From Marisa cornuarietis (taxonomy: Eukaryota > Mollusca > Gastropoda > Architaenioglossa > Ampullariidae), in NCBI GenBank assembly GCA_004794655.1, contig SMMW01000141.1:684501-748500 (forward strand): a DNA stretch of 64,000 nucleotides, given 5' to 3'. The position numbers were made by a program, and so were the translations under genes. Positions 1-64,000 of the stretch are shown here, in pieces. Every line of letters begins with the position of its first letter. Position 1 is the first letter of the stretch. The notes below the pieces were generated by a model. That model was not told the DNA's origin. It saw nothing but the letters and a program-made list of their open reading frames with translations, and made no database searches.

Positions 1-3000
1 GTGGCGGCGACATTCAGGTATGCCTGCTGTCTCGCAGACTTTAATGTTAATCCCAGTCATTTAGTGCTTATAAAAAAAAATAGAAGGAAAAATGAGAGGT
101 AGGGTGTTTTGGTGTAAAGAATAAACCCCAGAACAGTCATCTGAAATGCTACAAATATATAGCATTTGAAATTTGCTCATACTGAAAATTGAGATTAGAA
201 GTCTGGCTGTGTCAAGAAAGAAGACAAGGACCGTTGAAACTTTCTTCAATCAAAAACAGTCCCAAGTAGAATGGTTTCCACCATATTCTCTTCCTGATTC
301 TAATAACAAGTTTGCAGTTTTTATAAGGGACTTTCAAATTGTGAGAAGATGAATTGAAATAATGCTATCAAAGATTATCTATAAAGGACTGCATTTTTTC
401 AAAATTTGTTCCAACATTGATTCCATCTGTCAGCATGATTTTTTTTAATAATACTCTTTTCCTTGACCTTTGCTTAAGTTATTTCAAATTCAGCTCCTGT
501 GGCACAACTTTTAAGTGCATGTGACAAGTACAGTGAGAAAGAGGTGTCCTCATTTCAGATCTCATCTCGAATCCCAGACACTTAATCCCCAGATACTTAA
601 TCCTCAAAATGAAATCTCAACTCAAAAAATTATGAAGTGAATGAAAAATTTAATTCAAATTCAAATAATTATTTTCATGTAAACATCAAAATAAGTTTGA
701 CAATTAAAATAATACTTAACTTCAACATCTATAACATTAGTTAAAGTTCATGTGAGCTATTAAATTCAATGTTCTTCAACAATATGATATGAAAAGTGTT
801 GTTAATCAATATGACAGGTAAGCTAATGATCAGAGGTACAGAAGACGATCCATTGCCTCATATCACTGTACAATGTTGCTAATTCTCATGGCAAATTCAG
901 CCCACTTCCTCCTTGGACATTTCTCTTGCCGGCACATGACTGTAGAACAGATGCCTTGTGTAGCTGACAATCCTTACGTAGACCATCAAGGAATGTCTAC
1001 ATTGTTGGATGGTGACAGGAGAAGAGAGATTGGAGGGCGTGATGCCAACCCTCCACAGTGTTGTTTGTTCGTGCAACTCCTCCGTGGTCCCACCCCAAAC
1101 AACACCTCTATGCTAGCACATACGCCCCCACTTTCTTGCATAAGGGGCCTCGGGCTTGTCAGCAAGCCACCCTAGACCCTAATTGGGGCGATTGTTGCGT
1201 CTCAATAGAGTTACCACGCGACACATTTCTCTTACGGTTATAATATTTCAAGTTCACAAAAATAGCAGTTTTGAGTGTTGTGTTGCGATTTGGGGGCATT
1301 TTTGAGGATTAAGTGTCTGGGGATTAAGTGGCTAGGGATTAAATGTCTAGGGGATTAAGTGTCGGGGATTAAATGTCTAGGGATTAAGTGTCCAGTCACC
1401 CTCATCTCAGGCAGGCTGTTTTTTTTTTTTTTTAATCTGCTTATGGCTCCTAAGGCCAACTGCTTTGTCATGATTTAGCCTTAAGTTGAAGGCTTTACGT
1501 AAAATGCTGATTCCACCAATTTCTGGGTAAGTTATTTAAAGAGTTTCTTTTCACTGTCTAGTAAATACATGCACATTATTAATAGCTTTATATTACACTT
1601 TGTCCCTTGTGTCAAGACCCTCAAACTACAGAATATTTGCTCCTCTCCTGTTCAAAACCCTACAGTTCATCAAAACTATTTTACAGCACAGACTCTCACT
1701 CACCTTTTCGTTGAACACTCTTCCAAATCAATCCTGGTATAAGTAAAGTCCATTCAAATGTTTCACCTGATATGATAGGCCCTGTGTGTTTAAAATTTTT
1801 ATATTTACATAACTAAGACGAGAAATCTCCATCCTCTTCCATTATCATTATGTCAACCTTTGAGTGGTCATCTGGATTGTTTTTGCCATGAGATATCCAT
1901 AGTTGCTGACATGGCATAAACACTAATTAACTATTACACATAGACTTTTTAATGGGTAATCCCATAAACTACCTGATTTATGTTTTCTTGAGTCACATAT
2001 GAGAAAATAGGCTTCACTGAGGCATTTTTGTCTAGCATCTTTGATTTCAGAAGGGATTAATCAGACTTTCAGAACAAACATCAACTCTGTCGTTTATTAT
2101 GCATTTTTCTGATGGGTGTGAAATCGCTCCCTGGGGGTAAATTATAGTTCCTGTGGGACTTTCAGGTGGGGTGAGCTTTGACCAGGCAATACCATTGATC
2201 TTTGCCATGCTTCCAGAATAAGTCATTTCTAACAGCTGCTGCATGTTCTGTCATTCTATATTTTGTTTGAATAATGTTAGCATTCATTAGAGCATAGCAG
2301 TTTTTCTGTAGTAGCCATTTTAATTTATATATGTCTTTCCAGGTTCACATTAATATTTGCCTGTTTGCATGCTTGCCATTGTAGAGACTGAACCCTCAAG
2401 CCTTGGTCATACTCTGAACATGCTAATTTCTGTGGGTGCTAGAAATTAATGGTTGTGTTAAATGCATGATCAAATATAAAATATAAATGTCTGCATGCAC
2501 ACATATAATACCAGTTTGAGGATGTCAGAGCAGAGGAAGTTTAACTCTGTTACTTTGGTGCTGGTGTAAGATGCTCAGTTTGTGACATGTTAGTGAGAAC
2601 ATGAGAAGCCTGAGGTTGTTTAAGATGGAAAGAGATGACACTAAAGAAAGTAATTTAAAATTTAACAAGCAACAACTAACACTATGAAAGAGAAGGTATA
2701 ACCTTGTTGGTGGGCTGAGTTGCATTTCAGTTTCAGATTGTTGGATACTAACATGGCAGGCATGTTATCAATACCCACAACCCATTTAGAGAATTTCAAA
2801 ACACAGTATCTTGATTGTTATTGGGGGGTTTTTGGTGCACATAAGCATATAAATGAAGGAATTTAGACTAGATCTTCACATCTTGATGCAGTTGAAAGCA
2901 GACCTGTTTACTAGCAGCTTGCAAAGGCATTTATGCATTAGTTAATAGATTGTTGGAAGCATTTTTTTAACCAGAAACATAAGTTAAAAATCACATGGCA

Positions 3001-4750
3001 ACTATTTCAAGGAACTATTTCATGCTTGCAGATTTCTTTGATTTTAAGGACATTGTTGATGCCCATAAAATGCTGAGCTGTCATTTCAGCAAGCAAAGGA
3101 GAACATTACAAAAACTTGTGAAATTTCTATTCTGTTCTGTTAATATCTGTCATTTTTTCACCATAACAATGCAAATTAAACTTAGGTTTCATGGAGGTCA
3201 GCATCATTTAGGTCTACAATAAATCTATGAAAGCACAGTGTTAAACAATAACAATCAACCTCTGATTTAAAGTTTCTTTTTGCATGTCTTTGAGGGGTGG
3301 GGGCTGAACAGTTTTTGCTCTTCTGCCATTTTAGTGTAGAAAATTGCATTTTTCTCTTTTGCAAAGGGGATTAACATTCTTTTCCTCCAAAGTTATAGAA
3401 TCCCCCCCCCCCCCGTCCACCCCAAGCTTTATCCAGTTTTTGACAGGATGTGAGAGTGAAAATAATTAATCTACATTCTTTAAGTTGGGAAAACATTGTG
3501 TGGAGAGGATGAGCATTGCATGTTAGGGATTTGTGGTAGTGAATGCATTTGTGCATTTCATTTGTCATATGTGCATGCAAGGTTGTCCTTGAAGAATTGC
3601 CAGAAAATCAGGTTTTCACCATGTGGAAAAAACATTGAGAGATGCTCTGATAATCTGGCACCTCCGCAAGGTTTTCTTGTGACAGTCAACCATGTGACAG
3701 GGCCTTGACTTGGCAGTGCTCAGTCTGAGACCCACCTTGTGAGGATGAAAAATCAGGATGCGTGTTTCTCTTGCCATGATGTGGACTTTATAGTTAAAAA
3801 AGACAAATAATTTACAAGTGACTGCTTTCTCCGAGTGAAGTCAGGCATATGTGCATTGGTGTTCATTTTCTGATTATGTTGGTGGACACTATGACTATTT
3901 TATGGCTGTGGGTGGGAAGCCTCGGTAGACCGTGGAAGCCTCAGATACAATGAAAAAAAAATGTTACAACACTAATAAACTTGTATTCTACTCAAGTTTG
4001 TGGAGTATGGGTGAAATAAATCATATTTCTATGACAGCATTGTTTTACTTCTGCATTTTTAAAAGTAGTTTAATATGGGATTGAATGATATTGTCTGATG
4101 TTTCTGCTTCAACCCATTTTATCTTATCAGCATAACCTATGATGTGCCCCCAAGATCACAAACCAACATTCATTTTTAATCTAACCATTAACCTGATCCC
4201 CCATTCACTAATCCTTCATCCTGTCATCTACTTCTCATCATTTTCTTTCATCCCTCATCTTGTCCCATTCAACCTACCATGGTCATCTGCATGCTTGTAG
4301 TAGTAGAAGTGAAAATTTGCTCCAACATTTTGTCCTGTAGAAGAGTTTATGGGTACAGTGTGCTAGTAGAAGGTTGTACCCATCTATGAGCCTGTTTGCT
4401 GTCAACACTCTGCCTTGCAGTCCAGTTTTTGTCTTTGCTCCAGTTGACATGTTTGGACTCTAGGGCTCTTCTTGCTAAGATTTGATGTTAAGCAAAGTTT
4501 CACATGACTATCATAAAAAGGATTTGCCAAACAGGTATCCAGCAATTTGTGTCTGTCTGCAACATTTTGTCCTTTGGAAATGAATTCTAGATGCATGGTG
4601 TAAGATGTAGCTGTTTGGCACTTTTATTAGAATTATAAACAAAATTTGTCTAACATGCATCCAACAGTTTGTGGCTGGTTGCTAGTGCCCATTCAACACA
4701 GGCAAATGAGTTGGATGGTGGCATTGCTTGCCTGCTTGACTACAGCCACA
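1..4750. other. CpG-poor flank, no recognised gene
   Basis: No open reading frame here resembles a known protein and none exceeds about 100 residues. The stretch is AT-rich and CpG-poor like the flippase gene body downstream, and the plus strand is T-rich from about 2.2 to 4.7 kb. It could be intron or 3' UTR of a neighbouring gene, possibly on the plus strand. AATAAA-like hexamers occur near 3971 and 4014. A MITE-like element at 560-1398 is listed separately. Bases 1-17 followed by GTATGC could be an exon end with its donor, but this cannot be tested inside the window. Confidence 0.3.
560..1398. mobile_element. MITE-like element with inverted ends and a 15-bp tandem array
   Basis: Bases 570-611 (CAGACACTTAATCCCCAG core) are the reverse complement, with few mismatches, of about 1299-1340 (TGAGGATTAAGTGTCTGGGG core). 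The right end is expanded into about six copies of a 14-16 bp unit close to GGATTAAGTGTCTAG (1306-1393). The interior has no coding capacity that I recognise and holds a block around 1100-1230 with higher CpG. This fits a non-autonomous DNA transposon with subterminal repeats. The target-site duplication was not resolved, so the ends are approximate. Confidence 0.45.
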
Positions 4751-5580
4751 CTGCTACACAGACGAAAATTAAATGGAGCTCATCGGCTATAGCAGCTATA
4801 TATCTGCCGCCCAGAAAATCTATAGCTGTCATCACATAAGTCCAGCTTCGAGAAATGCGTATATGTAAGAGCTTTTTCTGTGCGCACGCAGAGATAACGC
4901 CTCAGATGAAGAGATCGACAGTATTAGCAGAAGAATGCGCCGGCAAGTTGCGAAACAGCAACCTGAATGCTATCTTCGCAACGCTAAAAAAAAAATTTTT
5001 TTATCACCAACCTACTGGGTCAGGAGGAGAAAGAACTCGTGCACTCATTTCGCAATGGCTGAAAAATCAACACCCTGGGATTATCTGATTTTACGTTAAC
5101 TGTTCACACACGTCAACCGTCACAGAGGAAAAGCGGTTCAACGCACGGACCTTTAATTTCCGAAGGTGGTTCAACGACTTCTGGTGCAACGAGGACTGGG
5201 AATTGTCTTGGCACGTGTTGATTTTACTACAATCTCACCTTTAGCCTGTGCATGGTGAGTTGGATTTCGTTCGTAGTCTATATACGCCTTCTCAGATCAG
5301 CGATTATGCTCGAAGGGGCCAGCCCAACTTATTTAAATTTAATTTTCTTTAGGTGGTGAAGCGGTTGTAAAGGCTCATTAACTGTTTAAGCGCACATGTA
5401 TATAGCGGAAATTGAGCCTATTGAAATTATATCGATACACCGTTCATTTCTTTAAGTGGGATTCGCTGGCATAAGATTTCAATCGATCGAACAAGCAAAA
5501 TAAATAAATAAAAAACATCAACCCATCACCCTTTAGAGACCCTTTTCTTTTGTGTTTATGTACTGATCACTGCAGGATAA
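4751..5580. other. CpG-rich intergenic stretch, nothing recognised
   Basis: At about 4.75 kb the base composition changes from CpG-poor to clearly CpG-containing sequence. No ORF with a recognisable domain is present. It may hold unidentified repeats or regulatory sequence. It marks the left edge of a 7.5-kb CpG-richer block that ends near 12.3 kb. Confidence 0.3.
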
Positions 5581-7005
5581 TCTTTGCATGTCCTGATGAT
5601 GTCCCCCACTTAAATTTGCGCCCCCGTGGGCCCGGCTTCTCGTGCAGGGGGTGAACACCCAGCCTCTCTCTGGCTGGGTGACGAAGCTGGCCCACCCCTT
5701 TCTCTGATGCTTTTCCTGTTTCTCCCTCGATCACTGGCCCTTTCACCTATATTCTTTTGCTAATCAACCATCTCCCTGTGAAACTACTGTTATGTCTTTT
5801 TTATCTTCTGTCTACACCTGCTTCTCTGCCTTCTTTTTCCACCATGCCTTTCTTTTAATTTAGCTCATTTCTCTAGCTGTGGCCTCCATTAGGCCCCCTT
5901 CGTTTGCCGTACAGGGCGACCCGTGTCGGAGGGTGAGGTCCCTGATGGGTTGCGGCCCATCATACCAACACACCTCTTTGGCCCGGACTTTTCCTAGACG
6001 GGAGGTTGGTGTGGCCCAATCTGTAGGCCAGAGTATATTCCTTCAGTATCCTTGGTGCGACCCTGCTGGAAATGGCATAAGTGGTACCGCTCGGTCGCAC
6101 CCCCTTGTTGGACTCCGTGGTGGGTGGGGAGTAGAAGGAACGATCGAATGATATATATATATATATACATCTCTGCTCTCCAAGCCCTTCTCTCCCAACG
6201 TTCTGACCACCCACTCGTGGTCTAGATTCATACGATCCATGCAGCCCTACTTCAACGGAAAAAGACATTGTTTTTCATTTGGGTGCCTGGCCAAGCTGGT
6301 ATCCCAGGCAATGTTTGAGCGGACCAGGCCGCCAATGCATGTTAGTCTCCTGGTAAATTGCACTCGATAGTATGATTAACAGTCCTTGTGGCAACGCCAC
6401 TGGGACACTCTAGGCCAAAACAAGTTACGTGCCACCCTTCCCTCTCTTTCAGACCGCTTGCCTTCATGCCGTCCAGTGCGGCGGAAGGAGGTAGTCTTAC
6501 TAGACTAAGGTTAGGACACACCTATGCCACGCAGTCGCACCTCTTACAAGGTGAACCAGCACCAGTCTGTCCTTGGTCAGGTGTCAAGGAATTTTTAATG
6601 TTTCACATGTTCTCATTACTTGTCCTGGTCTCCAGAGTATCCGCCAGCAGTTTTTTTTTTTAATTTTTTTACCGCATGCAGGTTCCTTGTTTTCTTTGTT
6701 TAGGTCCGTCCCATCGGCAGCTATTTTTACTTTTTTTAAAGACGGATAGGACTTTATCATAAGATTTAACCATTTTATGCCCTGATAGTTTTTGGTTTAA
6801 TTGTTGGTGGCCTATTTGGGCCACAACACTCCTTTTACGTTACCCACTCTCTTAATTATTCCTGCTTTTTTGTGTGCGTTTTTAATTTTTACGATGTTAC
6901 AGCTACATCACTTGGGGTTTTTTGTCCCTAAAAATAAGATTGCTTTTTTTCGCCGTGATAAAGCCTTTTGCTGGCACGGCGTTAAACACAACCAACCAAC
7001 CAACT
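5580..7005 (+). mobile_element. I-type LINE relic with RNase H piece, internally deleted
   Basis: A decayed non-LTR retrotransposon. Positions 6271-6339 read as the C-terminal RNase H motif WVPGQAGIPGN, a stop, then ADQAANA (family form WVPGHxGIxGNExAD), so the frame is dead. Positions 6493-6583 read LTRLRLGHTYATQSHLL, the usual post-RNase H segment of I/jockey-type elements, ending in a CPxC-like remnant. The 3' end has GGCACGGCGTTAAACA followed by an AACC run (6990-7005), a tail type I associate with mollusc elements. Upstream sequence at 5600-6150 looks like the GC-rich 5' part of the same element, joined at a TA microsatellite (about 6150-6168) to the RNase H part, which implies loss of the endonuclease and reverse transcriptase. 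Confidence 0.65.
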
Positions 7006-9372
7006 TAAATTTGCGTCTGTTGACTGTATCCAGTCTATTAATTTTCCCCAAAAAATATATATTGCTCCCAGCACTAGTTCTCAAGGAGGAAACTCAGGCC
7101 GTCAAATGAAGGTTTCCGCCATCTTTACCCAAGGGAGGATGATCAAAAGGCTCGATACCAAAGACTTCTATGATTTCTGTCTTCCAAGGCTGTGCTCGAT
7201 ACAGTTAATGCTTTAGTGCGAATTACTTCCACCTGCGAGGGCGTACGGCGACTGACCGCGTGACTTCGCTGACTTCCTCCCCCTCCTCCAGGCATGACTG
7301 GGTGCTAGATATCAAACTTGTTTGAGATTTGTGCCTGAATCTTGCGCATGTTCTTTCGTAAGAAAAGGCGTGAGGCATAATGCTGCTGAAAGTGCAGACT
7401 GCACTATGCTGTCCTAAACGGTTGGCGGTTATGGTGATCGACATGAAGACCGATCGAGATCGTTTGTTTCGAGATCACGTGATCGGGTGGGTGTAGAAGG
7501 ATGAACAAGTCCGCCTCAGAGCCAACTTGACCAACAAAACCATTTTCCCACTCGATCACTGTTATCTGTTTATCTGATTGCGCGATGTAATAGACGACTG
7601 AGAATCATTAAAACTAAAGCAGAGTGTGGTGGGAAGGGGTGGCAGTTGAAACCTAATAAAATCCGCACCGTTTGTCCAGTCTCCAAAGCTGGGAAATGTT
7701 AGTTTTGATCTCGTAGGTTATGTCTGGTGGGGGGGTACGTTTGCGTGGAACGTTTTAATTTTGATGCTTAATTTCTCCGCTTAAGCTGTTGCCGGCATGG
7801 TTTCAGATGAAACAATACTGAAGAAATTTCGACATACGTGAACATCGGAGTACAAACGTAGAGAGGATTGTAATTTGAGATGGTATCGATGTGAGAGAAA
7901 GAACAAGAGAGAGAGAGAGAGAGAGGAATGAAGCAAAGGGGAGGTGGAAGTGGAGAGCTCCCTTTGCCAAACATAAGCTGTCAAGTTAAGGAAGGGACAT
8001 CAATAGCACAAATGTTCTACTATTTCACTACACTGACGCCACACATGAATAAACGACTTAGTCCGACAGAATAAAAGATAATAATATCATAGCTAAACGC
8101 GTTATCGGAAGAAATCAACCTGAGATTTGAAACCCCTCACTCGATCACACTTACACAAGCGACAGTGCACCCTGGACCGCGAACTGAGTGGGCAAACTTA
8201 TTTGCTTTCGGTCATGGTTTAGCAGTTCTTTTTATGAATATTTTACTTATGCCAAACAACTGGGACGGTAATGTACATCGTGTTACGAGCAACAACGCCT
8301 CAGTGACTGGGCTGTGAGGAGTGTTGTGATGACATGCATTGGTGGCTATTCAGCGTGTTGCTAACCATCGATCTTATTGAACAGCTCGGGCCTTAAGCAA
8401 CTACGATCGGACAAAGGCGGGTCGTGATGTATATGGTGATCAGAGAATGCGGTGGATACAGAGTGAGACTGAAGGTCTCTGTACAAATCCTCTTCGAACA
8501 TGTCAATGTTATTCTGTTACATTAAATGCACGAGAAGTATTAAACATTTCACGGGTCTATACGAAGTTATTTTAGGGTAAGAAGCATCTCGCAATCGATC
8601 GCCGAAGAGGGTGAAAAATCAAGATACGTAGTTTACATAAATTCCCTCTTAGTTATTTCTGTCTTTCGGTATGCCTCTTTCTTTCTCTCACTACGTGTGT
8701 GTGTGTGTGAGGTTACCTGAGTACGACACACAATATATATTTTTTTTGCGGTCACGTCTTCGACAATTCTGGTTGTTGCCTTTGTTCAAGCGTCCCACTG
8801 ACATTGTGATTTGTGCATCGACTCCCGGATGAAGGCATGGCAGCGTATGTGTCGCAACAACACTGCCATTTCAATCGTCATGCAGACACCTATTCTTAGG
8901 ACGGCTCAGGCGCCGTGAATGAAGCCCCTGCCTCTCCCTAACATCTCCCATGACTTGACATCATTCGACCGTCCAACAGTTATGGCAGAATGGGACAGAC
9001 AGTTGAAAGGGATGATCCATCTATTTATTTCATTCTTTCTAGCAGTGATGTACTTGGAACTTCAATGCATTAGTCCGCTGCCTGTCCACTTTGACTTGTT
9101 CCACCACTAGCTGGAAATTTAGCGCCAACTAAGGATGAAGGGTTACAAATTAAATATCTGCGGCCTCTTTTAAAAATTCACGCATTAGTGATTACAACGG
9201 TCGGCCGCTTCAACAACTGCTGAATTTAGGAAAGATGGCAAAAACTAACTTCTTTTCCTTCTCTCTCTCTCCGCACCCACACACACCAGGTAATTTGGAT
9301 TTAGAATTATCCAACTGTTATGTATTTGGTCAACTTTTGGTCTCCCATTTTATTCGAGTTATATGCTTACTG
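7006..9372. other. CpG-rich intergenic stretch
   Basis: No gene was recognised on either strand. It contains short GA and GT microsatellites (about 7908-7924 and 8695-8710) and the palindrome GATCACGTGATC at 7473-7484, which carries a canonical CACGTG E-box. Small ORFs on both strands have no similarity that I recognise and are read as chance. Confidence 0.3.
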
Positions 9373-9770
9373 AGATAAGATAACACTTTATTTATCCCAG
9401 AGGGCAATTCGGGGCAGCTCGATAAGAAAGCAAAAAAAAAAAATACATGCTACCACAACACATTCATATCCGCCAAACTCATATACATTCATGGTTCAGT
9501 CAGCTCCATTCATTTGCACACAGTAACATTCAGACGTCGCACGGCCGAAACAACAACGGACAGCCTCAGATTGTTGGTCCTGCATGCAGGTACACAGAAA
9601 CAGCGGCCAATTGGGAGTTGGAAAATTTCTTCCGACAGGACATGCCTGTCCTCGTGAAGGATTTCAGACACTTTTATGTGCCTGCCTGTTATACAGAGTC
9701 TGAAGAGCACTCTGAGCTGTCCCATAATGACTTTGAAGCAGGTAGATACAACACGATGTAAAGCTGCTGT
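9373..9770 (-). mobile_element. 5'-truncated LINE (or derived SINE) 3' tail, antisense
   Basis: On the minus strand this reads as a typical LINE 3' end: CCCTCTGGGATAAATAAAGTG followed by short TTATC repeats. The body (about 9440-9700) shares blocks with 47830-48180, including GTTGGTCCTRCATG next to a conserved ACAGAAA/ACAGAATTGGC stretch. The 104-residue plus-strand ORF inside it (9447-9761) is therefore antisense element sequence, not a gene. Confidence 0.5.
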
Positions 9771-9774
9771 CCTT

Positions 9775-11320
9775 CACCGATAAACTACTGTTGTAAAAAC
9801 AGATAAACGAGGACACATTCTCCGCGTGTCTAAATGATGCTCAGGGTAGATTTTTTCGTAATCCATCGCTACATTCAGTTTTATTTATAAAACACACATA
9901 CTGCCTCTGTCGATGCAATGAAACTAGCTGCAAATATTATGTGTAACAGTGGCGTAGGAAGATTCTCGGCTTTGGGGTGGGGGTGAGGGCAAACTTCATG
10001 CTGACAGTGAACGAAGTTCACATTATTCTAGTCTCCTCAATACCTCGAGCTGCCTCCCTTGTCCTCCCTTCCCTGTTCCTACCCCACTGTGTAATGAGAT
10101 AGTTGTAGTGTCATGCAAGCAATTTGTACGAAATATAGATTTCTATACGCCAGCTGATTCGTATATTTACCAGTTTCTAAGGCGGAGAACTTAATTGTGG
10201 GTCACCCGTCCAGTGAGTATACAATTGCTCATTTTTCTGAAAAGCGTCCCATCATGCTGGAAGAAGACATCGCAGTTTCCTTCTCCATCGCCTTGATCCG
10301 CCTCACACAAGGGCATACGGATATCCTTGTGGTGCTCCAGTTGGCGGAGTCCACTCAGTCCGCATCCAGTATCCGGATTTGAGTTTCTGTAACATAATGT
10401 GGACGCGGGACGCCGCCAAGGGGAGCGCCACAACGATATTCTTATTACGATGAGGGAGCATAACGGAACTGTAATACGCCGGTATGGATCTTCCAAATAG
10501 TCACGTGACGAGGGAACGGACACGGAATCAGACGCTCACTGTTCTCGTCTACTCATGACAGCGAGATTTGCTGGATGCGTGAGCTAGCTCTCCCTATTTG
10601 GGTGGTTTGAAGTCTCGATAAAAAACCCTTTCAAGTTATAAATAATGCTTTACAAATACTGTCATTTGCTTTACTATAATTACTACAAGGACAAAAACAA
10701 ATAAAGACTTCTGTTTTGATATCGAAACACAATATCCTATATGTTCTGCAAGTGGATATCGAATAAAGTCTAATTTATTTACTATTTTCCAGGAAATTTA
10801 TAATCTTCTGCAGAATAATTCAGTTGCACAAAGTAAAAATCCTCATACAGCTTTTCATTCTGGTACAGTTTTACACACACAAAACATTGTACTGTACGTG
10901 ATAGTAACCGCATATGTATGCTCAGAGAGTAAGACAAAATGCCAGCAGAAACATTCTCCCTGAACAAAGATAGAATACTATTAATATTGAAGCAGAGTAA
11001 ATACTATTTTCTCCATTGAACTTTAATTTTACGATAGATGTTTTCAAGTGTAAAGATGCCAACAGCTGATCGAGCGTTTACTTAATTCGTCGTCTGCAAC
11101 AGTTGAACCAATGCTTTTGATTGTGTGCAACAAGCATAGTAAATTAAAGGCATTTGGGACGGGGTAGGGTAAACTTATTTCTCACTTATGTGTACGTGCT
11201 TAACACAACAAAGGTAATCATTATGATTGTAGCGGTAACACCGAAATGCCATTTGAGTATCAGCGACCTGCAGAGATCTTTGCAGCGAATGAGCGATGGG
11301 AGGCTGGCCGTCCTCCACAT
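9775..11320. other. CpG-rich intergenic stretch
   Basis: No recognisable gene. Small overlapping ORFs on both strands around 10190-10523 have no domain that I recognise. The sequence continues the CpG-richer block that leads to the putative promoter at 11.33-11.43 kb. Confidence 0.3.
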
Positions 11321-11327
11321 GTTTTGA

Positions 11328-11428
11328 TGACGTCATGTGAAACCGCTCCATACCCCCAGCAGCCTACGGATGCTAACTAGCTGCAGTGTGGATGTAATTA
11401 TTTACACAGGCGGGTGTATTTATAAAAG
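11328..11428 (+). promoter_or_regulatory. Candidate promoter: full CRE plus TATA-like box
   Basis: A perfect palindromic TGACGTCA, the full cAMP-response element bound by CREB/ATF factors, lies at 11328-11335. About 85 bp downstream is TATTTATAAAAGGG, with the TATAAAAG core at 11421-11428. The spacing and order fit a core promoter firing rightward with a start near 11450, toward the candidate untranslated exon ending at 12289 and the flippase gene. The location in the CpG-richer block just before the CpG-poor gene body supports this. No transcript evidence is available. Either motif could occur by chance. Confidence 0.4.
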
Positions 11429-12183
11429 GGAGTAGTCTTCTGTAGTCCTATTAATTCGCTTCCCATCTCCAAAAACCCTTTTCTTATTATTATTTACTGG
11501 CGTCATGGTGACAGATTGCACTTTAATTAGCAGACGAAAAAGTTACGGGTAAATGGGATTGCGCAATGTTACGAAAAACGTGCACAATCGATCATTTTAT
11601 ATGAATGAGACGATCATTTTATATGAATGAGATAACTGAATAAGTAGAAAAAATGAATTGCAAACATACTGTTATGCTACATCAAAAAGAAAACTCGATG
11701 AGCTCCATTTTGCTTTCTGGATGGGTTTGTTTACAGATAGCAGCTAGTGTTGGCACGTCACTAGGGAGAAATCCTTGCAGAAGAAACTTCGTGTGCCACT
11801 TTCAAGTTTATATACACGTTCGTATATGTTATTGGAAGCAAGAAAGCCAATTGATTAGAGATTTAATACGAAAATGACATTATTTACATAAAATGTTATT
11901 TTAGTTAGTAAATATAGATGATCCGATGTCTTCTACGTTACACTTCCGTCTTAATTTGCATATCAAGATGGAGGTCCGCTGGAATGACCACTTGTTCCCA
12001 CGAGTGTTGTGACTTTTGGTGATAACGGTGAGGAATATACGTTGTATTGGCATTCGATTTTGTGAATTTGTAATTGTTAATACAAAAGTATGAACATAGG
12101 TGGCCACTGGTATTTGACAAACTTCACGGTGAATCACCACTGATTGTGCCACAGGCTTTCTAATGTGATAAACCACTGGCGCC

Positions 12184-12289
12184 GTGTCAGTGCGTGGTAA
12201 AAGAAAACAGGGGTTGCGCGCAACCCGGATAAGGCGAAATCTTAGGAAAAACAAAAAGAAAAGGCCCGCTTCTCTTGTGGATGTATGCG
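12184..12289 (+). other. Candidate 5' UTR exon (3' part) with a possible upstream ORF
   Basis: A CpG-containing stretch ends at ATGCG followed by a consensus donor GTAAGT at 12290, at the point where sequence becomes CpG-poor. It is the best candidate for the last bases of a noncoding first exon of the flippase gene, spliced to 16147. An ATG at 12184 opens a basic 35-codon ORF. If spliced to 16147 it stays open, runs out of frame across the flippase start and stops early in coding exon 2, so it would be an overlapping upstream ORF. The exon's 5' limit is unknown. Confidence 0.35.
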
Positions 12290-15200
12290 GTAAGTTGATT
12301 TCTGAACTCTTGATGGTGGGTAGTTTGAAGAATTTACAAAATGTCCATCCCTTTATAGAAATGCTTGTTCTAATTATGTGTTGATTTCATGTACTATAAA
12401 TACCGACTGTGGAACCTAACTAGTGTTGGAATGTCGCTTGGGATTTTAAAATACTTAAGATGTTGTGCTATATAACCTATAATTCGTTCTGTTAAGTAAA
12501 CCGGGCACATTTAAGAATTAAAGACTGATAAATTTAAAAAAAAACTGTGGGACTGGGAAAAATCAATCAACTGATTTCTGGGCGGTTTTCGATATACCGT
12601 AATCTCTCCTTTAAATATTATGATCGCAATAATGATCAGTTAATAGCATATAATGAGACATAATAAAGAGCTTATGTCTTAGAGACTTAGACAGTATCAT
12701 AGCTGTAGTGCTTTAATGTTGGCAGAAATACTGTATTTAAAAGACATTTTGGTGGTTAAGAAAATCGAATGATCTTAAGCCTTTGTATCACATATTGTTT
12801 AACTATACTGCAACTTTTTGTTCTCTTATTGCTGCACAAAATGACATTTGAAAGTGTAATTCTTAAAGTAAAAATATTCTTCTCCTGGAAGTCAGAGCTA
12901 AAAGCAATGAAAAGTATTGTATGTTTGTGAATAGAGGCTTAATATCAAGCTAAAGATTAAGTTGCTTGAAAAATATAGGGACAGTTGATATTACTTAACT
13001 TCTATGCTTTATTTTATTTACATGTTAAACTCTGTTCAAAAGCAAATGGAGAACTAATGTATATAAGTAGTACAATGTGGCATATGACCAGTGGCATATG
13101 TGTGACTACACCCTTTCTTATCAATATCTTCATGGGCTTCTTTTTGAACCAAACGTTAAATGCAAATTTGCATTTACCTAGAGAGTTATCTTTGTGAGCT
13201 ATGAATACTTTTTTGTCCAAAATCATCTGTTCTTGCCCAGAAAAAATAGTTAAATGATCATATTTTTCTGTCTGCTCAATCTGTCATGAATTCACACTTT
13301 TTAATGTTTGCATTCCACTACTATTTTTAACTTTCCTTTAGAATTATAAAAATCCATTTTTATTGTTACCTATTCCTAGCAGCGAAAGGGAGGGAGAACA
13401 CAGTGGTTTATAATGGTTGTTTAATGTGATTATATTGTAAAATACTGTGAACAATTTAATTAAAAAGCGTGCTTTATAAATGTAACATTATTTTGCATCT
13501 GACTGAATATAGCATGACACACACATACACATGCACTTATTTTTTGCTTTGTTAATGTTTGGCCTGTTACGGTCTAACATCTTTTTGTGGTAAAGTTCAT
13601 TTTAAGTACTTTCCAGTATCAGATATAAGGGAAAGAGGAAGTTGTAGTGTGTTTGTATGTGTGAGACAAGGAGGGAGAGGCTGTTCGTGTGTTGTTAAAT
13701 GGAGCACAGATTAGGCACATCTCCTCCATAACATATAAAGACCAGTATCAGTCCCTCATTGTTTTCCAATTCACAAAGCTGACAATGAATTTAGGGATAG
13801 TTTCCTGTTCATGGCTCCATTCTGTGCTTGCTGATGGCTGCCTGGTTACTGCTTAGTACATTGATTGGGGCCTAATTAGGAATTTTCATTTGTATTTTTA
13901 TAAATGTGTTGCTTTTGGACACAGAATCATAATGTGTATCATCACAGAAGAGTAATCAGCAGTTGGTTAGTAGAGGTTTGTGTTTTTTTAGAAGTAATTG
14001 TTGGGTTTTTTTTTTTACATTTTCACCTATTCATAAAGACAGAAGTACAGGTATAGATTTTTTTTCTCCTATTTTCTTTTCTCTGCCAGATTTATTAATT
14101 TCTTTCCTTATACTTCTTATTTCTGGATTTTTTGAATGCTTATTAGGTTATATTCCACTAAAGCTGAGAGTGTGGCAGTGTTCATATACATATATTTCAC
14201 TTTTCTGTAAGACTTTTTTAGGAAGACTTACCCATGTGATTTTTCCTGTTATTAGTGGTGGCTTTTCACTCTTTTCTTCATGAAGTGATAAAACTGTCTG
14301 TTGCAGACAGGCCCTTTGATGGCAATGATCTAACAGACACAGGTCTAAAAAACAAACAAACAAACTACTTGAAATGTTTAATAGAGATGATCATGGATCA
14401 CCTTTGTGAGATGTGAATATTTGTAAAAGCATTTCTTTCAACCCATTTTTTTAGGTCTTTAGGATAACCACTTGACTGCTCAAACATAAACAATTTTAGA
14501 AACACTGCCAGCTAGTATTATCTAGTTTACCTAATGCTGATAATTGATACTGGGGGCTTGTGAGACTCATCTGCTTATTTCACGTGATGAACCAAAAGTT
14601 TATTATAAACCTTATTCTATTTTGCATCCTCATACATAGAGTGTGTGCCTGTGATTGTGAATCCGTCAATAAGCACTTGTCAGACTGAATAACACTGTGT
14701 AAAAATATTAAAATACTACTGCAAATAATAATAAGAGAACTTAAATAATGCTGTACCTAATGATAAACATACCAACATTTTTAAAGAAATAACATTCAAA
14801 TCTCATGTTTTTATGCATACAAAAGTCTATATAGAAGTGCATGTAAATTTATAGTGTACACGATTACTGTAATTTATCATGAAACATAAATCATAGCAGA
14901 GTATTTGCTGCCCAAAGACAGATCAATTTTCTGCTTACAGTCTAACCTAGGATGATTTCCAGAATGCATGTATTCTCAGGCATAATACTAAATATCCTCC
15001 AGTCAGATGGATAACTGTTCAGAGACTAATGATTTTATAGCTAATGTACAGTGGCACAGGGGAAAAAAGAGGAGAAGAAAGAAAGAAAAAAAATCGGTGT
15101 ATGAAGGCATGCATGTCTTATTATAGAACTTGGGTTTGTTTTTGTTTTTTTAATTAACCTTTTTTCATCATGGTGGGGTTAGGGGAAGAAGAGGAAACAC

Positions 15201-16146
15201 CTCTGAAGCTTAGTAAATAAACTTGTTCACTCCAGATGACCAGTGGGCATGGTGTCTAGAACTAGCAGAAGACTGGGTACAGAGATAAAGGAAAGTTCAA
15301 GTACAAGGTAAGTCTGCACTGGAATTGTAGAGCTGCTGTGTTCCAGCACATGTGCTGTGAGTTGGAACTATTGTTTCTTTTAATTTACTCTTCTTTGCAA
15401 AATGGCAATTATTAAATTAATTGGGGAAGAGGTTTGTTATTCAATTTCAGTTATATGTGTAGTGTCCTTTCCAGTTTTGCCTGTCCTTCCATAGCCGCTT
15501 AAAATGACATATTTGCTACTATACAGCTATGCTAGAACATCATACTTACAGTATTCGAGTAGGTGAGAGCAGTGATTGACAAGTACATGTGTGGAAACTC
15601 ATGAAATGGTAAATTTGTGGAAAAAACTGAGACAAAAAATGTTCACTTATAATACGAGCTCCATGGACTTAGATGAGACATCCACTCATTGTTAGCAGGT
15701 TTCAGTCCAGTGCATAGATTTTGTCTCAGGATGCCTGTCTACTTATTAGACATATATAGACATCTTAAAAACAGAAGATTTTAAAGCACATATTTTCAAA
15801 TGTACTTGGGGGTTTGACCCACTTCTCAACAGACACAACTACAGAACTCTCACATAATATATCTGGCAGCAGTCCTATTTTAACTTTTGTGTTTTATACT
15901 TGTATTTTTAAATTTTGACCTGTTTGTCAAGGCTAGTGTGAATAGTGATGGGTTCATTGTTTGAAAGTTTGCCTGGAATGCTGTCTGTTCAGTCTGGTGT
16001 TTTCACTGTTATTAATGCATTTTTCGGCTGACATTTGTTGCTTTGCTTTTGAGTGTAGCTGGTAAAAATATATTGCAGTTTCTTCTTTTACTGTCTGAGT
16101 GTTAAGCAATTATTTCAGCCTGATTTATTTTCATGATACTTTTCAG
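12290..16146 (+). other. Putative first intron, no recognised content
   Basis: AT-rich, CpG-poor sequence between the candidate 5' UTR exon and coding exon 1. It holds short homopolymers and no recognisable ORF or element. The plus strand is T-rich, like the other flippase introns. Confidence 0.3.
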
Positions 16147-16158
16147 AGTGCATGCCAG

Positions 16159-16198
16159 ATGCCAGCCATGAAGTTTTGGACGAGGGAGAAGCCACCAG
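16159..16198 (+). CDS. ATP8B: Flippase coding exon 1 (start codon)
   Basis: Follows acceptor TTTTCAG (exon from 16147) and ends at donor GTATGC. It encodes residues 1-13 plus one base, [13 protein letters not shown] then split E, matching the short ATP8B2-type N-terminus with its KRPPE-like stretch. In-frame ATGs lie at 16159 and 16168; the second has a G at -3 and may be the better initiation site. An out-of-frame ATG at 16152 overlaps them. Confidence 0.8.
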
Positions 16199-19100
16199 GT
16201 ATGCCCATTTAGTTGACTGGGAATATTGAGCTAGTAATGATCTTAGTTATTAGTTTTGGATAAATGCAATCAATAAAACTAAATTTTTAGTAGCTTTTGT
16301 TTGCATAATGTGCTTCCATGCATTCTTCTGTAAATAATGTGAATAACCATGATAAGATCTTTTGACTTCTTTGCCCTCTAGTCAAATGCTTTTTGTTTTT
16401 GGTCTCCTTTTTCTGTTTTTTTTTTTTGGTCAGGACTTTCTACAGAAATATAACACTAGTGCACAAGCACAGAATGAATTTATTGATCAGACAGCTTTCT
16501 TTGCTTCCCATCCCAATGACTAAGGAAGAAGAGGCCAGGATAGAGCAAAAACTAAAAAGCTATTGATTGTATTCATGGTGTGAACATTTGTTTGCCTGTC
16601 CCAGCCCTTTTGTGCAGGTCTCCTTCTGCACTTATTGCATGCTGAGGTTCTTAAGGTCTAGTTGCCTGGTTGCTAATAGTGATTATGTTATTGATGTGCA
16701 GTTTATAAACAGTTGACACCTTGGATGAACTGATATTTAAAACATTTGGGTGCTCAAGGTTCCCATAGTAGAAATGCGTTAGCCTTGTTTGAAAACTAGT
16801 GTAAAGAACAGAGAAAGTTTTATCAAAAATTTTTTTGTGTTTATCAAAACTGTTGATTTTCTTCACAATTGGCTTATTTATGAAAAGTGCAGAATGTTTT
16901 TTTTTTCCTTTTTTTGTCTACTACAGTAAGTCTTCACTTAACATCGTTGATAGATTCTTAGAAAATGCAGTTTGAAGCAAATCAACATGCTGCTGAAGCA
17001 ATTTTATTGATATATGTGTAAACAAGAGTTAAGTTCTTACTGTATATTTCTGGTCACTAAAATACCATCAAACTTCTAAATAAAGACCCATGACATGTAA
17101 GAGGGAACTGAAGTACTTGGAGAAAACCCATCAAAGTTGGGGAAAAACCTGCAGAAAATTTTCTTTTCTCATTCATTATATAACAAAATGACATTAACTG
17201 AGGATTTACTATAGTTGCTACAAAACAATAAAAAGTTGTCTTTTCAGTCTTTTTCAAATCATTGTGTGTTCAAACATTGTTTTCTAAAAAAAAACAGAAT
17301 ACGCATTTTCGGTCTTGTGTTTATAGAGTAATAAACTGCATCAGGCATTTGATGCCGAATATTATCTTTACCGTCAGAGGAACATGTTTTTATACAGTTC
17401 AAAAGCTGCAGTCAATTACAATCTTTGAGTTTTTGACATTTTGTGCGTTGTGGGTATTTTAAATATGAAGATAAGACTTAACTGAATGAAATGTATGTAT
17501 GATTTTTTTGTGGTACATACAAAAATGTCTCAGAGTTCCACCGACATCTACTGTAGGGTCCGGCTCACCTGAAAGGGTAGATCTGTCAATGAATAGAATG
17601 ATTCTGTCAGACGAGCAGATAAACATGGGTACCCCTCACGGATGTGTGCTTTCCCCCATCCTATTCTCTGTATACAAATGAGATATAACCATTAGCAATG
17701 CAACTCTCAAACTTGTAAAGTATGCAGATGACATGGTTCTTGTGGCCTGCCTCAAAGATGACCAGTACCTGGCCTGCATGGAGGAAACTAGAGGACTGGT
17801 TTGACTGCAGCTTTCTGGTGCTGAAAGTTGAAAAAACGGAGGAGATGGCATTTGGGAGAGCACATGATGGAAGAGATTGCAGTACCCCTCTCTCCCCACC
17901 AATTCAAATCAAAGGACAGCAGGTGCAGAGGGCTGCCAGTTTTAAGTACCTTGGTACAGTATTAGACGGAAGGCTCTCCTTCAGTGATCAGGCGAACCAA
18001 GTGTACAAAAAGGCCCAGCAAATACTGCATGTTTTGAGGAAACTGCAGCTTCAGCGTCAGCTCTGGTGTGCTGGAAACTGTCTACAGGTCCTTTGTTGAG
18101 ACCATTCTCATATTTAACATCGCCGCCTGCCATGGTGACCTGCTCGTGAAAGGCAAGGCAAGGCTGTCCAGAATCATCCATCAGTCAAATAAAATTATTG
18201 GAACATCACAGCTGCCACTTTCTGACTTGTACCTTCATGCGGTCAGAAAGATGGCATATAATATCACTTCAGACCAAAAACACCCCCTCTATCCCAACTT
18301 CCATCTGTTGCCCTCAAGCAGGCACTACAAAGTGCCACAGGAGCAGAAAACTGCCTACCAGAGATCCTTCAGGAGCAATCACCATCCTAAGGACTTGAAG
18401 GCTTTCCATATTACCTTTTGGGAAGCTCATGTGTATGTGTGAGAGGGTGTAGGTGTGCATGCGTGCTGAATGATGTTGTGGATATGTATGTCTGCCTGTT
18501 ATGTTTTGTAGAAATATATGTAATGCTTGTGTTATGTTTGTATGTGTGTAGTGATTGTGAGCAAAGAAAAATTTCTGTCTTGGACTGCCTTGGACAGACA
18601 AAGTTTGATTTGATTTGAAAGCTTGTAAGCACTCCACATCTTCAGCATGCTGACTTTTATCAACAAACAGCATGGTGGTGCTTTGGCAGTGAGTGTGGCA
18701 ACAAAACTGAAATGATCTTCTGTCCAACAGGGGAGGGTGTATGGTGCAAGGTACTTGCTTTGGGATTTTAGGGGATGTTAGTATCCAGCATTTATTGATC
18801 GTCATCTAGTGACAGCTGTGATGTGTTTTTGAGCATGTTTTCATTGAACAAGAACTCAGACCAAGCATATCAATAGACTTTAGGTAGTAAATAGAAGATG
18901 CTTTTGAAGAGCAAGCACATTTATTTTCTTTTTTCTTTTTAAAGTATGCATCATTTATTCTGTTAGTCTTGGTGATCTTAACATGTGCAGGTTTTGCTAT
19001 GCTGCTTACCGGATTAAATAACAAAGAAATTTAAATTAATAATAATGAAGATTTAATACCAAAAATGACTAGTAAATAGCACATAGATTTACTGTGTTGG

Positions 19101-22100
19101 CTAGACTAAGTATGAGACTGTCAAAGATACTCTGAATAGAAGAGAAAAATGCGTCGTATCATGCATTTTTTGGCTGTGTATTTATTCATTTTGAATTTTT
19201 TTCGGGTCTGCGTGTGTGATCATAGTAGAAAGTCAAAGGCAAGATTTAAAAATTACTGTGCTTTCTCTAATATAAGCAAACAATAGATTATTAGTATCTT
19301 AACATTTTTTCTTAAATGTCATTGGATCTTAATAAATAATGAAATTGTACTGGTTTTATATATATATATATATATGCTCCATTGCCTCAACATTATAACT
19401 GCTGCAAATGCCTGCATCATGAATTCTAGATTGAAGATGGTTTTTCACACTCGTAAGGTATGAAGTTTAAATGTATTAATAATTTGTGCAATTTATTTTC
19501 CTTCACAGAGCTTGAACGGAGGATAAAAGTAAATGATGCGGAAAACAATGCTCAGTTTGAGTATGCAGTAAGTACTTATTTCTTTACTTTGTCTTTAACA
19601 GTTTCTTTATGGTTGGTAAAAGTTTGTAAACCATGATGTCAGAGAGTTGCAGTTAACTCGTTGCCAACATTGCATACACGTGCCATACACACCCTTTATC
19701 CCCTTATTGGTTTTATGTGTACCTATAACATTATTAAGAAATCTAGCAGAGTGCAGTTGTTTTCCTGATGACTGGGTAAGGCCTTGTGTCAAATACTATT
19801 AGCAATACCTGGGTGAATACCACTTAACTCCCCCTCCACTGTTCTCAAGATACCCATGTTCAAACATCACTCTGCACAGACATCACATAGTACATGGATA
19901 CAGTTGACAAGGGTTCAGCCAATACCTGGGTAATTACTACCTAACTCCCCCACCCCCAACTTTTCTCAAGATACTCATGTTCAAATATCATTCTGCACAG
20001 ACATCAGGACTGTACATGGATACCGTTAGCTGTCAAGACTTCACCCAATGCCTGGGTGAATACCCTGTTTCCTCAAAAATAAGACAGCATCTTCCATTAA
20101 ATTTTGCTCCCAAAGATAAGCTAGGTCTTATTTTCAGGGGATGTCTTGTTTTTCCATGAAGAAGAATTCACATTTATTGTTGAACAGTCAGTCCTAGATT
20201 AAAAGTGGTCAGTACTACATAACAGGTGAGAGCTTATGATGGGGATGTCTTGATGATGAATTATGGCACATTTTGATACATGCAAAAGAGACATAAGGCT
20301 TTTGACAAATATCTGTGTGATGTGCATGAAACATGGGATTCTAATTCATTCTTAATATTGGGGTTGGTTGCAAAGTATTCAAAATAAGGTGTCTTTGAGT
20401 AATTTTAGCATTTCACATTTTCTTTTTAAAAAGGTAAAATTTGTTTATGTCTGTGTAATCCAAAGGTACCACAAATCAAATCAAACGCCTTTTAAGACAA
20501 GATGCATATTGATTAGAAAATGGATTTTTACCACATGAAGGATGATGATAAGTTAAACATATTTAAAGTATTGGTGGATTTGCACTGCTTCCCTTCTGAC
20601 AGCTTGTGAACTCATTACGGTTTTTTTAAAAGAGGGATTCTACTGTATATGCTGAAAAAAAAGACGTAGACCTATTTGATCTGTTCCATGACTGGACTGT
20701 TGTGTAGATAGGAATATTTCTTGCCTGGATTATAGTTTTTCAGATGAATGTAATAGGCTGGGAGCAACATACTTTTTACCATCTCAAATGGCATTCTATA
20801 GACAACTCATTTGTGTGTTATGTTACGTGTGTCTGTGTGTGTCGTTCTTTGTAAAACGTCATGAGCTTGCCCATAGGGCTGGGATGTGGTACAATATTAT
20901 TTAACTTTTATTAGTAAATCCTATGTTACCGCATATGTGCTTGCAGCAAAACCACATTTCAACGTCAAAGTACAATATCTTGACCTTCATCCCCAAGAAC
21001 TTGTTTGAACAGTTTCAGCGGTTGGCCAATGCCTATTTCTTGGGTTTGCTTATTCTCCAGGTGAGTACAGCTCAGTCTGGGTGTATTTGCCTTAGGTCTT
21101 TTTACCTTTTTCCAGAGACATGCACTTCATGAGTTTATTTAATTCCAGATCACACAGGCTTTTTGATTAAAATTGAGAAAAATTTTTATAACGGCAGGAG
21201 CTGTTAAGATGCTAATGAGTTAAAAAAAAAAAATTTTTTTCTTCAGATAAATTCAGGGTAGAAAAATAAATACGATGAACATAAGAGTATAAAGGATGTG
21301 AATGTTTATAGCTCTTATGTAATTTTAACGATAATTATAATGGACATATTTGACAGTTGAACAAGGAGCATTAAATTGTTACTGACAGAGTATCATGTTT
21401 AAAATTATAATTGATGTTGTGGGTGTTTTTTTGTAATTTAATCATTGCATTAAAATATATTTCATGCTGATGGATCATATTACTGTCATCCTGCATGCAA
21501 CAACATTAATACAGGGCAGTTGTAACCATTCTCATGATGTTTATTCTACTTTGATGGCATCATCATTTTTACCAGTCTGATTTGTATTCAGCAACAGTTT
21601 TGTTTTGACTGCTGTGTGGTGATAATCTCATGTGTATCGAAACTGTGGTGCTCAATAATTCTGAAGAACAGACAGTTCTGTTTATTATTCTGACAGTAAC
21701 TTTGCCATTGATTTTCAAAACAGACACCATTTATCTTGAATATCATGTTATTTTGTGCTGTTTACTGTTACCATTCCTGATGACTGGTGTCTGTGGAGAG
21801 TCAATCTACCTTTCTGCTTATTTCAAAACCAAAATAAATGATTATAAATGTGTACAATTGCTTTTTTTTCTTACAATAGCAGTAGTTTTTAATGTTATGA
21901 AGATTGACCAATAATAGAACAAGAAAATATTACCTTTTACTGTTTGAGCTTCAACGATAGATAAAGAGCATTTTTCAGCAGTCGTGCCATCTACTTCTCA
22001 CCCGTGTTATCTCTTGATTCCAAAGACCATTGCAGAGTAATTTATAATTTGGCTCCTTTAGCATATACATAAACAGAATCAACAAGCTGAGCACCCACAC

Positions 22101-25100
22101 TAAAGAGTCTGTATGATAGCTAAGAATGCACTTGGCTCATTTACATTGGATAAATGCATCATTAAGTTTTTAAAATATATAAATTGGCTTCTATGCAATA
22201 TTTTGTGTGTTCCCCCTTCACTTTGAGCTTCTGAGCTTGTCAGTGTAAACTGATTCCTGCAGATTGACTGGAGTGATATCTTGTTTTGATTTGCAGGTAT
22301 GGTGGTGTTTGTCAGTGTTTGCAGAACTTTGCGATTCTTGAAACATTTTTCAGATTTCTCATTTCTTGAAGCAGCACACTTAACTTATCCAGAAAAAAAT
22401 CACATAATGAATGTGTGTGACTGTACAGACAAAGAGGAACAAGGCATTATACACAAGCTGAAGTAGACTTGTTTCTTATTAGGTATATCTTTAACAGTCT
22501 TCCCATGATTTTAAGTTCTGGTCAGTTTGATGTCTTAAAATATCTTCTGCAGTGCCTAAGATATGAGCAGCAAAAAAGTTTAGATAGTCATTTTGTTGCA
22601 TAGACCCACTCCTCCCCTCTCTCCCAACAAGGAAACATATTAATGAAAGCAGCATTCGCCAGCTGCTATGTTAAGGGGTTAGAACTGGCCACGGCAGAGG
22701 TGCCGCTAACCCACATTATGAGAATAAGAAAGATTATTGACACAATCCAGAATATTCTCAGAGATCATACTTGGCAAATTGTCATATGCTAAATAAAGTA
22801 TATTTAAGAGCTGTCATGGCAGTGATAAAATATGTGTTAAAATATGTAAATGTCAGGGTCAGCAGTATAGCAGGTCAATGAGGAGCATGCACGCACTGTC
22901 ATAATATTACACCTGGACTGCAAGTATGAATAAATTGTAAAGGTTGTGAAAATTGCTGATTGTTGTTTTTCGACCCTAACTTTCATACCTTTACTGTGAG
23001 CGAGTACTGTTCTTCTTCATACTGGCCAGTGGATGGTTGTCACTTGCTCATACCTTGAAAGATGTCTTGGTTAACCTGCCATCTCTACTTTAAAGTTGAC
23101 TTTTTGACTGTTGAAAGGAGGGCTGCTTTATGCAGTTAAACTCACCTTGACTGTCTTAGCCCAACCAGTCCGCCTTATCGGCCATTCTTTTATCTTTTTG
23201 TGTCTCACATCAAGTTTGCACTCATCCTGCTAAACAGTATTGAAAATGTAAATGTTGAAAATAAACTCTCTTTCAGAAAAATAAACCATCTTTAGAAATA
23301 CCAGTCCACTTCTTTAACAAAGGGGTGGGGGGATAAGTGTTTTACGCCAACCCAACAACTAAGGCTATATCACGACAAGGCAGCCAGTCCTGTAAACAGT
23401 TGCGCCACCAGACTGCAACCGGGCTGCCCCACTTCTTTAACAAACTTTACAGGCACAGATAGAAATAATTGTTCTTTAACCAACTCTCCCCGCGAACAAA
23501 AAAACCAAATAAAGCAACAAGAAACCATCAATTCCTCAAAAGAACACACACCTGCAACCAGCGCAGACAACACTCTTACACTGCTGTTGTTACAGACCAT
23601 GCTTTCTCTCTCTCACTTGCAGAAGACAACACTTTTCTTCCAATCGTCCAATGCACTTAATGTCATTCTTTCTTTTACCTCACTCATTCTGCTCAAGGGT
23701 GCTTGCTGCCCAGTCCCTTCCCTCCCCGTGCACTCCTCGCATTTGGGGACTGGGTCAGTGATGCAGTCTTGTCCATGACAATATGCTCTGTTTGCATACA
23801 GAAATTTTATAATCATGCTGGTTTAAGAGTAATGGACTTAAGTTGAGGCTTAAGTTTAGAGCAGAAGTATATGAATATATAATTTTGTCCCTACTGGATA
23901 TCATATAAAAGAAGATAAAGAGACTTTAACATGTGGAATTAAACACTCGAAGATGCTGAGTCAGCGGAACAGTTTTCTTCACATCACCTCGTCCTTATTA
24001 GTGTGATCAACAAAATATACTGGCTTACCTCACCCCATCCTAATTAGTGTGGTCAACTGACTTACATACCAAAGACATGACTACCTATCAGGCTTCCCTT
24101 TCATTAGTTCTGGTTCTCAGTTTGACTTCTGCTTCCACTTAAAGACTGTGCATGGTATATATTCGTGCCCTCTGTTGATTCACATTAACTTATAGGTTAA
24201 TTCTGAGGTCGTTCTAAATTCAGAGTCCTTATAAGGAGTACAAACAATGCCATAATCTGCACTGGAATGTAATTCCATAGGCTTAGAGATTTACCATAGC
24301 CACCTATTTGGCATGGTTGATTTTAAGAAAGGGTTCTTTCTCACAGGCTGATTTAAATTGTGCCACATCATGTCTTACAAAATATACTGGTGTGAGTTCT
24401 ATTGATTGCTTTTGAAGAGCTCTTAAGAATTCTCTTGTGACTCAAACCTACATGTGCTTGATGTGCTAAAGCATGAACAAAATAGTTGTTTATTTTTTTT
24501 CCTTGTTGTGGCTGAATGATTTGCAAAATGCGGCAGGTGGCAGAAAATTTGCTTGATGTTATTCCCTGGCTAGACACAGGTGAATGTTAGAGAACGTGGA
24601 GTTGAGAGCAAGAGATAGTGTGGCAAGGGGAGGAGTTGAAACCTCATGTATTCACTTTTTCCTTTATGCTTTTTTTTGTAAAATAAATGTTGTAAAGTAT
24701 TCTAATCAGGACTTTCATTTGTGAAAGTTCGATGAGGAAAGTACATTCATGTTTTTCAGCAGCTGCAACTTCAACCCTACCCACCCTATCGTTTAACATA
24801 CGTTTATTTGAAAGCTTTTGTGCATGGATGTTGAAGCATGTGTGTAGTCTTGCTGAGACAAACACTTTTTCTGCATCATAAAAAACAGCACAGACTGTGT
24901 GGCTCTGTCTCTATCTGTCATCATGCAGATGATCACATTGGCTTTTATACTGTCATGTGTATCATGTCTGCACTGTTTGACAGTCTGTACAGTTCATCAT
25001 TACTTTAGCCCTGAGGTACCGAAAAGTGTTGATTTCAGAAAAGCATATCTTTATGCCCCATCAATGGCTGGGCATTTGATGATTTTTTTTTTTGACTCAA

Positions 25101-28100
25101 TAGAACTTTTGATTGGTTAACAGAAGGAACTGCTGCATTCAAAAGTAGAATCAATTTTCTGTTTACCGCCTGCAGAGTTGCATCTGTTTCTGTGTTCTAT
25201 CATGATTGTGTACTAAAAGTTTACTACAAAATAATTTCTGTGAAATCCAAACTAGAGAATAAAAGTTTTAACAACATAAAAGGCAACCAAAGCAACTTGT
25301 GAAATGAAAAAATTATCAGGTGGCTGTAGGGAGAGAAAGAGCTAAAATTCTTGGGAAATTTTTACTTAAAACTGGGCTGTAGTGAAGAGAGTTTTGATTG
25401 GGCTTGTAGATGAGAGTTTTGACTGGACTGTAGTCTTGATAGGTCCTATAATGATGTTGATTTTTGTGGATTTTCCTTTCAGTAGAGAACAAAGCACCTT
25501 CAAAAGGTACTGTTAAGTCCTTAATTTGTTGAGAACTTTAGTTTTGCGCAAACATTTTTGAGATAACACAAGCATGTGCAAAATAATTTTTTTTAAATGT
25601 GAATGGCATTTGTTTGGTGCAGAATACTGCACTTAGCATCTAATGTAAATATTATAAATACATATAACAGAGCTCTGTTGACCACATGCTTGATGAATTC
25701 TTGTGATTTTTCACATATTTTTCTTTCTTGTTACATGTGTTTTGAGTATCTTTGCATGAAATAATTTGCAGTGCATTTCATTTATACAGCCTGTTGCATG
25801 TTGTCTAGATTTGCAGTTTTTCAGTGTTCTTATTTTAAGCTGTAAATTAAAATTGTTACGATGTGTTAGTATTGTATTAGAATACCTGGAGCGTTGTTTA
25901 TCATTTTCATTCATTTTCTGCTTTAGAAGTTGATTTGACATGTTTCTAAATCCAGAAACAGCATTGAAATAAATTAGGGGAAAAGGCTTTTTAAACTATT
26001 TCTTAGTCATCACTAAATACTTAAATTTCACAATCACAAGCATCTCAGATTTTTCCCCCTCAGAAGAAGTGTGTGCGTGAATGTGTGCGTACCTGCATGC
26101 ATGTTTCTGTGTGTGTGCATGTGCGCTTAATAGTGTGTGCATAAACAAGAGTAAGAGATGGTAGGGGGTGGGGGAAAAGAGTAACAAGTTTGATGTTTAA
26201 ATATTGACCACATCACACTATACACTAGGGTAGTGCCACACAGAGAACATATTTATCCTTTTACTGATTCAGCATTTTCCTACTTGCTCAGACTTATTTA
26301 CAGATCTTTGTTTCTTTTATACACTTTATAAAATATTCTTCAGATCTTAAAAAAAAAAAGAAGCCATTTTCAGTGTCACAGCTCTATCTAATAATTTATT
26401 CATTGTTTTTCCAAGAACACAGTAAATAAATCCAGTGAATGCCTTTATAAAAATGCATATTTCTTTCTGGAACCTTTGGACATTGTGACCAGCGTCCAAT
26501 TGCAATTCAGATAAGGAGCTACTAAAGACATGTCATAGTCCTAATCATCAGTGTTATGTAATGGAAGCAGGCAGTAGAAATTTAAAAGCTTAAATTTTAG
26601 ATGGCAAACACTTGGTTTTTATGGTATTGTGTGGAATGCTTTAATTTGTTTATCTTTTAAAAGTATGCCAGAAGTATGCTTGTGCACATCTTTGACCTTG
26701 TACAACAGTTTGTATTGTGAAATAAATGGAAAATGGTGCGCATCAACTTTTTTTTCCACCTTTATTTTCACAACCATGCAGTGTATGTGCCACATCCCTG
26801 CATAAGTAAATGTTATGTTTATCTTTTGAATGTTACTCTAGTTGATTCCGGCTATATCTTCACTCAACCCTATTGCCACCGTTATTCCCTTGGTCTTCGT
26901 CCTGAGCATCTCGGCTATAAAAGAAGCCATTGATGATATTGTAAGTCATATAAACCTGCACACAAGGCGATTTCAGCATTACCTCTCACTTCCGTAGATA
27001 GCCTGATGTGTAGCAGGCACTACGTGGTGTAGCATCTTGCCAAGATGTTTTTTTTTGTATTTTCACCTGTCCTAAGCACCCGTATTCCTTCGTGTGCCTT
27101 GCTGTTCTTTTTTTTTTCTTCATCATTGGAACAAAATACTGGTTTGAGGTTATCATTTTTTAAGAGAAAAGAAATGTCGGGGCTAGACCACATCTTATAA
27201 AGTCCATCCTATTTGTTTGATGGACATTAAGTGAATTAAATAGAATTTAATGGCATATAATTTAGCAGACCTTGACATTGGTGACCATGTATTCTGTTCC
27301 ATTTTGAGATAACACTTTCATGTCCCCAAAACTGCTTGGCTAGCGTTCAGACACAGCGTGACCCACTTCTGCATCGTACCTGCTTTTCCTTAGTTACTGC
27401 TTTGAAACAGGCTTGCAGTGCAGGGAACATCTTGGTGTTGAGCATAATCTCTCTTTGATTTTTACTGATGCTTTAGTCTAACTTTATTTAAGGCGAGCTG
27501 ATGGGAAAGCAGAAGACAACTTACTGTGTTTATCAAGCAAAAGATTTTCATTGCTTATGTCACAAGGTCCCTGTAACGTTTACAGTTTAGCCACTAATCC
27601 TAAGAACCAAGAGACCAGCACTGCAACTGATTCAAAGTGAATGCATGCAATTGCTGTGCCAACAGTAGTGTCTAGACAACAGCTTTCCTGCAGTGACAGC
27701 TGTGTAGTACTGTTCTGCATTACAGTCCCTGTCAGTCATGAGTGCTGCATGATATGTCGCCTGCCGCTACAGGATATTTTTAGGAATAATTTTCAAAGGT
27801 CAGAGAAGTGATAGAAAACAAAATAATAAGTGATTTACATTTCACAAACATTTCTGGTATTTTAAGCCGTATTATTATGTAGATCATTTTGTTAAATTCC
27901 CATTATATGTGACCTGCTAGTCTCTTTTGGTGGCTTTTAAGTTGCCTATGGATACGCTGATTAAACAAAGAATAATACCTGGTCATAAAGCAATTTTTTG
28001 TTGTTGGTAGTATTGGACCTTTAAAAAAAATAGACCCTGAAAATATGTGAAGATTACTTGTGGCAAAAGTCCCCTGCTTGAATTAGGTAACTTACAGTGC

Positions 28101-31100
28101 AGGCAGCCTCATGATTGACAAAATCTCTTATCTTGATCTTCTTTATTACTGTATGATTTTAACATCCTCCTCTGATCCACAGTTGCTTGCTTTACTCCAT
28201 AAAATGGGCTGGACTAAGGGTGGGGGACAGAGCAAATTTATTTTCTAGCAGCGACATTTTTTTTATGTTATCGACATAGTTAATGTGTTCTGAGTAAAAA
28301 GCTGCATTGCTAAGCAGTTGCTGCAGAACACAATACATTAGAGAGGTTTGAAAGAGTGGATTCCTCATTGTCAGACACCCAGCCCACACCCACTGTTGGT
28401 CAGTATGGAGATCTGCTTAATCTTGTTTTCAGCTGTAGCTGTTTGAATATTTACAGCTACGAGAAGAACTTAGAATTAAGCACATTAGAGACACATTCCC
28501 AGGTGATAGGTAAAAAATCAACTTTCAGCCACATTTAACTGCTCAACTGTGAAACTGCTTGTTCTGTTTTCCAGACACCTTGTCATGAAAGTACGCCCAG
28601 TGGAATTTTGCAGGTATTTCATGAGGCCTCTTTCACTCATGAAACTGAACTAATGTTTCTTTTTCCTTTTTCCAGGAACTTAACATTTCACATGTCTGTT
28701 GTCTTCAGATTACCTTGAGATGACATCTTTGTTCTCAGATGTTACGCCGTAACTCTGTGCCCCTCCCCCTTAAAAATCTGTTGTTTGAGTCATTGGTTTG
28801 ACTTGACCTAGGTCCACATGTTGTGTTTAGGTCTAAATATTTCATTGTTTATCCAGATGTTGTATTGGCAGTGTACATGCTCTTCTATCCTGTCCTTGTC
28901 ACTATGTACCATGTGATTACCATTGCTTTTCCTTTAACATTGAAATTTACAAGAGCAAGAAGCTTGGATCATCATTGAAGATCTTAACACACATGTAGTA
29001 TCACACAGTACAGTCCAAACCAAACAACTTACACAGATGATTGAGGATGCTTTTCAGAATTGAAAGATAACCATGACAATCTTCATTGACATGCAAACGG
29101 CCTTCGACAAAGTGTTGAAAGATGGGCTGCTGGTGGCATCAAAGACAACATGTACCCCTAGAACAAAGCCTGCCTACCTCTAAAACAAACGATCTAAGGG
29201 TGCTGGTGGACACTGTAGCCGGAAGGTATTCCTGTGGTAAGGTGTTCCACAAGGAAGAATTCTCTTGTTGACCCTAAACATACTCTTCATTAACAATCAA
29301 AGGAATCCATGCTGCCCTTTTTGCAGATGACCTGGTTCTCTGGTGCTTGAAGGGGTAGATGGCTTAGCGTAAAACACCAATTTCCGCCCCCCCCTTGGAG
29401 GGGTATATAACAACTATAACTTACAGGATTCAGCTTGCTGTGAACAAATCACAGCTTGGGCAGACAACTGATCTACAGAAAAGACAGCTGCAGCCCTTTT
29501 CTCACTCTTTTCAAAGCATAAGCTTGTAAACTAATGATGGGAGACCAACACTGAAGGCAAAGCCTGAAGACAACATCATGAGAAAGCTGGCTGGTACAGA
29601 CTGGGGAGGCCAATGAGAAAATCCTCAAAACTGTGTATCAAGGAACTGTAAGACTGCACCTTGAATATGGGTCAAGCCTTAGATGATTGCAGCCAAGACA
29701 CACCAACAGATCTTCAGCAAAGTCCAGAAGCAAGTACAGTCGGACCTCGCTAAGTCGAACTTCCCTAAGTCGAAAACCTCCCTATCTCGAATTAATTGTT
29801 ATGTCCCTGCCAAATTCCCTTAAGAACAATGTATTTTAGATCTCCTTAACTGGAAGATTTTTTGGCTTCCAACCTCCCAAAGTCGAATTTTGAGTCATCA
29901 CCAACCAGACGCAACTATGTCTTAAACTGTTCCAAACTATGTTCTAAACTGTCTTTGTGTAAAAGGTTTGTTGTGTGCTCTGTTGCGCAGTGGACAACTA
30001 ACTGAGTCTCACACCAGTCCCCCCTTTGAAGCTGACCGATTCAGGGGAACTGGCCGACACTAGACTTTTTCCCACAGCCGCTTCAAGTCAGCTGGCCGCG
30101 CATCACTGGTCAAGATTTATGGCCACCCGCCTTGACCATCCTTTCAGGCGGTGGCGGTGGTAACTTGACCAGTGGACCGTTGGTGGTTCACACGCAAACT
30201 TACTGTGAAAAATACGTTTTCTACACTTTGTCAGTCTCTTATTGGAACGAGCACTGAATAGAGTTCGTGCGTGCCGCGGAAATGGCAGTACATGCATCCG
30301 TATAAAACGATAATCCTGTATAATAAACGGTTATACAGTAATTAAGCGGAAAAACATTGTCCTTGATTAACCTGCGCCTATTACGCCATTTTCCCTAACT
30401 CGAAAACTCCGTAAGTCAATTTTTTTTTTCGGGTCCCTTTGAGTTCGACTTAGCGAGGTCCGACTGTACTGAGAAGCATGGATACAGGTTAACACAGATT
30501 GGTCAGCAACAGATGCCATCCAAAATAGATGGGGTATACATTCCAGTACCCTGATGGACACAGGCAGACAGTATTCATACTAATAATCTGTCGCAGCACC
30601 AATTACAGAGCCAAAGTCAAAGCCCTAATAAGTGCAGTAAACAGTATCAACAGCAGAGCAAGCTAAGACTCGGAGGTAGTGTCCTGACAGATGACCAGTC
30701 TGTGCCCAAAACTGCCAACAGTGGCTACCTAAGCTGACGGCAACCTAAAAACAGTACTGCAGTGGGTACCCTCACACTGAAGACAATGTTGACAGAGTGG
30801 CAAAACTTGGAGCTGGAGGCAGGCAGGAAGAATACAGGGTCAGCTACCACCATCTGTCCAGATCAGACAAGGTGATAATTTTAACCCTCAGGACAGCGCA
30901 CAATTTTTATTATCAGAAGCTACATCTGGTGTCATCCACAATGTGCTTCTATGGCAATGCAGAGAAAACCATGGAGTATATCCTACAGAACCATAGACTT
31001 CTCCAGGAACTGAGGGTGGAGGTCTGGCTGTCACCAATGCCCCTTGACACCAAGTTGTAGGGACCTGTGGATGCTCTGCAGATGACTTCAATCGAGAGCT

Positions 31101-34100
31101 GGCCTCAAGTGTAGCAAAAACAGGCAAACAACAGCAACACCACCACAGTACAGTGTTTGTTATCGCCATTCTCATGGTCTTGCTGTTTCTTCGGCCTGGG
31201 ATGTGAAATAAAGGAAAATTAAAGGAAAAAGAAACAAAGATGAAAACAGGATTTAGCTACAGGATTCGCTACTGGCCATGGGAATACCACACCACATACT
31301 GTGCCTTTTGGTTTACACCAAGCAGTTGACACAGTTGGATCTTTTAAATAGGACTCAAGAAAAAGCATGGGGGCAGTTATTAACCCATCCAATTAGATCC
31401 ATGTCTAGGAACTGGCTAGAACTTTGCCATATCTAACTCCTTGACAGACCAGTATTCTGAGGTGTCGCATATGTAGACCCATATCAAGGAACTAGCCAGA
31501 ACTTTGTCATATCTAATTCCTTGGTGGCCCGTATGCTGAGGCATCACCTAAACTTCTATATCCTTGGCTAGGCATTCTATGTAAACATAAAAAATAGCTT
31601 ATTTTTTAGTGGCATACCCCAAAGCATTTATATAATGGGTGCTGAGGTAGCTTGCAGGTTTTCATTTTGATAGAGGTTTCCTAGACATCAGGCAGTAATG
31701 TCTTTTATATGGAAAAATGCAAGACAACAGACAATGTGATCTGTCCTCCAAGGTGAATCTATTCTGACACATCTGTTGTACTTGATATTCGCATATCTTG
31801 TTTTTGAGAAATTCTTTAGGTGCTTCCTGGCCTGTCTTGTACCATTCCACTGTATAAGAAATATTCAGGGGCAAGAACAGGCAGATAGTGACTTGTGCCT
31901 TAGGATATAGTGCATATCCTAGTGTGTGTGTAAATGGTGTATATTTTTTTCCTGTGGTGTTTGTCTGGTCTGTTTGACTTTTGTGTTCACTTCTTTATGA
32001 GCTGCTTGTAAACAGGTGTGTGCAAGAAATTTGAAGTTTATAATGACCTAATGTAAATGCAACTATATAAGTGACTTTTTTTCGAAATTTAAATTTCCGA
32101 GAGAGTCACAGAAATATCTGAAATAGCAGGAGTGGAGTATCCTGCCTTGAACCCCCCGTGAAAAATCTTTACATTCTTTTGCAGAAGTTGACCAAAACAA
32201 CATTTTTGGGGAAAAAGTGTTCTTAGCTATAATTTTCTTGTCATGCAATTTTCTCTTTAACAGCACCTGCTCAGCAAGATGTAAATAGTCTCAGATTATT
32301 GTCTCCCTTTATTGATGGTTGTTTTCAACAGCTGGCAGTGAAGTTTGTTATCTTTGTCAGCTTGGAGCAGGTTTCCAGGTGCTGTGCCAACAAGCGTGCT
32401 TGTGGCACAGGCAAACCCATTTCTCATGCATCACGTTATAATCTCTCTCCAATCCTCTCGTCTGTCCCACCCTCCTGGTGCCATTGGCCACGGTGCCGGT
32501 GTTCAGCTGATGCCAGTGATCAGCTCCCTGACTCCTCTCACAACTATCATTCCGCTGGTGGCAGTGCTGATGGGTACGGCGGTCAAAGATGGGGCTGACG
32601 ACTTAGTGAGTTCAAGATCTACTACCATTGTTGCCTTGGCATCTTTTCTGTTATCTTTCTCAGTTTAAGATAAGATAATATAACACTTTATTTATCTCAG
32701 AGGGCAGTTTGGGGCAGCTCAATATGAAAGTGCAAAACAGTACCATAACCCATCCATATCCACCAAACAGTCAAAAACAAAGAAAATGTAGAAAATTGAG
32801 GGAAAGAATCGAGAGCTGTAAAAGTCATACAAGGAACAGCCATCTTAATGTACCTATTATTATCATTCAGAATATTTTGCCTTGCCGATCAAGCTAATGT
32901 TTAAATTTATTGCATTGAAACCTCTTTATTCCCACAACCCTATGTCTCTCAGTCTTTTTTCTTTAATATTTACTTAAGTAATTAGCACTGGTAGGCAGAA
33001 ATTCTGCTTTTGTGTTAGTTTGTGCTGGCAGCATAGGGAGACAATTGTATTGTCCCACCTGTCATGACTTACTTCAGGCCTCACGTTTGTCTAGAACAGC
33101 ATGGGATGTATTGAGCATTAAAAAGTCACAAGCCAGTTCCGTAGCATCTGGTATGCTGCCTGTTGGGTTGACTTTATTATGTCCCTGACCAGATAGATTG
33201 CCGTAAAGTAATTGGGCTTAAGGGAGGGTACTGAAATGATCGCATCGGATACTGAGTCCCAGATCTTGCATAGCAGTGTTGTGTTGACAAAATTGTACTG
33301 TGCTCCTTACGCTTAGTCCCCCTTCCACCCACCCCACTTATCTTAACCACTCTGTTGCTACTAATCTTGGAAGATGTTTTTCAAAAAAAAAGTGTATTTT
33401 GTGTTTTTGTGCATCTGACCCTCACCTCCATAGCAGGCAACTGTTTCTTTTTTATTCTGACTAAACATTATTATGCACTAGTTTGAAAAAGTGTTTTTAA
33501 CACAATCTGAAATCCCATTGTGTGTATAGATTTTATTGCTATCTTTCTTAACATATTTTCCAGTTAAAACTACTGAGTGGCAGTGCTTTTTAAAGAGGAA
33601 TATATTTGACAGAAACAATCTTTTAAACATTATGATCTATTTATTCAAGTTATATGGCATATGTATGAGTGACAGTGCATGTTTGCATGGTGTGTACAAG
33701 TGTGTCGTGTGGATGTGAAAGATTGTTCTGTTATTTTTAAATAAGTAAAACAGCACTTAAGATTTTGTAAAAACTTTTCTTTCACATGACTGGGTTCAAT
33801 TTATTGAAATATTCCAGTTAACTAGAAACATTTGTTTTCAGTTCTCCTGTTAGCTGTACCCTTCATAAAATCAACATATCTATAGACCACAGCAATATTG
33901 TGGTTTTATTCTTTTTCTGTCTATAAGTCATAGTATGGATACTTCAAAGCACATGTTTCTTGAATGGATGAGGTTATTGGCCCTGATTTGGATGAATATT
34001 ATTTTATAATGAACTAAGCACAACTATTTGAAAAAAAGTTCTCAGGCAACCCTTTTTACTGCCTTTAAAATTTTAAACTTATGTTTAACATGAAATAAAA

Positions 34101-37100
34101 TACTTCATTTTTAATTAAAAAAATAAGGTGATTTTTCATCATTTCAGCTGTAGTGCCCTGAGGGGGGATTTGAGAAAATTATTCTTAAGTAGTCAGGTCT
34201 TCAGCGTGATATACATATGCACATATTTATGGAAGGACTGAATATGGCAGGAATGTTCTTTTACCAGTTAAAAATTGAGAATAAAAATTGTTTAAGCTGA
34301 AGGAGTCTTGGTAAGTTGTTTAATTCTTTAAAACAAATGCACCCTTGCAAGCTTTTTATGGCATTCCTTATCCTCCAGTTATTTTCTGTCTGTTGCTTCT
34401 TTCTGGCCAGCCATAGCATTTAGTTTCAGCTGAGTAGGACTCACTGGTCTTAGTTTTGGGAGATGGTGATGGTTTCACTCCTCTCTACTTGTGTCTGTGG
34501 CCTTGCCCAGTGTTTCAAGTCTAGTTAGGAGATATTGAATAATTGTTCGTGTTATTAGCACTGCATTGATGATGATGCAGATTACAGTGTTTGATCAGTA
34601 TATAACAAGATTACTTACAGAGCACTGATTATATAATGTGTAATAAATAACTTACAAGAGGAAAAAGTTGAAGGCATTTACAGATGCTTATGATGAAGGT
34701 TAAAAGTATTGTAACATTATAAGTCTTGAAAGTTTACCATAGATTGTGATGCATGATTAGTTTGAGGATATACATCTGTTATCTTATTAAAAAATATACT
34801 TATAACCTCATGCATGTGATAAATTGAGAATGGATGAAGCTGTTAATGTGATGTTTGCCACAGTTTTTATATGTCTATTCTGTGGTTAAAATACTCTGAT
34901 GGACATGTTTTAGCAACGCCATCGCAGTGATGCACAGGTCAATAACCGGACATCCTACGTGCTTCGAAAAGGAGAAATTGTGGAGGAACGCTGGCATAAG
35001 GTTTCCGTGGGAGATATTATCAAGCTCAAGAACAATGATTTTGTTGCTGTATGTTTGATTTGATTTTTTTGTAGGTGCCACAAACATCAAATTATAGTAT
35101 TGTATATTTGCTGAGTTAAAGTTATTTTATTACTTCATCTGTATGAAGAGACAGTTTTGTCTGGCAGGCACTCTGTCTGAAGACATTGTTATTTTTTTCC
35201 TTTCAGTTCTTTTGTTTCACTATGTTTTTCTGGCATCTTTCCTTTCTCATTCTTTTTTTTTTCTTCTCTGGTGACATTTCTAATGAGACTTTAAAACCTG
35301 CTATAGACCAAAACACTTTTGTTTTAAAATTATGCTAATTAAAATAATTTGTATAAAGCACTTCATGTTCTTGCACATTAATAAAGTGATTGGAAAAAAT
35401 ATATTGGTTGCTAGTATGACTGTTTCAAAAATACTGTCTAAATGTGTTTGAATCTGTATATTTTCATGTATAATTTTCCAGGATCAATTTGCATGTTATT
35501 AACATGAAAAATAAAAAAACGTTGAATTAGAAATATCTTGAACTAATAGCATGATTGGCCTTTTGCAAAAACTTGAGTGTTCTATCATCCTTTGACCCCT
35601 ACAGGCAGACCTCTTGTTGTTATCGACTAGTGAGCCGCACAGCTTGTGTTACATCGAAACAGCTGAACTTGATGGGTAAGGCTCTGAGTTATTCATGCAG
35701 TATAGGTTTCACTCTAGAAATGCACATCACAGCTGGAGGATGCAGGGTTAAGACTAGCGCTGATCCAAAGCCTGTGTTGGAAAAGCAGTGATCTGGGCCT
35801 TTTTTTCTGTCCTTAGTCCTTATATATATATATAGTGTAAAGCACATCACTATTGGGGCTGGGAAGTTGTGTTAACTAGATCCTATACTCACCTGGGTAA
35901 AGAAAAAGAGAAAGACTTGTTGGATGCATATTAATCGTTTAAACAGTTTTTTTTTTGGCATATAATTAGATCGTGTCGAATGCAATACATTTTGATTTAT
36001 AGACCTACAGGAGCTGCTCAAAAGTGTTGTCAGAGAAAATATTATGTGGTGTTGTGGTTTGTTAGAGTCTGCCCTGTGATCCAGGAGCTCTGTGTATAAG
36101 GTTTCTTGTGGGGTTACTTCACCATGAACTGTTGGACTATTTCCTGCCCTTTGACCTTTGAGCGCAGGGGAAGGTGGGGGAGGACATTTTTCTTGGGCCC
36201 CATAAATAAGGCTTAAGAAGTGGCTTACCACAATGAATCTTGGTGTAGTTTTATCCTAGTTCTCCATTTGGTTTTGAGCTGCCTATTCGTCCACATATTA
36301 TTTTGCCTTTGCTACAAACCTCAATATTTGGTGGGGGCCATATTGCTGTTAACCACCTGCAACTCGCTAGGTTGTGGATGACTGCCTGTTCTAGTAGTTT
36401 GGTCCCAGAGACAGGACATGTAAGTAAATGTCTTCATCACAGCATTATAAAAGTTCTACAGCTAAATGTGTAAACACTGGATTAGCCTTGGCTCTTCTAG
36501 TGAACCTGTTCCTCGTAAAATGGTTTTAAATAGAATAAGCTGTTAAGAAGGCAAGTGGGAATGTAATTTTTGGTGTGACTCCAGGGAGACAAATCTCAAA
36601 GTACGACAAGCACTTGACATCACAGCTGAGATGAAAGATGACCATGCACTGATGGGTGCATTTGATGGTATGGAAATCTTTATTTTATCTTAAACCTTTC
36701 AAGCTTTTAGTGTTTGAAATTATGAGCTGTATGTTCAAAGAACTTTTTGTAAAGGGAGGTGGGAAGAGGCTGGTTTTTGTAAATCCTTTTTTCTTCCTTT
36801 TTTTTTAGGTGGGGGGGAGCTTGTGGGTAGAATTCATTTATGTGCATTATGCCTAAATGTATGTGGATCCATTCACTTAGGGCATATTTGTCCAAAGCTG
36901 CATATTCTTAATGTGGATATTATCGCATGTTGAAGTCAAACAGGATATTTTGAAGCAGAAATTTGCTTCTAATGATGATGCACCTGTCATAAGTTGCATG
37001 TTCTGCATTCTATGTTCTGTGTCTGCAGCCAATCTTTTAAAATTGGTATGATAAGAGAATATAAGTTTAATCAATAAAATGATAAGTTTAATAAGCAGTC

Positions 37101-40100
37101 TCAAAATATTTGCACGATAATGATAAACGAAAAATTTGTATGGTGCTTACTCAGTAGACAATTTATCAGTTGGCAATGTCTGAATTTTATTATTATTATT
37201 TTTTTGCGTTCATTGTTTGATTAGCGGAAATTATCAGCGAACCACCAAATAACCGACTGTCCAAGTTTGAAGGCAAGATGGTGTTGAAGGACCAGACTTA
37301 CTCTCTGGACAATGAGAAGATTCTTTTGCGAGGGTGTATTCTGCGCAACACAGCTTGGTGTTATGGGGTGGTTATTTTTGCTGGCCGTGACACAAAGTTA
37401 ATGATGAACAGTGGCAAAACCAAGTTCAAGCGCACTCACATTGACAGATTCATGAATTTTCTTATTATTGGTGTAAGTACAGTTGTCTAATATATAACTT
37501 GTTTTGTAGGGTGAATGTTTAATTTTGTGAAAGTTAAATAATAAGGAAGATTATTCTAGATGCAATTGTTTTTCTTCATTTCTTTTCTAGGCAGGTTTTT
37601 TGTTTGTTTGTTTCAATGTCAGTAATTCTTGTTCCATTGTTGGTGAAATAAAATGGTGACATTAGATTTTATGCTGTTGACATTAAGCATAATGCTATGG
37701 CAGTTTAAGATTGTTTGCTGTTGACAGTTGTTGTAATGCTGCAGCGATCTTAAGATTTGTATGCTTTTGACGGTGTAATGGGAATGCCGTGGTTGTTTCA
37801 GATTTTTTTATTCCTGGTCACCATGTGCCTGATCTGTACCATTGCCTGTGGAGTGTGGGAGACAGTGACAGGCTATGATTTCCAGGCTTTCCTTCCCTGG
37901 GAATCGTTTGTCTCCTCTGAAAAACCTCGAGGAGCCACTACAATCGCTGTCCTTGTCTTCTTGTCCTACATCATCATCCTTAATACTGTAGTGCCTATCT
38001 CACTCTATGTGAGGTCAGTACCTTTCACATCTCTAAAAGTGCATGCTTCCTTGCATCTTTTTCTGACATGAGATCAGATTTATATCCATAATCTAACCTT
38101 AAAAATGTGGCAAGCAGTTAATACTTAGACAAAAGGCCACTATTTGTCCTGTCCTCATCAAATTTGGCAGCAATATTCATTTCAGTTATGAATTGGTCAT
38201 GGGCTGTGTTTGGTTGGTGTAGTTTGACCTGGAACATGCTAACCCTTGAATGTTATTTTCTTTTAATTCCAATTTCAGTATCTCTGCCTGTTGGACATTT
38301 CGCAAATTGTACATTTCCAATCCACAATATCATCTATCATTAAGCACACACCTATTGGGGATTCTTGGACAGGACCCTGCTTAGACTGCTTAAATTTGTA
38401 CATTGCTGTATGTTACATATTTTGTTTGCTTCTTGGTTGCATTCATTTTGGAGTTTATACTTCATTGATTTTCCATATTTTTTCCTCTTTATCCCATGAT
38501 TTTATATCCTTCCTTGACTATTCAAGTATAATCTAAACATGCCTTCTAATAACTCTCAAAACAAATGGCTGACTGAAGATAGGCTTCACATCGGAGACCT
38601 GAAAGGAATTCTCACCTCTAAATACAAACTTTTGGGATTCGTTTAAGTGTTGAATCAAGACCCTAAATATATCGGACATTCAAGCCACATCAGGCTTGTT
38701 AAAGTGTAATTCGTCGTTGAAGGCGAGAAATTGTGCTGGTTTCCGAAGATTAACGAGCACTCGATGAAGCAGCCTGAGCACAGAATTCCCGAAGTGTGAG
38801 GCTTTATTGGCAATAACAATGGCAGACTTGCAAGCTGTGGATAGCGCCACAGAATCAGCTAAAAAGGGCACAAGAGCCTCGATTTTGATTTGTGAGGGGT
38901 TTCCCTGGCTGATGATGCTGCTTTGTAAGTGTCAGGTTCACAAATCTAACTCGAGGCTTTTGCGGCCTTTTCAGTTAGTGACCCAGACGTTACGCATTTC
39001 AGTCAAAGTTTTCGGATAGATGCACATCAGCAAAAGCGAAATAACAGTAGAAATCGTGAAACTTAGTGGTATTGTTGTCGTAATTAATGACACCTTTGAG
39101 TCAGAATATATGGGTGAGAATCCATTGAATATAAACTATGCTATCAACAAAATCTCTGAATTAGAAACAATCCTATGCAACTCTGGAACTCCCATTCACA
39201 TTTTTGGAGTATCAGAAGCTTGAGTCACTCAGATAGTCTCATAGCGACATCTACATCTCTGGTTATACACTAGAACGACACCCACTACACAAGCTTGAAA
39301 CTGGATTGATAACTTACATAAGCTCATCCATCAATATTAAAAGCCTACATCACCTCGAAATATATAACATTGAATCAATCTAGCTTGAAATCAAGCAGAA
39401 TAATGCGGCTCCTATTCTCATAAGGTTTATCTACAGAAATTCTAATGAGAGAACAGAATGGATCGACCATTTCAGTTCTATGATAGAAGCTGTGCTTCTT
39501 GAATCCAAGGAGTTTATGCTGTTAGGAGATTTCAACTTTGACCTCTTAAAACTGAATAATCATTGGCTTGAAAAAATTGCACTGTCCAATCTCTCACAGC
39601 TTGTTACCTTCCCAACAGGAGTCACTGATACATCCCAAACTTTACTAGACCACATCTACATCAGCAACCCACTTAGCATTGTTGAAGTCTGTGTACTACC
39701 TAATGGTTGCAAGGACCATTTTTCTGTTTGCCTCAAACAAGGTCTTAAAATCCCAAGAGCGACACATACAACTGTTACTTACTGTTGCTTCAGAAACTTT
39801 GTCGAATCAGATTTTCTTGCTGATCTGTACAACTCTCCTCTCAACATTTACAGAAAATCCTGAAGAAGCCTTTACTTACTAGTATGACCAATTTTTTTAA
39901 ATATTTACTACAAACATGCACCTTTGTAAACCAAGTGTGTTAAATACTTTAGTAAGCCTGTATAGCTTGATCAAGAACTTCAAGCAGCAATCAATGTTAG
40001 AGATTTTCTAAAGAAGAATGGCAAAAAGTTGAATATAGAAAACAGAGAAACTTTGTCACACTCTTGAATAGATACAAGATGAAAAACTACTTTAGTAAAA

Positions 40101-43100
40101 TTGTTGAATGCAAAATAATACAAAAAACATCTGGAGAACTATTAATCACCTCACAAACAAATCTTAAAAACTCTAGGACGATGATCCCTATTCCTTCTAA
40201 TGCACTAAACTATCACTTAGCAACCGGCGCTAGCAGAGTTATTATGAATGATAAAAGAAAACACATTGGATAAACTACAAGGCTTCTGTAGAGTAAAGAA
40301 TATTCACACCACTCTCCACATTCTCCCAATGTCTCTGATGTATATAAAGCACAAACTCAGCTTAAACCATTGAGCACATGAGAGCCTGACAACATTGACA
40401 ACAAAACATTAAAACTTGCCCCCAGCCACTGCAGAAACGCTGACAGCCTTTTATTGAAAAATCCCACTTCCCAACCCTTCTAAAACAAGCGATAATCACG
40501 CCACTCTGTAAATCAGGTGGTGTAGATGATCCTACTATTGGCCAGTCTCCATTCTCTCATCACTCTCTAAACCCTTCACACTCATCTTCAGTTACACCCG
40601 GGGAAATATGAGCTTCACACCAATCAAACTAGATTTTGACCTGGCTTAACACTTTTGCCACACAGCATTAACATCTATTGTGGAGCAATGGTTAAGCATT
40701 ATAAATGATCATCAATATACTGCAACCCTTTTCGTAGACTGCTAAAACCTTTGATGTAATTGACCATGATCTGCTCCATAAAAAAATTAGCACTATACAA
40801 ATTAAGTAACTGCTCCATTCAATTCTTTTATTCTTTTCTTTCAAACAGAGCACAAAGAGTTGTTAATAACAAACTTTCAGATCCCCTTGACGTAAAATTT
40901 GGTGTTCCACAAGGCTCATTCTTAGGTCCTCTTCTTTTCTCTGTTTATATTAATGATCTTCCCTATCATGTATCCCAATCTTGCAAAATGTTTGCTGGTG
41001 ACACTACAATATGCATGTCACAAACTAAGCCACTTGCATCTTTTCTACAACAGAGTGCTGGTGAACTTCAGTCCTGGACTGATCTCCATATGGCGCTCAA
41101 CCCTCAGAAAACTAAAGTAATGCAACTAACAACCAGGCAAAAGAGGCAAAACCAAACTGCCTCATCTCCTACAGTACAACTAAATACTCAGCCTATAAAA
41201 GAAATACAAACCCATAAACTTCTAGATGTGACTATTGATAATGTCATGGTCCCAGCATATCTTAGCAATAAGCAAACTTATAGCAAAGGAAACCTATCTC
41301 CTGTCGAGAATTAAACATTTCCTAAATCTTCACTGTTGAAAACTCTTCTATGCAGCTCATATTCAGTTGACCATAGACAATGCTTCCACACTGTGGGACT
41401 CTGCCAGTGGATCTTCGATGAGGCCTCTTGTAAGCATTTAAAGAAGAGCAGTCCAATCAGTTTTACTCAAAACAACACTAGAATCCAGTGATTTCCTGAC
41501 TTTAGGGGCTCTGCGACTGACGCATAGACGGAAATTCAACAAATGTACGTTTTTCTGTAAAATACTAATAAACAAAATGCCCCCTAGACTTTCTGTATCA
41601 TTCTCCACTAAAAGCTTAATATTCCAATTCAGCAAATTGACCTGTTCAAGACAAGTTTTGAAATTCTCATGTAGTGTTCTGTGGAACAGGATTCCATCAT
41701 ACTTTCAGCAGGTGAAATTCAGTCTCTATCAGTTCAAAATAGGACTCCTAAAACATTTATACCAAACTCTTTGATTGATTCTGGGACCTCCCATTTGTCT
41801 CATTACAAAATTGTTCTGTAATTCTTGGACATATGCACTTTCTTCTTGTTTTATTGTGCCTTTTTTCTAGTTGGGAATTTGGTTTCTTTTTTGCATGTCA
41901 GTCCAGGGCTAGGTGTAAAAAGGCATATTTGCTTATTCTACTGTCGTAGTTAATAAAGATTTGTAAATATGTTAAATGACATTGCCTTGACCTGTATTGA
42001 AACTTTTTGTATCAGCCGCAAAGGATTGGTTTTGCTCTATATGCTCATTGTGTATTTTGAGAGATAGATGTCATGTTTGAACATTGCATCTACAATGAGT
42101 TGCTGTATAACAGAAGACAGACTTATCATCATAGATAATTTTTTTGTTTAAAACATACATCCTGCACAAATGTTTGTCCAAGATGCAGTGACCAGAGGCT
42201 AGGCTTTACAATCTTCAAGCTTGAATTTACAGTTGTAGGCATAGTAACATAGTAACTCTTTCAGGAATAATAAAATCTGTACTTTTAAAGTTGTTCCTGC
42301 ATTGGAAATAAAAAAAAGGTTAATTGTGCCATTAAACTTTTGTGATAATTTTGAACATCTTGTTTTGGGGCAATGTCTGCATGATCTCTTTGAGAATTTT
42401 TTTTATTTGTGCATTACAGCGTTGAAATCATCCGTCTTGCACATAGCCTGTGGATAAACTGGGACATCAAGATGTACTACGAGAAGAAAGATTCCCCAGC
42501 CAAAGCACGCACCACCACACTGAACGAGGAGTTGGGTCAAGTGGAGTACATTTTCTCAGACAAGACGGGCACTCTCACGCAGGTTGATATCTTGAAACAC
42601 ACAATGCTTGTCACAATGTCTTCTGGGTCCTTGTCACGATGATGATGGGATTTTTCTGTGCATCATGGATAATGCACTAGGAGGAAAAGGCCACTTTAGG
42701 GTTTTGTGTGCCAGATTTTTACACTGCAGGCAATACAAACTGTCTAGGGCTTCCATGTAGATCATGTCAGATTATATCAGGTCTTCTTGCTGTATGTCAG
42801 TTGCTCAGTTGCTGCACATGGTGATATATGGTGACCCACAATCTCTCCAATCACATTAAATTAAATATAAGAATTCTCTGTGTGTGTGTGTATTTTTTCA
42901 TACAGGAAGTCAGATGAGTACCCAAGGCAGTTATTGCTAAACTTTGTTAAAATTAGTAACATTTTTAATGTTGCTTTATTTTTATCATAAACTTCATGAG
43001 AAAAAAAAATATGGTAAAGGTAATGAGTTACAAGGACTTCTTCACCGTATTAACACATACATGTTGCAGAATATCATGACCTTCAACAAGTGTTCAATAG

Positions 43101-46100
43101 ATGGGAAGTCTTATGGTGATCCTCTTGACAGAGAAGGAAATCCTTTAGAAATCACAGAGGTAAACTCCTTTCTTGTATTTTTTTCCTCCTTCATAAAGGA
43201 AGGGTGGTGGAAGCTTTACAAAGGCAAATTTTTCTTGATTTTCTTTCATGTGTTCCCAGGTAGAAGATGGAACAGAGGTATATTCTGTATGTGCATGTTT
43301 GTATGTGAGTGAGAAGAGAAGGAAAAAGGAGAAAAAACATGCATGGGATATATTCAGATCTACTACAAGGATAGAGAATGAAAAAACAAAACTAAAGTTT
43401 TTTTTCCTATCACCAACATTAAGATGTAGCCACATGAATAACTCTTACTGCTTGCCTTCTACAATTTCCCCTTACCTGTGCAATAAGTCCTCTCCTCATC
43501 TCCCAGTTAGCTGTGGAGACTGTTTTACTTTTCATTTGCTATCATCAGTCCTCTCCCCACATGCACATTGGCTTTGGTGACTGTCCTCTTCAGACTCCTG
43601 GGGCCAGTTGCACAACATGTTTCTAAACCTTAAAACTTTTCTAAAGAAGCAAAATCTCTTCTTAGCCATTTAGATGCATTGCACAAAAACATACAAAATA
43701 TTGTACTGACAGGACGGAAAGTCAGACTTAAACAACTTTACCTTTCTTAAAGCAGTTTTAGTTTTAAAAATTCTAAAATTGGGGTGTGCACTTTAAACTG
43801 ATTATCTAAAAAGATTTAACATCTCCCAGTTAGCTGTGGAGACTGTTTTACTTTTCATTTGCTATCCTCTCCCCACATGCACATTGGCTTTGGTGACTGT
43901 CCTCTTCAGACTCCTGACCTCTGAAATTGTTTTAAAGAACTTGTAATGCTTTTCTTGATTTCAGAGGACTCCAAAAGTGGATTTTTCAGCGAATCCATAT
44001 GCAGAAAAATCATTTGATTTTTATGATTTTGAGCTCTTGAAGGTGGTGAATCATGGTGACCAGAATGCTCATGCATTTTTTCGCCTGCTGGCACTGTGTC
44101 ACACTGTTATGCCAGAAGTTCATGAGAATGGTGAGTTAAATCATCTTTTTTTTCAAATTTTCAGCCATAATCAGTTGTATTGTTCCTCATTGTCTTCCAT
44201 AATATGCCTAATGAACTCATGCAATGCTTCTCTGTTTCAGGAACCCTGGAATACCAGGCTCAGTCACCAGATGAGGGTGCCCTTGTCTCTGCAGCCAGGA
44301 ACTTCGGTTTTGTATTTAAGGTAAGAACACATTTGAGGCTAAGCTCTAGTTGTGAGAGATGTTTTTTATATTCATATGCTTTTTGATGTTTGGCAGATAC
44401 AGTTAAAACATATTGGGACATAGCTGTGCTTGTCAGGAGGAGTATAGGCAGGCGTTTCTTTGAGCGAGCACATTGTCTGTCAGACTCTGCTGTAGCCAGT
44501 ACTTAATATCTTGCATATTTCCTGGTCCCTCTCTGAGGATTGTAAAGGTTACTTGTTGGTTGTTTGCTGACCAACATATCTGATGCAGCCAGGCATGTTG
44601 TTGTTGTGGTTCACCTTGGTTACACTTGTAAGGCCAGCTGTCAAGATTAAGATTAAGCTAGCAGTCATCTGCAGAGTGTCCAGCTTGATGTCAAGGGGCA
44701 TCTGCGATGGCCAGATTTCCACCCTTAGTGCCCTTAAGAGCACATTGGGAATGACACCAGATGTACCTTGTGGTGTAGGTGGCACTTTAGTCTGTTATGC
44801 CTTGTCCTGAGGTGGACAGTTATCATGTGATATGGATAGATGATGGTCACTGTCTGGTGGTTGAGGTAATCTTTACAGAGCATTGATGATGGTCTTCATG
44901 TTAGGCTGACATTGTTTTTGTCCTGCCTGTCTTCTTAACTATAAACAAGTTTTGCCATTCTGTCAGCCAGTTCATAGCCTTCAATACCACAGTTTAAGGC
45001 TATCCACTGCAGTACCATATTTAAGCAGTTAATATTTCTCAGTGCTGCTGTCATCACAGACATGGCCTCTGTTAGAAACAACTACCTGTGAGTCTGAGCT
45101 TGCTCTGCTGCTGACACTGTTTTACTGTTCAGCTGCTGACACTGTTCACTGTGCAGATCAGGGCTTTGACTTCAGCTCTGTAATCAGTACAATGACAGCC
45201 TTTTGGTATGGCTACCAGTTGCCTGTGTTCATTCTTGTCTTCTTCGATCCTCTTATCTCCCAGTGGAGCATAGGGCCTCTACAGTCGTCTTCCACTTTCC
45301 GCGATCTTTGGCGATCTGCTTTGCTGCCTCCCAGGCCAGGTCTGCTAGTTTGAGTTCTTGCTGTGTTCATTAGGATACTGGATATATACCCCATGTCCTC
45401 CATTTTGGATGGCGTCCACCACTGACCAGTCCATGTAAACTCATATCCATGCTTCTTGAGCTTGCTTTTCTTCTAGCATGGTAAGTGCCTTAAGTTTCTT
45501 ACTTATGTCCCGGTGTTTGTCCTTGCCCGTGAAATGGGAAATGGTAATGCAGATAGCAAAGCAGCTTTCTGTCTCTTTCCAGGGAGGGGGATCATTAGAT
45601 GGTACCTGGTTCTCTACTTTTGCAGGCAGTCATTTCTGTTGTTGTCTCTGCAGTGCCTTCGTCTTTTTAATGAAGCTTGATCTTTAAGCTTGCCTGAAGA
45701 TGGTTGTGTTTGTCTGGCACTCATTAGATGGTCTGTGCTGTGCTTGTAGTTGGTGGTTTGTACTATGCCTTGCACTCTCTTCAGTGCTGGCAGTATGCTG
45801 CTTTTATGTCAGCCTTTTGAGCCAGCTATGGCTGTTTAAATTTTAGTGCTGTATTGTCTATAATTAGTTTGACAGCTGGTGCTTTGGTACAGAGTGAGAA
45901 AAGGGTTGCTGTTGTCTTCTGTCAGTTGACTGACACACACCAGCTGTCTGCCTACGCTGCGATTTTGTCCAGAGAAAACTGCATTCTGTACATTGCCATT
46001 GTTATATACTCCAAGCACCCGAGAACTCGGTCACCATGTGACCTCACAGTACCTGGAGCTCTGTGCAGAACTAAGCATTAACTGAATAAGGTGTGAATCT

Positions 46101-49100
46101 GTTTATATACCATTCACAGAATAAGGTGTGAACCTGCTTTTACAGTCACGTGGGTTGACGTCCAGCAGCATGTGCTTGATCAGTCCACTGAGCTGCTCTA
46201 AAGTTGACACATTCATACACATTCATTTGACACTAGTCTTTACCAGAATAGTCTTGAACTAAGTCAGCAGTTAATATCAACCAACCTGCAGCTGAGAGTG
46301 TCAGATGGAGAAGAGAAGAAATACATAATCTGGGGATTTCAGGTTTTCATGCAGATAGATGCATGTCATTGACAAATGCTTCTGATTTATTTGAAAGGTA
46401 AAGCTATTGTTGAAACATCACATGATGATTTTAATTTTGTTAATTATGATAGAGAGCCTTGTTGACTTACTAGACATTTTCCTGGGTCTAATTTATATAG
46501 TTAACTCTGAAGTTGATTTATATAATGGTTTATTTAACATGCATTTTTGCATACTCCATTCTCTTATTTTAGTCCCGGACACCCAGCACAATTACAATAG
46601 AAGCACTGGGACTTGAGGAGAAGTATGAACTGTTGTGCATTTTGGACTTCAATAACGTGCGGAAGCGCATGTCGGTAGGTTGTTCAGTGGTTGTCTTATA
46701 CAAAAGATTCAAATTTCATAACTCAGGGTTTTGTGGTCATTCTCCAAAATTGAGAGGATTTTAAGATAACATATTTTCAGTAAACTGCAACGCGTTAATA
46801 GCCAGAATAAAATGGCACAAAAGGATCCATTCAGTGCAAACTTTCTGTAAATTAAGTTTTGTAGATTTTTTTTTTAGGGGGAGATTTTGTGGAGAGAAAG
46901 ACAATCATTTCCATGTTTATTTTTTATTTTTGAATGTAAACACATCATTTTACTTGAATAGGTGAAATATTCACTTTGAGTTAAATATGAATGAATAATT
47001 TATTCATTGATTTTTTTTTAATGAAGAGGGGTTGTTTTTTTATCCAGGTTCTTGTGAGGAAAGACCAGAAGATTACCCTCTTCTGCAAAGGTGCTGACAA
47101 CATTATCTTTGAGCGCTTGAGTCCTGCCTGTGCAGAACTGAAAGAAATTACCAGTCACCACCTCAACGTGAGTTCATTTCTGTCCACTGGCACAAGATGA
47201 GGGTTTTCTTTGCTGATCCTGCTTTGATACCAGTATGTTCTGTACATGGTAGTGAATCATCCTTCCGTAAAACAAGCTAGGTGTTGTCAGATGTTGCTAC
47301 AGAATAAGTAAACTGTGGCTGAGCGTGTACACTCAGTGTGATGTGCTGATTTGTTTCAGGACTTTGCTCAAGATGGCCTCAGGACACTATGCCTTGCATA
47401 CAAAGACATAGATGACGCCTTTTATGAAAAATGGAAAGTCAGGCATCATGAGGCAAGGTAAACTGGAAATCATCCCTGCACCCTATTAGTGTCCTTTGAA
47501 GGTCTTTGAGATCCTCCTTACAAAATACTCTGATGTTAATATAGAGAGCAAGGTGCAACATGCAATTGTGGTGGTGGTCTACACAAACAGCAAGAACTAG
47601 CTGCATTAAACAGTCAGAAGTCAAATGTATCTGGCAGAATGTTGCACAGTTAGTACTGGACAGTCATCTCTCGCAAAAACAGAAAGAGATAGCTGTGTGG
47701 GTTACTTTGGAAAAAAAGAACAAACTTGAAGTTAGATGTAAAAGAACTGTGAAGGTGAATATTCCACAGATTTTGAAAACTGATTTGTTGGCTTTGGTGA
47801 AAAATGAATGGACTTAAAATTCAGATGTTCTTGCTTACAATACAGTACAACACAATGCAACTTTATTTGTTGCAAAGGGCAGTTTGCACCTATAAGCTAT
47901 TTATACCCACACACACCATTACAACAAGAATGCAGTGCGGGTTGTCAACTAGATAATTGCATATTCATATGGATCACAAAGATCAACATCAACCAGACAC
48001 AGATACCATCATAAATCATTGCCACGATGCCCACATGTATTCAGAAATCATACAGCTTTGTAACAGCAAGGGGCAGGCTCTTCCTGTTGGTCCTACATGT
48101 AGCCTTACAGAATTGGCAACTCACATAAAGCTAAAAGCATGTTTCCTGTCAGATAATCATAGTCACAGTGTCCACTAGTTGCACAGGGTCTGTAAATTAC
48201 TCTGATCCCTTCTTCAGGTTTTCATTACAGCGAACTTATCCATGTCTGATAAGCTGTTGAAATGGATGGAGGAGAAGAACAGTACACTTTCTATATAGGA
48301 CTTGGGGAAATGTATTTTAAACTGATTTTAGTTTCTATATAAGACTTGGGGAAAGGTGATAGACCGTGTCTTTAGTTTCTGTATAAGACTTGAGGAAATG
48401 TATGATAGACAGTGACTTTAGTTTCTATATAAGACTTGGGAAAATGTATGATAGTGACTTAAGTTTCTCTTTAAGGCTCGGGGGAAAGGTATGATAGACA
48501 GTAACTTTAGTTTCTGTAAAAGGCTCAGGGGAAATGTATGATAGTGACTTTAGTTTCTGTGTAAGACTCAGGGGAAATGTGTGATAGACAGTGGTTCTAG
48601 TTTCTTGACAAGGAAGAGAATGTGTAACCTTGTCATAACAGCCTCATAGTGACCAAATATTTGCATCCTTACTGAATGTTTTGAAAGTGCACTTGCATGC
48701 ATCTACTCTTTCTCCTGCTCAGACATGCACATACACACCACATACGCACCACATACACTCTGATTTGAAACTTCACTTAGGCATCTTTTAGATATTTTTG
48801 TTTTGGGAATATTTGACTTCATAATCAATTTTCAAGGTGAAACAATGGATGATTAATTTCTAGCCTTCTTTTGTCAGCACTTCAATGGAGAATCGTGATG
48901 AAAAATTGGACGCATTGTATGAAGAGATAGAAACAGACATGATATTAATTGGAGCCTCTGCCATTGAGGACAAGCTTCAGGATGGTGTGCCAGATGCCAT
49001 TGCCAACCTGGCATTGGCCGACATTAAAATCTGGGTCTTAACAGGAGACAAGCAAGGTAAGTGACTGACGTTCAACCACTGTGACTGTGTTGTACCCTTA

Positions 49101-52100
49101 CAAAAGCTGTTAACTGTCCCCAAATGGTACAATGTTGAGAAGAACATAACCACATTTACACTCATCTCCTTGGTCATAATGCTACAGACCAGTAGCAGAG
49201 AAGAGTATTTTGTAGATTTTATCCTTTCAACATCATTTTAGCATTGTTGAAGCATTATTAGTTTATCTATTTTTATGCCATAAAGTTACTGTTGGTTCAA
49301 ATATTCTTATAAGTTTTCGAACCTGAGTGCAAAATTGTCTTCCAGTTGACTTGGCTTTAGGTTGATATTAAATTACAAATAGGTATGGTATGAATCTTTT
49401 TTTTTTGTAAGTATTGGCGAATGCATAGTTTTGGGGAGAGCTGAAGGACAATGTGAGGATATGTGAGATTCTTACCCTTCATTAGTTACGACTTTACAAC
49501 TTTGCTGAATGTTAAAGACTGACCTAGCTCCATGATACTACAGTCAGTGCTTCTAGTGTTTTATTTTGAAAGACTGAAATTTTGTTAAATCGAAAGGCAC
49601 ATTTTTTTGTATGTAGAAAGGTAAGTTAGTAACAGTCATCAGAAACTTTGTTTTTTAAATAATTTTTGTTATAACTTGTCCTTTTCACTCAATATAACAG
49701 AAACTGCCATAAATATTGGTTATTCCTGTCGCCTCTTGACTGATGACATGGAAGAGCCCTTTATCATTGATGGTGAATTACACGAAGATGTGGACACACA
49801 ACTTAGGCATGCCTTGGATGAGATCCACTCAGCCACAAGCCGCAAAACACCAGATCATGTTGTCATGGGAAATGGGCAGACAACCTATAATGGTGCCACA
49901 GGCCGCATCATAACAGAACTTGATGAGGTTGGGGAGTTTGCTGTTGTCATCAACGGCCATAGCTTGGTGAGTGGCAACAACTGCGGCAGATTTCAAGTGG
50001 CTACTTTGTCGATTGTTTGTTTATGTGGCTGCTTAGTTTATGAATTCCAGTTCATGCATGTGAGCATCTTCTGTGCATGTTCATAAGTGCATGTTGTGCT
50101 TATTGCTAGTGTTTTGTTTAGGCTGTAAAATTTGTTTGTGATATTGCAACTCCACATTTTTAGGAGGAAGTTTGTATGAGAATGTCTACATTTCTTTATC
50201 AGTATTGTTTTGACTCTTTCTTAATTTTGTTTTCTTGATAGGCGTTTGCCCTGAAGCCTGAACTGGAAGCAACTTTTCTTGATTTAGCGTGCCGCTGCAA
50301 AGCTGTGATCTGCTGCCGTGTGACACCACTGCAAAAGGCTATGGTGGTGGACTTAGTCAAGCGCCACAAGAAATGCGTTACTCTGGCCATAGGAGATGGA
50401 GCCAATGATGTCAGCATGATCAAAAGTGGGTGTATATTCTGTATACCCAGGGGAACCTTGAGCTTTCTCATTCCTTTGGAGTGAGGAGTAAACTAGTAAC
50501 AGAGGGTTTGCCAGTATGATCATTGGCATGTGCTGCCATCAAGTTTTTACAGGGGTGCATTCAGTGGCTGTAGATGTAAGACAGGGTTTTAGGAGTGTAT
50601 TCTTTGCTGGCTTTGTTGTCAGTCAGGTGCGCACACACACACTCTCTGTAGTTGCAGCATCAGAACCCTCACTTCCTCTTTCCACCTTATTGAGGCACTT
50701 AATAATAATCAGAATCAGCATTCATAAGGCAGCTGTTCAACAGCTATAAGGTGCACTAATTTAGTCACGCAGACTGTTCAGAGAACATGAAAACAACCCC
50801 ACCATTCAGGCATTTACACATTACAATACAAACAAGAATAAACAAAGACACTACATATCATGCAAGTATGAGGTTGTGAAGAATACTGATGCAGATTTGA
50901 CAGAAATGACAGTGACACTTTTGTACAAAGAAGCTTGAGATTTCTTAACTCTTTCAGTTCAGCCATGGAGTAAAAGTGGTTTATTGACTATGAAGGCTGA
51001 TTGACTGAAAAGCATGGTTGTAAGAAGTACTTTTCTTTCAGTGGCACATATTGGCATTGGCATCTCGGGTCAGGAAGGAATGCAGGCAGTGCTGGCCGCT
51101 GACTATGCCATCTCACAGTTCCGATACCTAGAGAGGCTGCTGCTAGTCCATGGGCGCTGGTCCTACTTACGCATGTGCAAATTCCTTAAATACTTCTTCT
51201 ACAAGAACTTTGCCTTCACTCTTTGTCATTTTTGGTTTGCATTTTTCTGTGGCTTTTCAGCCCAGGTGAGTGAAGTTGCTAAGCTTTCTTCTTGAATGTG
51301 TATATGTCTGAGTCTATCTTGATTGTGTCTGTCTGTTCATATCTTTCTGTCTCAACCATAAGTAAACTAAAATCAGTGATAATTCTTTCAAGTACTTCAG
51401 TTTTTTTTAAAGAGAATATTAGAATGATCAGATGATAACATGGACTAACATGGTAAAGAAATGTCAAATAATATTCTTTTTTTATTATTTCTTTTCCCCT
51501 GTTTTTATATATTTGTAGAACTTTACATCCAGTTAAACATTTCTGATATCTGTTTTGCAGACATTGTTTGATCCTTTCTTCATTTCATTGTACAACGTGT
51601 TTTACACATCACTGCCAATTCTTGTTCTTGGGGTCTTTGACCAGGTGAGTTGGTGCTGAATAACTCTTAACATTTTACTTAAATATGTGTTGACATAAAA
51701 AAAACATATCCACCCCATAAACGACCAGTAAACTAAGAACTGTAAATAATTCAAGAAGTTTACTCATTCTTGTCTGTGAATGATTTTTGTACCGACCTTG
51801 TCTGCTGATGTGTAACACTTGTAAGTTAAAAACATTGCTGTTGTGTCCACACGAGGGATTGGAGAGGGAGGAGGTACATGGCCACCAATATCTTACCTCT
51901 CAGATGCACTTATCTCGGTGCAAATAGCCAATTATATCTTGCCATTAATATATTTGCTGCCAGGATGTTGATATCTTGGTGCAAATAGTTAAACATATTT
52001 TGCTAATATTTTCTTTTTTTGCAGGATGTTGATGACACAAACAGCCTTCGTTATCCAAAACTGTATCTTCCGGGCATCAAGAATGCGCTCTTCAACAAGC

Positions 52101-53996
52101 GAGTGTTTTTTTGGAGTGTTGTTGAAGGCATTCTTTCTTCCCTCGTTCTCTTCTTCATACCCTATGGATCATTTTTATATGGCACGGATAAAATTGGTGA
52201 GGACCGTGCAGATATACAGTCATTTGGTACTGTAGTGGCAGCTACTCTGGTCATTGCGGTCAACCTTAGGGTAAGTTCACACACTTAAAATGTCAGTTAA
52301 AAGAATATGTTATTATTCTCCAACTTATGAATATTTAGTTGTACATAAGCTTCACATTAAAATTACAAAATTACGCATGCTGCAACAGGTACACTCTTCC
52401 ACTACACTGTATTCTCAACTTACCTTTGACCTTAGTGCTTGGCTGTAGAGTGGATACCTTGGCTCACTCATTTGTTGGGGAGAGCTGTGAATCGGTATGA
52501 ATCTGTTGTAGATTCTGGCCAAATGGTACTCAGTAGCTGATAATGACATCCTGACAGCAACGAGAAAGTACACGGTCTTTATTTCCAGCATAATGCTGCA
52601 GGTCGTTGGCATCACATGTTGTGCAACACGTCTAATTCTCTAGCATTGCATCTCTAGTCTTGCTGCATATGGTCGTCTGCTTTAGAGCATTCTTGCTGAA
52701 CATATTCACCACATGTTAGAGGAACTTAATCTCCAGTTTCACACTAGATAAATGTTAGAACAACATAATATCCCATTTTACAATGGATAAACATGGCCAG
52801 AACGCCAGCTGTGGTAAGTCACAGTGCATTTGGTAATAGGTTTTTGTTGTTGCAGTTGACAGAATAAATTTTTTTTAATGAATACTTGTTCACAAAGAGC
52901 AAAAACTGAAGTAAAAATTTTATGTACTTGCAAATTAAAAAAAAAAAACTCTCAAGTTTCAGTCGACCCAAGTTGGCATGTAGTCTTGTTTGCTGTGATG
53001 CAGATCAGAATGGAGGTGTGATATATTGGCATGAACATGTGCAAGTATTTCATTGTGATTACACAGACAAGAGAGTATCATTGTGTGCAGTTTAACCCCT
53101 GTACACATACATTACTATTCACCAACCACTCTGTTTGATGCATTGTGATCACTGTACATCATGTGTTCATCAAATGTTCTGCTTGCTGGATGCCATACAT
53201 CAATTTTAACGTTCACCAAGTGCTTTGTTTCTTGCAGTGTGCTTTGGACATGAGCTACTGGACAGGTTTCAACCATTTTGTGGTTTGGGGCAGTATCATC
53301 TATTACTTCTGCTTTCAGCTGGCCTTCTATTCAGATGCCATCCACTATGTTTATGTAGGAACAGCCTTTGCAATATTTAGTTGCCCCATCTTCTGGTTTA
53401 CCATGCTGCTGACTTGTGCAGTTCTCATCGTGCCAATGGTTGCGTACAGATTCTACCAGACCTCTGTACACCCTACTCTTTCTGATCGTGTCCGCCTGCG
53501 CCAGCGCATGAGAAAGTCCAAATCGAAAGGGCGGGACTTGCATATTCGCCGTTCATCTACATTTCGTCGAAGTCGCCGCTCTTTACGGTCGGGCTATGCT
53601 TTTGCTCACCAGGCTGGTTTTGGCGAGCTGATCACAAGTGGCATAAACATGAGGGCCGAGACATCAAGCCCAGTCAAACTGACCAAAGTCCAGCGTATGA
53701 GCAGTGACACATTAGATCAGCATCGATTGTCTGCTGCTGCAGAAACAGTGGGGCTGTCAACACCAGTTGCCAATAAAGGCAAGAAAGACAACAGATCCCC
53801 TTTATCTCATCCCTCTAATCAGGTGAATGAACGGAAGAGGCACTCTCACTCTAGTGAAAATGAACTGAGCATTCGACCTCAGTTTAGTGCGTCGGCCATT
53901 CCAGCGACAGCTGCAGTTGAACAGTCAGTGAACACAGACTCAAGCACATGGACAGCGCAGCCCAAAGGTGAAATTATTTTTGTGGAACGATTGTGA
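16159..53996 (+). CDS. ATP8B: ATP8B-class P4-ATPase phospholipid flippase (whole spliced gene)
   Basis: A P-type ATPase that flips phospholipids from the outer or luminal leaflet to the cytosolic leaflet. Family members usually work with a CDC50/TMEM30 subunit. Twenty-three coding exon positions give 1,273 residues, against about 1,200 for vertebrate ATP8B proteins; the excess is in the C-terminal tail. Order: N-terminal (K/R)xNDxxxNxxFxYA signature (residues 20-33), TM1-2 (about 56-100), actuator domain with DGET at 172-175, TM3-4 with PISL at 348-351, phosphorylation site DKTGT (D401), N-domain with KGAD at 568-571, TGDK at 682-685, GDGANDV at 826-832, TM5-10 (about 893-1092), then a basic Ser-rich tail with the regulatory motif RSGYAFAHQ. 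All phases close. Exon position 4 has two alternative copies. The class call rests on resemblance to remembered ATP8B2/ATP8B4 sequences; which vertebrate paralogue is nearest cannot be decided here. Confidence 0.96.
17535..18622 (+). mobile_element. 5'-truncated LINE (reverse transcriptase C-terminal half) in intron 1
   Basis: Degenerate non-LTR reverse transcriptase. Positions 17629-17675 read [16 protein letters not shown] (family GxPQGCVLSPxLFxxY). Positions 17719-17736 read KYADDMV, the catalytic YADD box. Downstream come the SFKYLGT stretch, a thumb segment around 17990-18060, and the [15 protein letters not shown] and [11 protein letters not shown] blocks typical of the C-terminus of CR1/L2/jockey-group elements. 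Stops and frameshifts break the frame (17699, 17804, near 18060). The 3' end at 18622 carries a TTTGA-type short repeat tail. No endonuclease is present. Confidence 0.8.
19509..19567 (+). CDS. ATP8B: Flippase coding exon 2
   Basis: Acceptor CTTCACAG, donor GTAAGT. Completes E14 and encodes [19 protein letters not shown], the conserved cytosolic lead-in of P4-ATPases (ATP8B2 has ARANDREYNEKFQYA here). Ends in phase 0. The only frame compatible with both neighbours is this one. Confidence 0.93.
19803..20064 (+). repeat. Tandem repeat of about 120 bp, 2.2 copies
   Basis: Copy 1 (19803-19919) and copy 2 (19920-20045) both start CAATACCTGGGT and share ATGTTCAAA, TCTGCACAGACATCA and GTACATGGATAC. 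A third partial copy (20046-20064) ends where a small inverted-repeat element begins. Located in intron 2, between coding exons 2 and 3. Confidence 0.8.
20062..20162. mobile_element. Short MITE-like hairpin element
   Basis: AAAAATAAGACA at 20075-20086 pairs with TGTCTTGTTTTT at 20142-20153 (11 of 12), and a second internal GTCTTATTTTCAGGGGATG block lies beside the right arm. The roughly 100-bp palindromic unit looks like a very short non-autonomous DNA transposon end-pair. Family not named with certainty. Confidence 0.45.
20947..21060 (+). CDS. ATP8B: Flippase coding exon 3 (TM1)
   Basis: Acceptor GCTTGCAG, donor GTGAGT, phase 0-0. Encodes residues 34-71, with [20 protein letters not shown], the invariant P4 entry into TM1, then [11 protein letters not shown]. 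It ends exactly at the glutamine that aligns with the first Q of the QQ entry-gate pair of ATP8A/Drs2-type flippases. The next residue comes from one of two alternative exons. Confidence 0.96.
21061..26841 (+). other. Intron 3, mostly unassigned
   Basis: Long AT-rich intron upstream of alternative exon 4A. A short block at 23330-23430 (GTTTTACGCCAACCCAACAACTA-like, GC-richer) resembles the tail of dispersed mollusc repeats, and a similar GCGTAAAACACCAATTTCC block occurs at 29365. GT-rich microsatellite is present near 26070-26140. No further copy of the TM2 exon was found by eye. Confidence 0.4.
26842..26940 (+). CDS. ATP8B: Flippase alternative exon 4A (TM1-2 loop and TM2)
   Basis: Acceptor TTACTCTAG, donor GTAAGT, 99 nt, phase 0-0. 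Encodes residues 72-104: [18 protein letters not shown] then an FVLSIS...KEAIDDI ending. This matches the ATP8B luminal loop and TM2 (family LIPxISS ... PLVxVLxxxAxKxxxDD). It joins in frame to exon 3 and exon 5. A second, diverged copy of the same exon lies 5.6 kb downstream. Including both would place two TM2 segments in a row, so use is predicted to be mutually exclusive. Confidence 0.93.
28950..31235 (+). mobile_element. Decayed LINE, interrupted by a pogo-like element
   Basis: Reverse transcriptase motifs survive in broken frames: [11 protein letters not shown] at 29082-29114, GVPQG at 29241-29255, and ADDLVLW at 29323-29343. The C-terminal segment at 30797-31060 reads [14 protein letters not shown] ... 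[20 protein letters not shown] ... MPLDTKL, the zinc-knuckle-like tail found in jockey/RTE-group elements (RTGHNRL ... CPxCxxxxxTxEHIL). A 5' truncation removes the endonuclease. The tail is GGAAAATTAAAGGAAAA-like near 31205-31235. A 50-bp insertion near 29345-29391 and the 730-bp element at 29737-30466 are absent from the related copy at 44.5-46.1 kb. Confidence 0.75.
29737..30466. mobile_element. Pogo/Tigger-like non-autonomous DNA transposon, 730 bp
   Basis: The terminal inverted repeats start CAGTCGGACCTCGCTAAGT (29737 on) and end with the exact complement CGAGGTCCGACTG (to 30466). Target-site duplication is TA on each side (29735-29736 and 30467-30468). TA targets and CAGT-AGTCGAAC type ends are those of the pogo/Tigger branch of Tc1/mariner. 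The interior has no transposase ORF. It sits inside the LINE at 28950-31235, and the related LINE copy on the minus strand near 45.45 kb shows the matching empty site. Confidence 0.88.
31395..31550 (+). repeat. Tandem duplication, 80-bp period
   Basis: 31395-31474 and 31475-31550 are diverged copies; both contain an AGAYCCAT start, AGGAACT, TAGAACTTTG/CAGAACTTTG, CATATCTAA and CTGAGGYRTC. Intronic, directly downstream of the LINE tail. Confidence 0.7.
32507..32605 (+). CDS. ATP8B: Flippase alternative exon 4B (TM1-2 loop and TM2)
   Basis: Acceptor GGTGTTCAG, donor GTGAGT, 99 nt, phase 0-0. Encodes [18 protein letters not shown] then AVLMGT...KDGADDL, homologous to exon 4A with 18 of 33 residues identical. 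Its AVKD and TTIIPLV are closer to vertebrate ATP8B2 than those of 4A. No stop, frameshift or splice-site decay is seen, so it reads as a functional alternative rather than a dead duplicate. Confidence 0.93.
32660..32895 (-). mobile_element. LINE 3' tail fragment, antisense
   Basis: Shares TAAGATAAGATAA-type repeats, CACTTTATTTATC, AGAGGGCAGTTTGGGGCAGCTC and CCATATCCACCAAAC with 9373-9490. On the minus strand this is the GATAAATAAAGTG-type end of a LINE with a short tandem tail. It starts about 60 bp downstream of exon 4B. Confidence 0.55.
34914..35048 (+). CDS. ATP8B: Flippase coding exon 5 (TM2 exit, actuator start)
   Basis: Acceptor TGTTTTAG, donor GTATGT, phase 0-0, residues 105-149. [12 protein letters not shown] matches the RHxSDxxVNNR signature after TM2. 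The [16 protein letters not shown] stretch is the start of the actuator domain. It is the common partner of exons 4A and 4B. Confidence 0.96.
35605..35675 (+). CDS. ATP8B: Flippase coding exon 6 (actuator)
   Basis: Acceptor CCCTACAG, donor GTAAGG, residues 150-172 plus two bases. [20 protein letters not shown] then ELDG leads into the P4-type DGET dephosphorylation loop, which is split across the next junction. Confidence 0.96.
36585..36667 (+). CDS. ATP8B: Flippase coding exon 7 (DGET loop)
   Basis: Acceptor GACTCCAG, donor GTATGG, phase 2 to 1, residues 173-200. [11 protein letters not shown] completes DGET (172-175), whose glutamate drives dephosphorylation in P4-ATPases (TGES in other P-types). 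Confidence 0.95.
37225..37472 (+). CDS. ATP8B: Flippase coding exon 8 (actuator end)
   Basis: Acceptor TTGATTAG, donor GTAAGT, residues 201-283. Contains [43 protein letters not shown] and IDRFMN before TM3, all P4 core blocks. Confidence 0.97.
37802..38013 (+). CDS. ATP8B: Flippase coding exon 9 (TM3-TM4, PISL)
   Basis: Acceptor TTGTTTCAG, donor GTCAGT, residues 284-353 plus two bases. TM3 is about 284-300. TM4 about 331-353 holds VVPISLYV. The isoleucine of PISL (I349) aligns with the hydrophobic gate residue described for ATP8A2. Confidence 0.97.
38990..41970 (+). mobile_element. LINE relic with endonuclease and reverse transcriptase, intron 9
   Basis: CR1/L2/jockey-group non-LTR element in the sense orientation. 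Endonuclease remnants: HIFGVSEA near 39200, [12 protein letters not shown] near 39512-39547, LLDHIYIS near 39641, KDHFSVCL near 39711. Reverse transcriptase: [20 protein letters not shown] at 40901-40960, then FAGDT at 40991-41005 where the family has FADDT, so a catalytic aspartate is lost. C-terminal [13 protein letters not shown] near 41680 matches the usual SxxVWNSLP block. The frame is broken several times (39222, 39862, 41312). A TTAATAAAG-type end lies near 41950. The 5' end is uncertain and could reach 38540. Confidence 0.82.
42420..42582 (+). CDS. ATP8B: Flippase coding exon 10 (phosphorylation site)
   Basis: Acceptor GCATTACAG; donor GTTGAT, a weak site without the usual A or G at +3. 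Residues 354-408. [10 protein letters not shown] exits TM4; [20 protein letters not shown] precedes TGTLTQ. D401 is the aspartate phosphorylated by ATP. Confidence 0.96.
43070..43159 (+). CDS. ATP8B: Flippase coding exon 11
   Basis: Acceptor ATGTTGCAG, donor GTAAAC, phase 0-0, residues 409-438. [17 protein letters not shown] is the strongly conserved stretch directly after DKTGTLTQ. Confidence 0.95.
43497..43916 (+). repeat. Near-identical 100-bp direct repeats flanking a 219-bp spacer
   Basis: 43497-43600 and 43820-43916 are identical apart from a 7-base ATCAGTC difference. The spacer (43601-43819) begins GGGCCAGTTGCACAAC. This is a recent duplication or element insertion within intron 11, 50 bp before exon 12. 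Confidence 0.9.
43965..44130 (+). CDS. ATP8B: Flippase coding exon 12 (N-domain)
   Basis: Acceptor GATTTCAG, donor GTGAGT, residues 439-493 plus one base. [17 protein letters not shown] and [14 protein letters not shown] match the N-domain opening of ATP8B proteins. Confidence 0.95.
44241..44320 (+). CDS. ATP8B: Flippase coding exon 13 (N-domain)
   Basis: Acceptor TGTTTCAG, donor GTAAGA, residues 494-520. [20 protein letters not shown] is the P4 signature SPDExALVxAAxxxGF. Confidence 0.97.
44530..46090 (-). mobile_element. Decayed LINE, antisense relative of the 29-31 kb copy
   Basis: The reverse complement aligns along its length with 29320-31190. Shared blocks include the C-terminal [18 protein letters not shown] (minus strand near 44700; the plus copy has [16 protein letters not shown]), RTRHNRL near 44800, and the FLTLYQS region near 45900. 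Frames are broken throughout. It sits in intron 13 and lacks both the 50-bp and the 730-bp insertions of its relative. Confidence 0.75.
46573..46674 (+). CDS. ATP8B: Flippase coding exon 14 (N-domain)
   Basis: Acceptor TATTTTAG, donor GTAGGT, phase 0-0, residues 521-554. [17 protein letters not shown] matches the LDFxxxRKRMS block contacting nucleotide. Confidence 0.96.
47048..47167 (+). CDS. ATP8B: Flippase coding exon 15 (KGAD)
   Basis: Acceptor TATCCAG, donor GTGAGT, phase 0-0, residues 555-594. [20 protein letters not shown] carries KGAD (568-571), the ATP-binding lysine motif of the N-domain. Confidence 0.97.
47360..47457 (+). CDS. ATP8B: Flippase coding exon 16
   Basis: Acceptor TTGTTTCAG, donor GTAAAC, residues 595-626 plus two bases. 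[18 protein letters not shown] is the conserved (E/D)GLRTLxxAYK region returning to the P-domain. Confidence 0.96.
47830..48180 (-). mobile_element. LINE 3' tail fragment, antisense
   Basis: Shares CAACTTTATTTG, AGGGCAGTTTG and GTTGGTCCTACATG with the copy at 9373-9770 and similar order of blocks. On the minus strand it reads as an AATAAAGTTG-type LINE end. A weaker relative may lie at about 50700-50850 in intron 19. Confidence 0.45.
48288..48605 (+). repeat. Intronic minisatellite, seven copies of 42-47 bp
   Basis: Unit resembles TTTCTATATAAGACTTGGGG followed by AAATGTATGATAGACAGTGA and CTTTAG. Seven diverged copies plus a partial one. Some units lack the four-base AGAC block after GATAG, giving a mix of long and short units. 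Lies in intron 16, 270 bp before exon 17. Confidence 0.9.
48878..49056 (+). CDS. ATP8B: Flippase coding exon 17 (P-domain, TGDK)
   Basis: Acceptor TTTTGTCAG, donor GTAAGT, residues 627-686 plus one base. [19 protein letters not shown] and [11 protein letters not shown] are invariant P-domain blocks; TGDK is at 682-685. Confidence 0.97.
49701..49966 (+). CDS. ATP8B: Flippase coding exon 18
   Basis: Acceptor ATATAACAG, donor GTGAGT, residues 687-775. [17 protein letters not shown] follows TGDKQ as in all P4-ATPases; the middle (about 710-760) is a variable insertion; [10 protein letters not shown] closes the exon. Confidence 0.97.
50242..50425 (+). CDS. ATP8B: Flippase coding exon 19 (GDGANDV hinge)
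   Basis: Acceptor TTGATAG, donor GTGGGT (less usual), residues 776-836 plus one base. [20 protein letters not shown] and [20 protein letters not shown] at 826-832 coordinates magnesium at the phosphorylation site. Confidence 0.97.
51042..51265 (+). CDS. ATP8B: Flippase coding exon 20 (TM5-TM6 start)
   Basis: Acceptor TTTCTTTCAG, donor GTGAGT, residues 837-911. [36 protein letters not shown], then [19 protein letters not shown] (TM5, with the conserved FYKN lysine region). Confidence 0.97.
51561..51644 (+). CDS. ATP8B: Flippase coding exon 21 (TM6)
   Basis: Acceptor GTTTTGCAG, donor GTGAGT, phase 0-0, residues 912-939. [19 protein letters not shown] matches the YNxxFTSLPVxxxGxFDQ block. Confidence 0.97.
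52025..52270 (+). CDS. ATP8B: Flippase coding exon 22 (TM7-TM8)
   Basis: Acceptor TTTTTTGCAG, donor GTAAGT, phase 0-0, residues 940-1021. [18 protein letters not shown] is the conserved loop, followed by TM7 (about 965-985) and TM8 (about 1005-1021). Confidence 0.97.
53238..53996 (+). CDS. ATP8B: Flippase coding exon 23 (TM9-TM10, regulatory tail, stop)
   Basis: Acceptor TTTCTTGCAG, stop TGA at 53994-53996, residues 1022-1273. TM9 about 1034-1052, TM10 about 1066-1090. The tail is basic and serine-rich ([19 protein letters not shown]), with [17 protein letters not shown] at 1140-1156, the conserved ATP8B autoregulatory motif; human ATP8B1 has serine where residue 1144 is alanine here. The last 100 residues are low in conservation and probably disordered. 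Confidence 0.96.
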   Translation, partial: CALDMSYWTGFNHFVVWGSIIYYFCFQLAFYSDAIHYVYVGTAFAIFSCPIFWFTMLLTCAVLIVPMVAYRFYQTSVHPTLSDRVRLRQRMRKSKSKGRDLHIRRSSTFRRSRRSLRSGYAFAHQAGFGELITSGINMRAETSSPVKLTKVQRMSSDTLDQHRLSAAAETVGLSTPVANKGKKDNRSPLSHPSNQVNERKRHSHSSENELSIRPQFSASAIPATAAVEQSVNTDSSTWTAQPKGEIIFVERL

Positions 53997-54836
53997 TTTT
54001 TCCTGCTGGTCAGCAGTTAGTGTATATATTTTAAATGTTTATCGTTACAGGTAAGGTCTAGAGATGTGAGACTTGCAAAGATGCTGCATTAGGTACATAT
54101 TTATCTGATGTATTTATGTAAAGTATATATATTTATGCAGAATATTTATAATTGTTGAGGACATCTTGTAAATTAAAAATTGGTTTAGTCACTTTGATCT
54201 ATTTTTGGTTTTTAGTGTTTTTAGGCCTGATCAAACTTTTCAGTTTTGTAGGAATGTCATTTCCATTGTGAAGTCTGCTCCCCATCCCCCAGTCTTTGTA
54301 AACAGGTAATGTCCCTTTCTGGTGCTGTATGCTTCAAGTTGTTTGGAAGATATGACACAGTTTATATTTTTCTTGTTACAGTTTAATATGTTTTGTCAGT
54401 TGGTAAGTATTTAATGTAGCATAAGTTAGTGCTACACTTTGCTCAGAACTGTATACAACCTTCACAGCCATAATCTAAAATGCAGTCAACAAGCTTTTTT
54501 TTTCTTTTTTCTTTTTTGTTGTTTTGGCCATGTTTTCCTGCCTTTTGCCTCATCACTGCTACAGCCCCTGCTACTATGCGTATACTGCTTTACCAAGACA
54601 GAAGGAGAAATTAAAAGAAATAATGCTTATGTTCAATTTTGCAAATATCTTTCTTTTCTATGACTTGGTTTTGTAACTTAAAAGACAAAACAAAAAATCT
54701 GAACTAAAAAGAAATGTGAAAACTAAAAATGTGGGAGAAAGAAAAGGTGTTAATTTGTACGTAAATGTTGTAAATAGCAGGATGAACAGTTGGTGTGTAA
54801 GTCTGTTTTCCAAATGGTTTAGAAATACGTGCATTT

Positions 54837-54842
54837 AATAAA
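54837..54842 (+). terminator. Candidate poly(A) signal AATAAA
   Basis: First canonical AATAAA found after the stop codon, 841 bases downstream, followed by a GT-rich stretch (GTTTGGGTTTTTT). The variant ATTAAA at 54172-54177 is nearer the stop and could also be used. Confidence 0.4.
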
Positions 54843-56369
54843 GAAAGAGAAATGTTTGGGTTTTTTAAAAGCATACATTTGGTATCTCCTGTTACACTGC
54901 TTAAAAATGGATGGATTTTTTTCCACAACAGCATCAGATGTTCTTGTTCCGTTTTCAGAAAAAAAATTCCCAAGCTTAGAGATGCAATACATTTTGTATT
55001 TTTAATACACACACAATAATAGGAATGGGGAGCAGATTGTTGAAGAGAAAATACCCGATAAGCTGCAACATACATGAAGACTGAGTCAAGCAGCAGACAC
55101 TTGAATGGGTAGCCATAGGGGCTGCATCTTCCTTAAAATGTTGCATGTGGATCATGCTCAGTTGGAAGAAACTTGTGACCAGTGCCTAAAATTAGTTCTT
55201 GTCATTGACATAATGTGCAAGTCATAATATTGGAGCTGCATTTGAACTGTTGTACTGGCCAACATATGTACGTCAGCCCAGCAAGTTGTACTCTCCTTCT
55301 ACTGTACTGTTGGTTGTACTTTAGGTCCATGCATTGTTATGCCACTTTTCATTCTGTGATTACTTTTATTGTTGAATCTTGTCAGTTTATCATTATTAAC
55401 ATCTTGAAGGAGCCTCTAGTTTTGTGAATGTGGTTCTGTACCATTTGTAGCGTCTGGTGTATCTTTTGTATGGTTGAGCAGATTCTTCTGTGAGTGTTAT
55501 TGGGCAATACAATCTTTTAGCAAACACTGTCACTATTTTCAGAAGTATACATTTAACACAGATACTCTGCCTGACTATAATCTCTAGCCACTGTTTATAT
55601 CAGGCTTCTGTGGTGGATGTTAGATTAAATAAAATACAGTAAAATGGGTTAAATGTTGGCTGGAATGTTAACATTCATGCCGGCCACCACCCATTAGAAG
55701 CTTGCGTGAGATTACAGTTTCCCCAGCAACTGGAGGGGAAATTCCACTAGCTTCATGATACTTTCATTATACTAGCTTGATATTGTTTCAAAGAGCTTCA
55801 TCTTCCTTTCTCCCCTTATCCCTCTGCTGCTGACTTACCATAACACTGCATAACATGGTGTTACACAGTGTTACACCATTACATGGTGACTGCTGCTTGT
55901 GACTTGCCGTCTCCAAACCAAAGCCCTGTGTGTCAGCAGATACAAACACTGTGCCAGAGAACCTGGAAGTGCATGCAGTTGATGAATGTGCCAATGGTCT
56001 CTTTGAAGAGAAACCCTTGAAAAATTGCTTCTGAGTATTATGTTTTGGGGTTATATTAATTTTGATATTAAATTTGTATAAGAATATATTTTTATGAATT
56101 AACTATATAAAGATGATGGCTTTGTTCTCTCCACTGTGTTTAAGGATGCAATGAAATTGAAAAAAAGGGAACAAACTGATTAAAGTTTGCGCTTTTTTCA
56201 TAATTATAGATGTACAATTTTTGATGATTTCAATTTAAGGTTCATGAATATTCAGAGTAAGAATGTTATTAAGAATATTGAGTGCTTGTGTGGGAATGTG
56301 GGAATATCTCCAAAGGACCACAGTTGTGAAGTGATGTAGCTTGTTGCCCTGGAGACATCTAAAGCAGGT

Positions 56370-56530
56370 GTCTTGTCCCCATAGTCGCAATGCAGCGTCC
56401 AGACCCCTTTGATATTGCTATGTTACTTTAGCCCAAGCCATTGTTGTAAATGCTTTATAAAACAACCACCCTGGTGGTAAAGCAACATCCAGAAGGTCTG
56501 GGCGCTGCAGTATAATAATGGAGACAACAT
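56370..56530. repeat. Long imperfect hairpin, about 160 bp
   Basis: TTGTCCCCAT, TGCAGCGTCCAGACCCC and TGCTATGTTACTTTA on the left pair in order with TAAAGCAACAT, GGTCTGGGCGCTGCA and ATGGAGACAA on the right, around a loop near 56436-56470. It could be a MITE or a structured element in the 3' UTR. Confidence 0.7.
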
Positions 56531-59500
56531 GCTGATCCTTGATTTTCTCCTCTTGCCTTGCGACACCATTTCCCGTGGTTTCATAACTGTGGCCTCGGTT
56601 TATTTCAACACCCTTCTCATCCCACTTTCTCCCACACCGTGAGGCTTCTTTCACACAACCACACAACCTTCAGCTGGCTTTTCTTGAGCAATAGAAGCAC
56701 CTCATCATTTCATCGTATTTTCTCATGGTACTCACCATATCCTGATGCAGGCACTCTGCCAGTTTCCTGTTGAAAAATTTAAGTTTCAAATTAAAAAAAA
56801 AATTTCCTTTTTTGATTTGAGGCTTTTTTTGGCATTCATTCTGTGGACATTTCTCTGAAGGAGAGTCAGGGGCTTAATAAGTTCATGGATGACTTGCAGT
56901 TACTAGGCTGCAGCTAATTTTTGCAAACATTACTTTTATCTTACTTTTATAATGTTTTATAATTTTGACTTTTTTTTAAATAAAAACACCAGTTGTGGGA
57001 GTTTTGTGGTGACAGTGAGAGTGCTAAAGTGCAAATCGTTTGTTTCTATTGCTAAGTACAGTATTTTAAAAACATAAGGGCAACTGGAGTTAGGATTAAA
57101 GCATATATCAAGGCCTGTTAGCACCCATCACTTGCCAAAGAGATCTACCTTAACTAGGAAATTTTGTCACCCTCGTATAGGAGGGAGTGTATTGGGTTAG
57201 TTTTGCCCTAAAAATGGATTTTACTTAGCACATGGCTACCTGTGTTTTTATCATATTACTTTTGGGGCAGCCAATTTCATGGTCTAGTTTGAAAGTTATA
57301 TTTTTAGCCTGCATACGTTGTCTCAAAATCGAATTTTAGTTTCTTGATCACCTATGAAATTTATTTTGAGTCAGTATTCTGTTGTCCGTCCATCTGTCTG
57401 CTGTACACTTCACCTTTTTCTTCACGACTGTGATGAGTTTGAGGTGGAGTTTGAGGCCTTTGGAATAGAAGTTAGTTTAATCTTGTCAGGAATTTGAGTT
57501 ACTGAAGTAAAACGCCAGATCTTTTCAGACGTGTATGCAGTTAAGAAATACAAATTAGACAAACATTGCATTTTAATCTTAAAAGACCTCATCATTGTGG
57601 TTTGTGGTTGACAATCATTGTTGACGGAATATCGAGCAGAAACTGGCAGGAGCCAATAGATGTTCTTTCAGTCGTGCAGACTGTTTGCCCCCTGACCCCC
57701 ATCCTTTTTACTAGGTTGTGCAGATATTTTACCTCAAAGCTTTTCCTGTCATATGCACTCATTTCCTGTTTTCTTTTTCTGTTGAGAAGTGTGTACACCT
57801 AGAACTTTTAGTGAAACATTTTCATTTCTTCCACTTTTATTTCACTTCACTTTTTATCTTGCAATGTGTTGCACATTGCCCATCTTTGTGGTGTCTGGCC
57901 AGAAGACAGGTAAGCTTAAATTATTGCCTGATAAAATGGTTAGATTTTTCTTGGGTCCTGGCCATAAGAGTGGGAGAATGAGAGTGTGTGTGTGTGTGTG
58001 TGTGAAGGGAGAAATGTTCATATGTGTGCAGGTGCTGTTTTGTGCAAGTGCGTGCATGTCAGCACATGTCCATTTTTTCCTATGATACAAACTGTACACT
58101 GTGACCTTTACTTGCTAAGAACAACATAAAAAAGTTCTTATAGTTTTCACAAATGCAAAGGGAGACCATGTCACAGAATAGTTTTAGTTCATAAATAAAA
58201 CACCATTAGTTTGCTTTGAGGACGTGGTAGCAACTTCACTAGATTTATGAATGTAAGAATTAAAACAGAAAAGTGTTTTTCTTGATTGCTAAACTTTGTG
58301 TTGGAGTCATGAAAGTATTTATGGTCAACACCATAGTCTGCTAAATGGCCAGTTGTAAGACCTTTTAGGTTGAAAGTTCAGTCAGTGTCACCTTTGTTTT
58401 CTGTTGGTTTTTTTTTAAGAGTTCTGCGTTTATTTTTTAAATTAAGTGCCTGAATTTGTAAACTTTCATCTACCCTAGGAGAAGCTAAAACTGTCAATCA
58501 AGACTTGTAAAAGTTGGAAAGGGGGTTTAAAAAAGGATATAAATGGATCTGATGCCAGTTGGTCATTTGAAACTTTGGGTGGCTATGCTAAATCTCTGAG
58601 AGAATAACTTCTGTGTTCAGCTGAGAAAAAAGTGGTATCACTAAAGTTTTCCAACATTCCATTGTCCATACTTTTGTAATTTAATCATTTCACGTGACAA
58701 CCACATTTAGATTTCTGTATGATATTTATACAAGTAATTGCTGTAGTGTGAAATAAGAGAATTTGTGAAATACACATCATGTACAGTAATAGATGTTTAA
58801 AAATCCCTTTGTGCAATTTTTAAAAACTGTTATTACAAAAGACCTTTAAAAATTATATAATTGAACTCTACATTTTCTTATCTCTGGGAACATATTTAAA
58901 AATCACATGCATGTCTGACAGAAGCTTCGTTACCCTTAACTGACAAGTGGCACGAATAATACATTGTTAAACCGTCAGCTTAAAAAATTTCTTTGTAATA
59001 ATTGCTGAACAGAATGGTTTCATCAAAAGTTTTGTTAGCTTTTTTTATTTTGGTGTGGTTAACTACTTGAAGATAGTTGATGAGAGGGACACAAGGAGTA
59101 ACAAGGACTAAACACCTACCCTTTTAGTAATTTTGTGTGAGACATTACTGAAATGTAACATTTCCCTCACAGTGGTGTTGGATTTTGTTTTGTGCTAGAA
59201 ACAGAACTGTCAGACCTCAAAATGTGCTGACGTGGATATTGCATAAGCCGATTTTCCTTGGTGTAGGTTTTTACTCACAGCTTGGTCACGTGAAATTGTT
59301 TTTGCCGAAGATTTCTGCTCCCATCTCATGGCCTAAGGAAGTAGATACTTAGTTATGCAACTATGAACACTGTGTAAAAAATCACTACCCAGAGAGGGTA
59401 GGTGACATCTTGAAGCCAGCTGAATGGAAGGGTGTGCTCAGTAGTAGATTTCTTTTGACCAGATATTTTGATCACCTACATTTTCCATATTTTTGAAGAT

Positions 59501-61539
59501 GCTGTGTGCTTTTTAGTCTCGAAAGGCATCGTAACTGCCAAAGTGGGAAAACAATGCTTAAGGGAATCGAGGTCTGGACCAATCATTTTGTGTCATCTAG
59601 AGATACAGTCATCGGTGACCAAGCTTAATGCACAAAATCATCAATTTAGACTTTGAAGAATAATGAACCGTAGTGAAAGTGAACAGATTTTGAAAACATA
59701 TCATTTACACAAGAAACAGAAGTGTAGCATGACTGTAAGAACCCTGATGTGAGAAGGGCTCAGAAACTGGAAATGCTTGTGGATAGGTTGAAACCTCAGG
59801 GTATTTCATGTTGTACCAGAGATCAAGGGCAGAAAATCCATGCATCTCTATCAAGGTTTTCCAGGTTTCATTAAGACCAACAGTGATGTCTCTGGTGCCA
59901 GTCAATTTGTTTTCACTTACTGGCAGAGAGCTTTGGGTAAGAATAGTAGAGTAGACCATCTGCTGGTACTATGACCTTCAACTGGTACCCTGGCAAAGTT
60001 TAAAGGATGAACTAATGGACTACTGTGGTGCATGAGTGAAAGTAGGTGTGAATGCCTAGAGGTGCGATGTAAAATGCAGCATTGGGGAGTGGGGTGGGTG
60101 GTATCAATACCTAGTTTATAAAATGTGCTTGTTCATTTTTCTGCTACCTTTGTATTAAGACGTTCCCATAGGTAAACCCCTGAGGCCCATGAAATTTGTC
60201 ACATCAGCTTATTGAGCATTTTTATAGCATGTTTGGTGTTAGGTGAAAAGGGACATGTCTTTACAATGCTGTGATAATAATATTTCGTGTGTGTGTGTGT
60301 GAATGAGAGAGAAACATATGGGGAGGGTCAGTTGCAAACGAAGAAAAGAATATTTGTATTTCTTTGGCAGATGGTGTGGGTAACTCTGTTGAACTACTAT
60401 AAATTATTTACAGCTTGTTTTTTTCGTTTAATGCAAATGCGCATGTGTTTTAAAGAACATGAGTACATGTGTATGGCAATGGAGTATGGTGAAATAAGAC
60501 TGTAAATATGTATAAAACGTTTGTGGCAACTGGCTTATTTAAAAATATAAAAGTAATGTTTGTGATTGATGAAAATTATTGCACTGATTTATTAACCCTT
60601 AAGTCGTTCTTGACTTAAAGATTTTTAGTTCATCTAAGACACTGGAGCATAATGTTTTCTTGAAGGTGAACAAAACCATTATTGCTGTTTGATGTGTAAA
60701 ATTTATGAAAAAATAGACTATTTTCTATGGAATAATTATTTTGGACAGTTTGTATAGTTGATCTCTGCATCCTCATGATCATAAAATTGAAGCAGAATTT
60801 GCTTGATGCACCTATTTTGATGGCATCCTTAAGGCTTAGGCATTGGTTTAATAGATTCTTTATTGTCTCCGATGTCGGATAACGTTAAAAAATTTGTGGA
60901 TTTTTATTACCTCTGGGTCTTTTTATGCTGTTCTTTTCCTTGACATCTGTCCATGACTGTTGTTTCTAATACAGACATTAAAATATTATCTTTTCACATT
61001 TTGAGGTCATTTGCTTTAGTAGCCTCATGCTAGTACATTTATTGGGGAGTGATGTGTTTATGTGAGGGAAATGCCCATCTTCTCACCCTTGCTGCTTTAC
61101 TCTCCCGAGCTCTGTACAGAGTCAACCATTCCCCCACCTGAATCCACTGAACAGCATGCTGCATCACACAGGTATTGAAACAGTGTGCCTTCAAGTTTGG
61201 ATGCTCTTGAGGAGAATGTGGGGCAGCTGATGACATTGAAAATGTGTTCAGATTTTGAATAACACGTTTGGCTAAAGAACAGAAAGCAGCACTTGTACAT
61301 AACTGCAGCAAAGAAACAAAATTCATTCACTTCAGCTTTGTTCGTGTTAGTTGTGGGGTTGTTTTTTAAGTGGGAAGACAGTACATTTGTGCACCTCTTT
61401 GAACTGCTGCTTTGATTTGACTGGAGAAATGAGTACAACAGAACTCTAGGCCACACAATGCCAGTGTTGGACATGTATGTTCAAGTAAGAAGCTGATTAA
61501 AAATAACAAAAAGACCTCAGCAAATTCAACACTTGCAGA

Positions 61540-64000
61540 TTAACAAAATTGCATTTATTGGTCAAGATCAATGAGACCCTGACATTACTTCCAGGTAATC
61601 CAAGTTTGCCTCCAAGATGTAATGCAATAAGACCGAAAAAAATATATATATGTCAATCATAAAGAGAACAGGTAAATCATGTTTACTGTGCCTGAGCCCC
61701 AACACATGCATACAGGCAGTTTCTGTGCATGCTTTTTGTTTTTAAATCCCAATAGAAATTCTGTCTTTCAAAATCTTTTCAGGCCATGCAAGTCAATCAC
61801 TATGGATTAGGATTTAGTATCCCTCCCCTCAATGAAAGGAACAGAAATAGGTGATAAGTGAGCCATAAAAATTAAAAAGCTCAACTCCACCAAAAGCAAC
61901 AAGAAAAAATAATGTGCAGAAAGCAGTGCAGATTTCCTTCATGTTTGGAGCCTGCTACATCTACATATTTTTACTTTAGGAAAACAGATTTGGGTTGCTG
62001 CAGCTCAAAAGTAGCTAATGTAATTCAGTGGCATAGTTAGCCATAACAATGTAATTTTCAACTGTATATTTCTGAGAACAAATGCAATTTCTTTATACTC
62101 CCAAGCATTAGCTTAAGCCCGACCACAAGGCCAAAAAGAACAAAAGCATTGTACTGGAAAATAAACTGCTATGAGTTGTAGTTCCCAGATATTTTCCTGG
62201 TTTTTCCCCCAAAAAAAATCCCTCTGAAAGAGCAAAAAATATTCCCATAGTTTACAGGTTTTCTGAAATCTTAGTATTGGGCTACTGATTGGTTCAATGT
62301 CAAGAGTTTCAATATCCATGTCACCCACCTCGTCTCCCTTTAGCTGGATAACCATATACTTGTGAATCTCAAACATATGATGACAGCTCCATCATGTACA
62401 TGTTAGGTTGCTAATCTGTCACCAGATTCCCAGAATGTGAGTTCAGGGACAAGTATTCATTCTGTGGTAGTGGCCACAGGGAGCAACAATGCGTAGTCAC
62501 TACAAGAATTATTGCTCAATGAGTTAAAACAAATATCAGCCTCCAGCCATCACAAGATTTTTTTTAAAGTACCTGGACTAAAACAAATCAGAGGAAACCT
62601 TAGAAGCAAATCTCATTCAATATTCGTTGTTTAAATCAAAACAGTCTTTACAAAACAATCTGCTGCAACAAAACTGTATTGCCTTCACCTTGTCAAGATT
62701 TGCTACAAAGTCACTGACAAGCAGGCACCACTATAGGTAATGAAAAAGGAAATGGCTTCTTGATAACAATCTGCATGTAAAATTACTTTTTAAAAGTGTA
62801 CTAAATATTGGATTTTACTTTAAAATTGGGCAAAACGTTTCAAGATCCTAAAACATTCCAACAAATGTTGCCGTTAACCTGCTGGCTCTGGCTAGTGATT
62901 AAGGCTGATTAGCAATGTTGAACACAGTTCAATCACCAGTTAAATGTGTTTCAAGTACTCTTTGCTAGCTGCGTACAGTGTCATGAGCAACTCCACCTGC
63001 CATTATATCCTGCTAAAGGCAGACATTTCAAAATGTGGCACAATGTAGACTTACGACATAAATGCTCCAAAATACCAATTCAATATTCAGGAAAATTACA
63101 CTTCATGTGACTATATCATGAAATAATTGCATATTAAGATCAGGAGAGGTTTACCAGTTTTCAAAACTAATAATAACCTCTTTCCTACTGCATCTGAAAA
63201 ATCTAACCTTCCAGCATTTAGCAAGAAGCAAAAATATGAATTCGGTCTGTATTTTTCAAATTGCAACAAGGCTACAGAATAATTTTAATCTGAATTTGTA
63301 TTTTTAATAAACTAAAGGGTACCCTACCAGGACTTTTGAAATCTAAACAATTTTAAACAAGAGACATTTAAAATTTGCGATGCAAGTGTAAAGCAAAAAG
63401 TGCTATATGATCAGCCAATGTGTGATCAGCTTTTATTACAAAATCTTGGCTCAAGAACATTTTAAGCATTAATGTGTGATTTAATGTGGATAGCTGCACA
63501 CGAGAGTAGACCCTTAAGAAAAGTAGGAATTTGCATAATATGAAAACAATACTCCTGTATAGATCTTTTCTGCACTTTCACAGGTTGGAATACAATGATA
63601 TATAATGCAGAGACACCAACACCTTTTTCTTCTTAAAGCAATGAAAGCAATAAAAAATATCAATAACCCTTTTGGATGTACTCTACCAACAAAGTAATAA
63701 AAATGTTTAATAATTATCTGTTTCATGACAACATCACACTTTTCAAGCAAAATGCAACCATAAAATTAGTGTTAATCTTGGCAGCAATTCACCATCACAT
63801 GTAATCCCTCAGGATTCACATGCCTAATTCAAGTGATCAGTCATTCTTAGCCACTAACTTCCCTTAACACCAACTGACATTTCGTAAATTTCACTTTTAG
63901 AGAAGGCTCATTTATTCTAATTTCCATTCTACTTAGCTGCCCTTGTAGGACAATGTACTTCAAATGATCTATCTTCAGTGAAACGCAGAATCTTTCACTA
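61540..64000 (-). other. Probable 3' end of a convergent minus-strand gene
   Basis: From about 61.5 kb the plus strand becomes A- and C-rich, the reverse of the flippase transcription unit. TTTATT at 61553-61558 is AATAAA on the minus strand, placing a possible cleavage site near 61.53 kb. No protein is recognised. One minus-strand ORF (62113-62376) has an acidic, non-repetitive middle (KGDEVGDMDIETLDIEPIS) that could be the end of a coding exon, but it has no similarity that I recognise. Confidence 0.4.

Follow-up and report, generated by a model that had tools for sequence, protein, structure and literature searches.

Probable alternative exons for the second transmembrane segment of an ATP8B-class flippase in the snail Marisa cornuarietis

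Vertebrate ATP8A1 has two alternative versions of one internal exon, which lies in the actuator domain and not in the second transmembrane segment (TM2). Alternative splicing of P4-ATPase genes is also described in the accessible text of a study of Caenorhabditis elegans tat-1 to tat-5 (PMC2572054), and the snail gene reported here would share this trait; according to the same text, the forms of tat-1, tat-2 and tat-5 vary at the first or last exons, whereas the snail gene would vary at TM2. A likeness to the snail pair itself is found in NKCC2 (SLC12A1), for which the available part of the description (PMC7818487) gives neighbouring homologous exons, 4B, 4A and 4F, for TM2 and the adjoining loop, of which one is used per mRNA and the choice of which changes the transport constants. 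Exchangeable TM2 exons are already known in transporters through NKCC2, and the flippase pair would be a further case, although NKCC2 is an unrelated ion cotransporter with three exons and measured function, whereas the snail flippase has two exons.

Human mutually exclusive exon clusters, as presented by Hatje and colleagues in the text available (PMC5740500), consist of same-frame homologous neighbouring exons, as in the snail pair, and the authors argue that two membrane-helix exons cannot be ordinary cassettes; the accessible main text of that work names neither ATP8 nor ATP11 nor ATPase. The snail exons are neighbouring and homologous, have equal length and share the same phase. The earlier note on this DNA knew of no such switch in ATP8B-class flippases, and searches of open-licence PMC papers, the broader ones judged by title or abstract start, likewise yielded no description of a mutually exclusive TM2 exon pair in a flippase.

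The window, that is, the whole stretch of 64,000 nucleotides that was analysed, contains an intact ATP8B-class P4-ATPase gene with one open frame (16159-53996, plus strand). The gene has 23 exon positions, or 25 exons when the second TM2 copy and a microexon are counted. Among the matches listed, the closest to the 4B form used as query is P0003, 'phospholipid-transporting ATPase ID-like isoform X3 [Pomacea canaliculata]', which serves as a reference for several of the following features.

16159-16198, plus strand: exon 1, coding part (13 residues and 1 base); limits hand-counted from the frame, peptide matching the start of P. canaliculata P0003
19509-19567, plus strand: exon 2, ending in EYA, with cttcacag before and gtaagt after; 19509-19510 finish the codon begun in exon 1
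20947-21060, plus strand: exon 3, TM1, phase 0-0 (cttgcag/gtgagt)
26842-26940, plus strand: exon 4A (class A), coding for the TM1-2 loop and TM2 (ctctag/TTG...ATT/gtaagt); 33 of 33 residues identical to P. canaliculata P0003
28575-28613, plus strand: exon 4i, a 39-nt microexon of 13 residues, phase 0-0 (ttttccag/gtattt); its counterpart TRCHESTSSGILQ follows 4A in P0003
32413-32506, plus strand: AG-free zone of about 94 nt with a C/T-rich tract, before the acceptor AG of 4B; the longest among 24 rows, ahead of one with 64; the row for exon 2 was measured from a start two bases late
32507-32605, plus strand: exon 4B (class B), likewise coding for the TM1-2 loop and TM2 (ttcag/CTG...TTA/gtgagt)
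34914-35048, plus strand: exon 5, coding for the linker and the beginning of the actuator domain, phase 0-0 (gttttag/gtatgt)
35605-53996, plus strand: exons 6-23, rest of the flippase (DGET, PISL, DKTGT and GDGAND motifs), with the stop codon at 53994-53996

Exons 2-23 with 4A form a single open frame of 1259 residues, and neither length nor frame changes when 4B takes its place. The core P-type ATPase motifs DKTGT, DGET and PISL are all found in the spliced protein; Pfam PF16209 matches the first 394 residues in both forms, PF00122 lies slightly under the cut-off, and TIGR01652 (phospholipid-translocating ATPase) matches the relative P0003. The best solved structures are those of ATP8B1, at about 1200 bits, followed by ATP8A1-type structures (918) and Drs2 (870), and relatives bear the names ATPase ID, IM or 8B. 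By these structure scores and names, the flippase appears to be nearer ATP8B than ATP8A, ATP11 or the yeast flippases. One raw 8-kb reading frame compared with the PDB gave no match. When its 13-residue insert is removed, P0003 differs from the window protein at 36 of 1259 residues, none of which lies in exon 4A; the window DNA therefore belongs to a close relative or a divergent line and not to the source of P0003 itself.

Re-reading of the window bore out the two exons on which the earlier note was built: 4A and 4B are 99 nt each, phase 0-0, bordered by AG and GT, and identical at 18 of 33 residues and 54 of 99 nucleotides. They do sit between exon 3 (TM1) and exon 5, and neither copy is decayed, as there is no stop codon and the shared positions are kept, including P3, S6, S7, L8, T13, P16, L17, K27, D31 and D32. 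In a hand-counted alignment to ATP8B1, the exon corresponds to residues 132-164, which comprise the TM1-2 loop and TM2. The pair stands out in the window: a six-frame scan of 20750 stop-free 33-residue stretches gave, after 4B, a next match to 4A of 9 identities, and tblastn of the assembled protein (4A form) found 4B at E 1e-6 and, besides the gene's own exons, two chance-level matches only (E 5.6 and 9.7). None of the gene's other exons is duplicated within the window. The introns flanking 4A and 4B, compared over 1500 bases on each side, share a single 13-nt match (E 0.34), which gives no sign of a recent duplication.

We consider it very probable that this one gene would yield alternative pumps, with 4A or 4B supplying the TM1-2 loop and TM2 in each mRNA and 4i sometimes following 4A. 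In Littorina saxatilis, the 1256-residue isoforms X1 (P0004; class B, 4B-type) and X2 (P0005; class A, 4A-type) differ at 15 residues, every one inside the TM2 exon. Three pooled searches, the first of which gave the best 120 of 7981, provided 134 homologues, 6 of them without a TM2 measurement. Among the matches listed, the 128 measured proteins have a single TM2 segment in 124 cases, a double one in 3 and 4A plus 13 residues in 1; these counts reflect database annotations, in which 90%-identity clusters hide isoforms of one gene (P0003 represents 8 sequences). This comparison of annotated proteins, with 124 single-TM2 homologues and Littorina X1/X2, supports the mutually exclusive use predicted by the earlier note and suggests that each pump contains one TM2 version. 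It falls short of proving strict exclusivity, as three gene models include both copies: Littorina P0006 (V1264_002281), Pinctada P0023 and Argonauta X1 (P0046). Both copies in one gene were seen only in the window and in these models.

The three double models, in all of which the A-type exon comes first and the TPLTT-type exon second, would fit exons that are not exclusive and are often both included, adding a membrane segment, or that act as independent cassettes, and every exon combination is indeed in frame. We regard this as unlikely in view of the predominance of single segments among the measured proteins, seen also in 25 of 25 rows from 'lgn' contigs, mostly non-mollusc. P0006, which holds A then B and otherwise equals Littorina X1/X2, looks over-included because it carries a 194-residue insert relative to these same-species isoforms, and an extra helix would leave the domains after it facing the wrong side of the membrane, following the argument in the available text of PMC5740500. 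It is very unlikely that one copy is dead or nearly unused, with the duplicate skipped in practice and the other exon constitutive. Among the listed P. canaliculata proteins there is a counterpart (P0003) to the 4A form alone, which would fit such disuse, but both peptides are intact, the dN/dS check proposed by the earlier note found synonymous sites saturated (pS 0.87) against a dN of 0.385, the Littorina record has both as isoforms, and the proteins listed for Physella, Lymnaea, Haliotis and others are of the 4B type.

Exon 4i is a newly found in-frame exon that the earlier note overlooked. The order in the window is 4A, 4i, 4B, and P0003 reads EAIDDI-TRCHESTSSGILQ-QRHRSD, that is, exon 4A, 13 extra residues and exon 5. 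Among the matches listed, a 4i-like insert was present in 0 of 127 other measured homologues; because many of these are arthropods, its absence says little beyond snails. The earlier note confines the difference between the isoforms to the TM1-2 loop and TM2; this holds for Littorina X1/X2 and has to be widened for the snail gene, where 4i after 4A would also lengthen the linker from TM2 to the actuator domain.

If 4A and 4B are alternatives, as we prefer to read them, regulated splicing would pick one of them. At a distance of 5.6 kb between the exons, steric hindrance can be dismissed; the GT-AG borders make a clash of two spliceosome types unlikely; and because each exon has 99 nt and all combinations are in frame, decay of double or skipped forms driven by the frame can be dismissed as well. 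Since crowding, spliceosome clash and frame-dependent decay are all inapplicable, a regulated choice remains. The long AG-free zone of 4B, with its C/T-rich tract and its sole yTnAy match at about -81, is of the kind found at acceptors with a distant branch point, and the 4B acceptor would be the likeliest control point. Counts of splicing motifs near 4A, 4i, 4B and 5 gave nothing firm. TGCATG occurs twice within 300 nt upstream of exon 5 (0.25 expected), which is one of 56 counts. T runs downstream of 4A were likewise one among the motif counts, with nothing firm.

We built a TM2 tree from 54 hand-picked segments of 51 of the 134 proteins and the two window exons, leaving out most arthropod and vertebrate rows and one Daphnia row. 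Class A forms one clade (99/99, a rough bootstrap on 33 columns) with members from Pomacea, Littorina, Babylonia, Biomphalaria, Aplysia, Bradybaena, Elysia and Plakobranchus; class B was not recovered as a single clade in this tree, Physella and Lymnaea standing apart from the other 8 B rows (94/91). A quick tree without TM2, based on the sequence that comes after TM2 in the window protein and in 31 of the 134 homologues, follows species, with caenogastropods, heterobranchs, other gastropods and bivalves. On this tree the A/B label must change 6 or more times among 17 gastropod rows, the Littorina pair accounting for one change, and the bivalve label (PWYT/PFYT/PYYS type versus TPLTT type) 4 or more times among 11 rows. 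Outside TM2, Biomphalaria A and Physella B are 90.0% identical, and Crassostrea virginica TPLTT and an oyster-like row 93.4%. Such switches of type among close relatives on a species-like tree are expected of one gene with two exchangeable exons and one isoform per database cluster. That classes A and B are instead two paralogous genes and the window pair merely a local curiosity, as the A and B proteins of Babylonia areolata, which come from contigs of different length and are 82.2% identical outside TM2, might be taken to indicate, is most improbable, given that the window and the Littorina record each hold both in one gene and that the tree without TM2 is not split into A and B halves, with the Nucella B-type pairing with Babylonia A.

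Under the reading of one gene with exchangeable exons, the gastropod A type is judged to go back at least to the caenogastropod-heterobranch split, because the A clade spans both groups while the rest of the protein follows species. Limpets, abalones and Gigantopelta (6 proteins among the matches listed) have type B only, and A and B in one heterobranch species were not found among the collected homologues. Comparable exon-type pairs are present in bivalves and an argonaut. Forcing A and B of one lineage together in AU tests cost 11.1, 24.4, 15.9 and 17.7 log units (p-AU 0.107, 0.037, 0.094 and 0.080, respectively), and one of the four was rejected at 0.05. A single origin of all 'first' copies was neither shown nor rejected (p-AU 0.34; 0.42 for gastropod A with the Argonauta first copy). 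Tentatively, and with somewhat less confidence than an even chance would give, we propose that a single duplication of the exon, no later than the time when the molluscan classes arose, produced gastropod A and B, the two bivalve types and the argonaut copies as one ancient pair with the variant exon ahead of the TPLTT-type exon, and that molluscan cells may long have retuned lipid selection by swapping this one helix of the pump.

Single mutations have been the main means of studying how TM1-2 of flippases set headgroup choice and gate closure. In the available portions of structural work, TM1-2 shut the outer gate above the lipid and connect to the actuator domain (PMC10657443, PMC11460456, PMC12424579), and the headgroup contacts ATP8B1 Thr144 and ATP11C Ser91 face the headgroup or turn away depending on the lipid (PMC12723151, accessible part). 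ATP8B1 Thr144 corresponds to exon position 13, hand-counted on the alignment, which is Thr in 56 of 56 segments. At the preceding position 12, 45 of the 56 segments have Ser or Thr, the 10 class A rows have Ala and the Argonauta first copy has Phe; here class A carries Ala where class B carries Thr. We infer that the exon swap would affect lipid handling by tuning the outer lipid gate, through altered gate closure or headgroup preference, and that catalysis would be untouched by it.

The two peptide types have each been conserved over a long time in their own form. At positions 2, 4, 9, 12, 19, 23, 28 and 30, the 9 class A rows, of which two are identical, have no residue in common with the 9 class B rows. 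Nucella P0009, which is partial and outside those 18 rows, has a B-like TM2 with the class A residues Phe 19 and Ile 30; because it breaks these two positions, six stay diagnostic. Clustering of the 4A/4B differences on one helical face gave p 0.045 for positions 10-33 and 0.24 for positions 12-32, and 0.24 in Littorina, 0.31 in Babylonia and 0.12 for the diagnostic positions; it was not used as evidence. A long-kept natural TM2 pair in an otherwise identical pump would be a ready-made swap experiment with few diagnostic residues and, if the reading is true, counting genes alone undercounts molluscan flippase diversity.

As a separate observation, databases already hold both isoforms, in the Littorina records.

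Babylonia areolata carries two ATP8B-like proteins, P0007 and P0008, which are encoded on contigs that differ in length, share 82.2% identity outside TM2 and differ in their TM2 peptide, one being of class A (the exon 4A kind) and the other of class B (the exon 4B kind). In the tree, which was built from the part after TM2, the B-like protein of Nucella lapillus (P0009) groups with the class A protein of Babylonia. The flippase gene may have been duplicated in the Babylonia/Nucella snails, with uneven sorting of the exon types.

Within the 300 nt before exon 5 (window 34614-34913), TGCATG, which we take to be the Rbfox motif, occurs twice compared to an expected 0.25. Because this was one among 56 counts, we treat the pair as a lead only.

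The flippase introns contain the following further features:

17722-18442, intron between exons 1 and 2: two overlapping open frames
39384-41311, intron between exons 9 and 10: non-LTR retroelement remnant with endonuclease-like and reverse transcriptase pieces
43438-43943, intron between exons 11 and 12: repeated stretch, seen in translated frames

In the remnant at 39384-41311, the reverse transcriptase piece matched RVT_1 with an E-value of 3e-9, and the endonuclease-like piece matched Exo_endo_phos at 3e-5, just under the cut-off. By eye, the overlapping frames in the first of these introns look like a reverse transcriptase remnant. In the repeated stretch, near-identical peptide words amounting to 27 letters are present twice.
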